This document shows, one piece after another, positions 1-64,000 of a DNA stretch of 64,000 nt (position 1 is the stretch's first letter; every line of letters begins with the position of its first letter). Under the pieces are notes generated by a model. That model ran no database searches and was not told the DNA's origin. It saw only the letters and a list, made by a program, of their open reading frames with translations. Both the position numbers and the translations under genes were made by a program. Where the stretch lies: positions 18,080,501 to 18,144,500 of the forward strand of contig NC_079886.1 of the NCBI RefSeq assembly GCF_029227915.1, in the 5' to 3' direction. This stretch comes from Hydractinia symbiolongicarpus. Lineage: Eukaryota > Cnidaria > Hydrozoa > Anthoathecata > Hydractiniidae.

Positions 1-181
1 CACATATAAAGTAAGTAGCCTCTCATTGTAGGTGGTGGTAAAACAAAAAAGTGCTTTGAAATCAATGTCTCAAAAAGTGTTGAGCAGACACTCACTCTTA
101 TTTCCACAATCACATCATATTATTTATTTATTTCGAATCCTTACTTGACTACTTTAGGACGTCATCACTGTGGAGAAAAGA

Positions 182-258
182 CTTTTCAGAGCATTTCACT
201 TTTCAGAGCATTTCCAAAAAGGCGAGGCCATCTTGTGGACTGAAAATGCTCTGAAAAG
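182..258. repeat. Stem-loop with doubled arm, near the Helentron 3' end
   Basis: A 15-base word (cttttcagagcattt) occurs twice in direct orientation at 182-196 and 199-213, and its exact reverse complement lies at 244-258, giving a 15-bp stem with a 30-base loop. It lies about 115 bp beyond the stop codon of the helicase/endonuclease ORF, where the 3' terminal hairpin of a Helitron-like element is expected. The assignment to the element is inferred. Confidence 0.5.
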
Positions 259-371
259 CCTCTTCTTTGCAGTGACGACCGCCCGTTATTTTAAGCCCTA
301 TATAATTGTCAGTGCAAAACCTAAACTCAAAACCACCATCCCACAACACCCTCCCCCAGAATCTTGTAAAT

Positions 372-2531
372 TTATTTATTTCTAAGACAAATTGTAATGG
401 CCTCATGGTCAGTAAAGAACAAACTTTTTACACTCACATAAACAAGAAACTGTTCTAATAACGATTTTTTTATGTATACATGATCTAGTATCGACCCCCC
501 TAAATGCGTTGGTTCTGAAACAACCTGTTCATAACCATTAAGCGTTTGTTCTAGCAGTGCATTTGGTTTTAGATTAAAATCACCAACAACAATATCAATG
601 TTCATAGACACAGAAAGGTAGCCTAGAGTTTCTAAAAATTGTCCAACTAGCATATCTTTTTTTTTGTACAATAACAATATTTTAATTTTCAATGGAAGAT
701 TATGGCTATTTAAAACTTCTAAAACAGAAAAACCATTAATTTTGAAATGATCTAGTAATTCAATTTTGTTTTTGTAATACATTGCTAAGCTAGAAAATCT
801 GTGTTCATTATCATTATTACACGTCAATTTAAAACCATCAATCATGATATCTGTTAAATTTTCAGTATTTGTCAGTTGCGTTTCAGTGCAGAGAATAATA
901 TCACTAGATGAAAGTGTTTTATCACAAGATAAATCTTTGCAATGCTTACGCAATGATCTTACATTACAAACAACTAAAGACAATATGCTATGCTCGGATT
1001 CCTTTGCCACCAAATCTGTTGTAAAACTTAAACTTTGATTTTCTCTTAAATACTGATATTCTTTTTTAGCTTTGTCGTCAACATTGATGGCACTGGACTT
1101 GAACACCCCTATTAAGTGGAGCCCTTGAAAAGACGTTACACGGCTGAGAGCTACATACATCTGTCCATTATTGAATGATCTCTGTTTCAGCAAATTAAAA
1201 CTAATGACAACCTCTTGTAAACTTAGGCCTTGAACTTTGTATACAGTACAAGCCCATGATAACATTAAAGGAAATTGGGTACGTTTAATGACCGGAGAGG
1301 AAAGTTTTTTATCGTTTGTTCTTATTTCGGTAGTCACTCGATCAATTGGTACGGCATTTAATTGTTGTGCAAGTCTGTCTGAACGTATTTTATTTGTTCC
1401 AACATTTAGATTGTCAAATTCAACATAAATGGTTTTAATTGAATCATTTTGCGCTACAACATGGACTATTGTACCAATTTGACCATTTATTAGCTTATCA
1501 GGAATGTCAATATTAGATGTCAACATTGCCTTAGCACCTATCTTTAAAGATAACTGGAAAGCTAATCCACCAGTTCTTGATTGGCTTAAGTTTTGAATTC
1601 TTTCATAAACATGAGAAGGGACTTCTTTCGGAACTTGATCAATGGCATCTATTGTTATCAAAGCGCTGTTTAAACTATTTAACAATCTTGCATTATGAAC
1701 TCTAGCTGGCTCATTTTCTGCATAAATATGCAATGCATTTATTGGGTAGTGTTTACTATTTTCAGCAATGAATCGTGAACGGATGAGATGTTCATCCTGT
1801 GAAGATAGAGTTCCTAGCCTAACATTATTTAGTAGGTCAATTAGAACAGTATCACCCCGTTGTCTCATAACTTCAGTCAATTCACACATCTGAAAGTTTC
1901 GCCATAGTGGATAAATGTTATACAATTCATCGCTGAATTCTGCATAAATTGGTTTTTGCATTACGGGGGGTAATTGATGCAAATCACCCACTAAAATTAT
2001 TGTTAAGCCAGCAAATGGTTTTGAAAAATCAGAAACACATCCAAATATTTCTATTAACCTTTGATGCACATACAACAGTAACTTATTGGATACCATAGAT
2101 ATTTCATCAATAATGATACCTTTAACATCTGATAGCTCTTGCCTTAATTTACATCTCTTTTTATCTGGAAGCTTGTGAAGGGTTAACCCACGAGACTCTA
2201 CAGAAATTCCTAAAGCTGAATGTATTGTGGTTCCATTGATATTCACCGCTGCAACACCTGTCGGTGCAAGCAAAAGCAAATTTGGTTTTTCAATGCATGA
2301 AGACATATAACATAAAGTTTTTGAAACTGATGCACTTATAGTCTTGATCAAATGGGATTTGCCTGTTCCTGCACCACCTGTAACAAATAAATGCAAAGGA
2401 GGATTTTCTGTAACTTCTTCAGCTGATAAATTTTTAACATCCCTTCGGGCCCATCTATTAATTACGTCAAAAAGAAAACGTTGTTTTTCGTTTAAACTAC
2501 GTATTAATTCATTAATACTATCATCTGACAT
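372..2531 (-). CDS. PIF1-like helicase fused to endonuclease (Helentron C-terminal part)
   Basis: 719 codons open. Residues 1-500 are an SF1B PIF1-family helicase: Walker A GGAGTGKS at 52-59, Walker B DEIS at 142-145, and the late motif CTVYKVQGLSL near 432. Residues about 510-719 form an endonuclease/exonuclease/phosphatase domain with CNVRSLR, a glutamate in CTETQ, GDFNLKP near 649 and TDHEA near 710, like the APE-type nuclease of CR1-like LINEs. In Helitrons the helicase unwinds the donor strand during rolling-circle transposition. The open frame continues from the Rep fragments upstream but in another frame, so this is the best-preserved piece of a broken polyprotein. No cellular function is inferred. 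Confidence 0.85.
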   Translation of the reverse strand: MSDDSINELIRSLNEKQRFLFDVINRWARRDVKNLSAEEVTENPPLHLFVTGGAGTGKSHLIKTISASVSKTLCYMSSCIEKPNLLLLAPTGVAAVNINGTTIHSALGISVESRGLTLHKLPDKKRCKLRQELSDVKGIIIDEISMVSNKLLLYVHQRLIEIFGCVSDFSKPFAGLTIILVGDLHQLPPVMQKPIYAEFSDELYNIYPLWRNFQMCELTEVMRQRGDTVLIDLLNNVRLGTLSSQDEHLIRSRFIAENSKHYPINALHIYAENEPARVHNARLLNSLNSALITIDAIDQVPKEVPSHVYERIQNLSQSRTGGLAFQLSLKIGAKAMLTSNIDIPDKLINGQIGTIVHVVAQNDSIKTIYVEFDNLNVGTNKIRSDRLAQQLNAVPIDRVTTEIRTNDKKLSSPVIKRTQFPLMLSWACTVYKVQGLSLQEVVISFNLLKQRSFNNGQMYVALSRVTSFQGLHLIGVFKSSAINVDDKAKKEYQYLRENQSLSFTTDLVAKESEHSILSLVVCNVRSLRKHCKDLSCDKTLSSSDIILCTETQLTNTENLTDIMIDGFKLTCNNDNEHRFSSLAMYYKNKIELLDHFKINGFSVLEVLNSHNLPLKIKILLLYKKKDMLVGQFLETLGYLSVSMNIDIVVGDFNLKPNALLEQTLNGYEQVVSEPTHLGGSILDHVYIKKSLLEQFLVYVSVKSLFFTDHEAITICLRNK

Positions 2532-2758
2532 TAAACTAATCTGTGTTGATGTGTGCCCTGCATTCGAAGAAGCTGCAGCATTTAAACCTTGAGCTTGTTC
2601 ACCTTGCTATTCATTATCCCTAACTACATTTTCCTCAACATTGTCATTCTCTTGTTGCGCAAATTGATCAGTTCGAGGTGAAAAATCAGCATTCATTAAA
2701 ACATTATTTACCATATCACCCCATGGTTCAAATCTAGCCTTGTTCTCATTAACAATGC

Positions 2759-3616
2759 TCAGAACCTCAGGATCATTAAGTTTAACAACGCTTTATTAAC
2801 TGGATTAGGAGTATGATAACGGACAACACGCTTTTTATTTCTCCGTTTCAATTTTTCTTTGGAAGACATCAGAGGAACAGACTTAGGTAAACGCAATAAG
2901 GGATTACAAATTTCATCATCATCTAAAAGAACCTCTGGTTGATAATCATTTACTATGTCAAGCTTTTTACTTGTGTCCAGCACATAATACGCAAGAAATT
3001 CAGCAAAACATAAATTGTCAATCATATAATATTGCCCACGCTTAAATGTAACCTTGGGTCGATCCATGTATCGATCTAAACTATTGCGCTTAAAAACATA
3101 TGTACTATCTGGAGGCAATTCTTCTAATTCTTCTTCAGATTTACAAACTCTGTATCTTTTATCGGGCAAATTTGTATTAGCAAACACAATTCCTGGGAAA
3201 CATTTACGTAACCATAACTCTGGCAATACCTGATAAACAGCTTCCTGTAATGAACATTGGCGGTGTGATAAAAATGCTAAGGCTAATTTTCTCATACGAT
3301 CTGGCAAGTTTAAATTTTCAGACTCTTCAGCTGCCTTTTTCATTGCAAGAGATGACTTATTTTCCGATTTAGAGAAATAAGAACACATATATGACACTGC
3401 TTTATAATAATTGAACACAGGCTGCAAGCCCAAATTGGCTTTCCAAGGTAAAAGTCCTGCTGCAAAGTAATTATTTACAAAACATGAATTTGGTGGTCGA
3501 TGATAGTATATTTCAAAGTCTTGATTTGGAGATATTGCTAAAACCCTATAATAGTCAACTTCTGATATGTGAAGTTTCAATAAAATCTCTGGTATGGACT
3601 TGCAGCTGTCGCTCAA
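2759..3616 (-). pseudogene. Helitron Rep, C-terminal part with Y2 motif
   Basis: 285 codons. The segment SYMCSYFSK at residues 75-83 matches the Helitron Y-x3-Y catalytic pair (Y76 and Y80), which nick DNA and hold the 5' end. It is preceded by a conserved stretch in Helitron Reps (FVNNYF, LGLQPVFNYYKA). The rest, with NLPDRMRKLALAFLSHRQ and SLQEAVYQVLPELWLR, is the usual region between Rep and helicase. The frame differs from both the Rep N-part (3678-4691) and the helicase, which indicates indels on each side. Confidence 0.75.
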
Positions 3617-3677
3617 GTAGTTAGGCTTACTAGGGTCTAAGTTTTCATCGATAAATAAATTGACTTTCTTTAATACT

Positions 3678-4691
3678 TTAGTTCTTTCTGAATAAACTCA
3701 ATTTTTCAGAATCAGACATATTCTCTGGTAATGGACTGGCTATAACTGTTCGATCAGTGAAGAAACGTCCATAATTAAAACGACATGGAATGTTCTTGTA
3801 TTTGCGACAAGAATTTGAATGAGAGTGGATTTGATATTGAGAGACAAGGTTGTGTAATTCAGGCTCAATTAATGGATCAGGGAGGTCTGCGCGTATTGTA
3901 TTATCAACAAAAGATGTGTAACTGTCTGTGGTTTCGTTTGTAAGAGTTGGTGAATCTAACAACCAAAGAAAAGCATGGATGTGGGGTGAACCTCTAAACT
4001 GAAATTCGACTTTAATAGCATAATTAGCTACTTGGCCAATAGGACTACTCTTATGAAGCAAAATTTCTCTAAAGAAATTCTCTACTCTGTATTGAAAGTG
4101 CCTTGCAGTTAAAACTGGGTTTTGATTAAGAATACTACAACGTCTAAAATAATCCAATTCGTTACTGCTAACATCAATGTTATTCAATTTTCCTATTATC
4201 ACTACCAGTTCATCCCATCTCAAATCTGCACATGACAGAGTAAGGAAGTATGATGGCAATCCTAACTGTTTAACCATTGCTAAAACATCGTAAAGAAAAT
4301 GTTTCCAATAAGCAGGTGTTCCTTTAATAGAGTTCATAAATTGGTAACCTTGACCTTCACAAATAAAAGAACGAACTGTTTCATGAAAATTAATTTGCAA
4401 CTGCCCAGCCGTTATTGTGCCCTTTACCTTTTTCGTTGCAATATTTATTTGATTAAACAAATTTGACTGTTGCATTACATAATGAGCAAAAAATATATAA
4501 TCAGCATTTGAAGAAAAGCGCTGGGAAAAATTTAACAAACGCTGGTTGAAATATTTTGTTGCTGTCAAGTACACTGGTCTAGCAACCTTATACCCAAATT
4601 TTCCAGTGGGAAATAAAAAGGGAAAGGCAAGCTCCTCACAGTATTGGTCAGAAAAAAAAAGATTGTGGTTGTTTATTCTCACCAGGAGCAA
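3678..4691 (-). pseudogene. Helitron_like_N domain, Rep HUH part
   Basis: 337 codons. The start (YCEELAFPFLFPTGKFG) and the core KVEFQFRGSPHIHAFLWLL near residue 230-242 are those of the Helitron N-terminal replication initiator domain. HIH is the HUH metal-binding motif that positions the scissile phosphate. The Y2 tyrosines follow in the next fragment. A frameshift against 2759-3616 separates the two catalytic motifs, so nicking activity from this copy is not expected. Confidence 0.8.
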
Positions 4692-4929
4692 TATCTAAAA
4701 CCTCATCATCTGGATTTTGGAAATTTGGTATAACACACATTTCATCGCTACTTGCACAATTCATACTTAGGGGGTTTTCAGCTTCTAAATTGTCATCATC
4801 AATGTCAACTGTTACTGAAAATTCATTTGTGTCAACCACAGCATCTGTATCACATAAACTTAAAAATTCCTGGGTTATATTATCCATTCTTATCAGCACA
4901 TCTGAGTAAAAGGAATTGAAATTTTTCAA
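4648..4929 (-). pseudogene. Acidic linker between DUF6570 and Rep
   Basis: 93 codons, rich in Asp/Glu (for example VDIDDDNLEAENP). It continues in the same frame as 4930-5331 across an in-frame TAA and overlaps the Rep N-part in another frame. Helitron polyproteins have a poorly conserved acidic linker at this place. Nothing enzymatic is visible. Confidence 0.5.
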
Positions 4930-5331
4930 TTATTGTAGGGCTTCGTTTAAAAGCTCAGGACGTACACTTTGAAACACAACATGGCCTCGATAAGCCAATT
5001 TTCTCTTCAGTTTAACAAACAATACACCACTACTATCTATACCCTGAGGAAGACAGTTATTAACGGCTTCTACTTGAATAGGAACATTGCAAATAGCACC
5101 TTTTATCTTTTGTTGTTGACCTTTAGGCATAACAGCTATTTTTTTAAATAATATTCTTTTTGAAATCAGAATTTGCTCAAGTCTGTTTAAACATTGAATT
5201 TCATTAGGAAGATCAACAATATTTAACTTATTCCAAACAGCCTGCGGGGGTATCTCAGCTTTTTTTAAATACTTATCGCAAGTTATGCAAATGTAAGCAT
5301 GAGAATCAAAGCATAGAACATCTGTAAACAC
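4930..5331 (-). pseudogene. DUF6570-like domain of Helitron polyprotein
   Basis: 133 codons. It begins with CITCDKYLKKAEIPPQAVWN and continues with LPNEIQCLNRLEQILISKRI and MPKGQQQKIKGAICNVP. This combination is typical of the conserved domain ahead of Rep in animal Helitrons. Its biochemical role is unknown. The ORF ends at an in-frame TAA (4930-4932) followed at once by the linker in the same frame, so the stop is a point lesion and not a natural end. Confidence 0.65.
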
Positions 5332-5465
5332 ATAGTATAAACTTACTTCATAATTGTTTTTGCTAAATAATTTTACAGTTTTCTTGTAAAGGCTCCTATT
5401 ACAAACTATGCAGACATAGTAGGGGCCATTCTGAATAGCTTTCTGGAAATTTAAAATGCAATCAT

Positions 5466-5720
5466 TTATTGTTTTAGCACTTTTTTGTTTGCGCTTAGCA
5501 TCAGCATTTTTATATGTATTTGCTTTCTCCTTATTGGAAACAGTTGCCTTTCATTTTCTAGATTGCTCCCTGTTGTGTTCTGTTGCTTGCTGTTTTTTAG
5601 CTTTTTGCTTATTCTCCTCAGTTGCATGCTGCTTTTTAGCTTTCTCCTTGTTGACATCAGTTGCATGTCTTATTTTACATTTTTCCTTGTTGGCTTCCGT
5701 TGCCATGCGTAAACGACTCT
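5466..5720 (-). repeat. Coding 39-bp tandem repeat, Lys-rich 13-residue units
   Basis: On the minus strand the DNA repeats with a period of about 39 bp, three to four degenerate units. Each encodes a unit like ATEENKQKAKKQQ or ATEHNREQSRKxK. The units sit directly in front of the DUF6570-like region, where many Helitron polyproteins carry charged repeats. Likely a helical, basic, DNA- or RNA-contacting segment (inference). The opposite strand gives a spurious hydrophobic ORF. Confidence 0.55.
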
Positions 5721-5868
5721 TTTCTTTATTGACTTTGTTAGAATATAGTCGAGAAAGACTTACTTCTTCATCCGAATCAATACTTATGTATTGTAATTCA
5801 TATGGCTCATCAACTGTCGTTAGATCAATGTAGGTTGTATGAAGGTATATTTCTAAATCTCTCTTTCT

Positions 5869-6369
5869 TTAGAATTTCATTAAAGAAGAAAAACCATCAG
5901 GTGTTGGCTGACCGCAGTTATTTCTGCTATGAGAATCAAACAAGTAGACACAGTTCTTTTTAGGGAGTATCGCAACACAAATAAATTTCACGAAAAAAAG
6001 TAACCCGTCTCCAATTGAGTTATTCAAATTTGACAAAAAGCGCGGAATAGAATAGCTACTTAAAAGACCATATTCTTTATCTAAATAAGTAATTGTAACA
6101 TTAGATCCAAATATAGGCACACTGTTTGGTAGATCAGGTACCGTAAGGTATGTGTTTTTATTGAGAGATTTCTTTAGTTTATTTGCTTCTGTAATGATAA
6201 AATCAATATCATTAACATTCCAATTACCTGGGGACTTTACTCTAGTTGAAAAAGAAACTGCATACAAGCTACAACATGCACACTGTTTTCCAGCACTTTC
6301 GCCGAACATAGAATGGGATTGATTAAACGATCCATGAGTAATTTTCAGGAGAGACATCTTACATTTCAA
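5869..6369 (-). CDS. C76/OTU-like cysteine protease domain of Helentron
   Basis: 166 codons. The motif HGSFNQSHSMFGESAGKQC places a cysteine after GKQ, and YLFDSHSRN near residue 145 supplies the histidine. This pair is the signature of the deubiquitinase fold shared by the C76 family (named for herpesvirus tegument proteins) and related OTU-like domains carried by Helentrons. A role in removing ubiquitin from host or element proteins is inferred from the family. The ORF opens the element's coding region and is in the same frame as 4930-5331, with stops between them. Confidence 0.6.
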   Translation of the reverse strand: MKCKMSLLKITHGSFNQSHSMFGESAGKQCACCSLYAVSFSTRVKSPGNWNVNDIDFIITEANKLKKSLNKNTYLTVPDLPNSVPIFGSNVTITYLDKEYGLLSSYSIPRFLSNLNNSIGDGLLFFVKFICVAILPKKNCVYLFDSHSRNNCGQPTPDGFSSLMKF

Positions 6370-6452
6370 TCCAATTCACACCACATGTACCTCTAGCACA
6401 GTAGCAGTTTTTTATATATAATATAACATATATATTAATTATAATAATTGTA

Positions 6453-6624
6453 CTTTTATGGTGCAACAAAGCTGCACTAGCTTTTATGGTGCGACAAAGT
6501 TGCATTAGCTTTTTATGGTGCGACAAAGCTGCACTAGCTTTTTATGGTACAACAAAGCTGCACTAGTTTTTATGGTGCAACAAAGCTGCACTAGCTTTTA
6601 TGGTGCCACAAAGCTGCACTAGCT
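6453..6624. repeat. Minisatellite, about six 29-bp units
   Basis: The unit (cttttatggtgcaacaaagctgcactag, one or two T more in some copies) is repeated about six times with few substitutions. It lies just upstream, on the element's strand, of the protease ORF and may belong to the 5' end of the Helentron. No coding potential is seen. Confidence 0.85.
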
Positions 6625-6639
6625 AAAGAAAAGAACAAC

Positions 6640-7820
6640 AAGCACTGAGTAAATTACTGCTGATTATTCGACGATATATTGTGAGGGAAAATTTTAAAAC
6701 TAAAAAATCTGTAATTTGACTTGGTCAATCTGACTTCGTCGTGTAGTTCTTTGAGAAATCATGGTCTATTCGATGAAAATAAATTCTGTAAAATAGACGC
6801 ATTCAAATATAGCTCAGCGTCTGTCCATGGTTTCCGCATAGCAAATTTCGTGAGTCACTTACACTGTGTTCTAAACTCCCAAAACTGCGAAGAGCGTAGT
6901 CGCACAGAAGCTTGGATTTGAAACACGGATCTCCACTTCGCTACAACCGTGAATTATATTTCTTTCATAGCTACATTTTTTATAAGTTTTATTTAAATCA
7001 CCCACTCACAATACTGGAGGTAAAATAGAAAATGGACTTAATAATAATTAATCTCATGCAACATTTTGTTCCCAAATGAACCTTACATATCATTTTAAAA
7101 AATGAGTAACCGTTTTAGATACTCTTCTTCATTTTTAATGCTGGAAGATCGAAAATGATGAAGCTTTAATCCACTGTCAGAAGATATAACGTCCTCATTT
7201 TGCAGAAATATTCAGAAATAAATTGAAGATATGTCTGGTGATCTCTTGATTTTTGGTCATCCATGTAAATGGTATGAAAGTTCCTAAAGCAAATCATAAA
7301 TTAATAACATCTATTTGTCAAGGACTAAAAATGAATAGAAACTATTCATGAATTTTAGTGCCCAAAGAAATAACTTGTTAAAAAAAGCAAACAGAATTTA
7401 AATTTAAATTATGATACACTTTTTATGTAGGAAACAATTAAGACATGGTATGATCAAGCTTCTATATTTGATAATACAAATTTTAATCGACTTTCTTTTT
7501 TTTTGTAAGAACAATGAGGCTGAGAATTGCGAAAAAGTAAGAACAAAATAAGAAAAAATGGCAAGGCTGAAATTTTACTGATTTCTCTTTTTTCCTGAAA
7601 AACAACAAACATGAAAATATTTCGAGGCAGAATTTTTCACATAATCAATTGTTGCAATTTTGCAAAACTTTTACTTAGTTTTATGTGGCTAAAAAAGTAA
7701 TGCACTGAAAAATAAAAATATAAGAACAAAATAAGAACAATTTCAGGCTGAACAAGTAAAAAAAATTAAAAACATTTCAGGCTGAAGCCAAATTTTCTGG
7801 TTCCTATAACAAAAAAAGGT
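6640..7820. other. Non-coding, AT-rich stretch
   Basis: No convincing ORF. From about 7,490 on, the phrase taagaacaaaataagaac followed by tttcaggctgaa recurs several times in degenerate form. The same words reappear at 9,130-9,310 and 12,890-12,950, so the flanks of the following elements share a dispersed repeat. Confidence 0.5.
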
Positions 7821-7823
7821 ATA

Positions 7824-8393
7824 CTAACCCTTCAAAGTACTAAAGGTTAGTCTGTACAATTCTGCAAATTTCTTTTCCTGCTTTTGACATTCATCCTTAT
7901 AGTCAATGACCTTTGACATTGCTTGTATCCTTATAATTATGTTACTTGTAATGTTGTCTGCATGATAGTTTGAGGTTAATTTTGTTGCAGTCTTCACAGG
8001 GTTAAAGGTTAACATTGCCCAATTTGTCACAGTTAGCTAGCTTTCACGGGGATCTGCTGAATTTTTTGCTTCTTTATTATTAAAAGATGCACCAATAATT
8101 TTTAATAATTCTTTCTTCTTTGAAACATGTTGCAGAACCTCATTTTAAATATTTTAGATGTAATTAAATACATCATGTAGTGGCTCATTATTCAAATTCT
8201 CGTAGTTTTGTAAATTGAGTGATGACAATGAAGCATTATGATGTTCAAATATAAGAGCAGGTGGCCTTTGTATTCCAAGCATCTCTGTCTGCAGAATTGC
8301 CAAAAGATCTTTTGTTGGTGCATCACATGAAAATTGCAACCCTCTTTGGTGAAGTAATGTTATAAGTTGGTCTTTTTTCAAATTCTTGTGCAT
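7824..8393 (-). pseudogene. Fragments of an unrecognised gene with SAP-like segment
   Basis: Two open stretches on the minus strand. The upstream one (8393-8154, 79 codons) starts MHKNLKKDQLITLLHQRG, which resembles a SAP-like helix-turn-helix, and continues with RPPALIFEHH and NLNNEPLHDVFNYI. The second (8030-7824) has NYHADNITSNIIIRIQA. I recall segments of this style from repetitive, probably transposon-borne genes in cnidarian genomes but cannot name the family. Stops separate the parts, so this is probably a relic. Confidence 0.4.
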
Positions 8394-8721
8394 TTTTACT
8401 TTTCCATGATCTAGTGCTGCTTGTGCATAGGTGGTAATTTTTATAAATTTTGTCTTACAAACACAGATGAGGAAGCTTAAAGGAATGTACTAAACTGCTT
8501 GCACACTCTGCATGTACTCCACACGAATTACAGAGATTATCTTGTTTTTAGTGACAATGCTTAGATGGACATGATATTTGAGATTTATCCATTATTTTTA
8601 TAATATTGTCATAAAACCGTTAATGCAATATAAAAGTTTCATCATATTTTACCCACCTTTCCACCAGGGTTCTAGTTTTAAACTGCTCGTCTAAACCTTC
8701 AACGGTTGAGTTTGTAGTGTC

Positions 8722-9045
8722 CTACAATATAATTAAATATAGACATATCCCACGTAGAAAGATATAGGAACGAGATTGGGCGGTATAGTGTGCGAAAGGT
8801 GCATTTTGTGTTTTTATAAAATGGGCTATTTCTACAAATAACCCTGCTTCGTTCGCTTTATTCTTTAACTTTAGTTGTTTTATGGGAACAAAACCCAAAT
8901 GCTCCTTCAATGTGCTATTTTTTTGACAACCCAGACATTTTTCAAACTGGTGTGGAGCTTTTTTCTCCACAGACATGTGTTTCCAATTTTCCATAGAGAA
9001 ACATTCCACCAATTTTTGTTTTATACTGCTGTAGGTCTTCGCCAT
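8722..9045 (-). pseudogene. Hypothetical ORF fragment with CxxC
   Basis: 107 codons starting MAKTYSSIKQKLVECFS, with ENWKHMSVEKKAPHQFEKC and GCQ. It lies upstream of 7824-8393 on the same strand and could be an earlier exon of the same relic. No domain can be named. Confidence 0.3.
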
Positions 9046-9679
9046 TCCACGAAGGCTGTCAACTATCTTAGAAAAACACCTTGACCAAAATTATATATAT
9101 ATTTATATATGATAAGAACAAACTATATAAAAACATATGGCTTCGAGGGTCCAAAACTTAAGAACATTTAAGGCTTTGTCAATACCAAGACATACTGAAA
9201 CGCTTGTTTAAATTTCAAAAATAACGAAATGAGAGGAAAATTAAAAACATATTTAAGAACACTTTCAGGCTTTATAAATTAAAAAGGTTGAGGACATTTG
9301 AATTTTTCCTTTAAGTTTAGAAACGTGTATGGTATTTTTTATCGTCACGACTAATTTAAACCTACCTTATTCCCAGTCTCATTTATCTTAGGGTCGTTGT
9401 GTCCAAATAATTCCAGAAAAAAATAAAACTAATGGGAACGAGGTCGAAACTAGTACTATATATGTGTAAATATATAAAAACTTTACCTTTTATATGAATC
9501 ATACGTAATATATTCACCACGTAAGGTCCATTGGTCCTTTAAAATAATTCGGGACTGCGTAATCGTGTTAATTGTGTGCGCTGTCGCGTTTATTGGTTGC
9601 CTTGCTACTTTGTCTCGTGCGCTTAGGTGTATTTACGCGATCCATGGAAACCGTATAAAAATTCAAAAACAATTTTTGC
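9046..9679. other. Non-coding stretch with dispersed repeat words
   Basis: No ORF of note. At 9,130-9,310 the words 'aagaacatttaaggct' and 'aagaacactttcaggct' recur, matching the repeat seen near 7.5-7.8 kb. The 9,540-9,650 part is less AT-rich. No LTR could be delimited here although it lies just past the gypsy integrase end. Confidence 0.4.
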
Positions 9680-9985
9680 CTAAAAAACCCAGCGCGTTTG
9701 ACGTTTAAAAAGGCTAAAAATGTTCTTTTGTTTAATTAATATTTTTTCATACAAAGCCATACACTGATGGACTGATTGGGATTGGGACAGGACGGCAATG
9801 TTTGTCAGCGGTGTTTGTTTTGCTTTGTGAGTGTAAGTATGGTGGTGACATTTGACGGTGTCGTACTGTGGTGACGTTTTGTTGTTCATTTTCGGTATTC
9901 CTGTGTTGATTTTACGACCTAAAAATAATGTTGAAGGTTTTTCGTTAGTTGCTGGATGAACGCAGTTTCTGTAATTCAGGAGCAT
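9680..9985 (-). pseudogene. Integrase C-terminal region
   Basis: 101 codons. LLNYRNCVHPATNEKPSTLFLGRKI is the usual segment behind the catalytic Glu of gypsy integrases (the 'YR.T.H..T..SP..L..GR' pattern). It is followed by low-complexity His/Thr/Gln sequence. In the original element it continued from 10087-11319; a frame break near 10,080 divides them. Confidence 0.7.
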
Positions 9986-10086
9986 TGATCGTAGGGTATC
10001 TTTCCAGTCGGTACCAGCGTCGAATGAGTGATTAATTTACTCAAGTTTGGCATAAAACGCTCAGCTTGCCCGTTGCTTCTGGGCCA

Positions 10087-11319
10087 TTAAGGAATTGAAC
10101 TGTTATGTACAATACCACGTGATTTAAAAAATAGGTCAATTTCATGACTGTCCCAAGGGGGTCCATTATTCGTTTTTATCATATCGGGATAACCAAAAAT
10201 TGAAAAGAGATTATCAAGGCGAGTAGATACAATATTGAACGTCGTTGATTTCATAACTTCGACAATAGGGAACTTCGAAAATAAATCTGTAATTACTAGA
10301 ATTTTCTCACCTGTCGGTAAATTACCATAAAAATCGGCTGCAATGTGTGACCATGTTGATGTTGGTAATTCGGTCATTTGTACAGGTGTTGGTTTGTTCT
10401 GTCTCCTTATCTTTTGACATGATGGGCATGATTGAATGAGATTTTCGATGTCTTTGTCCATGTTGTACCAATAAACTTTGCAACGTAGCAAACTTTTTAA
10501 TTTTACTATACCAAGACATGAACGATGTGCTATTTCCATGCTTTTCTGCACTGATGATTTCGGAATAAATAAACGATCTCTACGTAATATAATACCATTA
10601 ACTTCACAATATTCTTCTTTATAAACTTCATATTTTTGTAACGAGGACCAATTGTCGGATGTAAGTGCTTTACGTATTTCTTGAATTACGTCATCATTTT
10701 CTGAGGCTGTGGGTATTTCATTTAACGACATAGAGTGTGGTACGGAATTATTTGTAATAAAATTTGCATATTCATTTGTAATGTTTTCACCAGTTGGAGC
10801 ATTTTTACGTATTCTACTATCAATAGCATAATTGCTAGCATCGACCCACAATGTTATCGGTTTACGGGGATCGAAAAAGGTTAAAACGGTATTAGAAGTT
10901 AGCTCAGATTTTAACATTTGAAATGCCTGTTCATGGCGATATGTCCATGTAAATTTTACATCTTTCTTTACCAATTCGCGAAGAGGGGTGGTTTTCTCGG
11001 AAAAGTTCTGAATAAAGCTCATGTAAGTACAGAGTCCTAAACATGATTTTAACTCACTTACGTTTGTTGGTGCATTTGCATTTGATAAGCACCGGACTTT
11101 TTCTGGGCCTATACCACTTGATGATAAAATAATACCAAAAAATGATATAGTACTTTTACCAATTAAGCATTTACTACCATTTACTTTAAACCCATGAACT
11201 TTCAAACGTTGAAACAATTTACTTAATAGTTCTTTGTGTTTATGGATGTTTTTCGAGTAGACTATGATGCCGTCGCTGATGCACTTGACTCCATGTAAAT
11301 CACTGATTTTCGATTGCAA
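10087..11319 (-). pseudogene. RT palm/thumb, RNase H remnant and integrase core
   Basis: 410 codons. CISDGIIVYSKN replaces the expected x-x-DD pair with DG, which should kill polymerase activity. ITLWVDASNYAID is the RNase H start, but the rest of that domain is deleted and the text jumps to the integrase zinc finger (AHRSC...SCPSCQ; the second His is Cys). The DDE core follows: AADFYGNLPTG (Asp 1) and KTNNGPPW, where the usual TDNG Asp is Asn. The ORF ends before the catalytic Glu. Confidence 0.85.
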
Positions 11320-11352
11320 ACATTGTTGAAATATATCGCCGGCATCATTAAT

Positions 11353-11926
11353 TCAATATATTACACGATTGAACTTGTAAACACCTTCGTCGGTAATAAA
11401 ACTTGTTAATTCACTTGATTGTTCATCTAACTCGATTTGAGTATACGCTAAACGCAAGTCTATTTTACTAAACACGTTTGAATCTCCGATTTCGTCGATA
11501 AGCGAATCAACTGTAGGAATTGGATATTTTTGTCGTACCATAGCTTATTGATCTCACGAGCGTCGAGATTCAAATATCACCATTTGATTTCGGTGTAACG
11601 AGAATATTACTTAACCATTCTTGAGGTGAATCGACTTTGCTTATTAAACCATCTTTTTCCATCGATTCGAGATTTTCTTTGATAGCTTTGTGAATTTGAT
11701 ACGGTTGACGTCGAAGTCGTTGTTGGATAGGACGGACATTTTCGTCGATTTTTAGTTTACATTTATAATTTAAAAATTTTCCTTTTCCATGACATAAACA
11801 TTGGAATTTTTCGCAGATTTTTCGGTAATCGTTCGGTACATTTTGGAAGGCGTTGTCTTTAATTTTCTGATTGGCTGATACGTTGTTGACATTGTTAATT
11901 TTAATCATTGGCTGTTGAGTAGCCAA
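11353..11926 (-). pseudogene. Reverse transcriptase, finger and palm start
   Basis: Two pieces. 11926-11570 has RPIQQRLRRQPYQI and LISKVDSPQEWLSNILVTPK; 11541-11353 has YPIPTVDSLIDEIGDSNVFSKIDLRLAYTQIEL, containing the first catalytic Asp (SKID). A gap with stops around 11,550 separates them. Typical gypsy RT of the type annotated as K02A2.6-like in many invertebrates. Confidence 0.8.
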
Positions 11927-12194
11927 ACAGATTACCAGCTGATTCTTTATCGATTACGTAAACAGGGGCGGTAACAATAGTGAATTCACTTTCTATTGTT
12001 GGATGAAAGAAACTAAGCATTTTCAGTGGTTTTCGTACACCATGTGGAAATATATTCTTTGTCGCACGTTTTAATTGAATAGGTTTACAGGTCTTTTGAA
12101 TTCTATTGAAAGTATTTCTATCGATTATATTTATATCAGCGCCACTGTCGATAATAACATTTGTATTTATTCTTACGCTTCGATGCTTCTTCAT
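11901..12194 (-). pseudogene. Retropepsin-like aspartic protease
   Basis: 97 codons. IIDSGADINIIDRNTF is the catalytic DSGA flap-side motif of a gypsy-type aspartic protease, which processes Gag-Pol. The segment continues in another frame into the RT N-terminus (11926). The catalytic Asp is still present. Confidence 0.7.
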
Positions 12195-12750
12195 AATTAT
12201 GATTGACAGAAAATAAACAGCAAATGCTTGACCTAGGTCATCTTCAAAATTATCACTGTCGGTTTCTTCTTCGACTTTTCGAATACGTCGATTTTTACCA
12301 TCATAATTGGTTGATTCATTTCTGCAAACTTTTGATAAATGATTCGATTTACCACAATTATAACATTTCTTACCAATAACATAACACGTCTTTTGATGAT
12401 TCGGTGTAAAGTGTTCTCCACATTTATAACAATACTTGTTGCTATGATTACTACGATTTCGATCGTCGTGTCGTTTTTGCTGGGGTTTATAATGTTCGTC
12501 TTCAGTTGAACTTGACGACGACTTTGTAGTAGCAATTTCGGCTGCTTGTTTCTGCGATATTTCTAGATTCCGACTAATTTCTAATAGTTTTTTTAACGTA
12601 AGATTTTCTTCTTGAAGTAATTTCTTCTTTAAACTTTGTGATCAACATGTAAAAATAAAATGGTCGCGTATTTCGTTTTCGGATTGATCATTGAATGAGC
12701 ATGTGTCTGCAAGAAACTTAAGCCTTGTTATGTACGACAAGCAAGACTCA
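12190..12750 (-). pseudogene. Gag C-terminal part with zinc knuckles
   Basis: Reading the minus strand shows a capsid tail (FLADTCSFNDQSENEIRDHF), a linker rich in Ser and basic residues, then CYKCGEHFTPNHQKTC and the classical knuckle CYNCGKSNHLSKVC (C-x2-C-x4-H-x4-C), which binds the element's RNA. A stop interrupts the capsid tail near 12,640. Several frames are needed to read it through. Confidence 0.7.
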
Positions 12751-12959
12751 ATTACGACATAAAAAGTATCAGAGAAGAGGAGAGACAGTTTCTAGCATTT
12801 AGAAAACAATTTTTTACCAGCAAATTTTTACCACCAAAAAACTACGTGCTTTTTATATTAAAAATATTAAAAAAACACGAGGCTCAGATTTTGCTGACAA
12901 ATAAGAACAGCCTAAATCTCAAATCATTGCTTCCAAAATTAAGAACAAACTGAGTCTAA

Positions 12960-13019
12960 GGGGCTGTTTATATGAGAGGCGGGACGGGACGATTGCCGGG
13001 ACGGGACGTTTGCCGGGAT
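12960..13019 (+). repeat. Left terminal inverted repeat of Harbinger element
   Basis: About 60 bp, GC-rich in an AT-rich setting. It pairs with 17258-17317; the only visible mismatch is T versus G in the 'tatatgaga/tataggaga' part. Preceded by target duplication TAA (12957-12959). Confidence 0.92.
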
Positions 13020-13121
13020 GATTTTATTCCGCCTTTATATTACATTCCGCCTATATATTTATTAAGTGCGCCGGGACGATTTCACAACACAAGCGCCAAA
13101 TTTAAATTTTTCTAAAGTATA

Positions 13122-16006
13122 ATGGCGCGTCAAAACGAAAACAAAACAAAATTGCAAGCGAATAAACAGATTTTTTTAACATCATCAACATTGCTGTTGC
13201 AGCTCAATACATTGTTAATGATTTTAGCATTTCAATACACTCACTCTTTTAACTGCATCACTTTTGAGTGGAAGCAAAAGAAACTGTTGGATAAAAAAAC
13301 AGAAAGCATTGAAAGAGCAAAGGAAAAACCGAATTCCTCGTTCAACATGGTTCAAACAAGGACGAGTGGAACAGTGGTGGTTGAACATGTTTTTTGATGT
13401 TCTTCCCGAGGAGGATTGGAAAAAGAACTTCAGAATGACAAAGGCTATGTTTACTGATTTAGTAGATCAAATACGCATATGGATTACTCCTGACAACACA
13501 TCTCCAAATTATAATTAAGTTGCAGTAACGTTGTACTACTTAAAAGACACTTTGTCAATGACAGCAAACACTTTTGGCCTGCACATATCTACGGTGTCAA
13601 AAGTCATAAGAGATGTTTGTAACTGCATAACTTACAAGCTTGGGCCAAAATACATAGCCCTGCCAAAAACGAAAGAAGAGATGCTTGAAAAAGTAGGAGA
13701 ATTTGAGGCCAAATTTAAATTGACGCAAGCTTTTGGCTGCATAGATGGCACCCACGTACAAATTTTACGACCTAGTGAACATTCACAAGATTATTTTTCT
13801 TACAAAATGTATTTTTCTCTTAACGTTCAGGCAGTATGCGATTTCCGTGGCTATTTCATGGATGTTGATTGTAGGTGGCCAGGCAGTGCACATGACGCGA
13901 AGGTGTTCGCCAACTCAAATATTGCTGCTAAACTTAAAGATGAGAAAATACCCATTACTTATGAGGACATCCTGCCAGGCCGAGCCAAAGTTCCAAACTA
14001 TTTGATTGGTGACCCTGCATACCCCTTGACACCGTACTGTATGAAAGAGTACCATAGTTGTTCAACAAATGCTCAAGTGTTATTTAACAACTAGTCGTTA
14101 GCCCGTGGAAAAATCCACGGGTTCGCCCGTTCACCTTTAAATTTACTCGTGGCAACAAAGTGGATAAAAATATATTGCATTTAATATTCGTGTTTCCGTA
14201 GCACGATTTTTAACTCAGCGGGGGGTCCGCGCAGACACAGACAGACGGAATACGGCTATTATTAAAGAGATAGCCGGGAAACCCGGCGTCAAAACGCCGG
14301 GTTAAGCCACAAGTAAAGGTGTGATCCGGCATTGAACACTCTGTGGAGCGCTTAATAAGAGCTGTAAACTGTCCCACACGATCAGGTGAAGCGCTTTAGT
14401 ACAGGTATACAGTATGTCGTTAATCATTTGAAGCGCATACAACATTATAGTGTGCGACTGTAACATATTTTTCAAAAAATAACTTTCCCGCAACGATAAC
14501 TGATATAAAAACAGAGTTTACAAAGTGTTGTTACTCCATCATAGCAAAAACAATCGGTCAATATTATTTTATTTTGTGGAAAAGTCTTTTTAAAAGTTAA
14601 AAAATTAATCGTGACACTGGGCTGAGCGCTTAGTACAGTTAAACCGTGTTGTACAGCGTATAGTAATAATACCCTTTTGAAAAAAACTTTCTCGCAGACA
14701 CAGGGCTGAGCGGTTAGTCCAGGCGTGATTCCCAAGAAAGTTTAAAAATTAATTGTCACAGTGGTGGGCTGACCTTATTATATACAGGTAAACGGTGTTG
14801 CACATGCCCATAGGCGTAACAGCCTTTTACAAAAAACAGTCTGTTTTTAACACTGGGCTAACCGCTTAGTACAGTTAAACACAGTTGAACAGGCGCATAA
14901 GGCGTATTACCCTTTTCCAAAAATGTTCATTGCAACTTCGGTTTAAATAAAAACACAGGGAACAGCCTGTCGTTACTCGTCCAGCCAAAACAATCGCTCA
15001 GCCATTTCATTTGCAGAAAAAGTTTGCAGAAAAATAATAAAATATGTAGCTATACCTAGCTAGCTAACTGCATTTAGCATAAAAATTATATATTGCTTAA
15101 GAATATTGTTGTAGCCAAACTGCATTTTTATACTTTCACTTTTTAAGGAGCTAGCTAAATAGCCACAGCCTCAACATAAAAATAAATGTTGGCTAGGATA
15201 AAAAGCTCTTATACCATACAGAATAGCAATAAGTGAGGCTCTAGCTAGCTAAGTAGCTATAGCTAGCTAATCTTCGTTCCTAACCAAACATCCTAAAACT
15301 GGTGCGTTTAAGATCTGTACGTGGCTAAAAAACGTGACAATATATTTATCCTAACATTGAAAACAAACAGAAAACAAATATTACAAATATATAAGGCTTT
15401 TAGAAGATAAAAAAGTCAAACAGGCCTACAAACCTCACACACTGACCACAAACACGACCATTATCAAAATGGCCTTCGTTCCGCGAAGATCTTGGATTCT
15501 TTCTGGTCGCGAAAATCTTGGTTTTTTTTTAAAGAATCAGGCGTTGTGAATGGTATTCCACGCGCGAGCGGTCAAAACAAAGTGGATAAAAATATATCGC
15601 GTTTGATATTCGTGTTTCCGTGACATAATTTTCTAACTCAGCGGGGGTTCCGCGCAGAGACAGACAGACGGAATACGGCTATTATAATAGAGACATGCTC
15701 CGGTCAGCAAGAAACCCAGTCGAGTGTGCTTTTGGACGTTTGAAAGCCACATGGCGTTTTTTAGCAAAGAAAGTTGATTTAAAAATAGATTTTGTTCCTG
15801 TGGCAATCTATGCATGTTTTGTGCTGCACAATATATGTGAACTTAACAAATGTGTTATTGATCCTGATTTAGTGAAAATTGAAATAGAAAAACATAAAGC
15901 AGAGACACAACAATTAGATTACTCTGTGTATTTAGGAAATCTTGCAGAGGGTGATGTTGTACGGGAAGTAATAATAAATTTTACACAGGACAGTCTTCCA
16001 TACTAA
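13122..16006 (+). pseudogene. HARBI1-like DDE transposase, split by 1.6-kb insertion
   Basis: Pieces: ATG at 13122 (MARQNENKTK), frameshift near 13,290, then 13264-13518, an in-frame TAA at 13516, 13531-14091, insertion 14092-15694, then 15695-16006. Residues expected for PIF/Harbinger are present: GRVEQWW and WKKNFRM in the N-part, FGLHISTVSKVI (helix-turn-helix), FGCIDGTHV (Asp 1), CRWPGSAHDAKVF (Asp 2), GDPAYPL, and after the insertion RNPVECAFGRLKATW (Glu). It would cut at the terminal repeats with the help of the Myb-like partner. The TAA, the frameshift and the insertion each inactivate it. Confidence 0.88.
14092..15694 (+). mobile_element. Non-coding repeat with LTR-like ends, nested in the transposase
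   Basis: Removing 14092-15694 joins the two transposase halves in frame, so the boundaries are good to a few bases. The left end (about 14,092-14,275) starts with a hairpin (cccgtgg-aaaaat-ccacggg) and ends 'cagacagacggaatacggctattattaaagagata'. The right end (about 15,545-15,694) repeats the last 140 bp of that unit in the same orientation, like a short LTR. The interior begins with GC hairpins (ccggcg-tcaaaa-cgccgg) and contains degenerate 100-150-bp repeats with 'gggctgagcgcttagtacaggtaaac'. No ORF is seen. Related copies lie at 25,320-26,010 (reverse) and 32,264-33,950. Confidence 0.75.
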
Positions 16007-16394
16007 CAATTATATATATATACAATATATACAAAGAATGTAAAGATTTATAAAGTATTGCATGTTCTGTAAAAGGAAATGATAAAGGCTAAATTCAAAC
16101 ATTTGCACATTAATTTCAATAAAAAGTTTCTTCTGATACTGCTAAAGATTTGAAAGCCTATTATGCTCAATGTAACTCACAGTGAAAATATTTTTGTTTG
16201 TTGTTAATTTTTGTTAAAAATCTACGGATTAGAACGTTTCGGGCATATAGTTTGTTGGGCAACTAACATAACATAAATGTTTAGGCAATCAACATAATAT
16301 AACTTTTAGGTTTGTCTGTGAACATAAACTTGCATCAATGTAATTGTTCCTGAAACACTCTCTGAACTATATACACATGTTGTTTTTTTTCGCA

Positions 16395-17085
16395 TTATTC
16401 CCTCATTAATGATTGATAATAACCACCGCCACTGGGATCGTTGGGACTTATGTTGTTGTTTTGGGTTACGATGCTTGAGACGACATTACAATTTGGATTT
16501 ATATGCTGAAAATGGTTACGTCTACCATAGCTTTCATAATTTTGTGAGCTTGGACCTGCTTGCTGGCTGAATGATTGTGCCATCAGCTGCATGGACTGTG
16601 ACATAGTTTCGCTAATTTGCAACTTAGCCTGGCTTATATTATTAAGTGCAGCTGTAAAGGACTCATTAGAATTTTTAATCATCTCTTGGAGCTCTTTACG
16701 ATCAGATCTTTTATTTTTTCTAACACTCTTTGGTAGCCTCTTGCTATCATTTTTTTCATTTCCCTAACATTTTCTTGGCAGAGCTCAGTGGAGGTATCCT
16801 CCACTGGCCCAAACACTTCTTCTTCATTTTGATATAATTTTGCCAACTCAGTTCGAATGACTTTGTATTGCATTGGTTTGTCTGCATCAAAATCAATGTT
16901 CTCAAACTCACACTTTGCTTTATAATCTAATAGACAGTTAATGAGGTTAAAAACCATTTCATCATTGAATCTAAAACACTTTTTCTTGGTTGGAACATCT
17001 GTTGGATTCTTAACAAGTGCACGTTTAGCAGCCGTGTTTGTTTTTTTCTTTCTGTTGAAATATGCTGATAGTGCAAATATTACCT
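16395..17085 (-). pseudogene. Myb/SANT-like partner protein of Harbinger element
   Basis: Read from about 17,085 down: a basic segment, RFNDEMVFNLINCLLDYKAK (start of a trihelix Myb/SANT-like domain), QYKVIRTELAKLY, VFGPVEDT, then helical and Gln-rich sequence (SQSMQLMAQSFSQQ). Residues to KDLIVKSSKR end at a TGA at 16,679; the remainder (16682-16395) is in another frame, a single indel. In PIF/Harbinger elements this protein brings the transposase into the nucleus and to the ends. Opposite orientation to the transposase is common. Confidence 0.7.
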
Positions 17086-17257
17086 CGTTTGTCCCGGGAC
17101 GGTGTGTTTATATGGAGAAAAACGTCCCGCCTAAGCCGGGATCCTGCTTAGCTCAAGCGGGATCCCGCTCAGCCGGGACGGGACGAAATTGTCCCGGAAC
17201 AAAAATTTTTCATATAAACGCAAAGTGTTTTTAAGTATAATTATTAATGAGAGCGGG

Positions 17258-17317
17258 ATCCCGGCAAACGTCCCGTCCCGGCAATCGTCCCGTCCCGCCT
17301 CTCCTATAAACAGCCCC
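17258..17317 (-). repeat. Right terminal inverted repeat of Harbinger element
   Basis: Reverse complement of 12960-13019 apart from one base, followed by target duplication TAA (17318-17320). Further CCGGGA/TCCCGG-rich palindromic DNA extends inward to about 17,095. Confidence 0.92.
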
Positions 17318-17320
17318 TAA

Positions 17321-17578
17321 AAAGTTTATCATTTCTTGAACATGATAGTTTAGTAGGCGACGTTTCGGAAGATCCTTCTCCCATCATCGGGCAAAGTAAA
17401 ATGGTGTTGAGCATGTATTTATATAATTGCAGAGGATCGAAATTCATAAAAATTAACCAATCAGAAACGAGCTGATAATTACAGTTAATTACGGTAATTA
17501 ACATTTTGGGGATGGGGAATTGAGAAAGACAAAAGTAGCATTCTGTGCAAGAAACCATCCTCAAATGTCTCTTACATA
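17321..17578. other. Short spacer, repeat-like
   Basis: No ORF that can be supported. It lies between the Harbinger target duplication and the next relic and probably belongs to the older element into which Harbinger inserted. Confidence 0.3.
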
Positions 17579-18255
17579 TTGGGTGCCTGTAGGACCTCCC
17601 TTACGCAGATAAGATACACATACCGTCACGACTCGGTTTTATTAGTTTTAGTTAAGGCATTAAAAGATTTTTTGGTATCATATGAACCTCTTAAGGTTTC
17701 CAAGTGCAACAAAATTAATTTCATTCCGGCCGGTCAATCACCATCTAAGAAGAGGCATACAAAGTGTCCAGGCCTTCCGATTGGAAAATACTGTCAGATT
17801 TAGATTCCGTTCTAGTTGTTCCACCATACATTGCAATAACACAACTACGCCCAGACGTGTTATTAATATCCAGTTCTTCCAAAACTGTAATTATGTTAGA
17901 ACTGACTTGTCCATGTGAAGAGAACACGGAATATTGGCACAAACGAAAGCTTAACAAATATTCTTCACTTTGTTATGCTATGAAAAACAATGGATGGATC
18001 GTGCATTTCTTTGCCATTGAGGTGGGTGCAAGGGGTTTCTGTTCAGAATCAATAAGGACCTGTTTTCGTCGCCTTGGTTTCCCTAACAAGCCTTTACGTT
18101 CCCTATTAAAATCCCTAACTTTAACCTCCATGAGTGCTTCTTTTTACATCTGGACGTCTCGAAGTTCTACCACTTGGGTTGAGCCTGAAAAGGCCCCAAT
18201 CATTCCTGAAGTTTCTTCTGTTACAAATATGGAATGTAAGAAATCAAAACCTTGA
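17579..18255 (+). pseudogene. C-terminal retroelement domain, PD-(D/E)XK nuclease-like
   Basis: Two overlapping frames. 17579-17803 has RYTYRHDSVLLVLVKAL; 17764-18255 has PSDWKILSDLD, then QLRPDVLLIS, VIMLELTCPCEE and KRKLNKYSSL. Asp in RPD, Glu in LELT and the downstream Lys fit a divergent restriction-like nuclease fold. I recall the same string of motifs behind reverse transcriptases in cnidarian repeats, where it follows a Cys/His motif. The first part needs a frameshift near 17,765 to join the second. Function in the element is inferred. Confidence 0.5.
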
Positions 18256-18316
18256 GAAATCTTCCGCAAGTCACACAAAATCTTGTAAAATCAAAAAACC
18301 CGAATAACTTGCTACA

Positions 18317-19223
18317 ATGTCTTCCAAGACAACAGTTGCATTGCCATCTATCCCTGATTTTAGGAATAGCAGTCTAAAAAACTTGGGAAACACATGTAAT
18401 GCAAACTCAATCTTACAATGTTTTTATAACCTTCCAAAAGTTAAAGAAGCCATTTCTGTCAGCGAAACAACCTCAAAGTTAGGCGAAGCATTTGTGTTCT
18501 TCAAAGTTTCGCTGTTTCTAGAAGTCCGGTTGATACCTCCCATTTTTTGTGTGCTATGAAACATCATATCTCAGCTGCGAAGGGAAGTGCATTTAATATC
18601 TTTGCTCAGCACGATGTCCCCGAGGTTCTTGAATATCTCCTACCTGGTCTGTCATTAGACTTTCCATTTTTTGGAAGTCATTTTAGTATTGGCATCAAGA
18701 CATCAACCACTTGCAATTCTGGTCATATTACCAGCTCCTCAGAAGTTATAGCACCATGCATCCAACTTTCTCTGCACCCTACGTTACAATCTTCCTTAGA
18801 TAATTTCTTCGAAAGCGAGGAGTTATCAGACACCAATGCCTACTTCTGCCATGCTTGCAACGCTCATCAAACTGTTCTAGTTGAAAAAAAGATAGTGTCG
18901 TGCGGTTCCCATCTCATATCACAGCTAAAACGTTTTGCCAGTGCCAACGGCCTTGTGTCAAAATTACCTCTCGTATTACTGCTTACCCTGGTACCCTTTC
19001 CATACCTTTTACCGTAGATGGAGAAGTGAAATTTCGTAAAAATTTTCAATTAGTGCTATTATCAACCATTGCGGCAACTTAAATAATGGTCACTACGCAA
19101 CCATAGCCTTCGATGAAATGGTTCACAGGTGGATACATTGCAACGACAGAGCTGTAATTTTCTGTGATGACCGCCTTATTAACAGTCACGAGTCATATGT
19201 TTTCTTTTTGGAAGAGCTGAGGT
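18317..19223 (+). pseudogene. Ubiquitin-specific protease (USP, C19) relic
   Basis: Starts ATG (18317). Cys box: SSLKNLGNTCNANSILQCF, with the catalytic Cys after GNT. A frame change near 18,550 leads to QHDVPEVLEYLL (the QhDa-EFL motif), TTCNSGH, YFCHACNAHQ (a C-x2-C zinc pair) and LISQLKRF. Another frame change near 19,050 leads to the His box NNGHYATIAF and NDRAV, ending SYVFFLEELR. These are the ordered landmarks of a USP, about 300 residues in total. It sits between retroelement-like and Helitron-like sequence on the same strand, so it was probably carried by a mobile element. Two frameshifts make it non-functional. Confidence 0.75.
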
Positions 19224-19254
19224 AAGAATATTTTAACCAGAATGAGTCAGCAAG

Positions 19255-19400
19255 GGGGCTTGACTACACTCAGTCTTGTCTTTGGAGAGTGACGACTCCA
19301 CTTATTACCCAGTTAAAAAAATATTAGCAGGGGAGTTTGATCACACATGATCTTGTCTTTGGAGAGTAACGACTCCACTTATTACCTGAGTTAAAAACAA
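19255..19400. repeat. Two-copy tandem repeat, about 80 bp
   Basis: The word cttgtctttggagagtgacg followed by actccacttattacc and agttaaaaa occurs at about 19,273-19,318 and 19,352-19,397 with few changes. It directly follows the USP relic. Confidence 0.7.
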
Positions 19401-19720
19401 AAAATAGCACAGTTGAACAGAAAGTGGTCAAAGTTTACTTTAGCAAGATAAGGATGTCTAGTTTCTGCTGCGTCCACGGATCTCTTCGAGGTGACCCAGC
19501 TAGACATCCGGGGTACTTAGGTTCAGAGATATGGGTCGAAACCTACCTGCCCTTGGTTAAAGTTCTGTTCATCTTTTCAAATGTGTTGTGTCCTTTTTTA
19601 TTTTTTATTTATATTTTTAATTAATTCCTTGTAAAAAGGGAGAATTGTGCTTTTAGAGGCATTTTCTCTAGAGGAGTACAACCTCTAGCTTATTTTCAAA
19701 GACCTAACAGGTTGAGTTCA
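19401..19720. other. No feature recognised
   Basis: About 320 bp between the tandem repeat and the helicase relic. There is an open stretch at 19424-19624 with no recognisable domain; I see nothing else. Confidence 0.4.
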
Positions 19721-19779
19721 TCATTGCGGTGGCTTGCCACCTCTTTGTAAATTATTTTCTTTAGAAAATGCTTTTGTGC

Positions 19780-20800
19780 CTACCCAGATGATTGAAGCTG
19801 ACATTCCTTTAAGGTGGCGGTAACCCTTTTGAAAATCGGAATTTTTTTTCTACATAATAAATTACGAAAGGTTATTTTCAGACTATATATCCAAATTTTG
19901 TCCTGTTATAACACACTTCTCACGATTTCATGGCTAAAATGCTATTATATTTCAGCAAAAATATTCAGCCTCAACAATTCCTCTTTAAAGTAAATCATGA
20001 ATAATTAATTAGTTCTGCCGAATATAGTTTAAGTCTACGCGCTTGTGAAGTTGTACAGAAAAAATGACGTAATTATTAAAGAGAAACGTTAATAACAACA
20101 AAGATTGTGCATTATGTATAAATTTAAGACGATCTTCATTCTGCTACACTGCACGAGCTTTAACTTTTGATAGCATTTTCGTTTTACTTTGAAATTTTCG
20201 GACATGCTTGGTGGACCATGCAGCCATGATAAGGTGTGCGGAAATCTTTTTACTCGGAATATCTTTCTTTTAACAGCGTTCGATGCAGCAGGGGATGCTA
20301 ACAAAGAATCTTTGGAAAAAAACAAAAAGCTATTGCTAAAAAATAAGAATGAACAAAAAAAATCCGCACACTGTTTTAACAGCGTTCACCGAAAAATAAC
20401 GAGATTGTAAAAAGTTGGAGCTCGTAGAAGCCGATTTTTTTCTTGTTTATGATACATTTTTAAATATAAAATTCTGCTGACTCAGCAATTTTAGTGTTAA
20501 GTTAAAATCATTTTATTATGTATTAACGCCTATATTTTCAGGAAATAGTAAAAAGAAAGGTATAAATAAAACACAGTAAATAATTCAGCGATTTGGACAA
20601 CTAAAAAAGGGTTACTGCCACCTTAAGTAATACTCTTTCGTCACCATCCATTTTACGCGCACAGTTTCCATTGATGTTAGCCTGGGCCTGTACAGTGCAC
20701 AAGGTACAAGGGCTAACACTTTAATATCATTTGAATTAAAACGGCAACGGCAATTTAATCATGGTCAAATTTATGCAGCTTTGACACTGAGCCTATATTT
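19780..20800 (+). pseudogene. PIF1-like helicase C-terminus, split by a MITE
   Basis: After the MITE (20,640-20,790) the plus strand reads [18 protein letters not shown], then ISFELKRQRQFNHGQIYAAL. This is the late motif of a Helitron-type PIF1 helicase and is clearly related to residues near 425-460 of the copy at 372-2531. Before the MITE, QMIEADIPLS (about 19,789-19,812) reads straight into it once the 810-bp insert is skipped. A one-base gap is needed after KVQGLTL. Everything upstream in the helicase is missing or unrecognisable. Confidence 0.7.
19813..20622. mobile_element. 810-bp MITE flanked by TTAA
   Basis: Termini are inverted: GGTGGCGGTAACCCTTTT at the left and the complement of GGTGGCAGTAACCCTTTT at the right, one mismatch. 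TTAA lies on both sides (19809-19812, 20623-20626). TTAA targets are used by piggyBac and Kolobok superfamilies; the short terminus does not decide between them. No ORF of its own, so non-autonomous. Confidence 0.88.
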
Positions 20801-22320
20801 TTTTTCGTTATTTTATTCAGCCTTGTGCTCCTATGCATATGACATGCAGTTTTGTTCTGAAACTAAACTGAGTTCGAAGTTAATTCAAGTATGAAATAGA
20901 CTGTTTAAGAACCTGGTTATCTTTTGTTGCGTATATTTTTGTTCCTTATTCAGCTTTCATCTTGTATATCATTGAGGTGGTCAAGTTAAACATTATTAAG
21001 CTGTTATGTTACTATGTAGTGCTAACTAATTTTCACATTTCACATTTATTGAAGTCGCTACTACCATTTGTAACAAGTAGCGCATGTGAAACGTTGTTTC
21101 TGTTCTGTATATACCTTATTCATTTTCTTCAATGGTTTCAAGAACCATTGCAAGTGTTGTTTGCTGTCGAAATTATTGGATGTTTAATCAGTTTAATATC
21201 TAAATGACTAGTGGAAGTATATCATTTTATCTTATCCTCAGATTGTAGATTATGTACGTAGTAAAGGTTACAGTATTTTATGTCTTTAGCTAGTTATAAA
21301 ACTCACAAGTGCCAAGTAAAAGCTTTTAATATGCTATAGCTAATGCTAACTAGAAATAATAAATTTCTGGTTACATGTCTTTTTATAAGAAACTTGTTTA
21401 TAAGAAAACGAGTAGCTACCCTATTTTGCTTCTCCAAATATAAGTATAAAACCACAGAAAGTACTAAAATCGTAAGGTTCAACTTCTGTGAGTAAAAAAT
21501 CGTCAGATTTTTTTTTATTCCAGTGTAAATAACGTAAATTTAATGGTATTTTAATGTGAAGAATATCAATTCTGCACGTCTGCGCTTTGTTACTATGTTA
21601 CTTTTTATACTTTTTGCTCATATTTTTGTTTTAAAACGACCTGAAAAGTATGATACGTGATGAAATATTTATTGTCAAATATACCTTGTTTTCAAACCTT
21701 ACCCTATCGAGCAAGTAAATTCTAAAATGCACGACCTCAAGCGGGTTGAATGATGCGTATACAGTATCTCTTTAATAATAGCCGTATTCTGTGTTTTCAA
21801 AATGGTTGCGCGCAGCTTGTTCGGAAAAATAACGCGGACCCGATTTTTACGGACCTCCAGCTTAATTTCGAAATAATTTCGGAATCACGCCAGAAACGGA
21901 TGAACAACATGCTACGGAGGCCATTTCAGCTTGAAAGTGAGGGTGTCAAGTTTGCAGATCTGTTTGACCTTTTTGTCTTCCCTAAGCTTTTTAATTTTGT
22001 AGTATTTGTTTTAACATGGTAAGGCACATATATTTTTACGTTTTTTTAACCACGTACAAATCTTAAATCATCGATTTTAAGACAAGTTGTCTCTTTTTGA
22101 ATATCGGACGGCGAGACGAACATGGCCCTGGTGGAGGCTGATCAAAAATCTTTGATTTTCGCAGAGTTTTAATTAATGCCCTCGTGTCTTGTTTATCAGG
22201 AATTATATACTTCCTAGTCTTTGGTAAGCGAGTTTCAATTTAATTATTAGGGTCTGGATTTTATCGTGATCGATGGAAATAGAACTTTTTAGTGAAGACT
22301 GGACCTTGAAGGCTTTAGGT
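20800..22320. other. Non-coding stretch with one repeat copy
   Basis: AT-rich, without a supported gene. At 21,763-21,800 the reverse complement of the 'ggctattattaaagagata' repeat end occurs (tctctttaataatagccgtattctg), so a decayed copy of the LTR-like repeat lies here on the minus strand. Confidence 0.45.
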
Positions 22321-22390
22321 CGTGATAGCTCTAACGTATGTTGATATTTTAAAGCGAATATCTTTCGCATTAAATAATTACATTTTTCAG

Positions 22391-23745
22391 CTTTGCCTGA
22401 AACCAAAGCAAGTCATATGTTTGGAAGCTTTGTTAAAGGGGAATGATGTGGTGGCAGTTCTTTCTACTGGATTTGGAAAATCAATTATTTTTCAATTTAT
22501 TTTTCATTTACTTTTCATTTTTAACTGGGAAGAGATCTGTCTGTTCCCAGTTAAAAATGAAAAGAATATTGTTTTGGTCATCAGTCCTTTAACTTCCATT
22601 ATAAATGATCAGGTGAAATGCTTGAATAGGATTGGTTTTTCTGCTGCTGTATTGAATTTGGAACAGAGGAAGTTTGAGGCAGATGCAAGCTTGTTTGGAA
22701 GTAATGATGCAGTGGAGGACGACGATGATGATACAAATATTACAATTGATTGTGGTATTAAAAATGGAGATATTAAGATTTTATATGCCCATCCAGAATC
22801 TTTTTTATCTGGTCAAGGGCGTTCAATTTTAAAGAGCAAAATTTATCAACAAAATGTGGTAGCTTGCGTGGTTGATGAAGCGTATTGTGTTGAAATGTGG
22901 TAAGTAAACTAGCTCTAGCTGGCTATTCAAGAATATAGATTATAGAATTATAAAAAAATTTGGTGGTTTTTAAAATTCATTTTATAAAATAATAATGAAA
23001 TACTGTAGGTATGTATAGAGCACATATCATATGAAATATTTAACAAAACTGAATATATACAGTATAAAAATCTGTTATATATATATAGCTATATGTAATA
23101 TGTAATATATATATGAAAATATATAATGAAACTAATATAAACGAACATATCTTTTGACAAGTTGATAATATATATCTGTTGGTACATAATATAATAAAAT
23201 GCTAATATATAAGCCTATACAAAATTTAAAAAAAACACTCCATTTATATGTTTTAGGGGTGCTGAAATTTGTGAATATTTTGGAAAATTATGCACACTGA
23301 AAGCTCTTTTTCCAAGCACACCCATGATTGCTTTGACAGCAGCTGCACCCCCAAGAAAAATAAAAATTTTAAAAAAGAAACTATGTTTAAGTCCTTATTG
23401 TAAGGTTGATGTTGCAAATCCAAATAGAAAAAATATATTTTTAAAGAAAATGCCAGGACGCGGAAACAACTTTGGCTTAAGAAGCTATGATGATACTTTA
23501 GTTCCCATTGCTAAAGAACTAGATAAATTACGGGTTGATTATCCAATGACAATCATTTACATGAAGCTAAAATATTGTGGCTATGCTTATTCTTATTATT
23601 TCAGCAAACAGCAACTCCAAATAACACAAAGCTATTTTGTCAATTTCATGCTCCTCAAACATCTAGAATGAAGAAAGCAATCTTAAATGAAATTACAAAA
23701 AAAGATTCGTTGCTTAAGGAAATTTATTCTAAATTTCTTTGTTTT
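22391..23745 (+). pseudogene. RecQ-like helicase, two exons, decayed
   Basis: Exon 1 starts after ttttcag (22390) and ends 22899 (atgtg|gtaagt); exon 2 starts 23257 (ttttag|gggt). Motifs: LKPKQVICLEALLKGNDVVAV, Walker A STGFGKS, VISPLTSIINDQ, ILYAHPES, and VVDEAYCVEMWGAE across the intron, where RecQ has DEAHC. The usual His is Tyr. Exon 2 has STPMIALTAAAP and later HAPQTSRMKKA, but a frameshift near 23,625 is needed. RecQ unwinds DNA 3' to 5'; copies like this are common as repeated, probably mobile, genes in cnidarians (from memory). No other RecQ domains follow. Confidence 0.75.
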
Positions 23746-24269
23746 TAAAAAATATGTACAAAGTCTAATTTGCTGATAAAAGAAAAACATTACCTTGCCG
23801 TGCTTTAGTATCAGAAGATGCTTTTAAACGCTTATAAAATGAGCTGAAAGAAACTATTGAAACTTGGAGACTTTCGCTATTGGCTACGCTAAATCAAACT
23901 TATGAACTTCCATCTATCAATAAAAATTAACTTCCATTTATAAGATCTAAAAATGATCTGTTATTTGAATATGATGTTTGGATGATCAATATGCTACCAC
24001 CATATACGATAAAATAAATAAGTATGCCCCTAAGCATAAATAATTTAGGTAAATATATATATAAATATATATAAACAAACTTTAAAATATACAGTGTATA
24101 ATATTCACTTCTGATAGAACAAACTTGGAAGATTAAAAGCACTCAGTAGACAGAATTTAAAAAAGTTCTACTTTTTCTGGAGGTTTGAATTATCAGCAGT
24201 CAATGTTAGCATAAATAATATATATACGTTTATGGAACTCACCTTGATATAATAGATTCTTACTTTATA
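23746..24269. other. Decayed, AT-rich
   Basis: Probably the continuation of the RecQ-like relic; frames are closed by many stops. Nothing else is recognisable. Confidence 0.3.
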
Positions 24270-24712
24270 AAATCCTAGGGAACATATAACTGTAATTTAT
24301 GTTTTTCTAACCATTTTTGATGTTCTACAATATTCAAGTACCGTAGTGGGGAACGTTTAATATCAGGAAAACTTTGATGAGCTTTTCCAACAATGTGGCT
24401 AAATGGGCGAAGATTAAGCAGGTCGTTTGTCGTAACTGAATTTGATTCAGTTGAACATTTTTCCGAACGTCTGACATTTTCTCGACAAAGGGGACACAAG
24501 ACTGACTGATAACAGTTGGAAGAGCATCCAGTTCCGTTGTTCTTAACCCATTGTTAGACTTATTTTGTTCTTAATGTTTTTGTTTTTTCCAATGTTGTTG
24601 AATATTTTTATAAAGAAAGATTTTGTTTTAATTTGGCACATAACCTGCAGAAAGTTCCATCATTGTAAGTGTTACGAAAGTAAATCTTCTTAGGAGTAGC
24701 TGGCTTAGCCAT
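24270..24712 (-). pseudogene. Cys-rich first-exon-like ORF, transposon-associated
   Basis: ATG at 24712-24710 begins MAKPATPKKIYFRNTYNDG, then TFCRLCAN, a zinc-finger-like C-x2-C. After several stops the frame 24499-24275 has MCPLCRENVRR and RPFSHIVGKAHQSFPDIKRSP. ORFs beginning with an FCRLC motif are a recurrent theme of repeated cnidarian genes, in my recollection. It lies head-on to the RecQ relic, so both could come from one element. Not functional. Confidence 0.4.
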
Positions 24713-25320
24713 TCTTTTATACCTTGAATAAAAAAAGAAAATCTTTATATTTAGCAATATAGATGTATATATATAATTATATAGATAGCTTTGTGTTTTT
24801 ATCTTATATATAACCCCTTACCATTTTAAGAGTTAACAGAATTCTTGCAATATGTAAAATCAGTGTAATTAACATGGAAAGTACATTCAATCCTTTATCT
24901 GTTTTTGCGTTGATGTAGCTAACTGCGCTTACTTTGTATTCTGATGTTCACTAGTAATAGTAATAATAAATAACTAGTAGCTATCTATCTGTAACTATAT
25001 ATATGTCTACACTTCTTGTTTTATAACTAGCTAGCTCTAGCTCTATCTCTTGGTCAGTTGCTAATATTAATTTGAGCATGTAGGTGTGCATTGTTTAGAG
25101 TTAGTTTCAGCGTGAATATTTCACGGACCAAGTGACGTTTTATCTTATAATTAGGTGAAATTTTCGACCAATCACGGCTCGGAATAAAACCAGCCTCCTC
25201 CAGGGCCTTTTTCGTCAGACCTATCAATAAGCGCAGTGCCAATGAGAGACAAAAAGACCTGGGAAAGAGGTTGCATACTTGCCTGAATGTGTTGCACAGT
25301 TGACGGTTTTTAATCACTAA
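24713..25320. other. No supported gene
   Basis: Open minus-strand stretch at 25317-25054 (LTKKALEEAGFIPSRDW) of unknown nature. The 25,180-25,230 part is similar, inverted, to 22,100-22,145 (ggccctggtggaggctg versus ggccctggaggaggctg), so the RecQ region is bracketed by an imperfect inverted repeat. Confidence 0.35.
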
Positions 25321-26010
25321 TTCGAGTGTTCAACGCCGGTGTTTCAGCAGAGTATCTTCTGTGTTTTGTAAACCAAAGCTGCAATATATTTAGTTTTTTT
25401 GAAAAGGGTATTAAGCCTAAACGCATGTGCGACACTGTTTACCTGTACTAAGCGCTCAGCTCGGTGTCACGATTAATTGTTCAACTTTCACAGACAATTA
25501 TTCTGCAAAATAAAATAATATTGACCGATTGTTTTTGCTATGACGGCGTAATAACGGTTTTGTAAACTATGTTTTTACTTCAGCTTTTGTTGCAGGAAAG
25601 TTGTTTTTTGAAAAATACGTTACAGTCACAACACTACAATGGTGCATGCGCTTCACTTAATTTAGGACATACTGCCTACCTGTACGAAAGCGCTCCATCT
25701 CATCGTGTGGCAAAGTTTACGACTCTTATTAAGCGCTCCACAGAATGTTCAACGCCGTTCTGTCTGTCTGTCTGTCACGCAAAATGGTAGCTTAGCTGTG
25801 CGAGTAGCGAGATGCACGCATGCGGTATAAAAAGGACGGGCGAACTCATTGACTTTCCACAGGCCAACGACTAGTCTATATTATAATACCCGTATACGTC
25901 TGTCTGTCTGTCACGCAAAATGGTAGCTTAGCTGCGCGAGTAGCAAGACGCACGCAATGCGGTATAAAAAGGACAGGTGAACTCGTGGATTTTCCACTCG
26001 CTAACGACTA
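25320..26010 (-). mobile_element. Reverse-oriented copy of the LTR-like repeat, with tandem end units
   Basis: 25,380-25,760 carries the reverse complement of the interior repeats (cctgtactaagcgctcagc and so on). The outer unit then occurs twice in tandem, about 25,755-25,876 and 25,877-26,010: both contain gtctgtctgtctgtcacgca, aaatggtagcttagctg, ggtataaaaaggac and the complement of the cccgtgg...tagtcgttag end. No coding sequence. Confidence 0.7.
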
Positions 26011-27040
26011 TTATCTTTAACTAGTAGGCACTGTTGGTGTGAAAACTAGTACGCTTTTTTGAATTTTGGAGAGTTGATGTTTTTAGGCTTTTAAGCCGAG
26101 CGTTGAGGAATGTGGAATTGTTCCAATTAAGAGAATAATATTAAAAATACAGAGACAGAACTGAACTGTATAACGTTTATGTTTTATACCGCCGGCAATG
26201 AAAATCTTAATTAAAACTGTTTTTTTTATTTTTATCTCTCTACAGAAAAAATTTAAAGGACAGTTCCATGATTTTCGTCGCTAATTAGAGGACGCTAGAG
26301 AGAAAAAAATTGATTTTCCGCTTATTCCTTATCAGCCTTTTAGACTTTGATCTGCTTAAATGAATTTCCTGTTCTTTTTGTAAGTCGACCATAAAAAAGA
26401 AAAAGAAAAAAAAGATTTCTAAGAAAGCATCACTTTATAACACAATTAGAATTTTGCACTTGAAAGGCTTGGAAGTATATGTTTTAGTGGATTTATTATA
26501 AACATATTGTATAAACTTCCATGCCAAGAACAATTTTAACGTTCCGACTGTTGTATCATCTTCTACTTACTAAAATTTTAGCTGTAAGTTTGCTTACTTT
26601 TTTGTTTGGAAATAAATGTGTTTGCCTACTGCTGTCCTAAATACAGCAGCTAATTAAAATGTCTCTAATAACTAACAGTGACAAGAAATTAAATTATCTC
26701 ACACATGCATAGAGTAAGACTATCATGTTTAAGTATATAGTTTGAGATGCTAAACTAAAGTCTTTTGAACGTAATTGGTAATATCTGCACTTTGCCACTG
26801 ACCCAGCTAGAGGCAGTTTTTGGTTATAAGCAAAAATAAAACATTGAGACATTGTATAATCTTTATCTTTACAACTAGCTCTTAGATATGTTAATAAAAC
26901 AAATACAACTTTACCGGTTTGTGGTTATTGTCATTGCAACAATTGTACCAGAACTCGCGTCTCATTTATCCATGGAAGTTGTCTTGTGCAAGTCTCTGCA
27001 CATCAGACTAACAGCTCAATTGTCTTTGTATAAGTAAATT
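26011..27040. other. Intergenic, nothing recognised
   Basis: AT-rich DNA without ORFs or visible repeats. It includes the 3' flank of the gene on the minus strand at 27052-27762. Confidence 0.5.
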
Positions 27041-27051
27041 TATTCTTCTGA

Positions 27052-27762
27052 TTAACTGAGTCCGTTTTCTATTAACCAAGGGAATGTTACTCTTTGTAAA
27101 AACTTTTGTTTAATCAAGTACACGACGACTCTCTTTAAACTTGCAAATCGTGGTTGAAATTCATCGGAAAAGTCTAAACAGTATTTTCCTTGAACACACG
27201 GGATTTTTTCCACGTAAGTATTGTTTTCCAAAACATATATGACCGCGCATGTTACGTCACCGTTCTTGTCTACATTCGCGACGAGTGACCCGCTTTTCAC
27301 AGGCGCTTCTACAGTTATATTGCACTTGTTGTATTTATAGAGATTGTATTCAATATCGAACTGACCGTGATACCAAATATTCGTATCAAACGACGAATCA
27401 AATTCGTTTATCATTAAATCGTCGTCGTGACTTGTTGTATCTGTTCTTTCATCGCCAGCAACGCGTTTGTTGTCGTCTACTGCCTGAACATTGCGGTAAG
27501 GATTGAGATATTTGCCTTCGTGTGAGTTCTTTTGTTTTAGTAAGTCGACTTTTATACCCTTGTTCGTCATTATTTTGCTCATTGACTCTTTCAGTAAACT
27601 CTTTAAAAGTTTGCTTTTAAAAGTGAATGTGTGTTGTCTTTTTAATACAAAACTTTCATTATTCCCATTCAAATCGGACTTTTGCCGTACATCAAAACTT
27701 ACACTTCGCTGCAAATTATTAGTACTTTCCAATGCGCTGTATAGAGCGCTAAACTTTAGCAT
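27052..27762 (-). CDS. Intronless gene, possibly a divergent SH2-domain protein
   Basis: 236 codons from ATG 27762-27760 to a stop, no frame lesions, unlike the relics around it. Residues 1-120 are polar and basic with RQHTFTFKSKLLKSLLKES; about 115-130 are acidic (DDDLMINEFDSSFD). Residues about 130-225 have the outline of an SH2 domain: WYHGQF at the start, GSLVANV where SH2 has GSFLVRES, a beta-rich middle (VTCAVIYVL, YVEKIPCV, KYCLDF) and RFASLKRVVVYLIKQKF like the C-terminal helix. The phosphotyrosine-binding Arg of FLVR is Ala here, so canonical binding is unlikely. The SH2 assignment is tentative; otherwise it is a hypothetical cytosolic protein. TTTATT at 27039-27044 is an AATAAA on the minus strand. 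Confidence 0.6.
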   Translation of the reverse strand: MLKFSALYSALESTNNLQRSVSFDVRQKSDLNGNNESFVLKRQHTFTFKSKLLKSLLKESMSKIMTNKGIKVDLLKQKNSHEGKYLNPYRNVQAVDDNKRVAGDERTDTTSHDDDLMINEFDSSFDTNIWYHGQFDIEYNLYKYNKCNITVEAPVKSGSLVANVDKNGDVTCAVIYVLENNTYVEKIPCVQGKYCLDFSDEFQPRFASLKRVVVYLIKQKFLQRVTFPWLIENGLS

Positions 27763-28113
27763 CTTGACAATAGAGAAAAAATTTCCAAGTTATGGTCCAC
27801 TTTGTTATTATTTTTTTTCGAATAACTTACTTAATAACGAAAATTAGGTTGTGTCTCACCTTATATAATTTAATAAAACGTTGTTGCTATGGTTCTATTT
27901 GTTTGTATTTTTGACAACACGTTTCAGCGTTATTTAAAAAAAAAAAAAGACGTCAAAGTTGTTATGGATATAATAGCTCAATTTCCTCAATTTATTAGCT
28001 AATTATCTAGAAAGTCCCTCGTAATAGCCACGTTCCAATTGCTCGTGTTTCCTGATAATGTAATTTTTATTGATAAATTTCGTATAAAAATCGTAGTTGC
28101 TGTGGAAATGATA
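27763..28113. other. 5' flank of the minus-strand gene
   Basis: About 350 bp between the ATG at 27762 and the Tigger element. It presumably holds the promoter; no TATA or other site stands out. A run of A lies near 27,937-27,948. Confidence 0.4.
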
Positions 28114-28468
28114 CAGTCGACGCTCATTATCTCGAACCTCCGTTATCTCGAACTTTCTCTATCTCGAACTTTTTCTTCTGTCCCTTGAGTTCTGTAAGCA
28201 ATAGTAGGCAAAAAAACGTTCGGTATCTCGAACCTCCGTTATCTCGAACTTTTACTATCTCGAACTTTTTTCTCAGTCCCTTGGACTGATTTACGCTCGT
28301 TATCTCGAACTCTTGAAGAGGAATTTTGAAAAAAGAAGACCTTGCACTGCTTGATTCAGAAGAAGACCTTGCACTGCTGAAGTCACAAAATGTTGCAATA
28401 AAAAGAAGACATTCCATTGTAAAACAGGTAGATTTTGCAATGTTTTTTTTGTGATTTCCTTTGTCAGA

Positions 28469-28800
28469 ATGCCACCGAAAAGAAAGCTCGTTGTAAAAAC
28501 ATTGGCAGAAAAATGCCAAGCATTAAAAGAATTGGAAAAAGGTATTCCAAATAAAGATATCGCTAAAAAGTACGGGGTGCCTAAAAACACGATATCAACT
28601 TGGCTAGCCAATAAGGAAAAACTTTTTTCTGCTCTCGAAAAATCTTCAAGCAAGAAAAGAAAGATCAGAGATGGTAAATTCTCAGAAGTAGATCTTGTCG
28701 TGTTCAAATGGTTTGTTTCACAACGAAGCAAAAACATACCAATCGATGGGACAATACTAAAGGAGAAAGCTAAAAGCTATGCACAGGAGTACGGCCAAGT
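28469..28800 (+). pseudogene. Tigger transposase N-terminus, CENP-B-like DNA-binding domain
   Basis: ATG 28469 begins MPPKRKLVVKTLAEK. The first helix-turn-helix includes LEKGIPNKDIAKKYGVPKNTISTWLANK; after a KKRK basic patch the second (Tc5/CENP-B type) begins with FSEVDLVVFKWFVSQRSKNIPIDGTILKEKA. These two domains recognise the element ends. The frame ends soon after YAQEYG where the deletion junction lies. The true C-terminus resumes in another frame at about 28,803. Confidence 0.85.
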
Positions 28801-28802
28801 AC

Positions 28803-29046
28803 AGATGAGAATGACGAGGAGCATGATGAAAATGCCGATGTCATCGAGGTGTTTGATGAGCCAGTGAGCAAGCCAACAAAATCAGAAATAAACACTGCAG
28901 TGGAGACTTTACAAAATGCTTGTCTATTCACTGATGATGGAAATGACATGCAACGCCTCCTGCTTCGCTTTGAAGATTTGTTTCTTAAAAGTGAAATGAA
29001 AAACAAGAAGCAAACTAGTATTTTGAGCTTTTTCGATCAAAAATAA
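28803..29046 (+). pseudogene. Tigger transposase C-terminal tail
   Basis: In the frame that reads TDENDEEHDENADVIEVF (acidic linker) and ends QTSILSFFDQK followed by TAA. The end matches the usual Tigger tail (…KQTSITDFF). The catalytic DDE domain, roughly 250 residues in full-length relatives, is missing between this and 28,800. Confidence 0.8.
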
Positions 29047-29639
29047 TGTATGTAATTGTAGTCAACAATAAGTATACATGTACGCAAAATGCTGTTTTCT
29101 TTATTATCCATTTCCCTTTCTTGACCAAACAGTTCCTTCAAGTACCCTTAATTCAGGTGAATTTTAATTTTAAAAGCTTGCCCACAGATACTTATGACCG
29201 AACTACTGACCCTTGCCCTTTTCTGAAAATTTCAAAAAATTTCGAAAAACTCGTTATCTCGAACTTTTCATGAAATACGCTCGTTATGTCGAACCTCCGC
29301 TATCTCGAACGCTCGCTATCTCGAACTTTTCTTTCGGTCCCTTGGGAGTTCGAGATAACGAGCGTCGACTGTATGTTGATTTTTTTGCCAACGTATTTCC
29401 TTTTTGTAAATTAGGTATTACAAAATAAGGCTTTGACGCAAACAGTTTTGTAATGACACCCGGTCAACTGGAGAGAACATATCTAAGTATGTTATTGTAG
29501 AACAAGAATATGGAAAAATCACATTTTCCTCGAACTTTATCTTAAAGAGGTCTGCTAGATTATAGTAATCAATTATTATGGTGATGTCAAATATAATTTG
29601 ATACCTCCATGTTTTTAAGTACGTTATGCAGGCGTACAA

Positions 29640-29900
29640 AACTCTGCACAGCATTAGACTTCTTCGTTCGGTAAATGTAAAAACATTATTTTTTCCAAAA
29701 CTATATAAAATTGACAATCTACCTCTAAACCTTTCAAATTTAAAAATACACAGCATTGACATTAAGAGAAAAATACAGTAAAACTTTTAGAAGTAATCCT
29801 AGACGAAACGTTGTCCTGGAAATCTTATATTCATGTAATAGAACATAAAGAAGCACAATATGTCGGGTTACTTTAAAAAGCCAAACCATATCTAAACTTC
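29640..29900 (+). pseudogene. Non-LTR reverse transcriptase fragment
   Basis: Plus-strand reading: IDNLPLNLSNLKIHSIDIK, then after a stop LGVILDETLSWKSYI, then IGLL-like text and KAKPYL. 'FLGVILDE.LSWK.HI' is a conserved block downstream of the catalytic YADD box in CR1/Jockey-like LINEs. Only about 80 residues remain, with stops. Confidence 0.6.
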
Positions 29901-31860
29901 CATTGTTTACATATTTTATATTTCTCTTTCATTTTTAGCTAGCTTGTGTGATATCACGTGGGGAACTTCTAATAGCAGTAAATTGCAAAATTATACAGTA
30001 CACAAAAACAAAAAATTTTGGTGTGCTTGCTACTAAACAACTGCCATTTGCCATATCAAGAAAAAAAATTAACAAATAATTTCAAACTTTGTATCTTGTT
30101 ATTAGCCACTAAAGAACACCAAAAGTAAAAAAACAAAAAAACTTAATACGCAAAAAATAAAGGCGGTAAATATGGTTATTCGGTAAGAAAAACTTCGTTT
30201 AAAATTTAGTCACTATAGAATATTAATCACCGAGTCAAACAATTTTTAACTCTGATTTGTAAATGATAAGTTGCTTTTTTATGAAATCTTTTTTTCTTTT
30301 CGACAAAGATTCCTTTTTAAAAAGTGGGGGTAATCCCCTAATTTTTGTGTATACCGTCTCACACACAATGAGACATCTTAGTGAAAATGGACAGTCAAAT
30401 GTCTCTGCACTTCAATCTAAGCCATTGAGTTCTTCGTTACTGTAAATTTACTTTTCCTAACTTAGTGCCTGAGTATCAAGACTGGAAAAACGACGAGTAC
30501 ACCTTTTAGGGCACTCCGTAAACTTCATTTTGCTTAGTTTGACTTGGTATTTTTTATATAAATGAAAAAATGTCAGGAGAGAAATACCACGTTAATATGC
30601 AGATCGATTTGTAGTTGATTGTAAAAAGAGAAAACCGGAGGAGCCAATCTCGTCTCCAGGGGTATGATGTGGCAAGTGCGAAACAAGTAGCTCTGGTACT
30701 AGCCGGTCAAAGTACCCACCTATAGTGAGTATTTTGAAAAAGCCGTTTGCCTTGCTTGTCTTAATTTTACCTTAAGACATTGAAATATAAACGAGAATAG
30801 GAGCAAACACATGATCTGATATAATGAAAGCAGCGTTAGGCTTGCAGCAAGGAGCGCAATACACATGCGTTCCTGCCTGTCTTCCGGCTATGAAGAATCA
30901 AAATATTTTGCGTATTTATATATTTTTTAACATTAAAGGGACTCAAGAAATACAGCTTTTTTTCAAACATTTGTTCTGCTAATTACTTCACATTGGTCCA
31001 AAAGCACCTAATCAGAACCTTTAAATCAATAAAACATCTTGCAAAATATATCCTGCGCAATATTTAACAATGTAACTCGTCTTAAAACAACCCGTCCGTC
31101 AACTCGTGAAGTTAGGAAGACAATTAAATTTAGATTGCAACCTGCCAATACCAGAGCTACTTCTTTTGCGCTTTTACGCATATCAGATATTGAAATGAAC
31201 AAATGAAAGTTATTTATAGGTTTACCGGTTTTTACATAATTCGCATAAAAAAGTCGAAATTTGCCGATTTTCCATTAAAATCCAAAAAAAAATCGAGAAA
31301 TCAGAACAACCACGTGTTCAAACTATGAAGGATGATTTTTCTTAATGAAATATGTTTTGAATGTCAAGTTCTAAGGACAACCCTTAACAAAATTTATCAA
31401 TTACAAGGATTTATAAACATAAAAAATCAATAAGTATCATAGCCATGCAACCAAAAAAAGAGTTATGAAAAAAAATCAAAAAAATTTAGGATTAAAATTA
31501 ACAGAAAATTCCATATATTCTTCGAAATAAAGCATTGTAGGTCAACTCTTCCGCAAAATAAATCGGTTACTTTACTCAGTTAATTCAAAGCTGATTTTTT
31601 GTCATAAAGAAGGATAAGAAAGATTAACTAAAACTTGATATTTATCTTAAAGCCTTCACAGAAAGTACTTGTCCTGATTTTAAGCTTCATTGATTTTGAC
31701 ATGTGTATGTTTTTCTTGAATATTGTCATGTGCCCGAAACCAACTCAACCGTGTGACATAACAACAGAAATAAATAACCTTCAGCGCATCTCTTAACTTC
31801 CTGTAGGTTTTAGCAAAGAATTCCTTTTAGTAGCTGCGGTCTTAACAGACCATCTTTAAC
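29901..31860. other. Intergenic; includes upstream region of the VWA-mCRD gene
   Basis: No coding sequence supported. The last 150 bp precede the start codon at 31861; they contain several pyrimidine-rich stretches ending in AG (for example ttccttttag at 31,822-31,831), possible splice or trans-splice acceptors. No clear TATA box. Confidence 0.4.
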
Positions 31861-31999
31861 ATGAAGATTCCAGTAGTTTTTATATTTTGTTTGATCAGTG
31901 CAGCCTGTGCGCATTCACTATTTGGCATACCGAGATATGTCCCTAAGCGCTATCGAACATCCTACGCGAAGAAAAACAATGTTGCCAAAGAAGAAAAAG
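31861..31999 (+). CDS. Exon 1: signal peptide and propeptide
   Basis: Encodes MKIPVVFIFCLISAACAHS, a typical secretory signal cleaved near ACA-H, then GIPRYVPKRYR and a Lys-rich tail. The KR pair is in the place where minicollagen propeptides are cut. It ends in phase 1 (aaa g|gtatta). Confidence 0.8.
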
Positions 32000-34900
32000 G
32001 TATTATACAAAAAAGGATTTAAATTTATTAATGTTTAACAATAAAAGAACAATATACGAAAGTAATACTTTTAGTAATTTAAGACATTCTTAGAACAGAG
32101 AGGAAAAGAGTACAATCGAGGGAAATCAAAGCGAATTATCACAAAATTTGTCCCTAGTTTTCTAATTTTCTGATATGATATAAATGCTGCAAAGAGTATT
32201 TAATATGCAGTTAAAGACATTTTGGAAAAATTTGACAATACTAGTCGTTAGCCCGTGAAAATAATCCACGGGTTCGCCCGTCCTTTTTATAACGGTTTGC
32301 GTGATTCTCGCTACTTGCGTAGCTAAGCTACCATTTTGCGTCACAGACACACGGACGGACAGACGTATACGGGTATTATAATATAGACTAGCCGGGAAAC
32401 CCGGCGTCGAAACGCCGGGGTAAGCCACAAGTCAAGGTGTGACCATGCGTTGAACGCCCTGAGGAGTGCTTAATAAGAGTCGTAAAATGCGCCACACGGT
32501 CAGGTGGAGCGCTTTAGTACAGGTATGTAGTATGTCGTAAATCAAGTGAAGTGTATACGCCATTGTAGTTTTGCGACTGTAACATATTTTTCCAAAAATA
32601 ACTTTCCCGCAACAAAGGCTAAAATAGAAACAGAGTTTACAAACCGTTGTTACTCTGTCATAGCAAAAACAATTAGTCAATATTATTTTATTTTGCGGAA
32701 TAAGTTTCAGTAAACGTTAAAAAATTAATCGTGGCATCGGGCTAAGCGTTTAGTAAGTTAAACAGAGTTGAAAATGCGTGTATGGACAATACCCTTTTAA
32801 AATAAATTTTTAAATAAAACCACAAAAAACAGTCCATTACCAACACGGGATTGAGCGGTTAGTCCAGGTAAACAGTGTTGCACACCCGTACAGACGTGAT
32901 TCCCGAGAAAATTTAGAAAGTAATTGTCACAGTGGGCTGACCCCTTAGTACAGGTAAACCACATCGCACATACTCTAGGCGTAACAGCTTTTCCAAACAA
33001 ACAGTCCATCGTTAACACTGAGCTTAGCACTTAGTACAGGTAAAATGTGTCGCACATGCCTATAAGCTTAATAGCCTTTTCCAAAATACTTAAGTTTAAA
33101 TAAAAACACAGGAAACAGACCGTCGTTTAACAACACGGGAAAGGCACATAGCACAGTTATGTGTCCTGTCTGTGTCTCATTAATAAACTTTTGAATGTCG
33201 CTATAGTTTATATTACAGTAAAGTGGTAGCTAACTACTTAATTGCATTTAGTATGAAAAAGATTACTTAAAAATTCTGTTGCAGCCAACTGTATTTGGTT
33301 ACTTTTACATTTTAGCTAGAGGTAGCTAACCCCAGTTCACAACTAAAAATCAGATTGGCAAAGTTACCACAAAAATCCGAAATGTTAGCTAACATCTACG
33401 TTGGTAGCCAGAATCTTAAAATTGGTTTTGTTTAAGATTAATATATGGCTAGAGAACGTGACAGTAAGAGGCAAATAAAACTAATACAAATCTTTAGGTG
33501 GCTGAATAGGTAGCTTAGCTGGTAGCTAGCTAGTTAACTATAAAGTATAGGTGAATAAACATGTAAACAAATAAAAAAAATACCCGAAAGTAAAAGAAAC
33601 TGCAATCCTGTTAGAATACAAATAGTAGTATCAGAAAGAAAAATTAAAGCAAACAATTAAGAGACTTTTCTTTCTCCAGCAATGAGTTGGTTCAATCTGC
33701 TTGCCAATTTTCGGACCGATGACGTAAAAATCGTTGCTAAGAAATATAAAGAGCTTTAGTTTCTGATTGGTCATTCATAGAAGACTCCGCTCCTGATTGG
33801 ACCTTTATTTTAGCGGCAATTGTCCCTGTGCCGGTGGGGGCCCGACGGGTTTCTCGTCCCTGCGTATTTTGTATTTCGTGCGTGGTTAACACAAGTCGCT
33901 TTTGACGCACGAACAGACGGCTATTATTATAGAGATAAGAAAAGTAAAAAACTATTTCCTTTTAAATTACCAGGCAGACCAGCACCTATTTTAGATAACA
34001 AAGTTATATTTTAGAAAACAAAGTGATCAAAAGCAACGATTACGTTATAGATTATTTTGTTATTATCGTACGACTTTGTACCCCTTCCTGAAAGTAATTC
34101 CAAACAAACAATTATTCTATATTCTTCTTTATTCTTTAACCCATATTTTTAAAACCTTGCATTACACAACATTACTTCTTTTTTTTGCAGTTTGCTTTGA
34201 CCCCATTGATCTGTTATTTATGAGTGAGTCCTCCAAAAGCACGGCACCTGAAATCTACCAAAAGACGTTAGAGTTTATGGCTTCGATAACGAAAGCATTT
34301 GATATCCAGGAAAAAGGTACGAGCGTGGCGGTTATACAGTATGCAACAAACGCTAAAGTAATATTCGATTTTAACAAATTTAAAGGAAAGAATATTAGCA
34401 AAGAAAAAGTGGTGAATGAAATAATGAATATACCACCTAGCAATGGCGACTCGACAAGAATGGAAAAGGCTTTAAAACTTGGTCTCAAAGTTTTTAGGGA
34501 AGAGCATGGCAGTCGCAAAAACGTTTCCAAGGTATGTTTGTGGAGGGCGAATAACTGATATTTGATGTTATACTACAAGCAAGTCTTAGCTAGCTTTCTA
34601 ATTTCTGTACTAAGTCCTCTAATCAAAATTTTTTATAATAATCACCAAGAAGACTGCAGTTGCAATAAAATCTAATTGCTGTTGAACAAATTCTTTTCTT
34701 TGTAGATTGCAATTCTTATGACAGACGGCGTACAAACGTATACGTTAGAAGACCCTAGATTATTAGAAACCTCAAAGGAATTGCAAAAAGCTGGTGTCCA
34801 CGTGTATACAGTAGGTGTTGGTGTGAAAAACTCGAAGTCTGAATTAAAAGCTATGGCTTCTGACTTAGACAGTACGTTTATCTCAGATAATATAGACGAT

Positions 34901-37900
34901 TTAGTGAAGATTGGAAAGAAACTCACCAAAAAAATATGCGAAGGTAAGGTAAACTATTTCTTCGTACGATATCAATGACGTAAGATGAAAATCACGTACG
35001 AAACAAAGGTACAACCACTTAAACATAACTTTTTCTCTTTTTTAAAACAACCAGATTTCCATCCAACTACAACAAAGCCTTCAATCACTACGCCCGTTCC
35101 AGTTTCTCTGCAAGTGAGAGCGTTAACCACGCTATCATCAACCACAACATGTAGGTTTAATTTGTCAACCTAGAAGACATTTAACGGCAGTTCTTAAATT
35201 TTGATTTAAATATATGTAAATATATAAATAACACGAAAAGGGCCAGAAGATAGCAAAAAAAATCTGGCTAATAACTACGTTAAAATGGCCGCTTTGCTTG
35301 TAACATAGCTAGAGCTTGTATAGGTTAATTTTCCCACCTTTATTTATTACTAACCGTGGAAACTAAGATAGCGGAAACTCCACGGGAATTCGATTGTCGC
35401 AACTCAAAGCTACCATTTTTGTCTGACTATTTAAAAGTCGGACGTTAATATATAAGCAAGTCGTGAGCCCGTGGAAGAAGCCACAGGCCCGCCGGTCCTT
35501 AGAATTTCGCGCATTGTACGTATTTCCGCATTGTTATTTCGTGCAAAAGAGACCGGTCGCTAGCACGTGGAAAAAGCCACGGGTTCGCTTGTCCTTCATA
35601 TAACGGATATTTTGTGTTATATATTATTGTAAGGGCTAGGTCAGACCGTGGATATTCCATGGAAATTCGCCCGTAACAATAAGATTGATAAAACTATATC
35701 CTAATCGTTATTTATAGCTTAAAGATTTTTTGCGCGGTTAAGTATGTATACAGCATTTCGTTCATCTGTAGCACGAAATTTTTCTCGAAACTGGCAGACT
35801 AAAATGCACGAAATACCGATTCGGGAAACATGTACGACGGGCTGAAGTCTGAGAACAGGCAAGTCGTGGATTGGTAATACAGGTATTAATAAAGAGATAT
35901 ATTTTAATATAGCTTGTCCTGTCGCTTTGGATTTGGGAATATTAATTGACGTATCAGAAACAATTACAGATCAGCACTTTGAAGAAATCAAAGAATTTGT
36001 TGCACATATAATTAATGAATTTGACATCAAAGAAGAAGGTACACATGTTGGCGTGATAACATTTTCAACAAATCCTCGCCTGGAATTCGATTTTAAAAGA
36101 CTAAAGGGAAGGTACACTAAAGGGAATGTGATGGCATTGATAAGCAGGATCAAACATTTAAAGGGTATGACACGGATCGACCGAGCATTGGCGCTTGCTA
36201 AAACAAAATTGTTTAGCAGTAAAGGCGGAGCTCGCCCGGATAAATCACAAGTAAGAAATCCCTTTTTCTTAATGCATCAGTTATTATTATTACTATTATT
36301 TACCCGTTACTGCTATTATTTACCTAGCCTCCTAAGTTCTCAATAAAACTGTTATCAATGACTGTCATTCGAAGGGGATCTAATGCATTTTAAGCTCCCA
36401 TTTAAGCTACAGAAGGCAAGCAAGCACAACCGCCGCTTAACTAAACAACCACCTAAATTAACAATCCTATTCTCATGCTCAACGTTACGCAGAAAGAATT
36501 GACTCAAACTTTTATGGTTTCTGGCACGACTCCTCCAGGGCTTAAACTCAAGACCTACCGCACTAGAGGCGAACACTATACCACAAGGGCATCAGTCAGC
36601 CCTTATGTTAATGTTTCCAATCTATGTATATTTTTTTAGCGAAGACTTAATACTTTCAAAAATTAGTTTAGTAATAATTCTAAAATATCTTCCTCTGTTT
36701 TATCAGGTAAGGTGAATGATCCGAAAGAAGAAATAAAACTAATTTCTTTTCCTTTTACATCGATTAATAGCTTTATTATATGGTGATAAAAAGTCTTTCA
36801 ACCCACCAGACTGCTTATTTTTATTATGATCACTTTTAAACGCTTTCTCATAAGTGCAGAGCATATTCTCTGAAATCGTTCTATTCCAAAATCTTATCAG
36901 AAATGAAGAGGATTACTGGTTTCATTACCGTGACACATGATTATACCTCGATCTGGTTTTAGTTTGTTTAAAAAAAATTCACCTTTACTTAATGTCACCC
37001 CATGTTTTAGGCCCCTAAAAACTTCTATTCTTACTTGATAAATCGTGAAAAATCATCCGTCCAATTTAGTTACTGCTAAAATCACAGGTACTGAGACACT
37101 GACATATGTTCATATACATTATTATCTTTCTTCTCACATATTTTTTATTTGTTCAGTCACAAGAAGTGAAGCTAAGAAACCGTAATGTGTTTGTTTACAC
37201 CCTGAAACATGAGGAATGACTGTTTCAACCATTTTGCGATAGCACATAGTCTGGAGACAAGTCTTTGTTCCTTGTTCTTTATAATCTGTTGCATATCTTC
37301 TTGGATTCTCTTCAAATGCAAACCTAAAAACATTAGGGTGCAATTGGTAAACAGGCAACAACTAATTACCAAATATTTGAAAAGTGCTAACACTTCCTGT
37401 TAATTTTGATAATATCTAGGTGGCTGTAATTTTGACAGATGGTGTACAATCAGAAGAGAAGGAATCACCAGGAGGTAAAGATCCTAAATTGGTTGCACAA
37501 CCTCTAAAAGATGCTGGAGTAAAAATATACACAATAGCTATTGGCGGTTTTAATTTGGGAAATTTAGTTGGCATTGCTTCCGATCCGAGTAAAGTGCTAC
37601 GAGGAGGTGATTTTGGAAATTTGTTGAAAGAAGTCAACCATGTTACAGATGCCGTTTGCAAAGGTAAAACACTAAACGAAGTTTTAACCGTGCCAAATTT
37701 AAGTGCAAGTCCTTATAACACAAGAGCAATTCTTGTCAAGTGTAAATACATAAGTAAAACGGATACCTTATACATTTAGATGAAAAGGAGTTAACGACAA
37801 CTATTTCTCCGACTACAATAGCAACAACAACAACACCAACGACGACTGAAGGTAACTACTAACTTGAGTATTACAGCAGTAAAAGTCTACTACAAATTTA

Positions 37901-40339
37901 TTAATTTGGAAGCATCTTAAGGTCATATGCTCTTTTAGATATTATTTATTATGTAAGGCTCGTATTTTGTCTGCGTTTTCCCCTAATAGCGCCAAAAGCT
38001 GAAGAGTTTTCTACTCTCGAACAGAAATCAATCTCCATGTGTTTCAATTTCTTCACGCGCGAAATGAAATCGACAAGGTAGTTTGGCAGCTGCTATAAAC
38101 AAGGAATTGTTTCAAAATATTAAATTGTATCTAAGAAAAAATGTTGGTATAATGCTTGCCGTTCCAAGAGAGACAATTAAAAGTGCAGTTAACTTTTGCA
38201 AGGATGTCTTATGCTTAGGATATTTCCTTTATGCACGTAGTCAAAGTCCTTTTCTAAAAACAATATAACGTTTGTTTAAGTTTGTGCAGTTTCTGTGGAT
38301 CTGGGAATATTGATCGATGTTTCGGAGGCAATTCAAGAGAAACACTTTAATAAAATGAAAGAATTTGTATGGCACGTAATAAATGAATTTGACATCAATG
38401 AAGATGCTACACATGTTGGTGTGATAACATATTCAACATATCCTCGCCTGGAATTTGATTTTAAAAGATTAAAGGGAAGTTACACTAAAGAGAATGTAAG
38501 AAAATTGATTAACAGGATAAAACGTTCAAGGGGGGAGATTCATATCGACAGGGCCATAGAGCTCGCTAAAACAAGACTGTTTAGTGAGAAAGGTGGAGCG
38601 CGACGAAATAAACCGCAGGTGCGTTTTTTTTAAAATTAATTTTATCTTCATTTGTTGATTTGCCTATTGCAAAAATGTAAATATTAGACAAATAAATTAA
38701 TAAATAAGATTTTTTGCACAGCCACCATGTTACAACAACTAAATACAACAAATAAATTATTTTTTACCTAAAGTCTGTGACATAAATGTATAGTTGTTTA
38801 TCGTTTAGGTAGCCATAATTTTGGTAGATGGTGACAAAAAAATTAAAGAAAAACTCGACGATATCGTCCAAAATTTTAAAAACAATGGCGTAAAATCATT
38901 TATGATAAAGATTGACTATCATATTCTAGACTCGTGGGCCTCTGCCATATCAAAACATTTATGTAATAAAGGTAATATAGCTTGGTATACTCCTAATATT
39001 TCGACGGAGGGATGTGACATGCTAGTCGCCCTCCGTATGAAGTGAATGGCTTTCTCATAATGCTAATTTTTAAACTTTCTTTCATCCTGTTTTAGTTATA
39101 AAAGAAAACGTATCTACAACTGTCGCGCCATTTTCAACAACAGCAAACCCTACAACAACAACAACAACTGAGTCGATAACGACTGGAACAACAACAACCA
39201 CAAACGAATCAACGAGACCAACAACTGAAGTGACGACAACAGCAACAATTGAACCAACCATAACAACAACTGTGCCAACCGTAACAACAACTGTTCCAAC
39301 GACAATGACAACAACCACAACAATGACAACAACGACATCGACAGCAACAGCTAAGCCGACGACAACAACTACAACTACAGCAGAACCAACCACAACCACA
39401 TCAGCAACTACACCGACGACAACTACCACAAGTATTATAACTACAAAAGTAAAAACTACCACAAGACCGACAACAAGAACGACAACAAAAACAACAAAAA
39501 GTACAAAGAAACCAACGAAGACTAAAAAAACTACAGTTGCTACTACTACCAGAAAAATAACCTCGCCCATTTTGGTTTTATCAACAACTGAAACTACAAA
39601 AACCACAAAACAAAGAAAGACGACAAAAATAAAGACAAAAACAACAACTATTAAAACATCCAGTATAACCAAACCAAAAACAACAATTCGAACGACTTCC
39701 ACGCCGGTTTCTAAATTAATAAAATCAACAACAACAACAACAACCACAACAAAGCCAACAACAACAACATCAACAACGACAACCACAGCAACACCCACTT
39801 CTACTGCAACATCTACAACTTTTCGGACAGCTGCATCAACCTCTACCACAACCGCAACTGACACTTCAACAGAAAGTTCAACAATGCCTATCACAACAAC
39901 ATCCTCAACAATAACAACACCAAATGCGACTACACCTGTAACAGCATCTCCTACAACAGTTTTTACAACACCAGAAATAAGCACCGGATGGTCATCTACT
40001 GTCATGACTTCACAGACACCAACAGAAACCGTATCGGCAATAACGGCCTTCCCAACAGACCAAACTATAACAACTCCATCAACTTATTGCCCACCAGTAT
40101 GTCCAAATAATTGTCCACCACAGGGATGCCCACAAAATTGCTGCGTCGCAGAAGGCTCCAATTATCCAAAACAGTACGACATTAACTTGATGTCACAACC
40201 AACATGTCCGCCCCCCTGTGTACAAAACTATTCTCCATGTATGTCAGAAAATTGTGACGAACAGTGTCCAGTCTCTTGCGCTATCAACTGCGCTCCGTCA
40301 TGCAGAACAGAATGTTGTGAAGATACGTTTTACAATTAA
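31861..40339 (+). CDS. Secreted VWA x3 - Thr-rich - minicollagen CRD protein (nematocyst wall candidate)
   Basis: Ten exons: 31861-31999, 34191-34531, 34706-34943, 35055-35150, 35913-36250, 37420-37663, 37780-37851, 38290-38618, 38809-38971, 39096-40339. All junctions are GT-AG, phases match, and the sum is 3,204 nt (1,067 residues). Residues 1-17 are a signal peptide; VPKR at about 27-30 is a possible dibasic propeptide site, as in minicollagens. VWA domains at about 48-239, 273-465 and 491-653; Thr/Pro-rich mucin-like stalk about 655-983; two mCRD-type Cys clusters about 984-1061. mCRDs are known to cross-link minicollagens and NOWA in the nematocyst wall through disulfides, so I infer an extracellular structural role there. 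No Gly-X-Y collagen repeat is present. TGA/TAA lesions: none. Confidence 0.88.
32244..33950 (+). mobile_element. Second full copy of the LTR-like repeat, in intron 1 of the VWA gene
   Basis: Starts at about 32,244 with tagtcgttagcccgtg and a hairpin (cccgtg...ccacggg), then the interior from about 32,390 (tagccgggaaacccggcgt) with repeats of 'gcttagtacaggtaaac', then an end unit at about 33,820-33,950 finishing 'ggctattattatagagata'. Structure and order match 14092-15694. It is within the 2.19-kb intron 1 (32000-34190). Confidence 0.75.
34191..34943 (+). CDS. Exons 2-3: VWA domain 1
   Basis: Exon 2 (34191-34531) and exon 3 (34706-34943) form one module, entered and left in phase 1 with an inner phase-0 intron. 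It opens CFDPIDLLFMSESSKS, in which the MIDAS DxSxS motif has Glu for the first Asp. It continues TSVAVIQYATNAKVIFDF and IAILMTDGVQTYTLEDP, ending VYTVGVGV and CEG. VWA domains mediate protein-protein contact in matrix proteins; metal binding may be weakened here. Confidence 0.88.
35055..35150 (+). CDS. Exon 4: short Thr/Pro linker
   Basis: 32 residues, phase 1-1, including FHPTTTKPSITTPVPV. It separates VWA1 from VWA2 and has the same flavour as exon 7 and the start of exon 10, so linkers seem to have been duplicated with the VWA modules. Confidence 0.75.
35310..35905 (+). repeat. Cluster of end units of the LTR-like repeat, in intron 4
   Basis: Three or more degenerate copies of the hairpin end unit: gtcgtgagcccgtggaagaa (about 35,460), ggtcgctagcacgtggaaaa (about 35,555) and a weaker one at about 35,640. 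The stretch ends 'acaggtattaataaagagat' (35,879-35,898), like the other copies. No interior sequence is present. Confidence 0.55.
35913..37663 (+). CDS. Exons 5-6: VWA domain 2
   Basis: Exon 5 (35913-36250) and exon 6 (37420-37663) with the same phase 1-0-1 layout as VWA1. Motifs: ALDLGILIDVSETI with intact DxSxT MIDAS residues, THVGVITFSTNPRLEFDF, VAVILTDGVQSEEKES and VKIYTIAIGG. This is the best-preserved of the three VWA domains. The 1.17-kb inner intron holds a tRNA-derived SINE. Confidence 0.88.
36350..36610 (-). mobile_element. tRNA-derived SINE, in VWA2 intron
   Basis: On the minus strand, TGGTATAGTGTTCGCCTC (36583-36566) fits an RNA polymerase III A box and GGTCTTGAGTTTAAGCCC (about 36,554-36,537) a B box, spaced as in a tRNA. 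About 200 bp of body follow to about 36,350. The spacing and flanks fit a SINE rather than a functional tRNA, since no acceptor stem is formed. Confidence 0.6.
37780..37851 (+). CDS. Exon 7: Thr-rich linker
   Basis: 24 residues, phase 1-1, reading ELTTTISPTTIATTTTPTTT. Likely O-glycosylated spacer between VWA2 and VWA3. Confidence 0.7.
38290..38971 (+). CDS. Exons 8-9: VWA domain 3, shortened
   Basis: Exon 8 (38290-38618) is close to exon 5 (VDLGILIDVSEAI, THVGVITYSTYPRLEFDF), showing recent duplication. The last MIDAS residue is Ala. Exon 9 (38809-38971) has only 54 codons against about 80 in VWA1 and VWA2; the TDG loop reads LVDGDKK and the following strands are compressed. The frame stays open, so this is a diverging domain and not a dead one. 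Confidence 0.8.
39096..40339 (+). CDS. Exon 10: Thr-rich stalk and double minicollagen CRD
   Basis: 414 codons including the stop. The first about 330 are Thr with Pro, Ser, Lys and Ala, from (ACA)n-like DNA, a mucin-like or proteoglycan-like stalk. Then CPPVCPNNCPPQGCPQNCC (C-x3-C-x3-C-x4-C-x3-CC) and, after a short spacer, CPPPC and the canonical CDEQCPVSCAINCAPSCRTECC, preceded by extra Cys. The Cys spacing is that of minicollagen cysteine-rich domains. The opposite strand gives a long Val-rich shadow ORF, an artefact of the Thr codons. Confidence 0.9.
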
Positions 40340-40578
40340 CCTGCGCTATACTAATTGTTGAAAACGCAATCATACGATTAATAGTTAGACGTGACCAAAT
40401 TAGATACAGTTTAAATGTGCTACATGTTATGATATACATGAACGAACAAATAAGGAGAAATTAGGCTAAGAAATTGCTGTGACCTTACTGCTTTTAGTAC
40501 ATTTAAAAGCAACAAACGCGAAGTAAATAGCTTAGAAAAGACAGATTTAGTACGATTTAATATATATTTATTCAACAA

Positions 40579-40584
40579 ATAAAT
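40579..40584 (+). terminator. Poly(A) signal AATAAA of the VWA-mCRD gene
   Basis: First AATAAA after the stop, 240 bp downstream; another lies at 40679-40684. Either may be used. Confidence 0.5.
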
Positions 40585-40599
40585 TCTAAATACTTAAGT

Positions 40600-41610
40600 A
40601 CGAACGTTATGCTTTTATAATAAAATTTTTAGCTAGCTCAAATTTTTAGCTAGCTTGCTATTCTTGTTTTCTATTATCAATAAAACCAACTTAAAATCAC
40701 TATAGCTTCTCAATTCGTCATGTACATTTATCATTAATGTCTTTTTTTACCAACGTTTACAGTAAGCAACCTTCGCCGAAACTGCCTCAAATACCTTCAT
40801 TTCCCGTACTTAATTGCGAATTCATATTCTTAAAAATGATAGCACTGTCAGTGAAAAGGTAAATTCTCATAAACTTTTACTGAGAGACTAATACTAGTAA
40901 AATTGAATACCAAAGGGTAGTCTAATATTGTACACAGAGGTGGATCAAAATTACGAACTTAGTTGTCATTCGAAAATGACGATCTTTTTTGCACCATTTG
41001 ATGTCTTTCAATGAGTCAAATATACTCAAGCTAAGGAGTATTACAACTACCGTGGTGAGTCGACGCGTCTAAGATAAGTTGCTGGTTGTTTGCTGAGATT
41101 GCGATAAGCACTTCCAGTTTGGTGATAAAATGCGAAATAAGGAATATTTAGGTTAAAATCAATATTTTTTTCATCACATTCGAACCTAGAATTAAAGGCC
41201 CCAGATAGCCCGCCCTGCAGGATGGCCCAGAAAAATAACAACCAAAACAACAATGATGAACATATTTATATTACGGTATTTCGATTAAGGCAACGGCGAA
41301 ACCGTAGTTTGAATGGACTGAAACATAAGTTTACTTTCAACATTTTGATTCTTAATAAGGCTTTTTTAGAACTCAGAAAAAAATTTCAAGCAGGATTTTT
41401 ATTAACGCATATCTATCTCCTTTACGCAAAAAAAAAACACAAAATCAATTATACATTTGACAAAAAGTGCGTATTTCTGTAAGGTACGTAAATATTAGCC
41501 TTTTTTATTTTTTGTAATTTTTTGTATCTATTGAACATGTCTATCAGGCCTATTGAAAGCAGTTCCTTTTTCTAAACAGCCACCAAAACCTTCTGCATAA
41601 TTTAATCTCG
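40600..41610. other. Spacer between the two mCRD genes
   Basis: About 1 kb with no supported gene. It holds the 3' end of the first gene and the promoter region of the second. Short open stretches here have no recognisable domain. Confidence 0.45.
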
Positions 41611-41615
41611 TTCGG

Positions 41616-41623
41616 TATAAAAA
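41616..41623 (+). promoter_or_regulatory. TATA-like box before the Ig-mCRD gene
   Basis: TATAAAAA in the context cggtataaaaaagacaag, 64 bases before the first base of the ATG at 41687 and 40 before that of the alternative ATG at 41663. A start about 30 bp downstream would fall near 41,646. Confidence 0.45.
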
Positions 41624-41671
41624 AGACAAGCAGTAGTTGTTGCAAGCCCATTTGTACCTTACATGGGTTTC

Positions 41672-41684
41672 TCTTTTTTTGCAG
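41672..41684 (+). promoter_or_regulatory. Splice or trans-splice acceptor before the start codon
   Basis: ctctttttttgcag ends at 41684, two bases before ATG 41687. With a TATA box only about 70 bp upstream there is little room for a normal 5' exon. Spliced-leader trans-splicing is known in hydrozoans, so this may be a leader acceptor (inference). If it is not used, translation could start at ATG 41663 in the same frame. Confidence 0.4.
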
Positions 41685-41686
41685 TA

Positions 41687-41816
41687 ATGCAGTTTTGGCT
41701 TCCATTTTACTTCTTAGTTTTAATTGGCCATAATGTTTCTAGCAAACTTGTCGCACAAAGAGCGTTGAAAGGAGTAGAAAGGATGGAAGAAAATAATAAA
41801 TTTACGGAGAACCGAT
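41687..41816 (+). CDS. Exon 1: signal peptide
   Basis: Hydrophobic core FWLPFYFLVLIG, probable cleavage after NVSS. Then a charged segment with GVERMEENNKFTENR. Ends in phase 1 (cga t|gtaagt). Confidence 0.75.
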
Positions 41817-44800
41817 GTAAGTCTGTTATCAGTACTGGCAGGTTTTATAAAATTAGAACCACTTTATGAAAACAAGTTGCTACTATAAAAAACTAGCTGT
41901 AATTTTTAATTTAATTTACATTTTTTTTCTTAAAGCGTTTATTCGAATGACTCATCATACATTAGTGCAACCTACTAAAAATCTTGTGGAAGGTACGACT
42001 TTGATATGTGAATGCTCCGCTAGTGGTTACCCACAACCTATCATTTTCACATGATGGTTGAATTCTAATAATATTACTAATCACAGTGTTTCTACGCTTA
42101 CGACTAAAAACGAGTTCGTGACTGTAAGAAGTATCCTTAAGATGGAGAATATTCGAAGAGATGACATTGGTTTACTTGAATGTCTGGCAACAAATGCATT
42201 TGGAAACGTTTCTCGCGCTACAAATATCGTTGTAAAATGTAAGTATATTTTGTACTATTTCTACAGAAAACTACAATTAAAAAGTTAGCTAAGACGCAAT
42301 AGAATGCAAATGTTCAACAATTATTAAACAATAGATTAACGTGCAACATATGTATCATGAATCTTAGATCCACCAAAGTTAACGCGATTAACGCGATATC
42401 ACGGTCCAATTAAGAAGCTTAACTTGAGATGGACATCCCAAATGTCATGCATTGCTGAGAGCAAGGAGTTGGCAACCATTACATGGTACAAGGATGGCAA
42501 GAAGATGTGGCATAATGGTAAAATTAGGATCGTTGTAGTTCCTGGGCCACGGACCAACCAAATTAGAAGTATATTAAAATTGAAACCGGTAACATTGGAG
42601 TCTGGTGGTGTGTATACGTGCAACGCTACAAACAGCGTGGGGTATGATATACTTTCAACCAAAGTGGAAGTTTTTTGTAAGACATTTTTTACGCATTGTT
42701 TCTTTCTTAAACCAGATTTTATAGTCACTCCGGATCTTTTCTAGAGACCACTAAGTTATATCAGAATAATTCTGAATTGTCTGAGTCACAATATATATGG
42801 ATTTTTTAATTCCTCTTTTCCCCTCAATTTCGAAGCTGTTTTTGACTGCAATACTAACTGTGAAGTAGTGAAGAAGAAGGAATGAGTTGAGGGGACGGAG
42901 GGGAGAGGGGAGAGGGAAAGAGAGAGAATTAAATACTTTTCCACTAAATTATGTGCAAAATTTAAGATACATTAACTAATAATAATGCCATGAACTGGAT
43001 GCTTTAGATTTATGGTTAGTTAGCTGGTAGAAAAATGGGTACAATGCATTGGGAGGTGTAACTTGACATAACTAGAAGCCGCTTGTTTGAAGTTAAAAAA
43101 AAAGTTATGGTTATTGAATCATTTAATAAAATCTCTGTCCCCGTACTATTTGAATAAAAACCCTATCCATCTACAGTGACATCTCATCCTTTATACCTGA
43201 TGAAATGATAGTATAAATCCCAAAAAACACCCTCAATTTAGCGAACACTTTAAAGCAGACACCTGTCCATAGGGGACGCCATTTAAACCTTATTCGCGCC
43301 CGCCCAACCTTTTTCTTATAACTTCTGAAGCATATTGTTTTACGACGTAAAAATTGGTGACTTTTCGTCATTTTTAGTTAGCTTCAGAAAAGTAAAAAAA
43401 ATGTTTGGTATGGCGTCACGCCTGTTTCGGTGGTCAGAAAAAATCTAGGTTTAAAGTCAGCTTTTAGTTATGTTTCTATAAGTAATTTACACAAAACATT
43501 TGGAACCACTTTTTTTATCCCAATATATGTGTTCCAATGCCTTTGGGGGGGGGGGGGGTTGTAAAAACAAAATGACGTCATCTTGGACTGCATGACATCT
43601 TCGAATTTTTTTTATCCTTATTTACTACCGTGCTAACAAACATTCGTGTCACAAAATCCACGTCTTAAATGTTAATCGAAAAAATTAACTTCACGCCGTG
43701 AATAATATTAATTTAACATCAATAGCTTAACTTGAGATGATGAAGCCATTACAATGCCTTTACAATCTTGAGGCGAATTAACTTGGAAACGAGGTGGTGA
43801 GGTCATTTTTAACAGCATGGATACCTACGGACAACCTGGTACCAAAGTGGGTACAAAACTTGTGACCAAAGTGGGTTTCTGAATCCCTTTCGGAATGGAT
43901 GGGTTGATGACGTCATCAAAACACCTTTAAACATAAATATTTCAGTAACCGTCCCCCCAAAGTACATGATCCTATATAATTTCTTGATCGGCGTTTTAAG
44001 CTCTATACGATAAAGGCAACGGGTAAACAGATTTTCCTGAAACTATTTTTGTTTATTATCAACCCGTAAGCGAATTGCTCTGTCGAATATTTTTAGATAA
44101 TTAATATCGTATATTTGACACTCTTTCATCTTTTATCGGTTCCTAGGAAAAACAATTCAATTAATCCTAAAGAATCTCGACAAAGGAGAGTGGCGGAAAA
44201 ATGTTTATTGTTAAATGTTTCATTGTTAAGCTTTCTAGATAATTTTGATATGTTTCACAAACAATATCAATTCTTTTTTTGGGAGGATGATAAAACATGG
44301 ATTCGGTGAAATCGGATATCAAAATTATTGAGACTAGCTTTGATGATATGCGACTCAGGTGCGTTTCGTCGAATATCACAAGCTGGACTGAAAAATTTTT
44401 GAAATTCGGTTTCACCTAATTTAGTATCTGTTTAATATGTACTGCTGATGTCAGAAACTCCTAACACAACCTATATTTTTCCATTGTTCTTCTGTCGAAG
44501 TGGATTTTTCCAAAACAATACAACCTTATTTCGAAGTTTGTTTTCTTTATTAGGGGAGGTCTTGATACGAAGATTTCCTTCAGACATTATCTCTGCTGGC
44601 GTGACGCAGAAAAATTACACAATTCGATGTATTGCAACTGGAAAGTTGGCGCCAACTGTTACATGGTTGAAAGACAATAATTCCATTTTGTTTCCACAGC
44701 TAAACTATCATCGTTCAGATGTAAAATATGAGACGGCTGTTGATTCTACGTTGAGAATAGTCAGAGTCGGTTTAAGTGATTTTGGGAATTGGACTTGCCG

Positions 44801-47304
44801 AGTAAGGAACAGGATTGCTGGAAATTTCATATCGCATGATGAAAAAACTACCCTGTTAAAGATGTCAAGTAATTTTTTTTCTTTTTATCTTGCTTTATGT
44901 CAAATAACTTTACGTTTGATTTAGACAAATGTCATTTGTTATTCTTCAAAGGCGACTGGTACGCTTTTTATATGCGCGGTAAATCTTAAGCTATTAAAAC
45001 CATTTCTGTCATAAGCAACACAAAATATTGATAGAGGGTCAACGTTGCTTTAAGTTCTGTATTTAAAACGCTCTGTTACTTACTTGATGTTTGTCAATTA
45101 TTTACCTACAGATACCAAATCTCGCTTTGCTTGACTTTAAAGCAATTTTAATTTTGAAGTCAGGCTGGATATGCTTATGCTAAGAACACAGTCAGGCTTA
45201 GCTTACGTCATGCGTACTGCAAAAACAATTCTTATGGGATAAGATGAAAGGATTCTGCTTTTTGCTTTAAAAAAAGAGCGACAACACTAAAGGTAAAATT
45301 AATTAGACAGAAGCGTGGTTAATTGTTCGATAAAATTCGATGACCCGACTACGTACGACGGGAGAACTTGTAGTTTTTAGTAAGTAGACCGGCGCTACAA
45401 TTGAAATTAATCTTTGAAAGCAAAGAAAACTCCAGAAAAAGATTGTTTTTAATAATCCCTGTTTTTTTTTGACCTCTTTCCTGTTCTTATTCCGCTTTTG
45501 CTTGCAAGTTACTTCATTTTTAAAGATTTTTAAAGATTTTTAAAAAATGCGTTCAAAATTTTTTTCTAACAATAAAAAGGTCTTCTCTTTTCTGACGGCT
45601 CAGAATTTATAAATTTTTTACAAGGGCCTGATTTCTTATTTTTAGTGTGAAACAGCATAGTTTTTGTTCGAAATGTTTTTTATTGTTCTTTTAACCTTTC
45701 TTAAAAAAAGATCACTTTTTATATCAAATCAAGCGCAGCGTTGCTTAAGTCAATGGCTTCATTGCTGATAGTAAATTTCTTTCGTCAATCACACAGACGA
45801 TATTATTGAAAATAAAAATTCGAACGCTTTAAATGAAATGTTCGTAATTTAAAGTATTTAATCTGCACTGTAATGAACTTGTAAACAAAATATTGATTTA
45901 CTGTTCTTCTGCAAACAAGTCCCTTGCTTCAAAAATAGTCATTTACAATATAGTAGAACAATACATGTAGTATTTTACTTTTGTTAAACATTCTACATTT
46001 GTGTACATCACAACCTTCTAAGAGTAATTAACTTAGGGAAGTTTTATTAAAATTGTTATTTCTAGAGCGAATGTTTGTTTTGCATTTGACAGAACAGATA
46101 ACGCTGCTGTGTTTAAGATCCTATTTTCTTTCCACACTGCATACCTGCTTCAAAAGGTATTTCTACAGTGCAACAATGTTAATTAATTCTCGATTTTTAG
46201 ATCCCCCTACTTTCGTAACAAGCTATCCTGCAACAAGCTACCGCGTCAATGAAACAGACACAATAACAATGTCTTGCAGAATTAAATCATATCCAAAACC
46301 TTTTGTATGGTGGCAAATGGCCACTGGAGTCAACATTGATCAAAGATTTGAATTTAAAACGACCCTGATTTTTGGAAATGATAAACACAGTATCGCAGAA
46401 AACAATTTAACGATAAGCAATGTTTCAATGTCAGATCAAGGAATGTACACATGTCATGGAAATAATACAGCCATCAGTATTAATAAGACTTCACTCCTTC
46501 ACGTTACAGATGCGTAGATAAGTTTAAAATAACCGCCATTATGTACAATAACGGTGTTTTATTTAAATAATATTTATTTAATATCGCCCACGCACTTTAG
46601 CAGATCAATTACCTCTATGGTCAACACCAATATAGGCATTTGATCGAAATGGTTATATTACGACCTTATCTATTTTATAGTCATTGCACAGAGAATAAAG
46701 CCAACTACTGTAATCGCTCTGAAAAATAATTTGCCGTTTTCTTACCATTTCCTCTCACTGATTTTAATGTAGATTTTCTATTTGTTATCACTAATATGGA
46801 ATTATTTTCTTTCTTATAGAGATGCCAACCATAAAAACAACATCATCATCAACAACAACAACTAAACCTACAACAGAAAGTAATATTACCGCGACCACGA
46901 CCACAACGGCGGCAACACCCGGAACAACGTCGACGACAACAACTGGAACAACGACAACGAGTACAATAACGACGACAACAGGGACAATGACGACAACAAC
47001 CCCATCTCCTGTACAAACCAGCGCAACCACAAGCAAAACTACCTTAGTAGAGAGAACATCTCCAAAGTTGCATTGTCCACCAATATGCTCCGATGATTGT
47101 CAAAGGGGAAGCTGTACAAGCTGTTGCCTACCTCAAGGATCCGTATATACTGGCACACAAACATGTCCTCAGGGATGTCATCCCGGTTACCATATACCGT
47201 GCAATAATAATAATTGTAACCAACAGTGTCCCCAATCATGCGTAGTGCATTGCTCCCCATGGTGTAAAAGACACTGTTGCAAAAATATCAAGCTTCGTAA
47301 TTGA
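41687..47304 (+). CDS. Secreted Ig x4 - Thr-rich - minicollagen CRD protein, with two lesions
   Basis: Exons: 41687-41816, 41936-42238, 42368-42676, 44554-44868, 46201-46509, 46820-47304. Lengths sum to 1,851 nt (616 residues plus stop), every module in phase 1. Signal peptide (MQFWLPFYFLVLIGHNVSS), Ig domains about 44-144, 145-247, 248-352 and 353-455, Thr-rich stalk about 456-540, mCRD clusters about 541-609. It is the plus-strand neighbour of the VWA-mCRD gene and shares its C-terminal design, so I infer a partner protein of the nematocyst wall or matrix. Two problems: an in-frame TGA at 42052-42054 (residue 83, where Ig1 should have Trp), and no GT after exon 5 (AT at 46510-46511). It may be a young pseudogene, an allele, or corrected by RNA editing or by sequence revision. 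Confidence 0.75.
41936..42238 (+). pseudogene. Exon 2: Ig domain 1 with in-frame TGA
   Basis: I-set-like Ig fold: LVQPTKNLVEGTTLICECSASGYP, then PIIFT-TGA-WLNSNN, and DDIGLLECLATNAFGNVS. Both Ig cysteines are present. The conserved tryptophan region should read TWW; the first of the pair is TGA. One G-to-A change from TGG explains it. The rest of the exon is intact, with good splice sites (ttcttaaag|cg, aaaat|gtaagt). Confidence 0.75.
42368..42676 (+). CDS. Exon 3: Ig domain 2
   Basis: Phase 1-1 exon. Landmarks MSCIAESKELATITWYKDG (Cys and Trp) and LESGGVYTCNATNSVG (the D-x-G-x-Y-x-C type motif, with Glu for Asp). Ends gtt ttt t|gtaaga. Confidence 0.85.
42861..42928 (+). repeat. Purine tract in intron 3 of the Ig gene
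   Basis: About 68 bases, nearly all A/G apart from a few breaks, with ggggagagggg and agagagaga words. May form triplex DNA. No known function. Confidence 0.6.
43545..43558 (+). repeat. G14 homopolymer
   Basis: Fourteen consecutive G in intron 3. Prone to G-quadruplex formation and to length errors in sequencing. Confidence 0.85.
44554..44868 (+). CDS. Exon 4: Ig domain 3
   Basis: Phase 1-1 exon. Landmarks YTIRCIATGKLAPTVTWLKD, LRIVRVGLSDFGNWTCRVRNR. Preceded by a 1.88-kb intron with a purine tract and a G14 run. Ends atg tca a|gtaatt. Confidence 0.85.
46201..46509 (+). CDS. Exon 5: Ig domain 4, donor site lost
   Basis: Landmarks PPTFVTSYPATSYRVNETD, TMSCRIKSYPKPFVWW and MSDQGMYTCHGNNTA. 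To stay in phase with exon 6 it must end at 46509 (aca g). The next bases are ATGCGTAG in place of GT. One G-to-A change from GTGCGT would explain it. Without splicing the frame closes at TAG 46515-46517. Confidence 0.75.
46820..47304 (+). CDS. Exon 6: Thr-rich stalk and double minicollagen CRD
   Basis: Starts after cttatag, phase 1. About 80 residues of Thr/Ser/Pro, then CPPICSDDCQRGSCTSCC and, after a spacer with two more Cys, CNQQCPQSCVVHCSPWCKRHCC, an exact C-x3-C-x3-C-x3-C-x3-CC. Order and spacing equal those of exon 10 in the upstream gene; the stalk is about four times shorter. AATAAA at 47409-47414. Confidence 0.88.
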
Positions 47305-47408
47305 TTACAAATGCAGTTTGCAGGGATGAACCAACAAAAACAACAAGAACAACTAACTAAGTTATTTTTCTATGCCACCGTGTGGACAATATTCACCATC
47401 TATATTTC

Positions 47409-47414
47409 AATAAA
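47409..47414 (+). terminator. Poly(A) signal AATAAA of the Ig-mCRD gene
   Basis: AATAAA 105 bp after the stop codon, the first one downstream. Confidence 0.6.
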
Positions 47415-47629
47415 TTATGATAGTTTGCAAAAAAGCGTACATGGCTACGCCGTCTTTAAAATGCGGATCTATGTGTACTGAACTAGTGTTTAGTTTGTGC
47501 ATGCAGGATTTTTTTCACATAACAAAATTTTCAGCCTACTTTTCTTTTACAAGATAAAAAACATTGAGTTTTAGGAAATAAATCTCACTTTTGATGAATT
47601 GACACATAAGTTTTCTCGGTAATATATCA

Positions 47630-49010
47630 ATGCTTGTGGCAGATAACCTAGCATGCTATGCTATTGGGGGATATTACCAAAACTTCTCCACTGTAGAAAG
47701 TTTTTGTCGCTTCTGTAATCGCGTCAAATCTGCCATTTCGGACAACAATTGTGAAGATGTTATTAGAATTAATGAAGCCTATGACACACAGATCTTAGAA
47801 GTTGAAAAGAATGCTTCGTAAACAAAGTTGTATGGAATTAAAGAAAGTTGTTGTTTAAACGACCTTGAATATTATCACATCGCAAATGGTGCACCGGGTG
47901 ATATAGCACATGATATTTTAGAAGGATTTGCTAATGACCTTCTCTCAGATATAATAATCCATTGGATAAAACAAAAGAAAACAACTTTGAGCAAAATAAA
48001 TGACTTTATTATCTCTTTTCCATATGCTGAGGTTGACAAGTCTAATAAGCCACAGATTCTTAAAGAAAAGTTCCTTACACAGTTAAGGGTAAAGCAAACT
48101 GCATGCGAGATATGGAACTTACTACAACTTTTTCCATTGATGATAGGTCCTGCTGTTGATGAAGATGATGAAATGTGGAAGTTGTTGATTGATTTTATTG
48201 ATATTGTAAAGAGATTGTGTACTCCAAAATTTACCGAAGATCATTTTAAGGTTTTACAACATTTAATTAAAAGAATTATTGTTGTTTATTTCCTGAAATA
48301 GCATTGAAATCTAAGGCACATTTCATTACACACTATCCTGCAAACATTCGGAAATTTGGGACGCTCATAAAGACTCTTCGTTTTGAATCCAAACACAGCT
48401 ATTTTAAAAATACAATCACTAATTCATATAAATTTATGAATGTATGTAAGTCTATGGCTTTTCATCATTAGATGCTTATGTATTTGTACAACAAAGAAGA
48501 CTCATGCTTTTCATCTCATGACATTATGCCAGTTGGTTGTAAAAAAAATCAATAAATGAAATTCCAGAACTATATAAAGATCTCTTAAATCAAATTATAC
48601 CACATCCTGCACATAGTCTTCTCGAAGCACAGGGTGTAACATACAATGGTAATAAATTATATTCAGGTGGTGTTGTGGTTGTTTCTGTTGATTATAAAAA
48701 TCTTGAAATGGGTGAAATAATTACGGTCAATGACTCACCGTTTCTGTCATGTGAAGAACTTAATAAGGAAAAATTTGACACACATTTTCATGCTTACCTG
48801 GTTCGTAAAAGTGAAAACAATATATTAATTAGAATTGATCACCTTCCGGACCTTTATCCATTAGGAATGTATTATATTGACAGAAAATTTTATGTACTTT
48901 TGCGTATCACGTATTGTTTTAGTCTGTTTTGTTATAAATTGTGTATTATGTGCCAAATAAGTTTTAATACCTGCTTAACCTCTTCTGTTTTGACCTTTTT
49001 TTAATTTTTG
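47630..49010 (+). pseudogene. CACTA/EnSpm-like transposase-family relic
   Basis: Pieces on the plus strand: 47630-47821 (SFCRFCNRVKSAI), 47828-48301 with KESCCLNDLEYYHIANGAPGDIAHDILEGF, NKPQILKEKF and QTACEIWNLLQLFPLMIG, then after frame changes KSKAHFITHYPANIRKFG, RFESKHSYFKN and, at 48675-49004, a C-terminal stretch. The 'LNDLEYFH...PPDIMHDILEG' and 'HYP..I..FGP...RFE.KHSFFK' patterns are those of animal EnSpm/CACTA-like proteins, as I recall them. Several frameshifts make it inactive. Confidence 0.6.
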
Positions 49011-49329
49011 TTTTGTATATATTTGTTTGATAATGACACAATAAAGCTGTCGAATTATTTCAATTTGTAGACTCTTGTTTTTCTTGATGGCATTTATTTA
49101 AAATTTGATGAATGTATTAAATATGGTTATTTTCAGGTTACATTTTTTTCTTTCTTTCATTGACCATCCATGTTTTGGCAATGTTATATTTTATTAAGAT
49201 AAAACATTTTAGCCGTCAAATTTCTTTTCAAATAGGGGTTATAAATGTAAAATGTTTTTGTTAACTCAGTAAATGCGTTTAATCCAATAGTTTTAATAAA
49301 TAAAAAATTTATTTTATAGAACAATAACA

Positions 49330-49957
49330 ATGGATATTGCATTCACTGAAGAAAAGAAATTTGTTGTTGTTTACAAAAATATGCGTAAAATTATATCAAT
49401 TCTGAATTCTGCAGAACTACTTGAGACCATATGTTTATCATATGCAAATTCACCTGTGAAGTTACCTGAATGTTTTAATTTGTAGTACTATGATGCAGGA
49501 AGTTATAGACTTGGATGATCTTAACTATTTGCATCAAGTGCGGAAGTTGGCAGTAATTCCACATGTTAACCAAGAAAATGTTGACCTTGTCTCTCATCTA
49601 ACACCATTGACTCTCCCAACAATTTCTGCAACATGCTCTAACACGAGTTCTGTTGAAAAAAGTGCAGTTAGTGATATTGTGGTTAGTAATAATAATGACA
49701 ATTCATCTGCCAATGATGAAATTCATTCATCTGCTAATGATGAAATACTGGTGGCAGAAATCAACAGCAATATTGACAATAGTGAACGTTCTGGATTATC
49801 TAAAAACAATAAAAACTCCACTTTTCAACCTTTGCCTTTTCTTAAAACGCTCGTAGAAACAGGTGTGTTGTATCATCATTTAAACGGATTAGATTTAACT
49901 GATCCGTTCAAACGGATCGTGTATTTTCGTCCCGTTTTTCGCAGGCTTATTAAATGA
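49330..49957 (+). pseudogene. Fragment of a transposon-linked protein
   Basis: ATG 49330 reads MDIAFTEEKKFVVVYKNMRK; a TAG near 49,480 is followed in the same sense by YYDAGS-like text and 49490-49957 (VIDLDDLNYLHQVRKL). The tail is Ser/Asn-rich with a short repeat (SANDEIHSSANDEI). Start and layout resemble the N-terminal part of repeated cnidarian genes; the family is not named with confidence. Probably linked to the relic before it. Confidence 0.4.
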
Positions 49958-50157
49958 TATTCTCCTATATTTACTTAGTTTAGAACCTCAGTTATTTGCT
50001 GGGTTCGCAGTCAAAGGTAATTTGTGTTTGTGAAAAGAATTTACAAAAATACTAAGCTTCTTTTCGTATGACAGGCTTTATTTGCGGCAGATACGACGTA
50101 TATAATAAAATAAATATATACAACTACGTTATTGATAAGATATATGCCACAAAACAA

Positions 50158-51383
50158 CTATTTTCTGCAAGATACATGCACATGTTCCCCATGATGATTT
50201 TTTGTAATTTTTGCGAATTTAAAGCCTCCTTTCTTGTAAGCAAACCATGCAAGTCGATGATGAATTCTATCGTTCTTTGCATTGGCATTGTTCACGTATT
50301 TTTCCTTGAAATTAGTTGAATTTTTTCTTTGCAACGTTAAATCCAATGCTCTCCTTTCATAATGTAGTGAATGAGCGAATAGATAGGTCCATTTTACATA
50401 CGTGTAGCCAGCTAGCAGCACTAATGTGTATTTCTGATGAAATTTTTGTTCAACTAGGCGAACCAAATCTTTAAGTCTTCTTAAGCATTTCTACGAAAAA
50501 CAAACAACACGGAATGATAAATCAAGTACTTTTGAATGTAAAAATGCAGAAAGTAAAGGTAGACGTCGCAAGTTTCTTTAAAAACATGTTACATGAATAA
50601 ATTTAAAATATTTGCAATCTTTATCCTAATTTCCACCGTTTTAGTTTTTTTTGGGTTGATGTCAGCTTAGGCTTAATGACGTCATCCAAATTTTTTTTTA
50701 TCACAAGTGTCTTTCAATGTGGTAACAAACATTTATGCCAACCGTCCTATTTTCAGTTTCGAAGGGTTTTCTTTTTAGTCTATGAATCACCAACCCACAG
50801 ACGGAGTCCCCAAAACCCCTGTCCAATTCACTTTTGAGCAACTATTATACAGTTACAACTCGTTCCTACTTGTAATGTAGATAACAATCAGTAAAAATTT
50901 CCAAAGGACACTAGTGGGTAGAGAAAATTGTTTTAATGGTTTCAATATATTGGTATACAAGCAACAATGATAATAGTTAATGACATTTATTTTGAAATTT
51001 TAAGAAAGTATTTAAATTATAAAAAAATTTCGTAAAACAAAAGTTTCAACAGAGTTACACCTTCTTTAATATTTTTCTATGATGCGAATTGTTTATAATT
51101 AAGACTGATGAGAATTGACAAGATTTGCATTTCATGCAAAGATACAACTTACCTCCGTTGTCCTAATATCCCAGTTGTTGTGTAGCTTGAGAAAATTAGT
51201 TGGTGCAACTCTTTTTAGGTTGGTCGAATTCACTGGTTTTATGAAAGGTCCGCTTGCAAGAATACTTTGCTCGTTTACATCAGGTATTCGAGTAAAATTT
51301 AAATGCTTTAATTCGTGTAATAAAATCATGTGCATGGAAGTGAACAAGATAATTGCGACGAAAATACTTTTCACCAACAACAT
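50158..51383 (-). CDS. Hedgehog-signal-like (M15/Hh fold) protein, two exons
   Basis: Exon 1 51383-51153, exon 2 50490-50158; GT-AG intron of 662 bp in phase 0; 187 residues with no lesion. Residues 1-23 are hydrophobic (MLLVKSIFVAIILFTSMHMI), a signal peptide or membrane anchor. Exon 2 holds the resemblance: KCLRRLKDLVRLVEQKF, AHSLHYERRALDLT (S118, H120, D127), RLAWFAYKKGGF and EHVHVSCRK (H180, H182). This matches the S-x-H-x2-G-x-A-x-D and H-x-H zinc-site pattern of Hedgehog N-domains and M15 peptidases, with Arg for the usual Gly. The protein ends right after the HVH motif, so there is no Hint autoprocessing domain. Signalling or peptidase activity cannot be decided. TTTATT at 50077-50082 is a poly(A) signal on this strand. 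Confidence 0.72.
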
Positions 51384-52439
51384 GTTTAATTATAGCGTAG
51401 AAAACGTGGTGTGCTAACTGACTTCTAGTAAGCCAACTGAAGTCAGCTGAAATTACCAATCGCAAAGCTATTTATAGCTAGTAAAAGCTTTTCATTTCTT
51501 TATTTTCCACACCCCTTAACAACTGCATTCACATTATGCTTCCCACTATACAACGAAAATCATTGCAGTAAAATAAGTAACTAGGCCCTTTGTCTGTCCT
51601 AGCAACGTTAGGACCACACAAATATTTCAATTTCGTAATGTTTTTTGTTTTTTTACATGCAGATGAAAGGTGGGTCTAAAGGTCATATGACCTTAGAAAG
51701 ATCGATGGGCTTAAATGAAACCTATAAGGAAACAATTGACAAAATTTCAATTGGGCGAGGTTAAAAATTCACGACTTAGTTGACTGAAACTTATTATAGC
51801 TTGATAACATGAACATTATTGCTTGACAGAGCAATTGTTAGCAATATTTTATACTAACTGTGATATTTAATGCTAATAAAGCGAGTGGGATTATGCAATA
51901 AAGATGCTATTGAGCTAATATATCGAAGAGAATGTTTGATACGCTATTTCACAATCATAATCACAAGGTTTATAAATGTGCATTATATTTCTATATTAGA
52001 TATTATATAAAAGGATTTATTGCTCTGTCATAATGGTATGTACTACCATGCTACCTGTGTTACCTGTGGCAGCGATTGGCTAAAGAATTTGACCTATCTG
52101 AACATGCATTTTATTCAAAATAGACGTAGCAGTCATTTTGAACGGAATGCGTATGTCAGCATCATATTTTATGATAAAGTACTTTGTTCTTTTTTTTACT
52201 TTTTTTAAGCTTCAAGTGATTTTCAGAAAGACATTTTCCATATCTTGGCGTTATTTTTACTAATTACTTATTATTCCCGTTGTCCGTGTGTTTGAATTTA
52301 CGGAATAAGCGCGCCTTTAAACAAAACCTGTCTAAGCAAAATCGAAAGTAAACATTTTAAAGAAAACGCCAAAATTGAAAAAAGTAAGGGAAGATATTTT
52401 GCTAGCGAATGTACTAAGTTCAGGTAATGCAATTGAATT
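51384..52439. other. Intergenic, 5' flank of the Hedgehog-like gene
   Basis: AT-rich, no supported ORF. It includes the promoter side of the minus-strand gene. No repeat family recognised. Confidence 0.4.
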
Positions 52440-53200
52440 CATCTGCTATAATGGTACTGTTTAGGATTCTGTTGAAGCTATGTAGATTTGCCTACCCTTG
52501 TCGATATGTTGACTTAAAATATAATTTTGCTCGTCCAGTTTCTCTACTTAGCACGATAACAAATCGAGTAGACTGTTGACAAACATACAGCAAAACAGGA
52601 TGACCAATAACTTGCAGCTTTTTGCAGATCAAATTGATGCAAAAGGTGCTTCTTTTGACAATTGTTGGGGGTTTGTTGATGGAACAGTAAGACCTATCAG
52701 TAGACAAAGACATCACCAACAGATTGTATACAATGGTCGTAAAAAGGCACATGTTGAAATTTCAGTCTGTTGTGGCTCCTAATGGCTTATAGCTAACCTT
52801 TTTGGCCCTGCTGAAGAAAAACGTCATGATTCTGGGTTACTCCCAACGCTTCATCGGCATAGCTTTGCCGATGAAGCATGAAGCACGTAATGGAGATTCA
52901 CATTATCTATGGTGATCCAGCTTATCCACTCAGAGTCCACTTACAAGCTGGCTTCTGAAGGAACAAGACTAACGCCACAACACTATGGAATTTCAAGATG
53001 AGTCAAGTGCAAATAGCAGTCGAATGGGGTTTTGGTGATACCTTTGTTGTAATTTTGTTAATTTCAAGAAAAACCTTAAGCTTGAACTTAGTGCTGTGGG
53101 TAAGATGTATGTAATGTGTGCATTACTTCAAAATTGTAGATGCTGTCTGTATGATTCAGAAACGTCAAGGTATTTCAACAGTGATCCACTAATTATTGAA
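52440..53200 (+). pseudogene. Second HARBI1-like transposase relic
   Basis: Plus strand pieces: LCRFAYPCRYVDLKYNFARPVSLLSTITNRV, ADQIDAKGASFDNCWGFVDGTVRPI (first catalytic Asp in VDGT), YNGRKKAHVE, then NLFGPAEEKRHDSG (second Asp), IYGDPAYPLR and a degraded VEWGFGD (VE..FG, the Glu). The 'NCWGFIDGTVRPI' lineage differs from the 'FGCIDGTHV' lineage at 13-16 kb. Stops and frameshifts throughout; no termini seen. Confidence 0.75.
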
Positions 53201-53499
53201 AATTACTTTGTATAAAGAAAATATCTCTCATGCAATAAAAAACAAAAACTAACAAAAAAATTGTAGACGTTAAAAAAGTTTCCTGATAATAAATAATTTC
53301 CGTTTCTGTTAACTTGAGCCGCACGGTGTATGATAACCGGCAGGGTTTAAAAAGTTTATTTCCTGGACGTGCGTACAATTTATATAGCTACAATCGTTCA
53401 CAATAATATGGCTCTCCATTCCCGCTTATGTTAAAAACTGCCTTTTTTGGCTCAGCAAGGTAAATGATTACACGTGACATGCCTTAACGTACTATCTGC

Positions 53500-53970
53500 A
53501 CAATATCTAGCTAGCTATGTTCGTTTTTTGCTGACTTTCTAAACTTTATGCTTCTTTACTTTTTTGTATAAAATTGCCATAGAAAACAAATTCTGTGAAA
53601 GAATGTAGCTAGAACAAGCTATGTGATAGGACATTCCTACAGAGTAGAATTATCTCACTCACTGTGTAGTATATGTAAAGCTAGCTAGCTATAGCTAAAA
53701 AATCTGTCTCAAAGAATTTTTCTGTGCTAGCTATTTTGCTGATTTTATGCCAACAAAAATAGCTAATTTTATCTTAGCAACATTGCTAGTTTTATGCCAG
53801 CTAAGTAGTTAATTTTATGCTAGCTTTGTAGCTAATTTTATGCTAGCTATATGGCACTGTTTGTTCTTTTTTATGATATCTAGCTAACTCTTCTTAAAAT
53901 AATAGTTAGCTATATGCTATCTAAGTTTTAATATTATTCCAGCTAAGTCGGTAGTCTTTTGCTAGCTAGC
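53500..53970. repeat. Degenerate 'tagctaattttatgctagct' repeat
   Basis: Many copies of agctagct, with the longer word tagctaattttatgc repeated between about 53,700 and 53,870 at intervals of 20-30 bp. Similar agctagct words are scattered through the window (15.06-15.28, 33.24-33.54 kb). Confidence 0.55.
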
Positions 53971-55200
53971 TGTAAGTGTGAGTGAGGCTAGGAAGGGGTT
54001 CATTTCATGTAAAATAATAGTGTTATACTTATAAGCTAAACATACCCTTTCTTTGTTTCTTGAAAATGACCTTCTGAAACAGTACGATTTCCCGCTAAGC
54101 CATCTTTAAAAAACAACAAAAGCACTCCATCGCGGTATTTAAAAGAACCCACCTTGTCTCGCTTAATTAAACATTTATACAGGAGAATGACCAGATTAAA
54201 CAACTGGGCAACCCAGTCCAAAAAAAAGTCCGGCGAAAAATCAATTATTTTGATGTATAGTGGGGCAAAAATCCTATAACCCTCCACCCTACTTATATTT
54301 GCCTTAATTAATGAGGAAATGGGATTCGCTACACTCCGTTTGCTGGCGCTCACTTCGCTTTGCTTCCGAGCTCCAAAGGTATTCCATCACCTTAAACTTG
54401 ACTAAAAGTTAGTTAAAAGTTGTATGCCAGAAAGGGAAGAAAGTCTCACATTATTTCGTCCACCCATTATTGTTTTATTTAACATTATATATTTGCCTAA
54501 TACGCCAGACAAATTATTTATCTTGGTCAAACATTGTAAAAGAGGTACTTTACCATAAATAAGAATATAAAAACTACGTCAAACTTAACAGAGCCAGACA
54601 TACCTACCCCCTAACTGCCAAAAAATTGTTGTTTGCGTCCGATTTGTTTTGTTTTGTTTTGTACTGATCCTTATAAATAATTTGCTCCCAAAAATACATG
54701 AGCATCTAGAGTCACTCTTTTTTTCAGACGATCCTATATATAGTTACCGGGATCCTGTGCTTTATTAGACGCCTAAGCACTAGAGAGGAGTGGGCAAATT
54801 TGGCCGAATCGGTATTTTAATGAAACTTTTTATGTCTATAGTCTTTTTGTTTATGTACATTTGATATAAAAAAGATGATGGCGTCGTCCAAAAATTAACA
54901 AAGGGAGGGGTGAAGCAGTTACCCACCCTTCGGGATAAGTCATTTTGATAGCTGTGGTGGAAAGCATAAGTATATCACTGAGATAAGACGCTGGTAAAGT
55001 TTTTGCATTTTTCCACGTTCTTTGGCACCTCCAAATTCAAATGTTTTATGAATAAATTAGCTAACTCAGTAAGTACACTAATTAATGTACTATCACAGCA
55101 GTAAGTAGGTATTTCTTTGTTTATTATTTGTGTTGTCCTGACATCGCCATTTTTACTTTTTTCACTTTTCGCAGTTCTGAAATAAGGATAATATCAAAAA
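53971..55200. other. No supported gene
   Basis: A minus-strand open stretch at 54353-54036 has no recognisable domain. Otherwise AT-rich spacer. Confidence 0.4.
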
Positions 55201-55813
55201 TTTGCTTTTTATTTTATTTATTTATTTATTTTATTTAACTAATATTTATACTGGATATTTACATATCAACATATAATGCTGTTTTCCATATGTGTCTTGT
55301 GTAATGTAAAAACAAAAACAAATATAAATATAAATATGAGGAATAGAAACGCATAAAACTGTAAAAACAAAAGACTGAAACTAAAACTGTCACAATAGCT
55401 GAAAACAGACAGAACCAAAATGTAGAAATTAATTGAAGTAAAAACACTTAGAATGAGGAACTCGGGTGAATCATCGACTAAATCACAGGGAAAAACTATT
55501 AGTAATAAACTTCAAAATATAATTAATTAATATACAATATAAAAAGACATACCAAAAACATAGAAAATTGAGGTAGTCTTCTTGCATCATATAGCAGTAT
55601 GTAAAAATATACAACTTATAGAAATGCGTAGCTAAAATGTTAAAATGTTGAACAAAATAGGATGAAAAAATAGAAAGTTCGAATTTGAAGGGAACTAAAG
55701 AATGACAAAACAAAAAAATATGAGGAAATGAAAGGATGAAATCATGGATAAACATCAAAACTAAACTAAAATATAGCATATATATATAGTAGAATGGTAA
55801 CATTAGATATTAG

Positions 55814-56284
55814 CTATATGAGGTGCTCTTTTAATAATAATGAAAATTTAGTAAATGACATTTCACTTTTGATATTTATAGGAAGTTCATTGTAAAGTTT
55901 TGCAGCCATAAACCAACTGGGCCGTTTTCCATACTCCGTTCTCAGGGCGGGAAGACGTAAAGATACATTGTTGTTTCTCGTCGCGAAGGAATAATTAACT
56001 TTCTCGAAGTAGTTGTGAAAGTTTTCACATATCATATCATCAAGGCACTTTCGAACGAATTCGCAGGCTGTTCTCTTCCGGAAGCCTTGAATTGTTGGTA
56101 GTTTCGAATCGTCAGTGTTTCCAAGTATACGTGCAGCTCTCCTTTCAAACGTAGTATACTTTTTCAGTTGCGTTGGTGTTTGTTTCAATTGTACAAGACT
56201 ACAGTATCTGAACATCGGGAGGACCATAGTTGTGTAGATAGCATTAGCTATGTCAATGTCCATGCGATTTCGTAATCTTGCCAA
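55814..56284 (-). pseudogene. LINE ORF2 C-terminal region
   Basis: 156 codons. YTTMVLPMFRYCSLVQ and LERRAARIL-like text, then KRPSWFMAAKLYNELPINIK, typical of the region behind the RT thumb. It overlaps the RT frame by 37 bases at a frameshift. Confidence 0.75.
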
Positions 56285-57246
56285 GAGGTTGAGACGTGCA
56301 CTTTCTTTCTTATAATCAAATCAAACTGGCTGTTTAAGTTCAAGGTACTGTCAATTTTAATACCCAGGTATTTATATGAGGTAGTAACGTTAATGATACC
56401 ATACTGATATTCGATTATTCTTGGCAGCTTAGATAATCTTTGGGCTGTACCGAACATCATGACTTCAGTTTTGTTTTTTTCCACGTTGATTAAGAGCTTG
56501 TTATCTGCACACCCGTTGCATAAGGCTGAGAAATCTGTAGACAGCTTTGACTCAATTTCATATAAATCTTTTCCAGCATAGTAAAGGACGGTGTCATCTG
56601 CGTAGTGTATTATATTACTATGTATTATATTATCACCAACGTCATTCAAGTACAGTAAAAATAGAAGTGGTCCAAGAAGTGATCCTTGAGGAACACCAGA
56701 TGTAACTGATTGTGAATTGGAATTGTGACCACCGTATACCACTGACTGCTTTCTGTTAAAAAGGTAGTCCGAAAACCAAGATAGTTCATTATCCTGTACA
56801 CCGTAAGCAGCTAATTTTGATTGGAATTCGGAATGACTTAAAGTGTCAAATGCCTTTGTGAAATCTACAAAATCTGCTCCAATAACGCAGTCACTATCAA
56901 CAGATTTTCTTATATCGTCCAGAAGAAGAGTGGTAGCTAGTTCAGTTGATCTTTTTGATCGAAAACCGAATTGATTTTTCGATAATAACTTATTTTCCTC
57001 CAGAAATGCTGTAAGTTGCTTTTGTACAGCTTCTTCGATGATTTTTGAACCAATTGGCAAGATCGAAATTGGCCGATAATTTCCGAAGTCATTCTTGGAT
57101 CCTGATTTAACAACTGGGTTCACTTTGGCAGCTTTCCATGGTGTTGGTACTAGTCCTGATTCTAAAGACATGTTGATCAAATGTGATAGTGGTGATGATA
57201 TAATTTTTGCGGTATCCTTAAGAAATCCACCGGGCAAGTCGTCCAA
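56248..57246 (-). pseudogene. LINE reverse transcriptase
   Basis: 332 codons. Blocks in order: AAKVNPVVKSGSKNDFGNYRP, QFGFRSKRSTELA, DFTKAFDTLSH (catalytic Asp), VTSGVPQGSLLGPLLFLLYLND, IHYADDTVLY (YADD intact), SYKYLGIKIDSTLNL. This is the target-primed RT of CR1/Jockey-like elements. The catalytic triad is intact; the loss of function is from frameshifts on both sides. Confidence 0.88.
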
Positions 57247-57285
57247 TCCAGTTGCTTGGTTTCGCTTGATTGATTTCAGGTAAGA

Positions 57286-57906
57286 CTACACTTCAACTTT
57301 GGACACGTATTTGAACTTGAAAGTCGCATTAGTCCTTCTTGGTGGTCTGGTACAGTTTTTATACATAGATATATCAGCTTCTTTTTTCGTCTTCCTGCTT
57401 TTACGAAAACTGCGATCTCTCTCCGCCATAAGGCCTTTGATTTCAGGGGTCATCCATGGGCAAGCTTTGCCCTTAATTCGTCGCGAGATTATAGGAGCAT
57501 TAACGTTGATTGTATTAATAAGGTAGTCGTAGAAAACATTCCATGCTGAGTTTACGTCTTTCAAGGAATAGAAGTACTTCCAGTCCTTTGAGTTTAGATC
57601 GTTACATGCAGAATCAGGATCGTAACTTCTGGAATCACGGACTGTGATTGTTTTTGGCTCATATTTATTGTGATTAGCTTTTCTAATGCATCGAACCATT
57701 TTATGATCAGCTATACCGGACTGAATAGTGCACGAACATTTAACGTTTTCATAATTAGTAGTAGCAATAATATCTATCAATGTTCTTGTATCTTTCGTTA
57801 TTCTCGTGGGTGCTGTTATGAGCTGCTTCAGACCATGTAAATTCAAGATCGTTTTGAATTCAATATTCGATTTCTTGTCTGAATAGTTAACATTTACGTC
57901 TCCCAT
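57286..57906 (-). pseudogene. LINE endonuclease C-part and linker
   Basis: 206 codons. MGDVNVNYSDKKSN (the GDFN motif, with Val), APTRITKDTRTLIDIIATT and IADHKMVRC (the catalytic Asp-His). Then the spacer to RT with CPWMTPEIKGLMAERDRSFRK. A frame change at about 57,280 leads into the RT. Confidence 0.8.
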
Positions 57907-58061
57907 TAGAATAACTTGATTCCGAAATCGTTTTAGTTAAATTATCTGATAAAGGTTGGTTGAAGTCTTTCGGCAGAAAGTTGGAAGAATCCAGGGGTCA
58001 ATAAATTATTATGCATTATTCAGTTGAATTTCCAGCCACATAAGTTCGATATTTTCGTTTT

Positions 58062-58553
58062 CTAAATCCAGGCGTCGCTCAGTCGTAATATTCGATGATA
58101 TATACGCTCCAACACCTCCACTAGAGTCACGATTGCGGGGTCTACTGTGAAACTGATACCCCAGGATTTCATACCGAAATAAATCTGTAGAAGCGATATG
58201 TGTTTCACTGAGGGAAGTAATGTCGATGTTTTATGATTGTCGGTAATACTTTCGATATAAGGTTTGTTACCAAATAACCCCCGAACATTTTGATGAACCA
58301 TGCTCAATCCTTTATTTTTTAAGAGATTGCTAAGTTTGGGAACAAATGGTCCAGGGCAGATCTCGATATCCCCAGATAACAACAATAACAATTTGAAGAA
58401 ATATCGCATGCGATCAAATGTACGTTTATCCATATGATATTGCCATAAAGAAGGGTACACATAACTGTCTTTTTTCAGAATCACGAATTGCATAACCATC
58501 TTTGAACAATTCACAACCGTGAGAAGGTTTCTTAATAACAAATACAAGTACAA
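58062..58553 (-). pseudogene. LINE endonuclease, N-terminal part
   Basis: LLLSGDIEICPGP is the conserved lead-in of CR1-like ORF2, followed by LSMVHQNVRGLFGN (Asn of the active site). Beyond a frame change the same strand reads LSETHIASTD (catalytic Glu) and SSGGVGVYIS, continuing to about 58,020. The endonuclease nicks the target for reverse transcription. Confidence 0.75.
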
Positions 58554-58560
58554 AAAAAAT

Positions 58561-60420
58561 TAACATCTTGACACAACTTAACGTGACCGTACTGTGTGCC
58601 ATCTTTCTAAAGATTCGGAATTTGGAAAGTTTTAATGAATCTAATCGTAAAGATCTGCTACATCCTGCAATATACTACAGAAAAAGAACTGCGAAAATTT
58701 GAAGTTTCCAGGTTTATCTTTTTCAAAATAGCACAAAATCGTTTACGTAAACATGACGTATGTTTCCATTGTTTGACTAGTAAGGGTAAGTAATCGTTAT
58801 GGTAAAAAACAATATTAATACCATTTGTAGTTATCGCACACTAGTCCGAACACGAATCCTTGCGATCTCAGGGACTATTGACATTGACGATACTAAGATA
58901 TAAATATATAAATATAAATTTAGCATACACTTTTTGTGATTTGTACGCCTTTCCTAGCTAAAAACTAACAAAAAGAATCGAGAAAATCACTTAGATTCGT
59001 AGTAAGCTAGGTAACCTAAACAAATCAAATTAGGACACAGTCATCTCTGCCTGTTATCGCCAGGTCCTTGTTAAAAAACACTTGCGTTATCAGCCTCATT
59101 CCAGGCCTTCCTAGGTTTTTGTACTATTTTTTCGAATATTGTATTTCCTGTAATAAAGGACAACTTTTATTCCAACTTCAATTTGTCATAACTGAAGAAG
59201 AAAAAGAAATACATGCTCAATCCAGGCTCATTTCATAGAAAAAGACCTAAACTTTCATTTTAGCGTCCAGAAATTTGATCCCCTCTATCCCCCGGCAACC
59301 CACTCGGTTGTTGACTGTAATTTAGCATAAGAAAAGATTGCAAGCGTAAGGTCGCAAATGCATTGATCGCATGCTAAAAAGGTGCGCGATGACACAAAAT
59401 TGTGTTTTTGCGCTACATTGGTGGCCAATAATATGACCAACAATCTCGATTTTAAGAAGATTTGCCGATAGATTTATTGACGAATTATTGACTTTAGAAG
59501 GGTCGAAATTTAACCAAAAAGCGCTTTTAGAGTCTGTATTTTTTTAAAAGGCAATTTTTTTTGCCTTACTATTAGATCTGAGCAAAACCAGTTTGTTGAA
59601 ATTGCTTGTAACGCAGCTGGGTGGGCCTGTAACAAGCCCGTGGCTGTTCCGTATAATAACGGGACCTGCACTAGCAGGGTTTAATAGTACTTGCCCTGGT
59701 CACATATTCAGTGGAACAGTTTAAAAATGATTTTTAAAATGACGAGCACCACTTATAATAAAACTGGAAAGCTTAAAAGTAAATGTAATTAGCGAAATTA
59801 TTTAGGCTCACACAGCATATCCCTCTCCACTCATTCAGCAATATCTATCGCTAGACCCTTTACCCTTTTTAAATAAAAAGCACCTTATAAGGAACCGACT
59901 ACACGCCTTCCAAAAAATAAGAAACTGTTACTGGTTGCAAAAAATGTAAAGTTTTAGGTAAGAAATGCCTATATTTTAGGTATTATCACCTAGTATAACG
60001 AAAAATTGGACGAATATGGAGTAGTTTATTCTGGAGAATAAGAAGAGTACTTAAAAATAATTTTCGATGATGACTAAAAGGCGAAAAAGACATTATTTCA
60101 TCTTTTTGTATAGATGTTGTTGAAAGTGTCTTTGTTGTGCTTTTGATTAAATGTCCTTCTTGAAGACTACGTCAAAATCAAGAAACTTTGTCTAGTAATA
60201 CTGTGTCCTGTGATTCTCGTGTTTTAATTTTTACCACAATTCTAAAAGTTATTAGAGAAAGTTGATTATGAACTTATTTTTTCAATGTTTCTTTGAAGAA
60301 ACGCAATCTGTGCACTGTTGTAATTAAACGTGTATACATGATAAGTATCGTAGTTCTTTAACCTAGCAAAATAATATTTAAATAAAAAGTAGCAGGGAGT
60401 CGGTATCCACGCACAACCTC
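58561..60420. other. Intergenic
   Basis: No gene, RNA or repeat that I can support in about 1.9 kb. The first few hundred bases may hold the missing 5' end of the LINE. Confidence 0.4.
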
Positions 60421-60438
60421 GGGTAAGAAACCCGGAAT

Positions 60439-60540
60439 CCCCTTCTTCCCTCTCTATCTCTCCTTCCACCTCTCCCCCTCATTCCAACTCTCTCCTTCCT
60501 TCGTCCTCTCCCCCTTCCCTCTCTCCCACCATTTTCCACC
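60439..60540 (+). repeat. Pyrimidine tract
   Basis: About 100 bases almost wholly C/T (ccttcttccctctctatctc and so on) with few purines. The complement forms a spurious Arg/Gly/Glu-rich ORF. Possible triplex-forming DNA. Confidence 0.75.
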
Positions 60541-61057
60541 TGACCAAGTAGGTATGAAGCATCTCTTCTAGATTTCTTTTTTTGTTTAGGTGCGTGGGGT
60601 TCACATCCTTTCAAAAATGTATTGTGTTATAACGGTAACAACAGAAGGTTCGAACGACAATTCTTTATATCAAAGAATGGTATAAATTTATTACTGTGGA
60701 CATACACTTTAAAATCAGCGTTAGCCAAATAATTTGCCTCTTATTGTTTTATATAAAAACAGCGTGTTTTAAAACTCAGGAAGTACAACAAATAGCTCAC
60801 CATCGGAAGTTTCGATTTGATAATTGTCTTTTAAAAACAAGTGTTTGCATAAAGTTAAAGTAACAGCTTAAAAAAACTTTTTGAACATCATATGAAACTT
60901 TGTTTTGTTATTGTTTGGTCCAACTTCGATAATTTGTACTAATATTAACCCGCCGGAAAAACCGTCTGTAGAAGAATTTTTAATATTCGTTTCCTATTTT
61001 TAATCAGTTACTGGTCAGTTTTGATTGCATAGCCTAAATAAAGAAGACTTCTTCGGG

Positions 61058-61482
61058 TGCCGTAAAGATCCGATTAAGCGCCCAGTATTTTTAGGCGCCC
61101 CCTCGGATAAGCGCCCAGGCAATTTCCTCAAAGTTCAATAAGCGCAGCACTTATTAGGCACCCCCCTTGAATAGGCGCCCACCAGATAAAAGGGGGCGCT
61201 TGATCGAAAACTGCCTTGCAAAAACGGGTTGCTTATTTGAAAATTTTACTTTCTTATGTTGAGAATAACGGGACGCGTATTTTATGTTTTGAACATCTTT
61301 TCTATGTTACATAAACAGGGAACTTCCTATACATTACCGTTATCTCTACAAAAATTACCGTTGTCTTTAATTTGTACAAAAATTAGGAAAGTTTATAAGC
61401 GCCTAGCATTTTTTAAGCGCCCCCTCTCGATTAGGCGCCCATGTAAAATATCCAAAAATTTAATAATCGGATCATTACGGTA
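61058..61482. mobile_element. MITE-like element with 'aagcgccc' words
   Basis: Imperfect inverted ends: gccgtaaagatccgatta (61059-61076) and the complement of accgtaatgatccgatta (61464-61481). The interior repeats aagcgccc/ggcgcccc words in both orientations near each end. About 425 bp, no ORF. Superfamily undetermined. Confidence 0.6.
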
Positions 61483-62470
61483 TATTAAATATGACTTTGT
61501 GTTATACGAAAGCTTAGATTAAACGCAAACGAATGTGTCCAAAAAAATCCTCAATTCAAATCCACCAATAACCACAAAATAATTTCTCAGAAGAATTTTA
61601 ATAAAATCAACCAATGAGCATCAACCAATGTGGCCACATTTTACCCTTTTAAGGGTTGTTCATACTTGTGAATGGCTACAATCCCTTAAAGTCGGGCTGG
61701 CTCGGCTATAGGCGGGCTAATATTCTTTTTACGTTTATATGAAGTAATATCAGGCCAACTTGCCGAGATCTCGGGTAAAATAGGCGAGATATCGGCAAGC
61801 GGGTTACCTTGCCTCTCCATATAAACGAAATTTTAAGTTCCTTTGAAAATAGCACCTAGGCAATATTGCGGCAAATGGGCTGGCCCTGAAACCGGGCTGG
61901 CTCGGTTTCCATATAATCACCCTCTCAACCTTAAAAGCTACCTAAAAAACGCACGCATTTCAGTAGTATGACGTAATCATGGTAACCAACAATACATTGC
62001 GACACAGCTGGTGATCGTGCATTACACAACAGTACGATTTTTAAAACAGGTGCTTTTTTTAAATCTAAAGTAAACAAAAATCGTATTAAAACTAGAGGAA
62101 GTGAAAGCTAGAACAAATTTTTTTGTTTGTGTTACTCTTTTGGTTATTGTTTTCATTATATCTTGCTTTTTTTATTTTTTTCCTGAAGACAAAATACGGC
62201 GCAAAAAATCAAAATATTGAATAGAACTTGCATGTCGTTTTGAGTTAAAATTCTAAAAATACCAGCGTTTTTTTTTTGACTAGGCATAACTTTCGAAAGA
62301 CATGTAACTAAGTGCTGAATTTTCAACACTATTTCTAATACTTATGGTGGGTTGTGACAAACAAAAAACGTTTAACGTTTGCGGGGTGTATTGCATTTTT
62401 CAGACAGGGTATTTTTTTGTTGATCCTTAGAAAGTGCTGAAGTAAATTTAAGAATATTGTAAGATGGTGT
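61483..62470. other. Repeat-like spacer
   Basis: At 61,690-61,910 gggctggctcgg occurs twice in direct orientation and cgtttatatg/catataaacg once each inverted, with gagatctcggg palindromic words. Probably another degraded MITE. Nothing else seen. Confidence 0.35.
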
Positions 62471-63770
62471 ATTGGTTATATTAATATTTTTTAATTACCA
62501 GGTGGCTAAGGAGATATGTGTTAGGGATAAGATGCAGACGACATTTGAAGGTAATATCGTTACAGTAAAGTACCGTCACTTCTGATTACAATGACACCAT
62601 TACGTTGGCCTTACCTTAATCATCTTAAAATGCGATATTCTACACATGTACCAAATTTAATGACACCTCAATATTTTTCAGAAAACGGTTCTTTTTATTT
62701 TTATTGCAGACGTGACGTCATTCTTATGCTAATAACGCCATTCGAAGTGCTTTGTTATATGAAATCAATATTTCGGTATTAAGCCTACAAGTCTGCCAAG
62801 AATGAGAACAGTAACACGAGAGGAATTTTATAACATTGCATACTATGAAAAACAGCCAATTCTAGGTATGGGTGACGTCATATATGTCTCTTATGAGATC
62901 ATCAAATTATAATACTTTTTGCACCTAATCATAAGTATTTCAGGGTTTATGACCCGCAAGCACTTTGTACGCTTGAGTGGACAAGGTGGGCACTCATTCG
63001 AAGACGTTTACAAAGTTATTTTCCTAATAGGACGGACGCTTTTGAAACCGGATGGCTAATGGAGGGTTTAAGTGGGATTGGCTTAATCGACTTTGTCAAT
63101 TTTTTTGTTTACTAATAATTTATTATTTTTTTAGTCAGGTATATTGATCGGTTTTTATGTTGATACTGTAAAATACAAAGTTCTGGGTCATGGACACAAA
63201 TCTCGCAAGCGTTTGCTTTTTAACTCGGACTTTGTACTTCGCAGTGCAACATCTTTATCGCTCAGCATTCGTTTAATATCAAACTTTTTTTGGTTTCTAG
63301 ATAGGGACCACAGTAGTATCGCATTATCAATGTAGTATAACTGCATTGGGACATCTTTATGGGATATAAACTTCTAGCTACAAATTTTTGGAACTTCTTT
63401 TAAATAGCCAACCAGTTATATACACATGTTCGCATACACTTTAGGAAGTTACCTGTTCTACAGAAATTTAAAAACGTTAAAACATTGTTCTCTTAAAAGA
63501 TTGTATGGACAAGCCAGCTTTAATTTTCTTGAAGCAAAGCTAGTACATGACTTGGTTAACCCTTTGTCTCTAACATTCTTTTTCTTCCTAAGGGAGAATC
63601 CACGGAAAACTTCTATGGTTGTTGTTCTCGTGATAACGCACAAAGTAAACAATTTTGGAAACATTCCCTTACATAAAAACGCTTGTGTCATTCTTTGCTG
63701 TAGTGTTTTTTAAGAAATTTTTTAACACTTTTTTTTAGATATATTAACTTGTTTTACTTCGTACAACTAT
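62471..63770 (+). other. Possible small exons, weak
   Basis: Three stretches look exon-like: about 62,503-62,551 (VAKEICVRDKMQTTFE, between attaccag and g|gtaata); about 62,763-62,856 (RMRTVTREEFYNIAYYEKQ, ending cta g|gtatgg); 62,943-62,983 or beyond (FMTRKHFVRLSGQG, after tatttcag). The second and third join in phase 1. I recognise no domain, and they may be chance. Confidence 0.2.
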
Positions 63771-63777
63771 TTACAAA

Positions 63778-63814
63778 ATGTATTTCTTTATTTTCGTGTG
63801 TTACTTATTGGCAG
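63778..63814 (+). other. Candidate signal-peptide exon at right edge
   Basis: ATG 63778 reads MYFFIFVCYLLAG and meets g|gtaacg at 63814-63820, phase 1, as in the first exons of the two mCRD genes. It is very short and lies 0.2 kb from the window end, so no partner exon can be confirmed. Confidence 0.2.
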
Positions 63815-64000
63815 GTAACGTCATCATATCTTTAAATTCTGGAAAACTGATTTTTCGATTTTGTTCCAATCTAAACAAGAGGAAAAACATAAAGTTTCTT
63901 ACACAAATCTTTCATTTCCCTTCAGTAGCGCACTCAATGATCAGATCTACGTATTTGTAAACTTACTTAAAATGTTTAATAACAGCTTGTAGGTCTTTCT

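Follow-up and report, generated by a model that had tools for sequence, protein, structure and literature searches.

Nematocyst proteins with minicollagen cysteine-rich domains (CRDs) are the closest described counterparts of the two genes reported here. CRDs polymerise, and minicollagens have been described as joined through disulfide exchange (PMC4863159). The domain is also found on proteins that are not collagens. NOWA (nematocyst outer wall antigen) combines a C-type lectin with eight CRDs and is currently assigned to the tube (PMC10014300), while Cnidoin has been described as a non-collagen wall protein with minicollagen CRDs (PMC4321713). NSP4 (nematocyst-specific protein 4) is reported as a shell protein restricted to cnidarians, and its Hydra sequence contains a CRD (PMC6134521). 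VWA domains have been linked to these organelles as well. In Nematostella, vWFA proteins are listed among the cnidocyte-specific genes (PMC12549020), and in Myxozoa VWA was recorded both among proteins matching the Hydra nematocyst proteome and in polar capsules (PMC4619090, PMC5566210). Proteins joining VWA, Ig or YscW to a CRD were not met in the excerpts that made up the literature searched, and an earlier description is possible.

Here we describe two adjacent genes of Hydractinia symbiolongicarpus whose predicted products carry VWA or Ig modules in front of a cysteine-rich tail. They lie in a stretch of 64,000 nucleotides (the window); exon and motif positions are given within it. A sequence-only reading had assigned the pair to the plus strand, from 31861 to 47304. 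Both the coordinates and the strand were right, as the ATG of gene 1 starts at 31861, the stop codon of gene 2 ends at 47304 and both genes are read in the plus direction.

Gene models of the VWA and Ig proteins

Gene 1 (31861-40339) was modelled by hand from the genomic sequence, without a transcript. Removal of nine GT-AG introns left an open frame of 1067 aa from ten exons. Exon 1 (31861-31999) contains the ATG and, judged by eye, a signal-peptide-like start, and is followed by the donor GTATTA. Three stretches of the protein matched VWA in Pfam (E 1.8e-97; 325 bits against a cut-off of 23.8), each encoded by two exons that are split in phase 0 and have phase-1 introns on both sides. VWA1 occupies exons 2 and 3 (34191-34943, as 34191-34531 and 34706-34943), VWA2 exons 5 and 6 (35913-37663, as 35913-36250 and 37420-37663) and VWA3 exons 8 and 9 (38290-38971, as 38290-38618 and 38809-38971). 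Short Thr linkers separate them in exon 4 (35055-35150) and exon 7 (37780-37851). VWA3 is degenerate, with a shortened second half. Relative to what we take to be the MIDAS motif, the first Asp is replaced in VWA1 (FMSES), the MIDAS-like DxSxT, T and TDG are kept in VWA2 (DVSET..T..TDG), and parts are lost in VWA3 (DVSEA). Exon 10 (39096-40339) starts in phase 1 and encodes a Thr-rich stalk of 329 residues (49% Thr), followed by a cysteine tail of 84 residues and the stop.

Gene 2 (41687-47304) has six exons and about 616 codons, with introns in phase 1 in the joined frame. Its first exon (41687-41816) holds the ATG, 2 bases downstream of TTTTTTGCAG, and a start that resembled a signal peptide by eye. 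Each of the following four exons corresponds to one Ig module: Ig1 (exon 2, 41936-42238, phase 1-1), Ig2 (exon 3, 42368-42676), Ig3 (exon 4, 44554-44868) and Ig4 (exon 5, 46201-46509). Ig2 to Ig4 exceeded the Pfam cut-offs of Ig_3 and I-set (42.5-51.6 bits against 30 for Ig_3), and Ig1, scanned as two pieces flanking a stop codon, fell under the Pfam cut-offs. Exon 6 (46820-47304) starts in phase 1, with an alternative phase-0 start at 46822 read by eye, and encodes a stalk of 83 residues (51% Thr), a cysteine tail of 77 residues and the stop. The two genes thus have the different adhesive domains and Thr-rich stalks that had been ascribed to them. A single large gene covering 31861-47304 was rejected, since gene 1 has its stop at 40339 and gene 2 has an ATG and a signal-peptide-like exon of its own.

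Two faults in gene 2 were absent from the sequence-only reading. The Ig1 exon is interrupted in frame by a TGA (42052-42054), and after Ig4 the sequence runs CAG/ATGCGT, with no GT at the expected phase-1 donor. Neither fault is fatal to the gene by itself. The Ig1 exon is of phase 1-1, so the frame survives its skipping, and the missing donor may be replaced by a weak phase-0 GT at 46502, which is frame-compatible with an AG seen by eye before 46822. Given the stop in Ig1 and the lack of a good donor for joining the tail exon, the full protein may nonetheless not be made, and gene 2 as assembled may not be fully functional. Real mutations, an allele difference and assembly errors are alternative sources of the two faults.

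The cysteine tails and minicollagen CRDs

Each tail contains two cysteine clusters, called CRD-a and CRD-b below. In gene 1 these are CPPVCPNNCPPQGCPQNCC (40088-40144, plus strand; C-x3-C-x3-C-x4-C-x3-CC) and CPVSCAINCAPSCRTECC (40265-40318, plus strand; strict C-x3-C-x3-C-x3-C-x3-CC), and in gene 2 CPPICSDDCQRGSCTSCC (47074-47127, plus strand; C-x3-C-x3-C-x4-C-x2-CC) and CPQSCVVHCSPWCKRHCC (47227-47280, plus strand; strict). CRD-b is therefore exact in both genes, and in each CRD-a one or two of the gaps are off by a single residue. Position 11 is Pro in both CRD-b clusters and in CRD-a of gene 1, and Arg in CRD-a of gene 2. A six-frame scan of the window gave exactly two copies of the strict motif, and 60 first-order Markov windows contained none; the remaining loose matches in the window were the Thr stalks read in reverse frames. 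The spacings were as previously given for the pair, and the proposal that both genes end in the same double cluster was borne out by the homology of the tails (30 of 82 positions identical, 37%; E 6e-7). Sixteen cysteines are common to the two tails: each CRD has six, and another four lie between the clusters. These four conserved cysteines had gone unmentioned in the sequence-only reading.

A profile built from the four CRDs was searched against 177,635 PDB sequences, with E-values up to 10 accepted. All five matches were CRDs of minicollagen (1sp7, 1sop) or NOWA (2hm3, 2hm4, 2hm6), at marginal E-values (0.063-8) that were driven by cysteine spacing, the profile being mostly cysteines. Single tails gave no match in PDB. 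In Pfam neither tail reached the cut-off of any family. A control NOWA CRD was likewise without a Pfam match, so the silence of Pfam cannot decide whether the tails are CRDs. The exact spacing, the Pro11 of both last clusters and the outcome of the profile search together support the identification of the tails as minicollagen-type CRDs, as had been proposed.

Alternatively, the clusters could be a convergent C-x3 repeat unrelated to minicollagen CRDs, comparable to Pfam C_tripleX (PF02363). The motif holds little information outside its cysteines, and C_tripleX did touch the gene 2 tail (E 0.027-0.033), but this match covered 16 residues at 15.1 bits against a cut-off of 22.9, and gene 1 had none. 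The terminal CC and Pro11, both features of CRDs, were conserved in the last clusters of all six aligned tails, and the control NOWA CRD deprives the missing Pfam assignment of any meaning. We therefore consider convergence very improbable and treat the clusters as putative minicollagen-type CRDs in what follows.

The reactive C-CRD fold is reported to be favoured when residue 4 is Val or Ile and residue 14 is Pro (PMC4863159). Both CRD-b clusters have Ser4, with Arg14 or Lys14, and so resemble monovalent N-CRDs, as wild-type NOWA does. CRD-a of gene 1 has Val4 and a Pro after the fourth cysteine, as in C-CRDs, with one extra residue in its third gap; CRD-a of gene 2 has only Ile4 among the C-CRD features. 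As the position rule was derived on x3 spacing, a C-CRD-like reading of the CRD-a clusters would be a guess.

Related tails on the same chromosome

The whole assembly (480,894,487 bases, 76 contigs) was searched with the tail of gene 1 alone, and all six candidates were scored. Five tails were found, every one of them on the contig of the window (C12): those of genes 1 and 2 and of three further genes, C, D and E1. This count is a lower bound, as it depends on the single query and on the reading of the stretches around its matches. Genes C (20139585, minus strand) and D (20147945, minus strand) lie about 2 Mb from the window and E1 (23146392, minus strand) about 5 Mb from it. A local nematocyst gene cluster had been suggested around the pair, and here the outcome was mixed. 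No further copy of the strict motif was found in the 100 kb on either side of the window (200 kb of flanks, with peptides of more than 7 Cys dropped), so genes 1 and 2 are the only ones with the motif in that range and a dense cluster of CRD genes was rejected. What stood of the suggestion is that the same contig does hold related tail genes, at distances of 2 and 5 Mb.

C and D form a tandem pair, each with one VWA, a Thr stalk and a full tail (in the 20 kb that were read, D alone showed a first exon). The E stretch holds an array of three genes with one strict CRD each. E1 has the first cluster and lacks a Thr stalk, E2 has a stalk and an irregular first cluster, and E3 has a stalk and a single cluster. 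The N-terminal domains of E1 and E2 gave weak Pfam matches to YscW (E 0.0015 and 0.0064), both below the cut-off. By eye, the N-terminal domain of E3 is similar to them. A VWA paralogue on another contig (C3) matched VWA1 with 59% identity in segments of 79 and 49 residues, and no CRD was found in the 10 kb around it.

The gene 2 tail was identical to that of C at 58 of 77 positions and to that of D at 48 of 77, against 30 of 75 for gene 1. The Ig gene thus shares its tail with the single-VWA genes, and its closest relatives in tail sequence are C and D rather than the adjoining gene 1. Comparison of the gene 2 and C tails gave a dN of 0.18 and a dS of 1.04 (dN/dS about 0.17), which indicates that the tail has long been under purifying selection, although these values are averaged over both lineages and do not prove a present-day function of gene 2. 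Other tail pairs were nearer to dS saturation.

This ratio bears on the possibility that gene 2 was once an Ig-CRD gene and is now decaying as a pseudogene, which would leave gene 1 as the sole working member of the pair. While the TGA at 42052-42054 and the missing phase-1 donor after Ig4 are what such decay might leave, the tail, the stalk, Ig2 to Ig4 and the other splice sites are intact, and the low dN/dS is at odds with it. Moreover, skipping of the Ig1 exon would keep the frame, the GT at 46502 offers a substitute donor, and the faults could come from the assembly or from an allele difference. Decay of gene 2 is a serious possibility, which we nevertheless judge the less probable outcome. 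We continue to treat gene 2 as a candidate protein-coding gene.

A phase-1 start of the tail exon was found in genes 1 and 2 and, read by eye, in C, D and E1 as well; in E2, where the donor alone was read, the donor before the tail is in phase 1. The VWA and Ig modules are of phase 1-1, and together these phases are what exon shuffling needs. In the genomic gene models, the N-terminal domains in front of the tail exon were of three kinds at least (VWA, Ig and weakly YscW-like), all on one chromosome. From this distribution we infer that the stalk-plus-tail exon spread by exon shuffling. A more far-reaching proposal, which we advance tentatively and hold to be almost evenly balanced, is that the phase-1 terminal exon with its CRD tail, usually Thr-stalked, acts as a mobile "capsule anchor". 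Shuffled along one chromosome, it would have made extracellular VWA, Ig and YscW-like domains into nematocyst components held by disulfides, a modular toolkit with which the wall or tubule is decorated.

Proposed function and comparison with described proteins

Judging by domain content, both genes probably encode secreted multidomain nematocyst proteins that are tied by their tails into the minicollagen polymer, which is our best explanation of the locus. The signal peptide would provide entry into the growing nematocyst vesicle. At maturation the C-terminal tail, with its two minicollagen-type CRDs and four more cysteines, would join the protein to the minicollagen polymer of the wall or tubule by disulfide exchange, in keeping with the known action of CRDs. 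The Thr-rich stalk, probably O-glycosylated, would space the VWA or Ig modules off the polymer, and these modules may bind matrix, glycan or partner proteins, for adhesion or assembly, much as NOWA displays a C-type lectin on its CRDs. The sequence-only reading had likewise proposed that the tails lock VWA or Ig modules into the wall or onto the tubule, and by this reasoning we infer a nematocyst location for both proteins. Less in keeping with this explanation are the marginal PDB E-values, the empty PDB searches with single tails, the spacing deviations of the CRD-a clusters, the stop codon and donor of gene 2, and the divergent E genes.

Extracellular matrix proteins commonly carry Thr-rich stalks and VWA or Ig domains. 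The pair could accordingly be secreted adhesive or mucin-like matrix proteins (of glue, perisarc, mucus or mesoglea), with tails that cross-link a matrix outside the nematocyst. Such a role would agree with these domains, with the wide VWA repertoire of the genome (at least 151 exon matches, with 150 of 373 candidates scored), with a match of the E2 tail exon to "New_glue" that fell under the threshold (E 0.038), and with a large CRD-bearing collagen of the Nematostella mesoglea, which is mentioned as unpublished (PMC4863159). However, the minicollagen CRD spacing is exact, with Pro11, in both last clusters, the PDB profile matched nematocyst proteins only, and NvNCol-7, a long CRD collagen of Nematostella, has been reported as exclusive to cnidocytes (PMC12549020). 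A matrix role is thus unlikely, in our view, and a nematocyst role for both proteins is preferred.

If the nematocyst reading is correct, the minicollagen cross-linking domain would be a general, transferable anchor, not confined to a few capsule proteins. The tails on other genes of the same chromosome suggest that such an anchor is reusable in the building of stinging organelles. The locus would also supply named candidate genes for adhesive or recognition roles in the nematocyst wall and tubule, together with a concrete candidate example of an organelle restricted to one phylum being built with the help of phase-1 exon shuffling. CRISPR knock-in is established in Hydractinia. A minicollagen reporter line also exists for this genus (PMC8917316).

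Among the described proteins, minicollagens have terminal CRDs of the C-x3-C-x3-C-x3-C-x3-CC type, as have genes 1 and 2. Unlike minicollagens, the gene models lack a Gly-X-Y stretch, polyproline flanks and an N-terminal CRD, and they encode multidomain proteins of the lengths given above (1067 aa and about 616 codons). Minicollagens proper were rejected, as the translations had no central Gly-X-Y and Pfam gave no collagen match for the gene 1 protein or for exons 2-6 of gene 2. NSP4 is a CRD-bearing capsule protein, as is proposed for genes 1 and 2, but it is described with a cysteine- and proline-rich part at the protein start, and the CRD is the only domain listed for it in the excerpt available (PMC6134521). 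The nematocyst-linked VWA proteins have this domain in common with gene 1, and the corresponding excerpts make no mention of a CRD tail on them (PMC12549020, PMC4619090, PMC5566210).

Cnidoin resembles genes 1 and 2 in bearing minicollagen CRDs on a non-collagen protein. It differs in its Gly-Gln-rich elastic core and in having CRDs at both ends, and Cnidoin proper was rejected because the translations of genes 1 and 2 contain no Gly-Gln core between two CRDs. NOWA of Hydra is, like the predicted proteins of genes 1 and 2, secreted and not a collagen, and in all three a binding domain is followed by C-terminal CRDs of the minicollagen type. The CRD-b clusters of both genes match NOWA in the 18-residue spacing and in Pro11, and gene 2 also has the Lys14 of the solved NOWA CRD. 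In contrast to NOWA, with its C-type lectin and eight CRDs (PMC10014300), genes 1 and 2 have VWA or Ig modules, a Thr stalk, two CRDs and four extra cysteines. NOWA proper was rejected on the two CRDs per gene and on the lack of a lectin match in Pfam (gene 1 protein, gene 2 exons 2-6). Non-collagen CRD proteins are already known from NOWA and Cnidoin, and what may be new is the presence of VWA or Ig modules in front of the CRD tail.

Start of gene 2

Within window 41675-41689, an acceptor-like site, TTTTTTGCAG, was found two bases 5′ of the ATG of gene 2, the gene with four Ig domains. Judging by this sequence, the transcript may thus be trans-spliced to a leader or contain an intron within the 5′ UTR.

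Mobile-element remains and a helicase fragment in the window

A Helitron-like remnant on the minus strand (372-5868) was represented by PIF1 helicase and Helitron_like_N frames; frames 372-2606 and 3678-4694 were scanned and the remainder was judged by eye. The minus strand also carried a retrotransposon pol with integrase (10087-12641, of which 11353-12641 was judged by eye) and a LINE-like reverse transcriptase (56248-57285). On the plus strand were a DDE_Tnp_4 transposase (13519-14094), a CENP-B/Tc5-type frame (28355-28867) and a DEAD-box helicase fragment (22319-23671; Pfam DEAD E 5.5e-11 for the first frame), whose sequence, inspected by eye, resembles that of a RecQ-type helicase.

VWA and cysteine-tail arrays elsewhere in the genome

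A highly regular VWA tandem array was located at C5:10743162-10756061, with 18 VWA frames among the matches listed and a step of exactly 729 bases. VWA clusters of near-identical spacing occurred twice on C4 (~0.29-0.39 Mb and 8.89-8.98 Mb) and twice on C3 (~30.91 and 33.75 Mb), a recurrence that points to segmental duplications, or to haplotypes that are duplicated in the assembly.

Three genes, E1, E2 and E3, formed an array within C12:23145001-23165000. Thr stalks were present in E2 and E3. A weakly YscW-like domain was detected by scanning in E1 and E2, the likeness in E3 being judged by eye. The cysteine-rich domains of the array were terminal and minicollagen-type, with strict motifs (C-x3-C-x3-C-x3-C-x3-CC) at 23146448, 23152700 and 23155281 on the minus strand.
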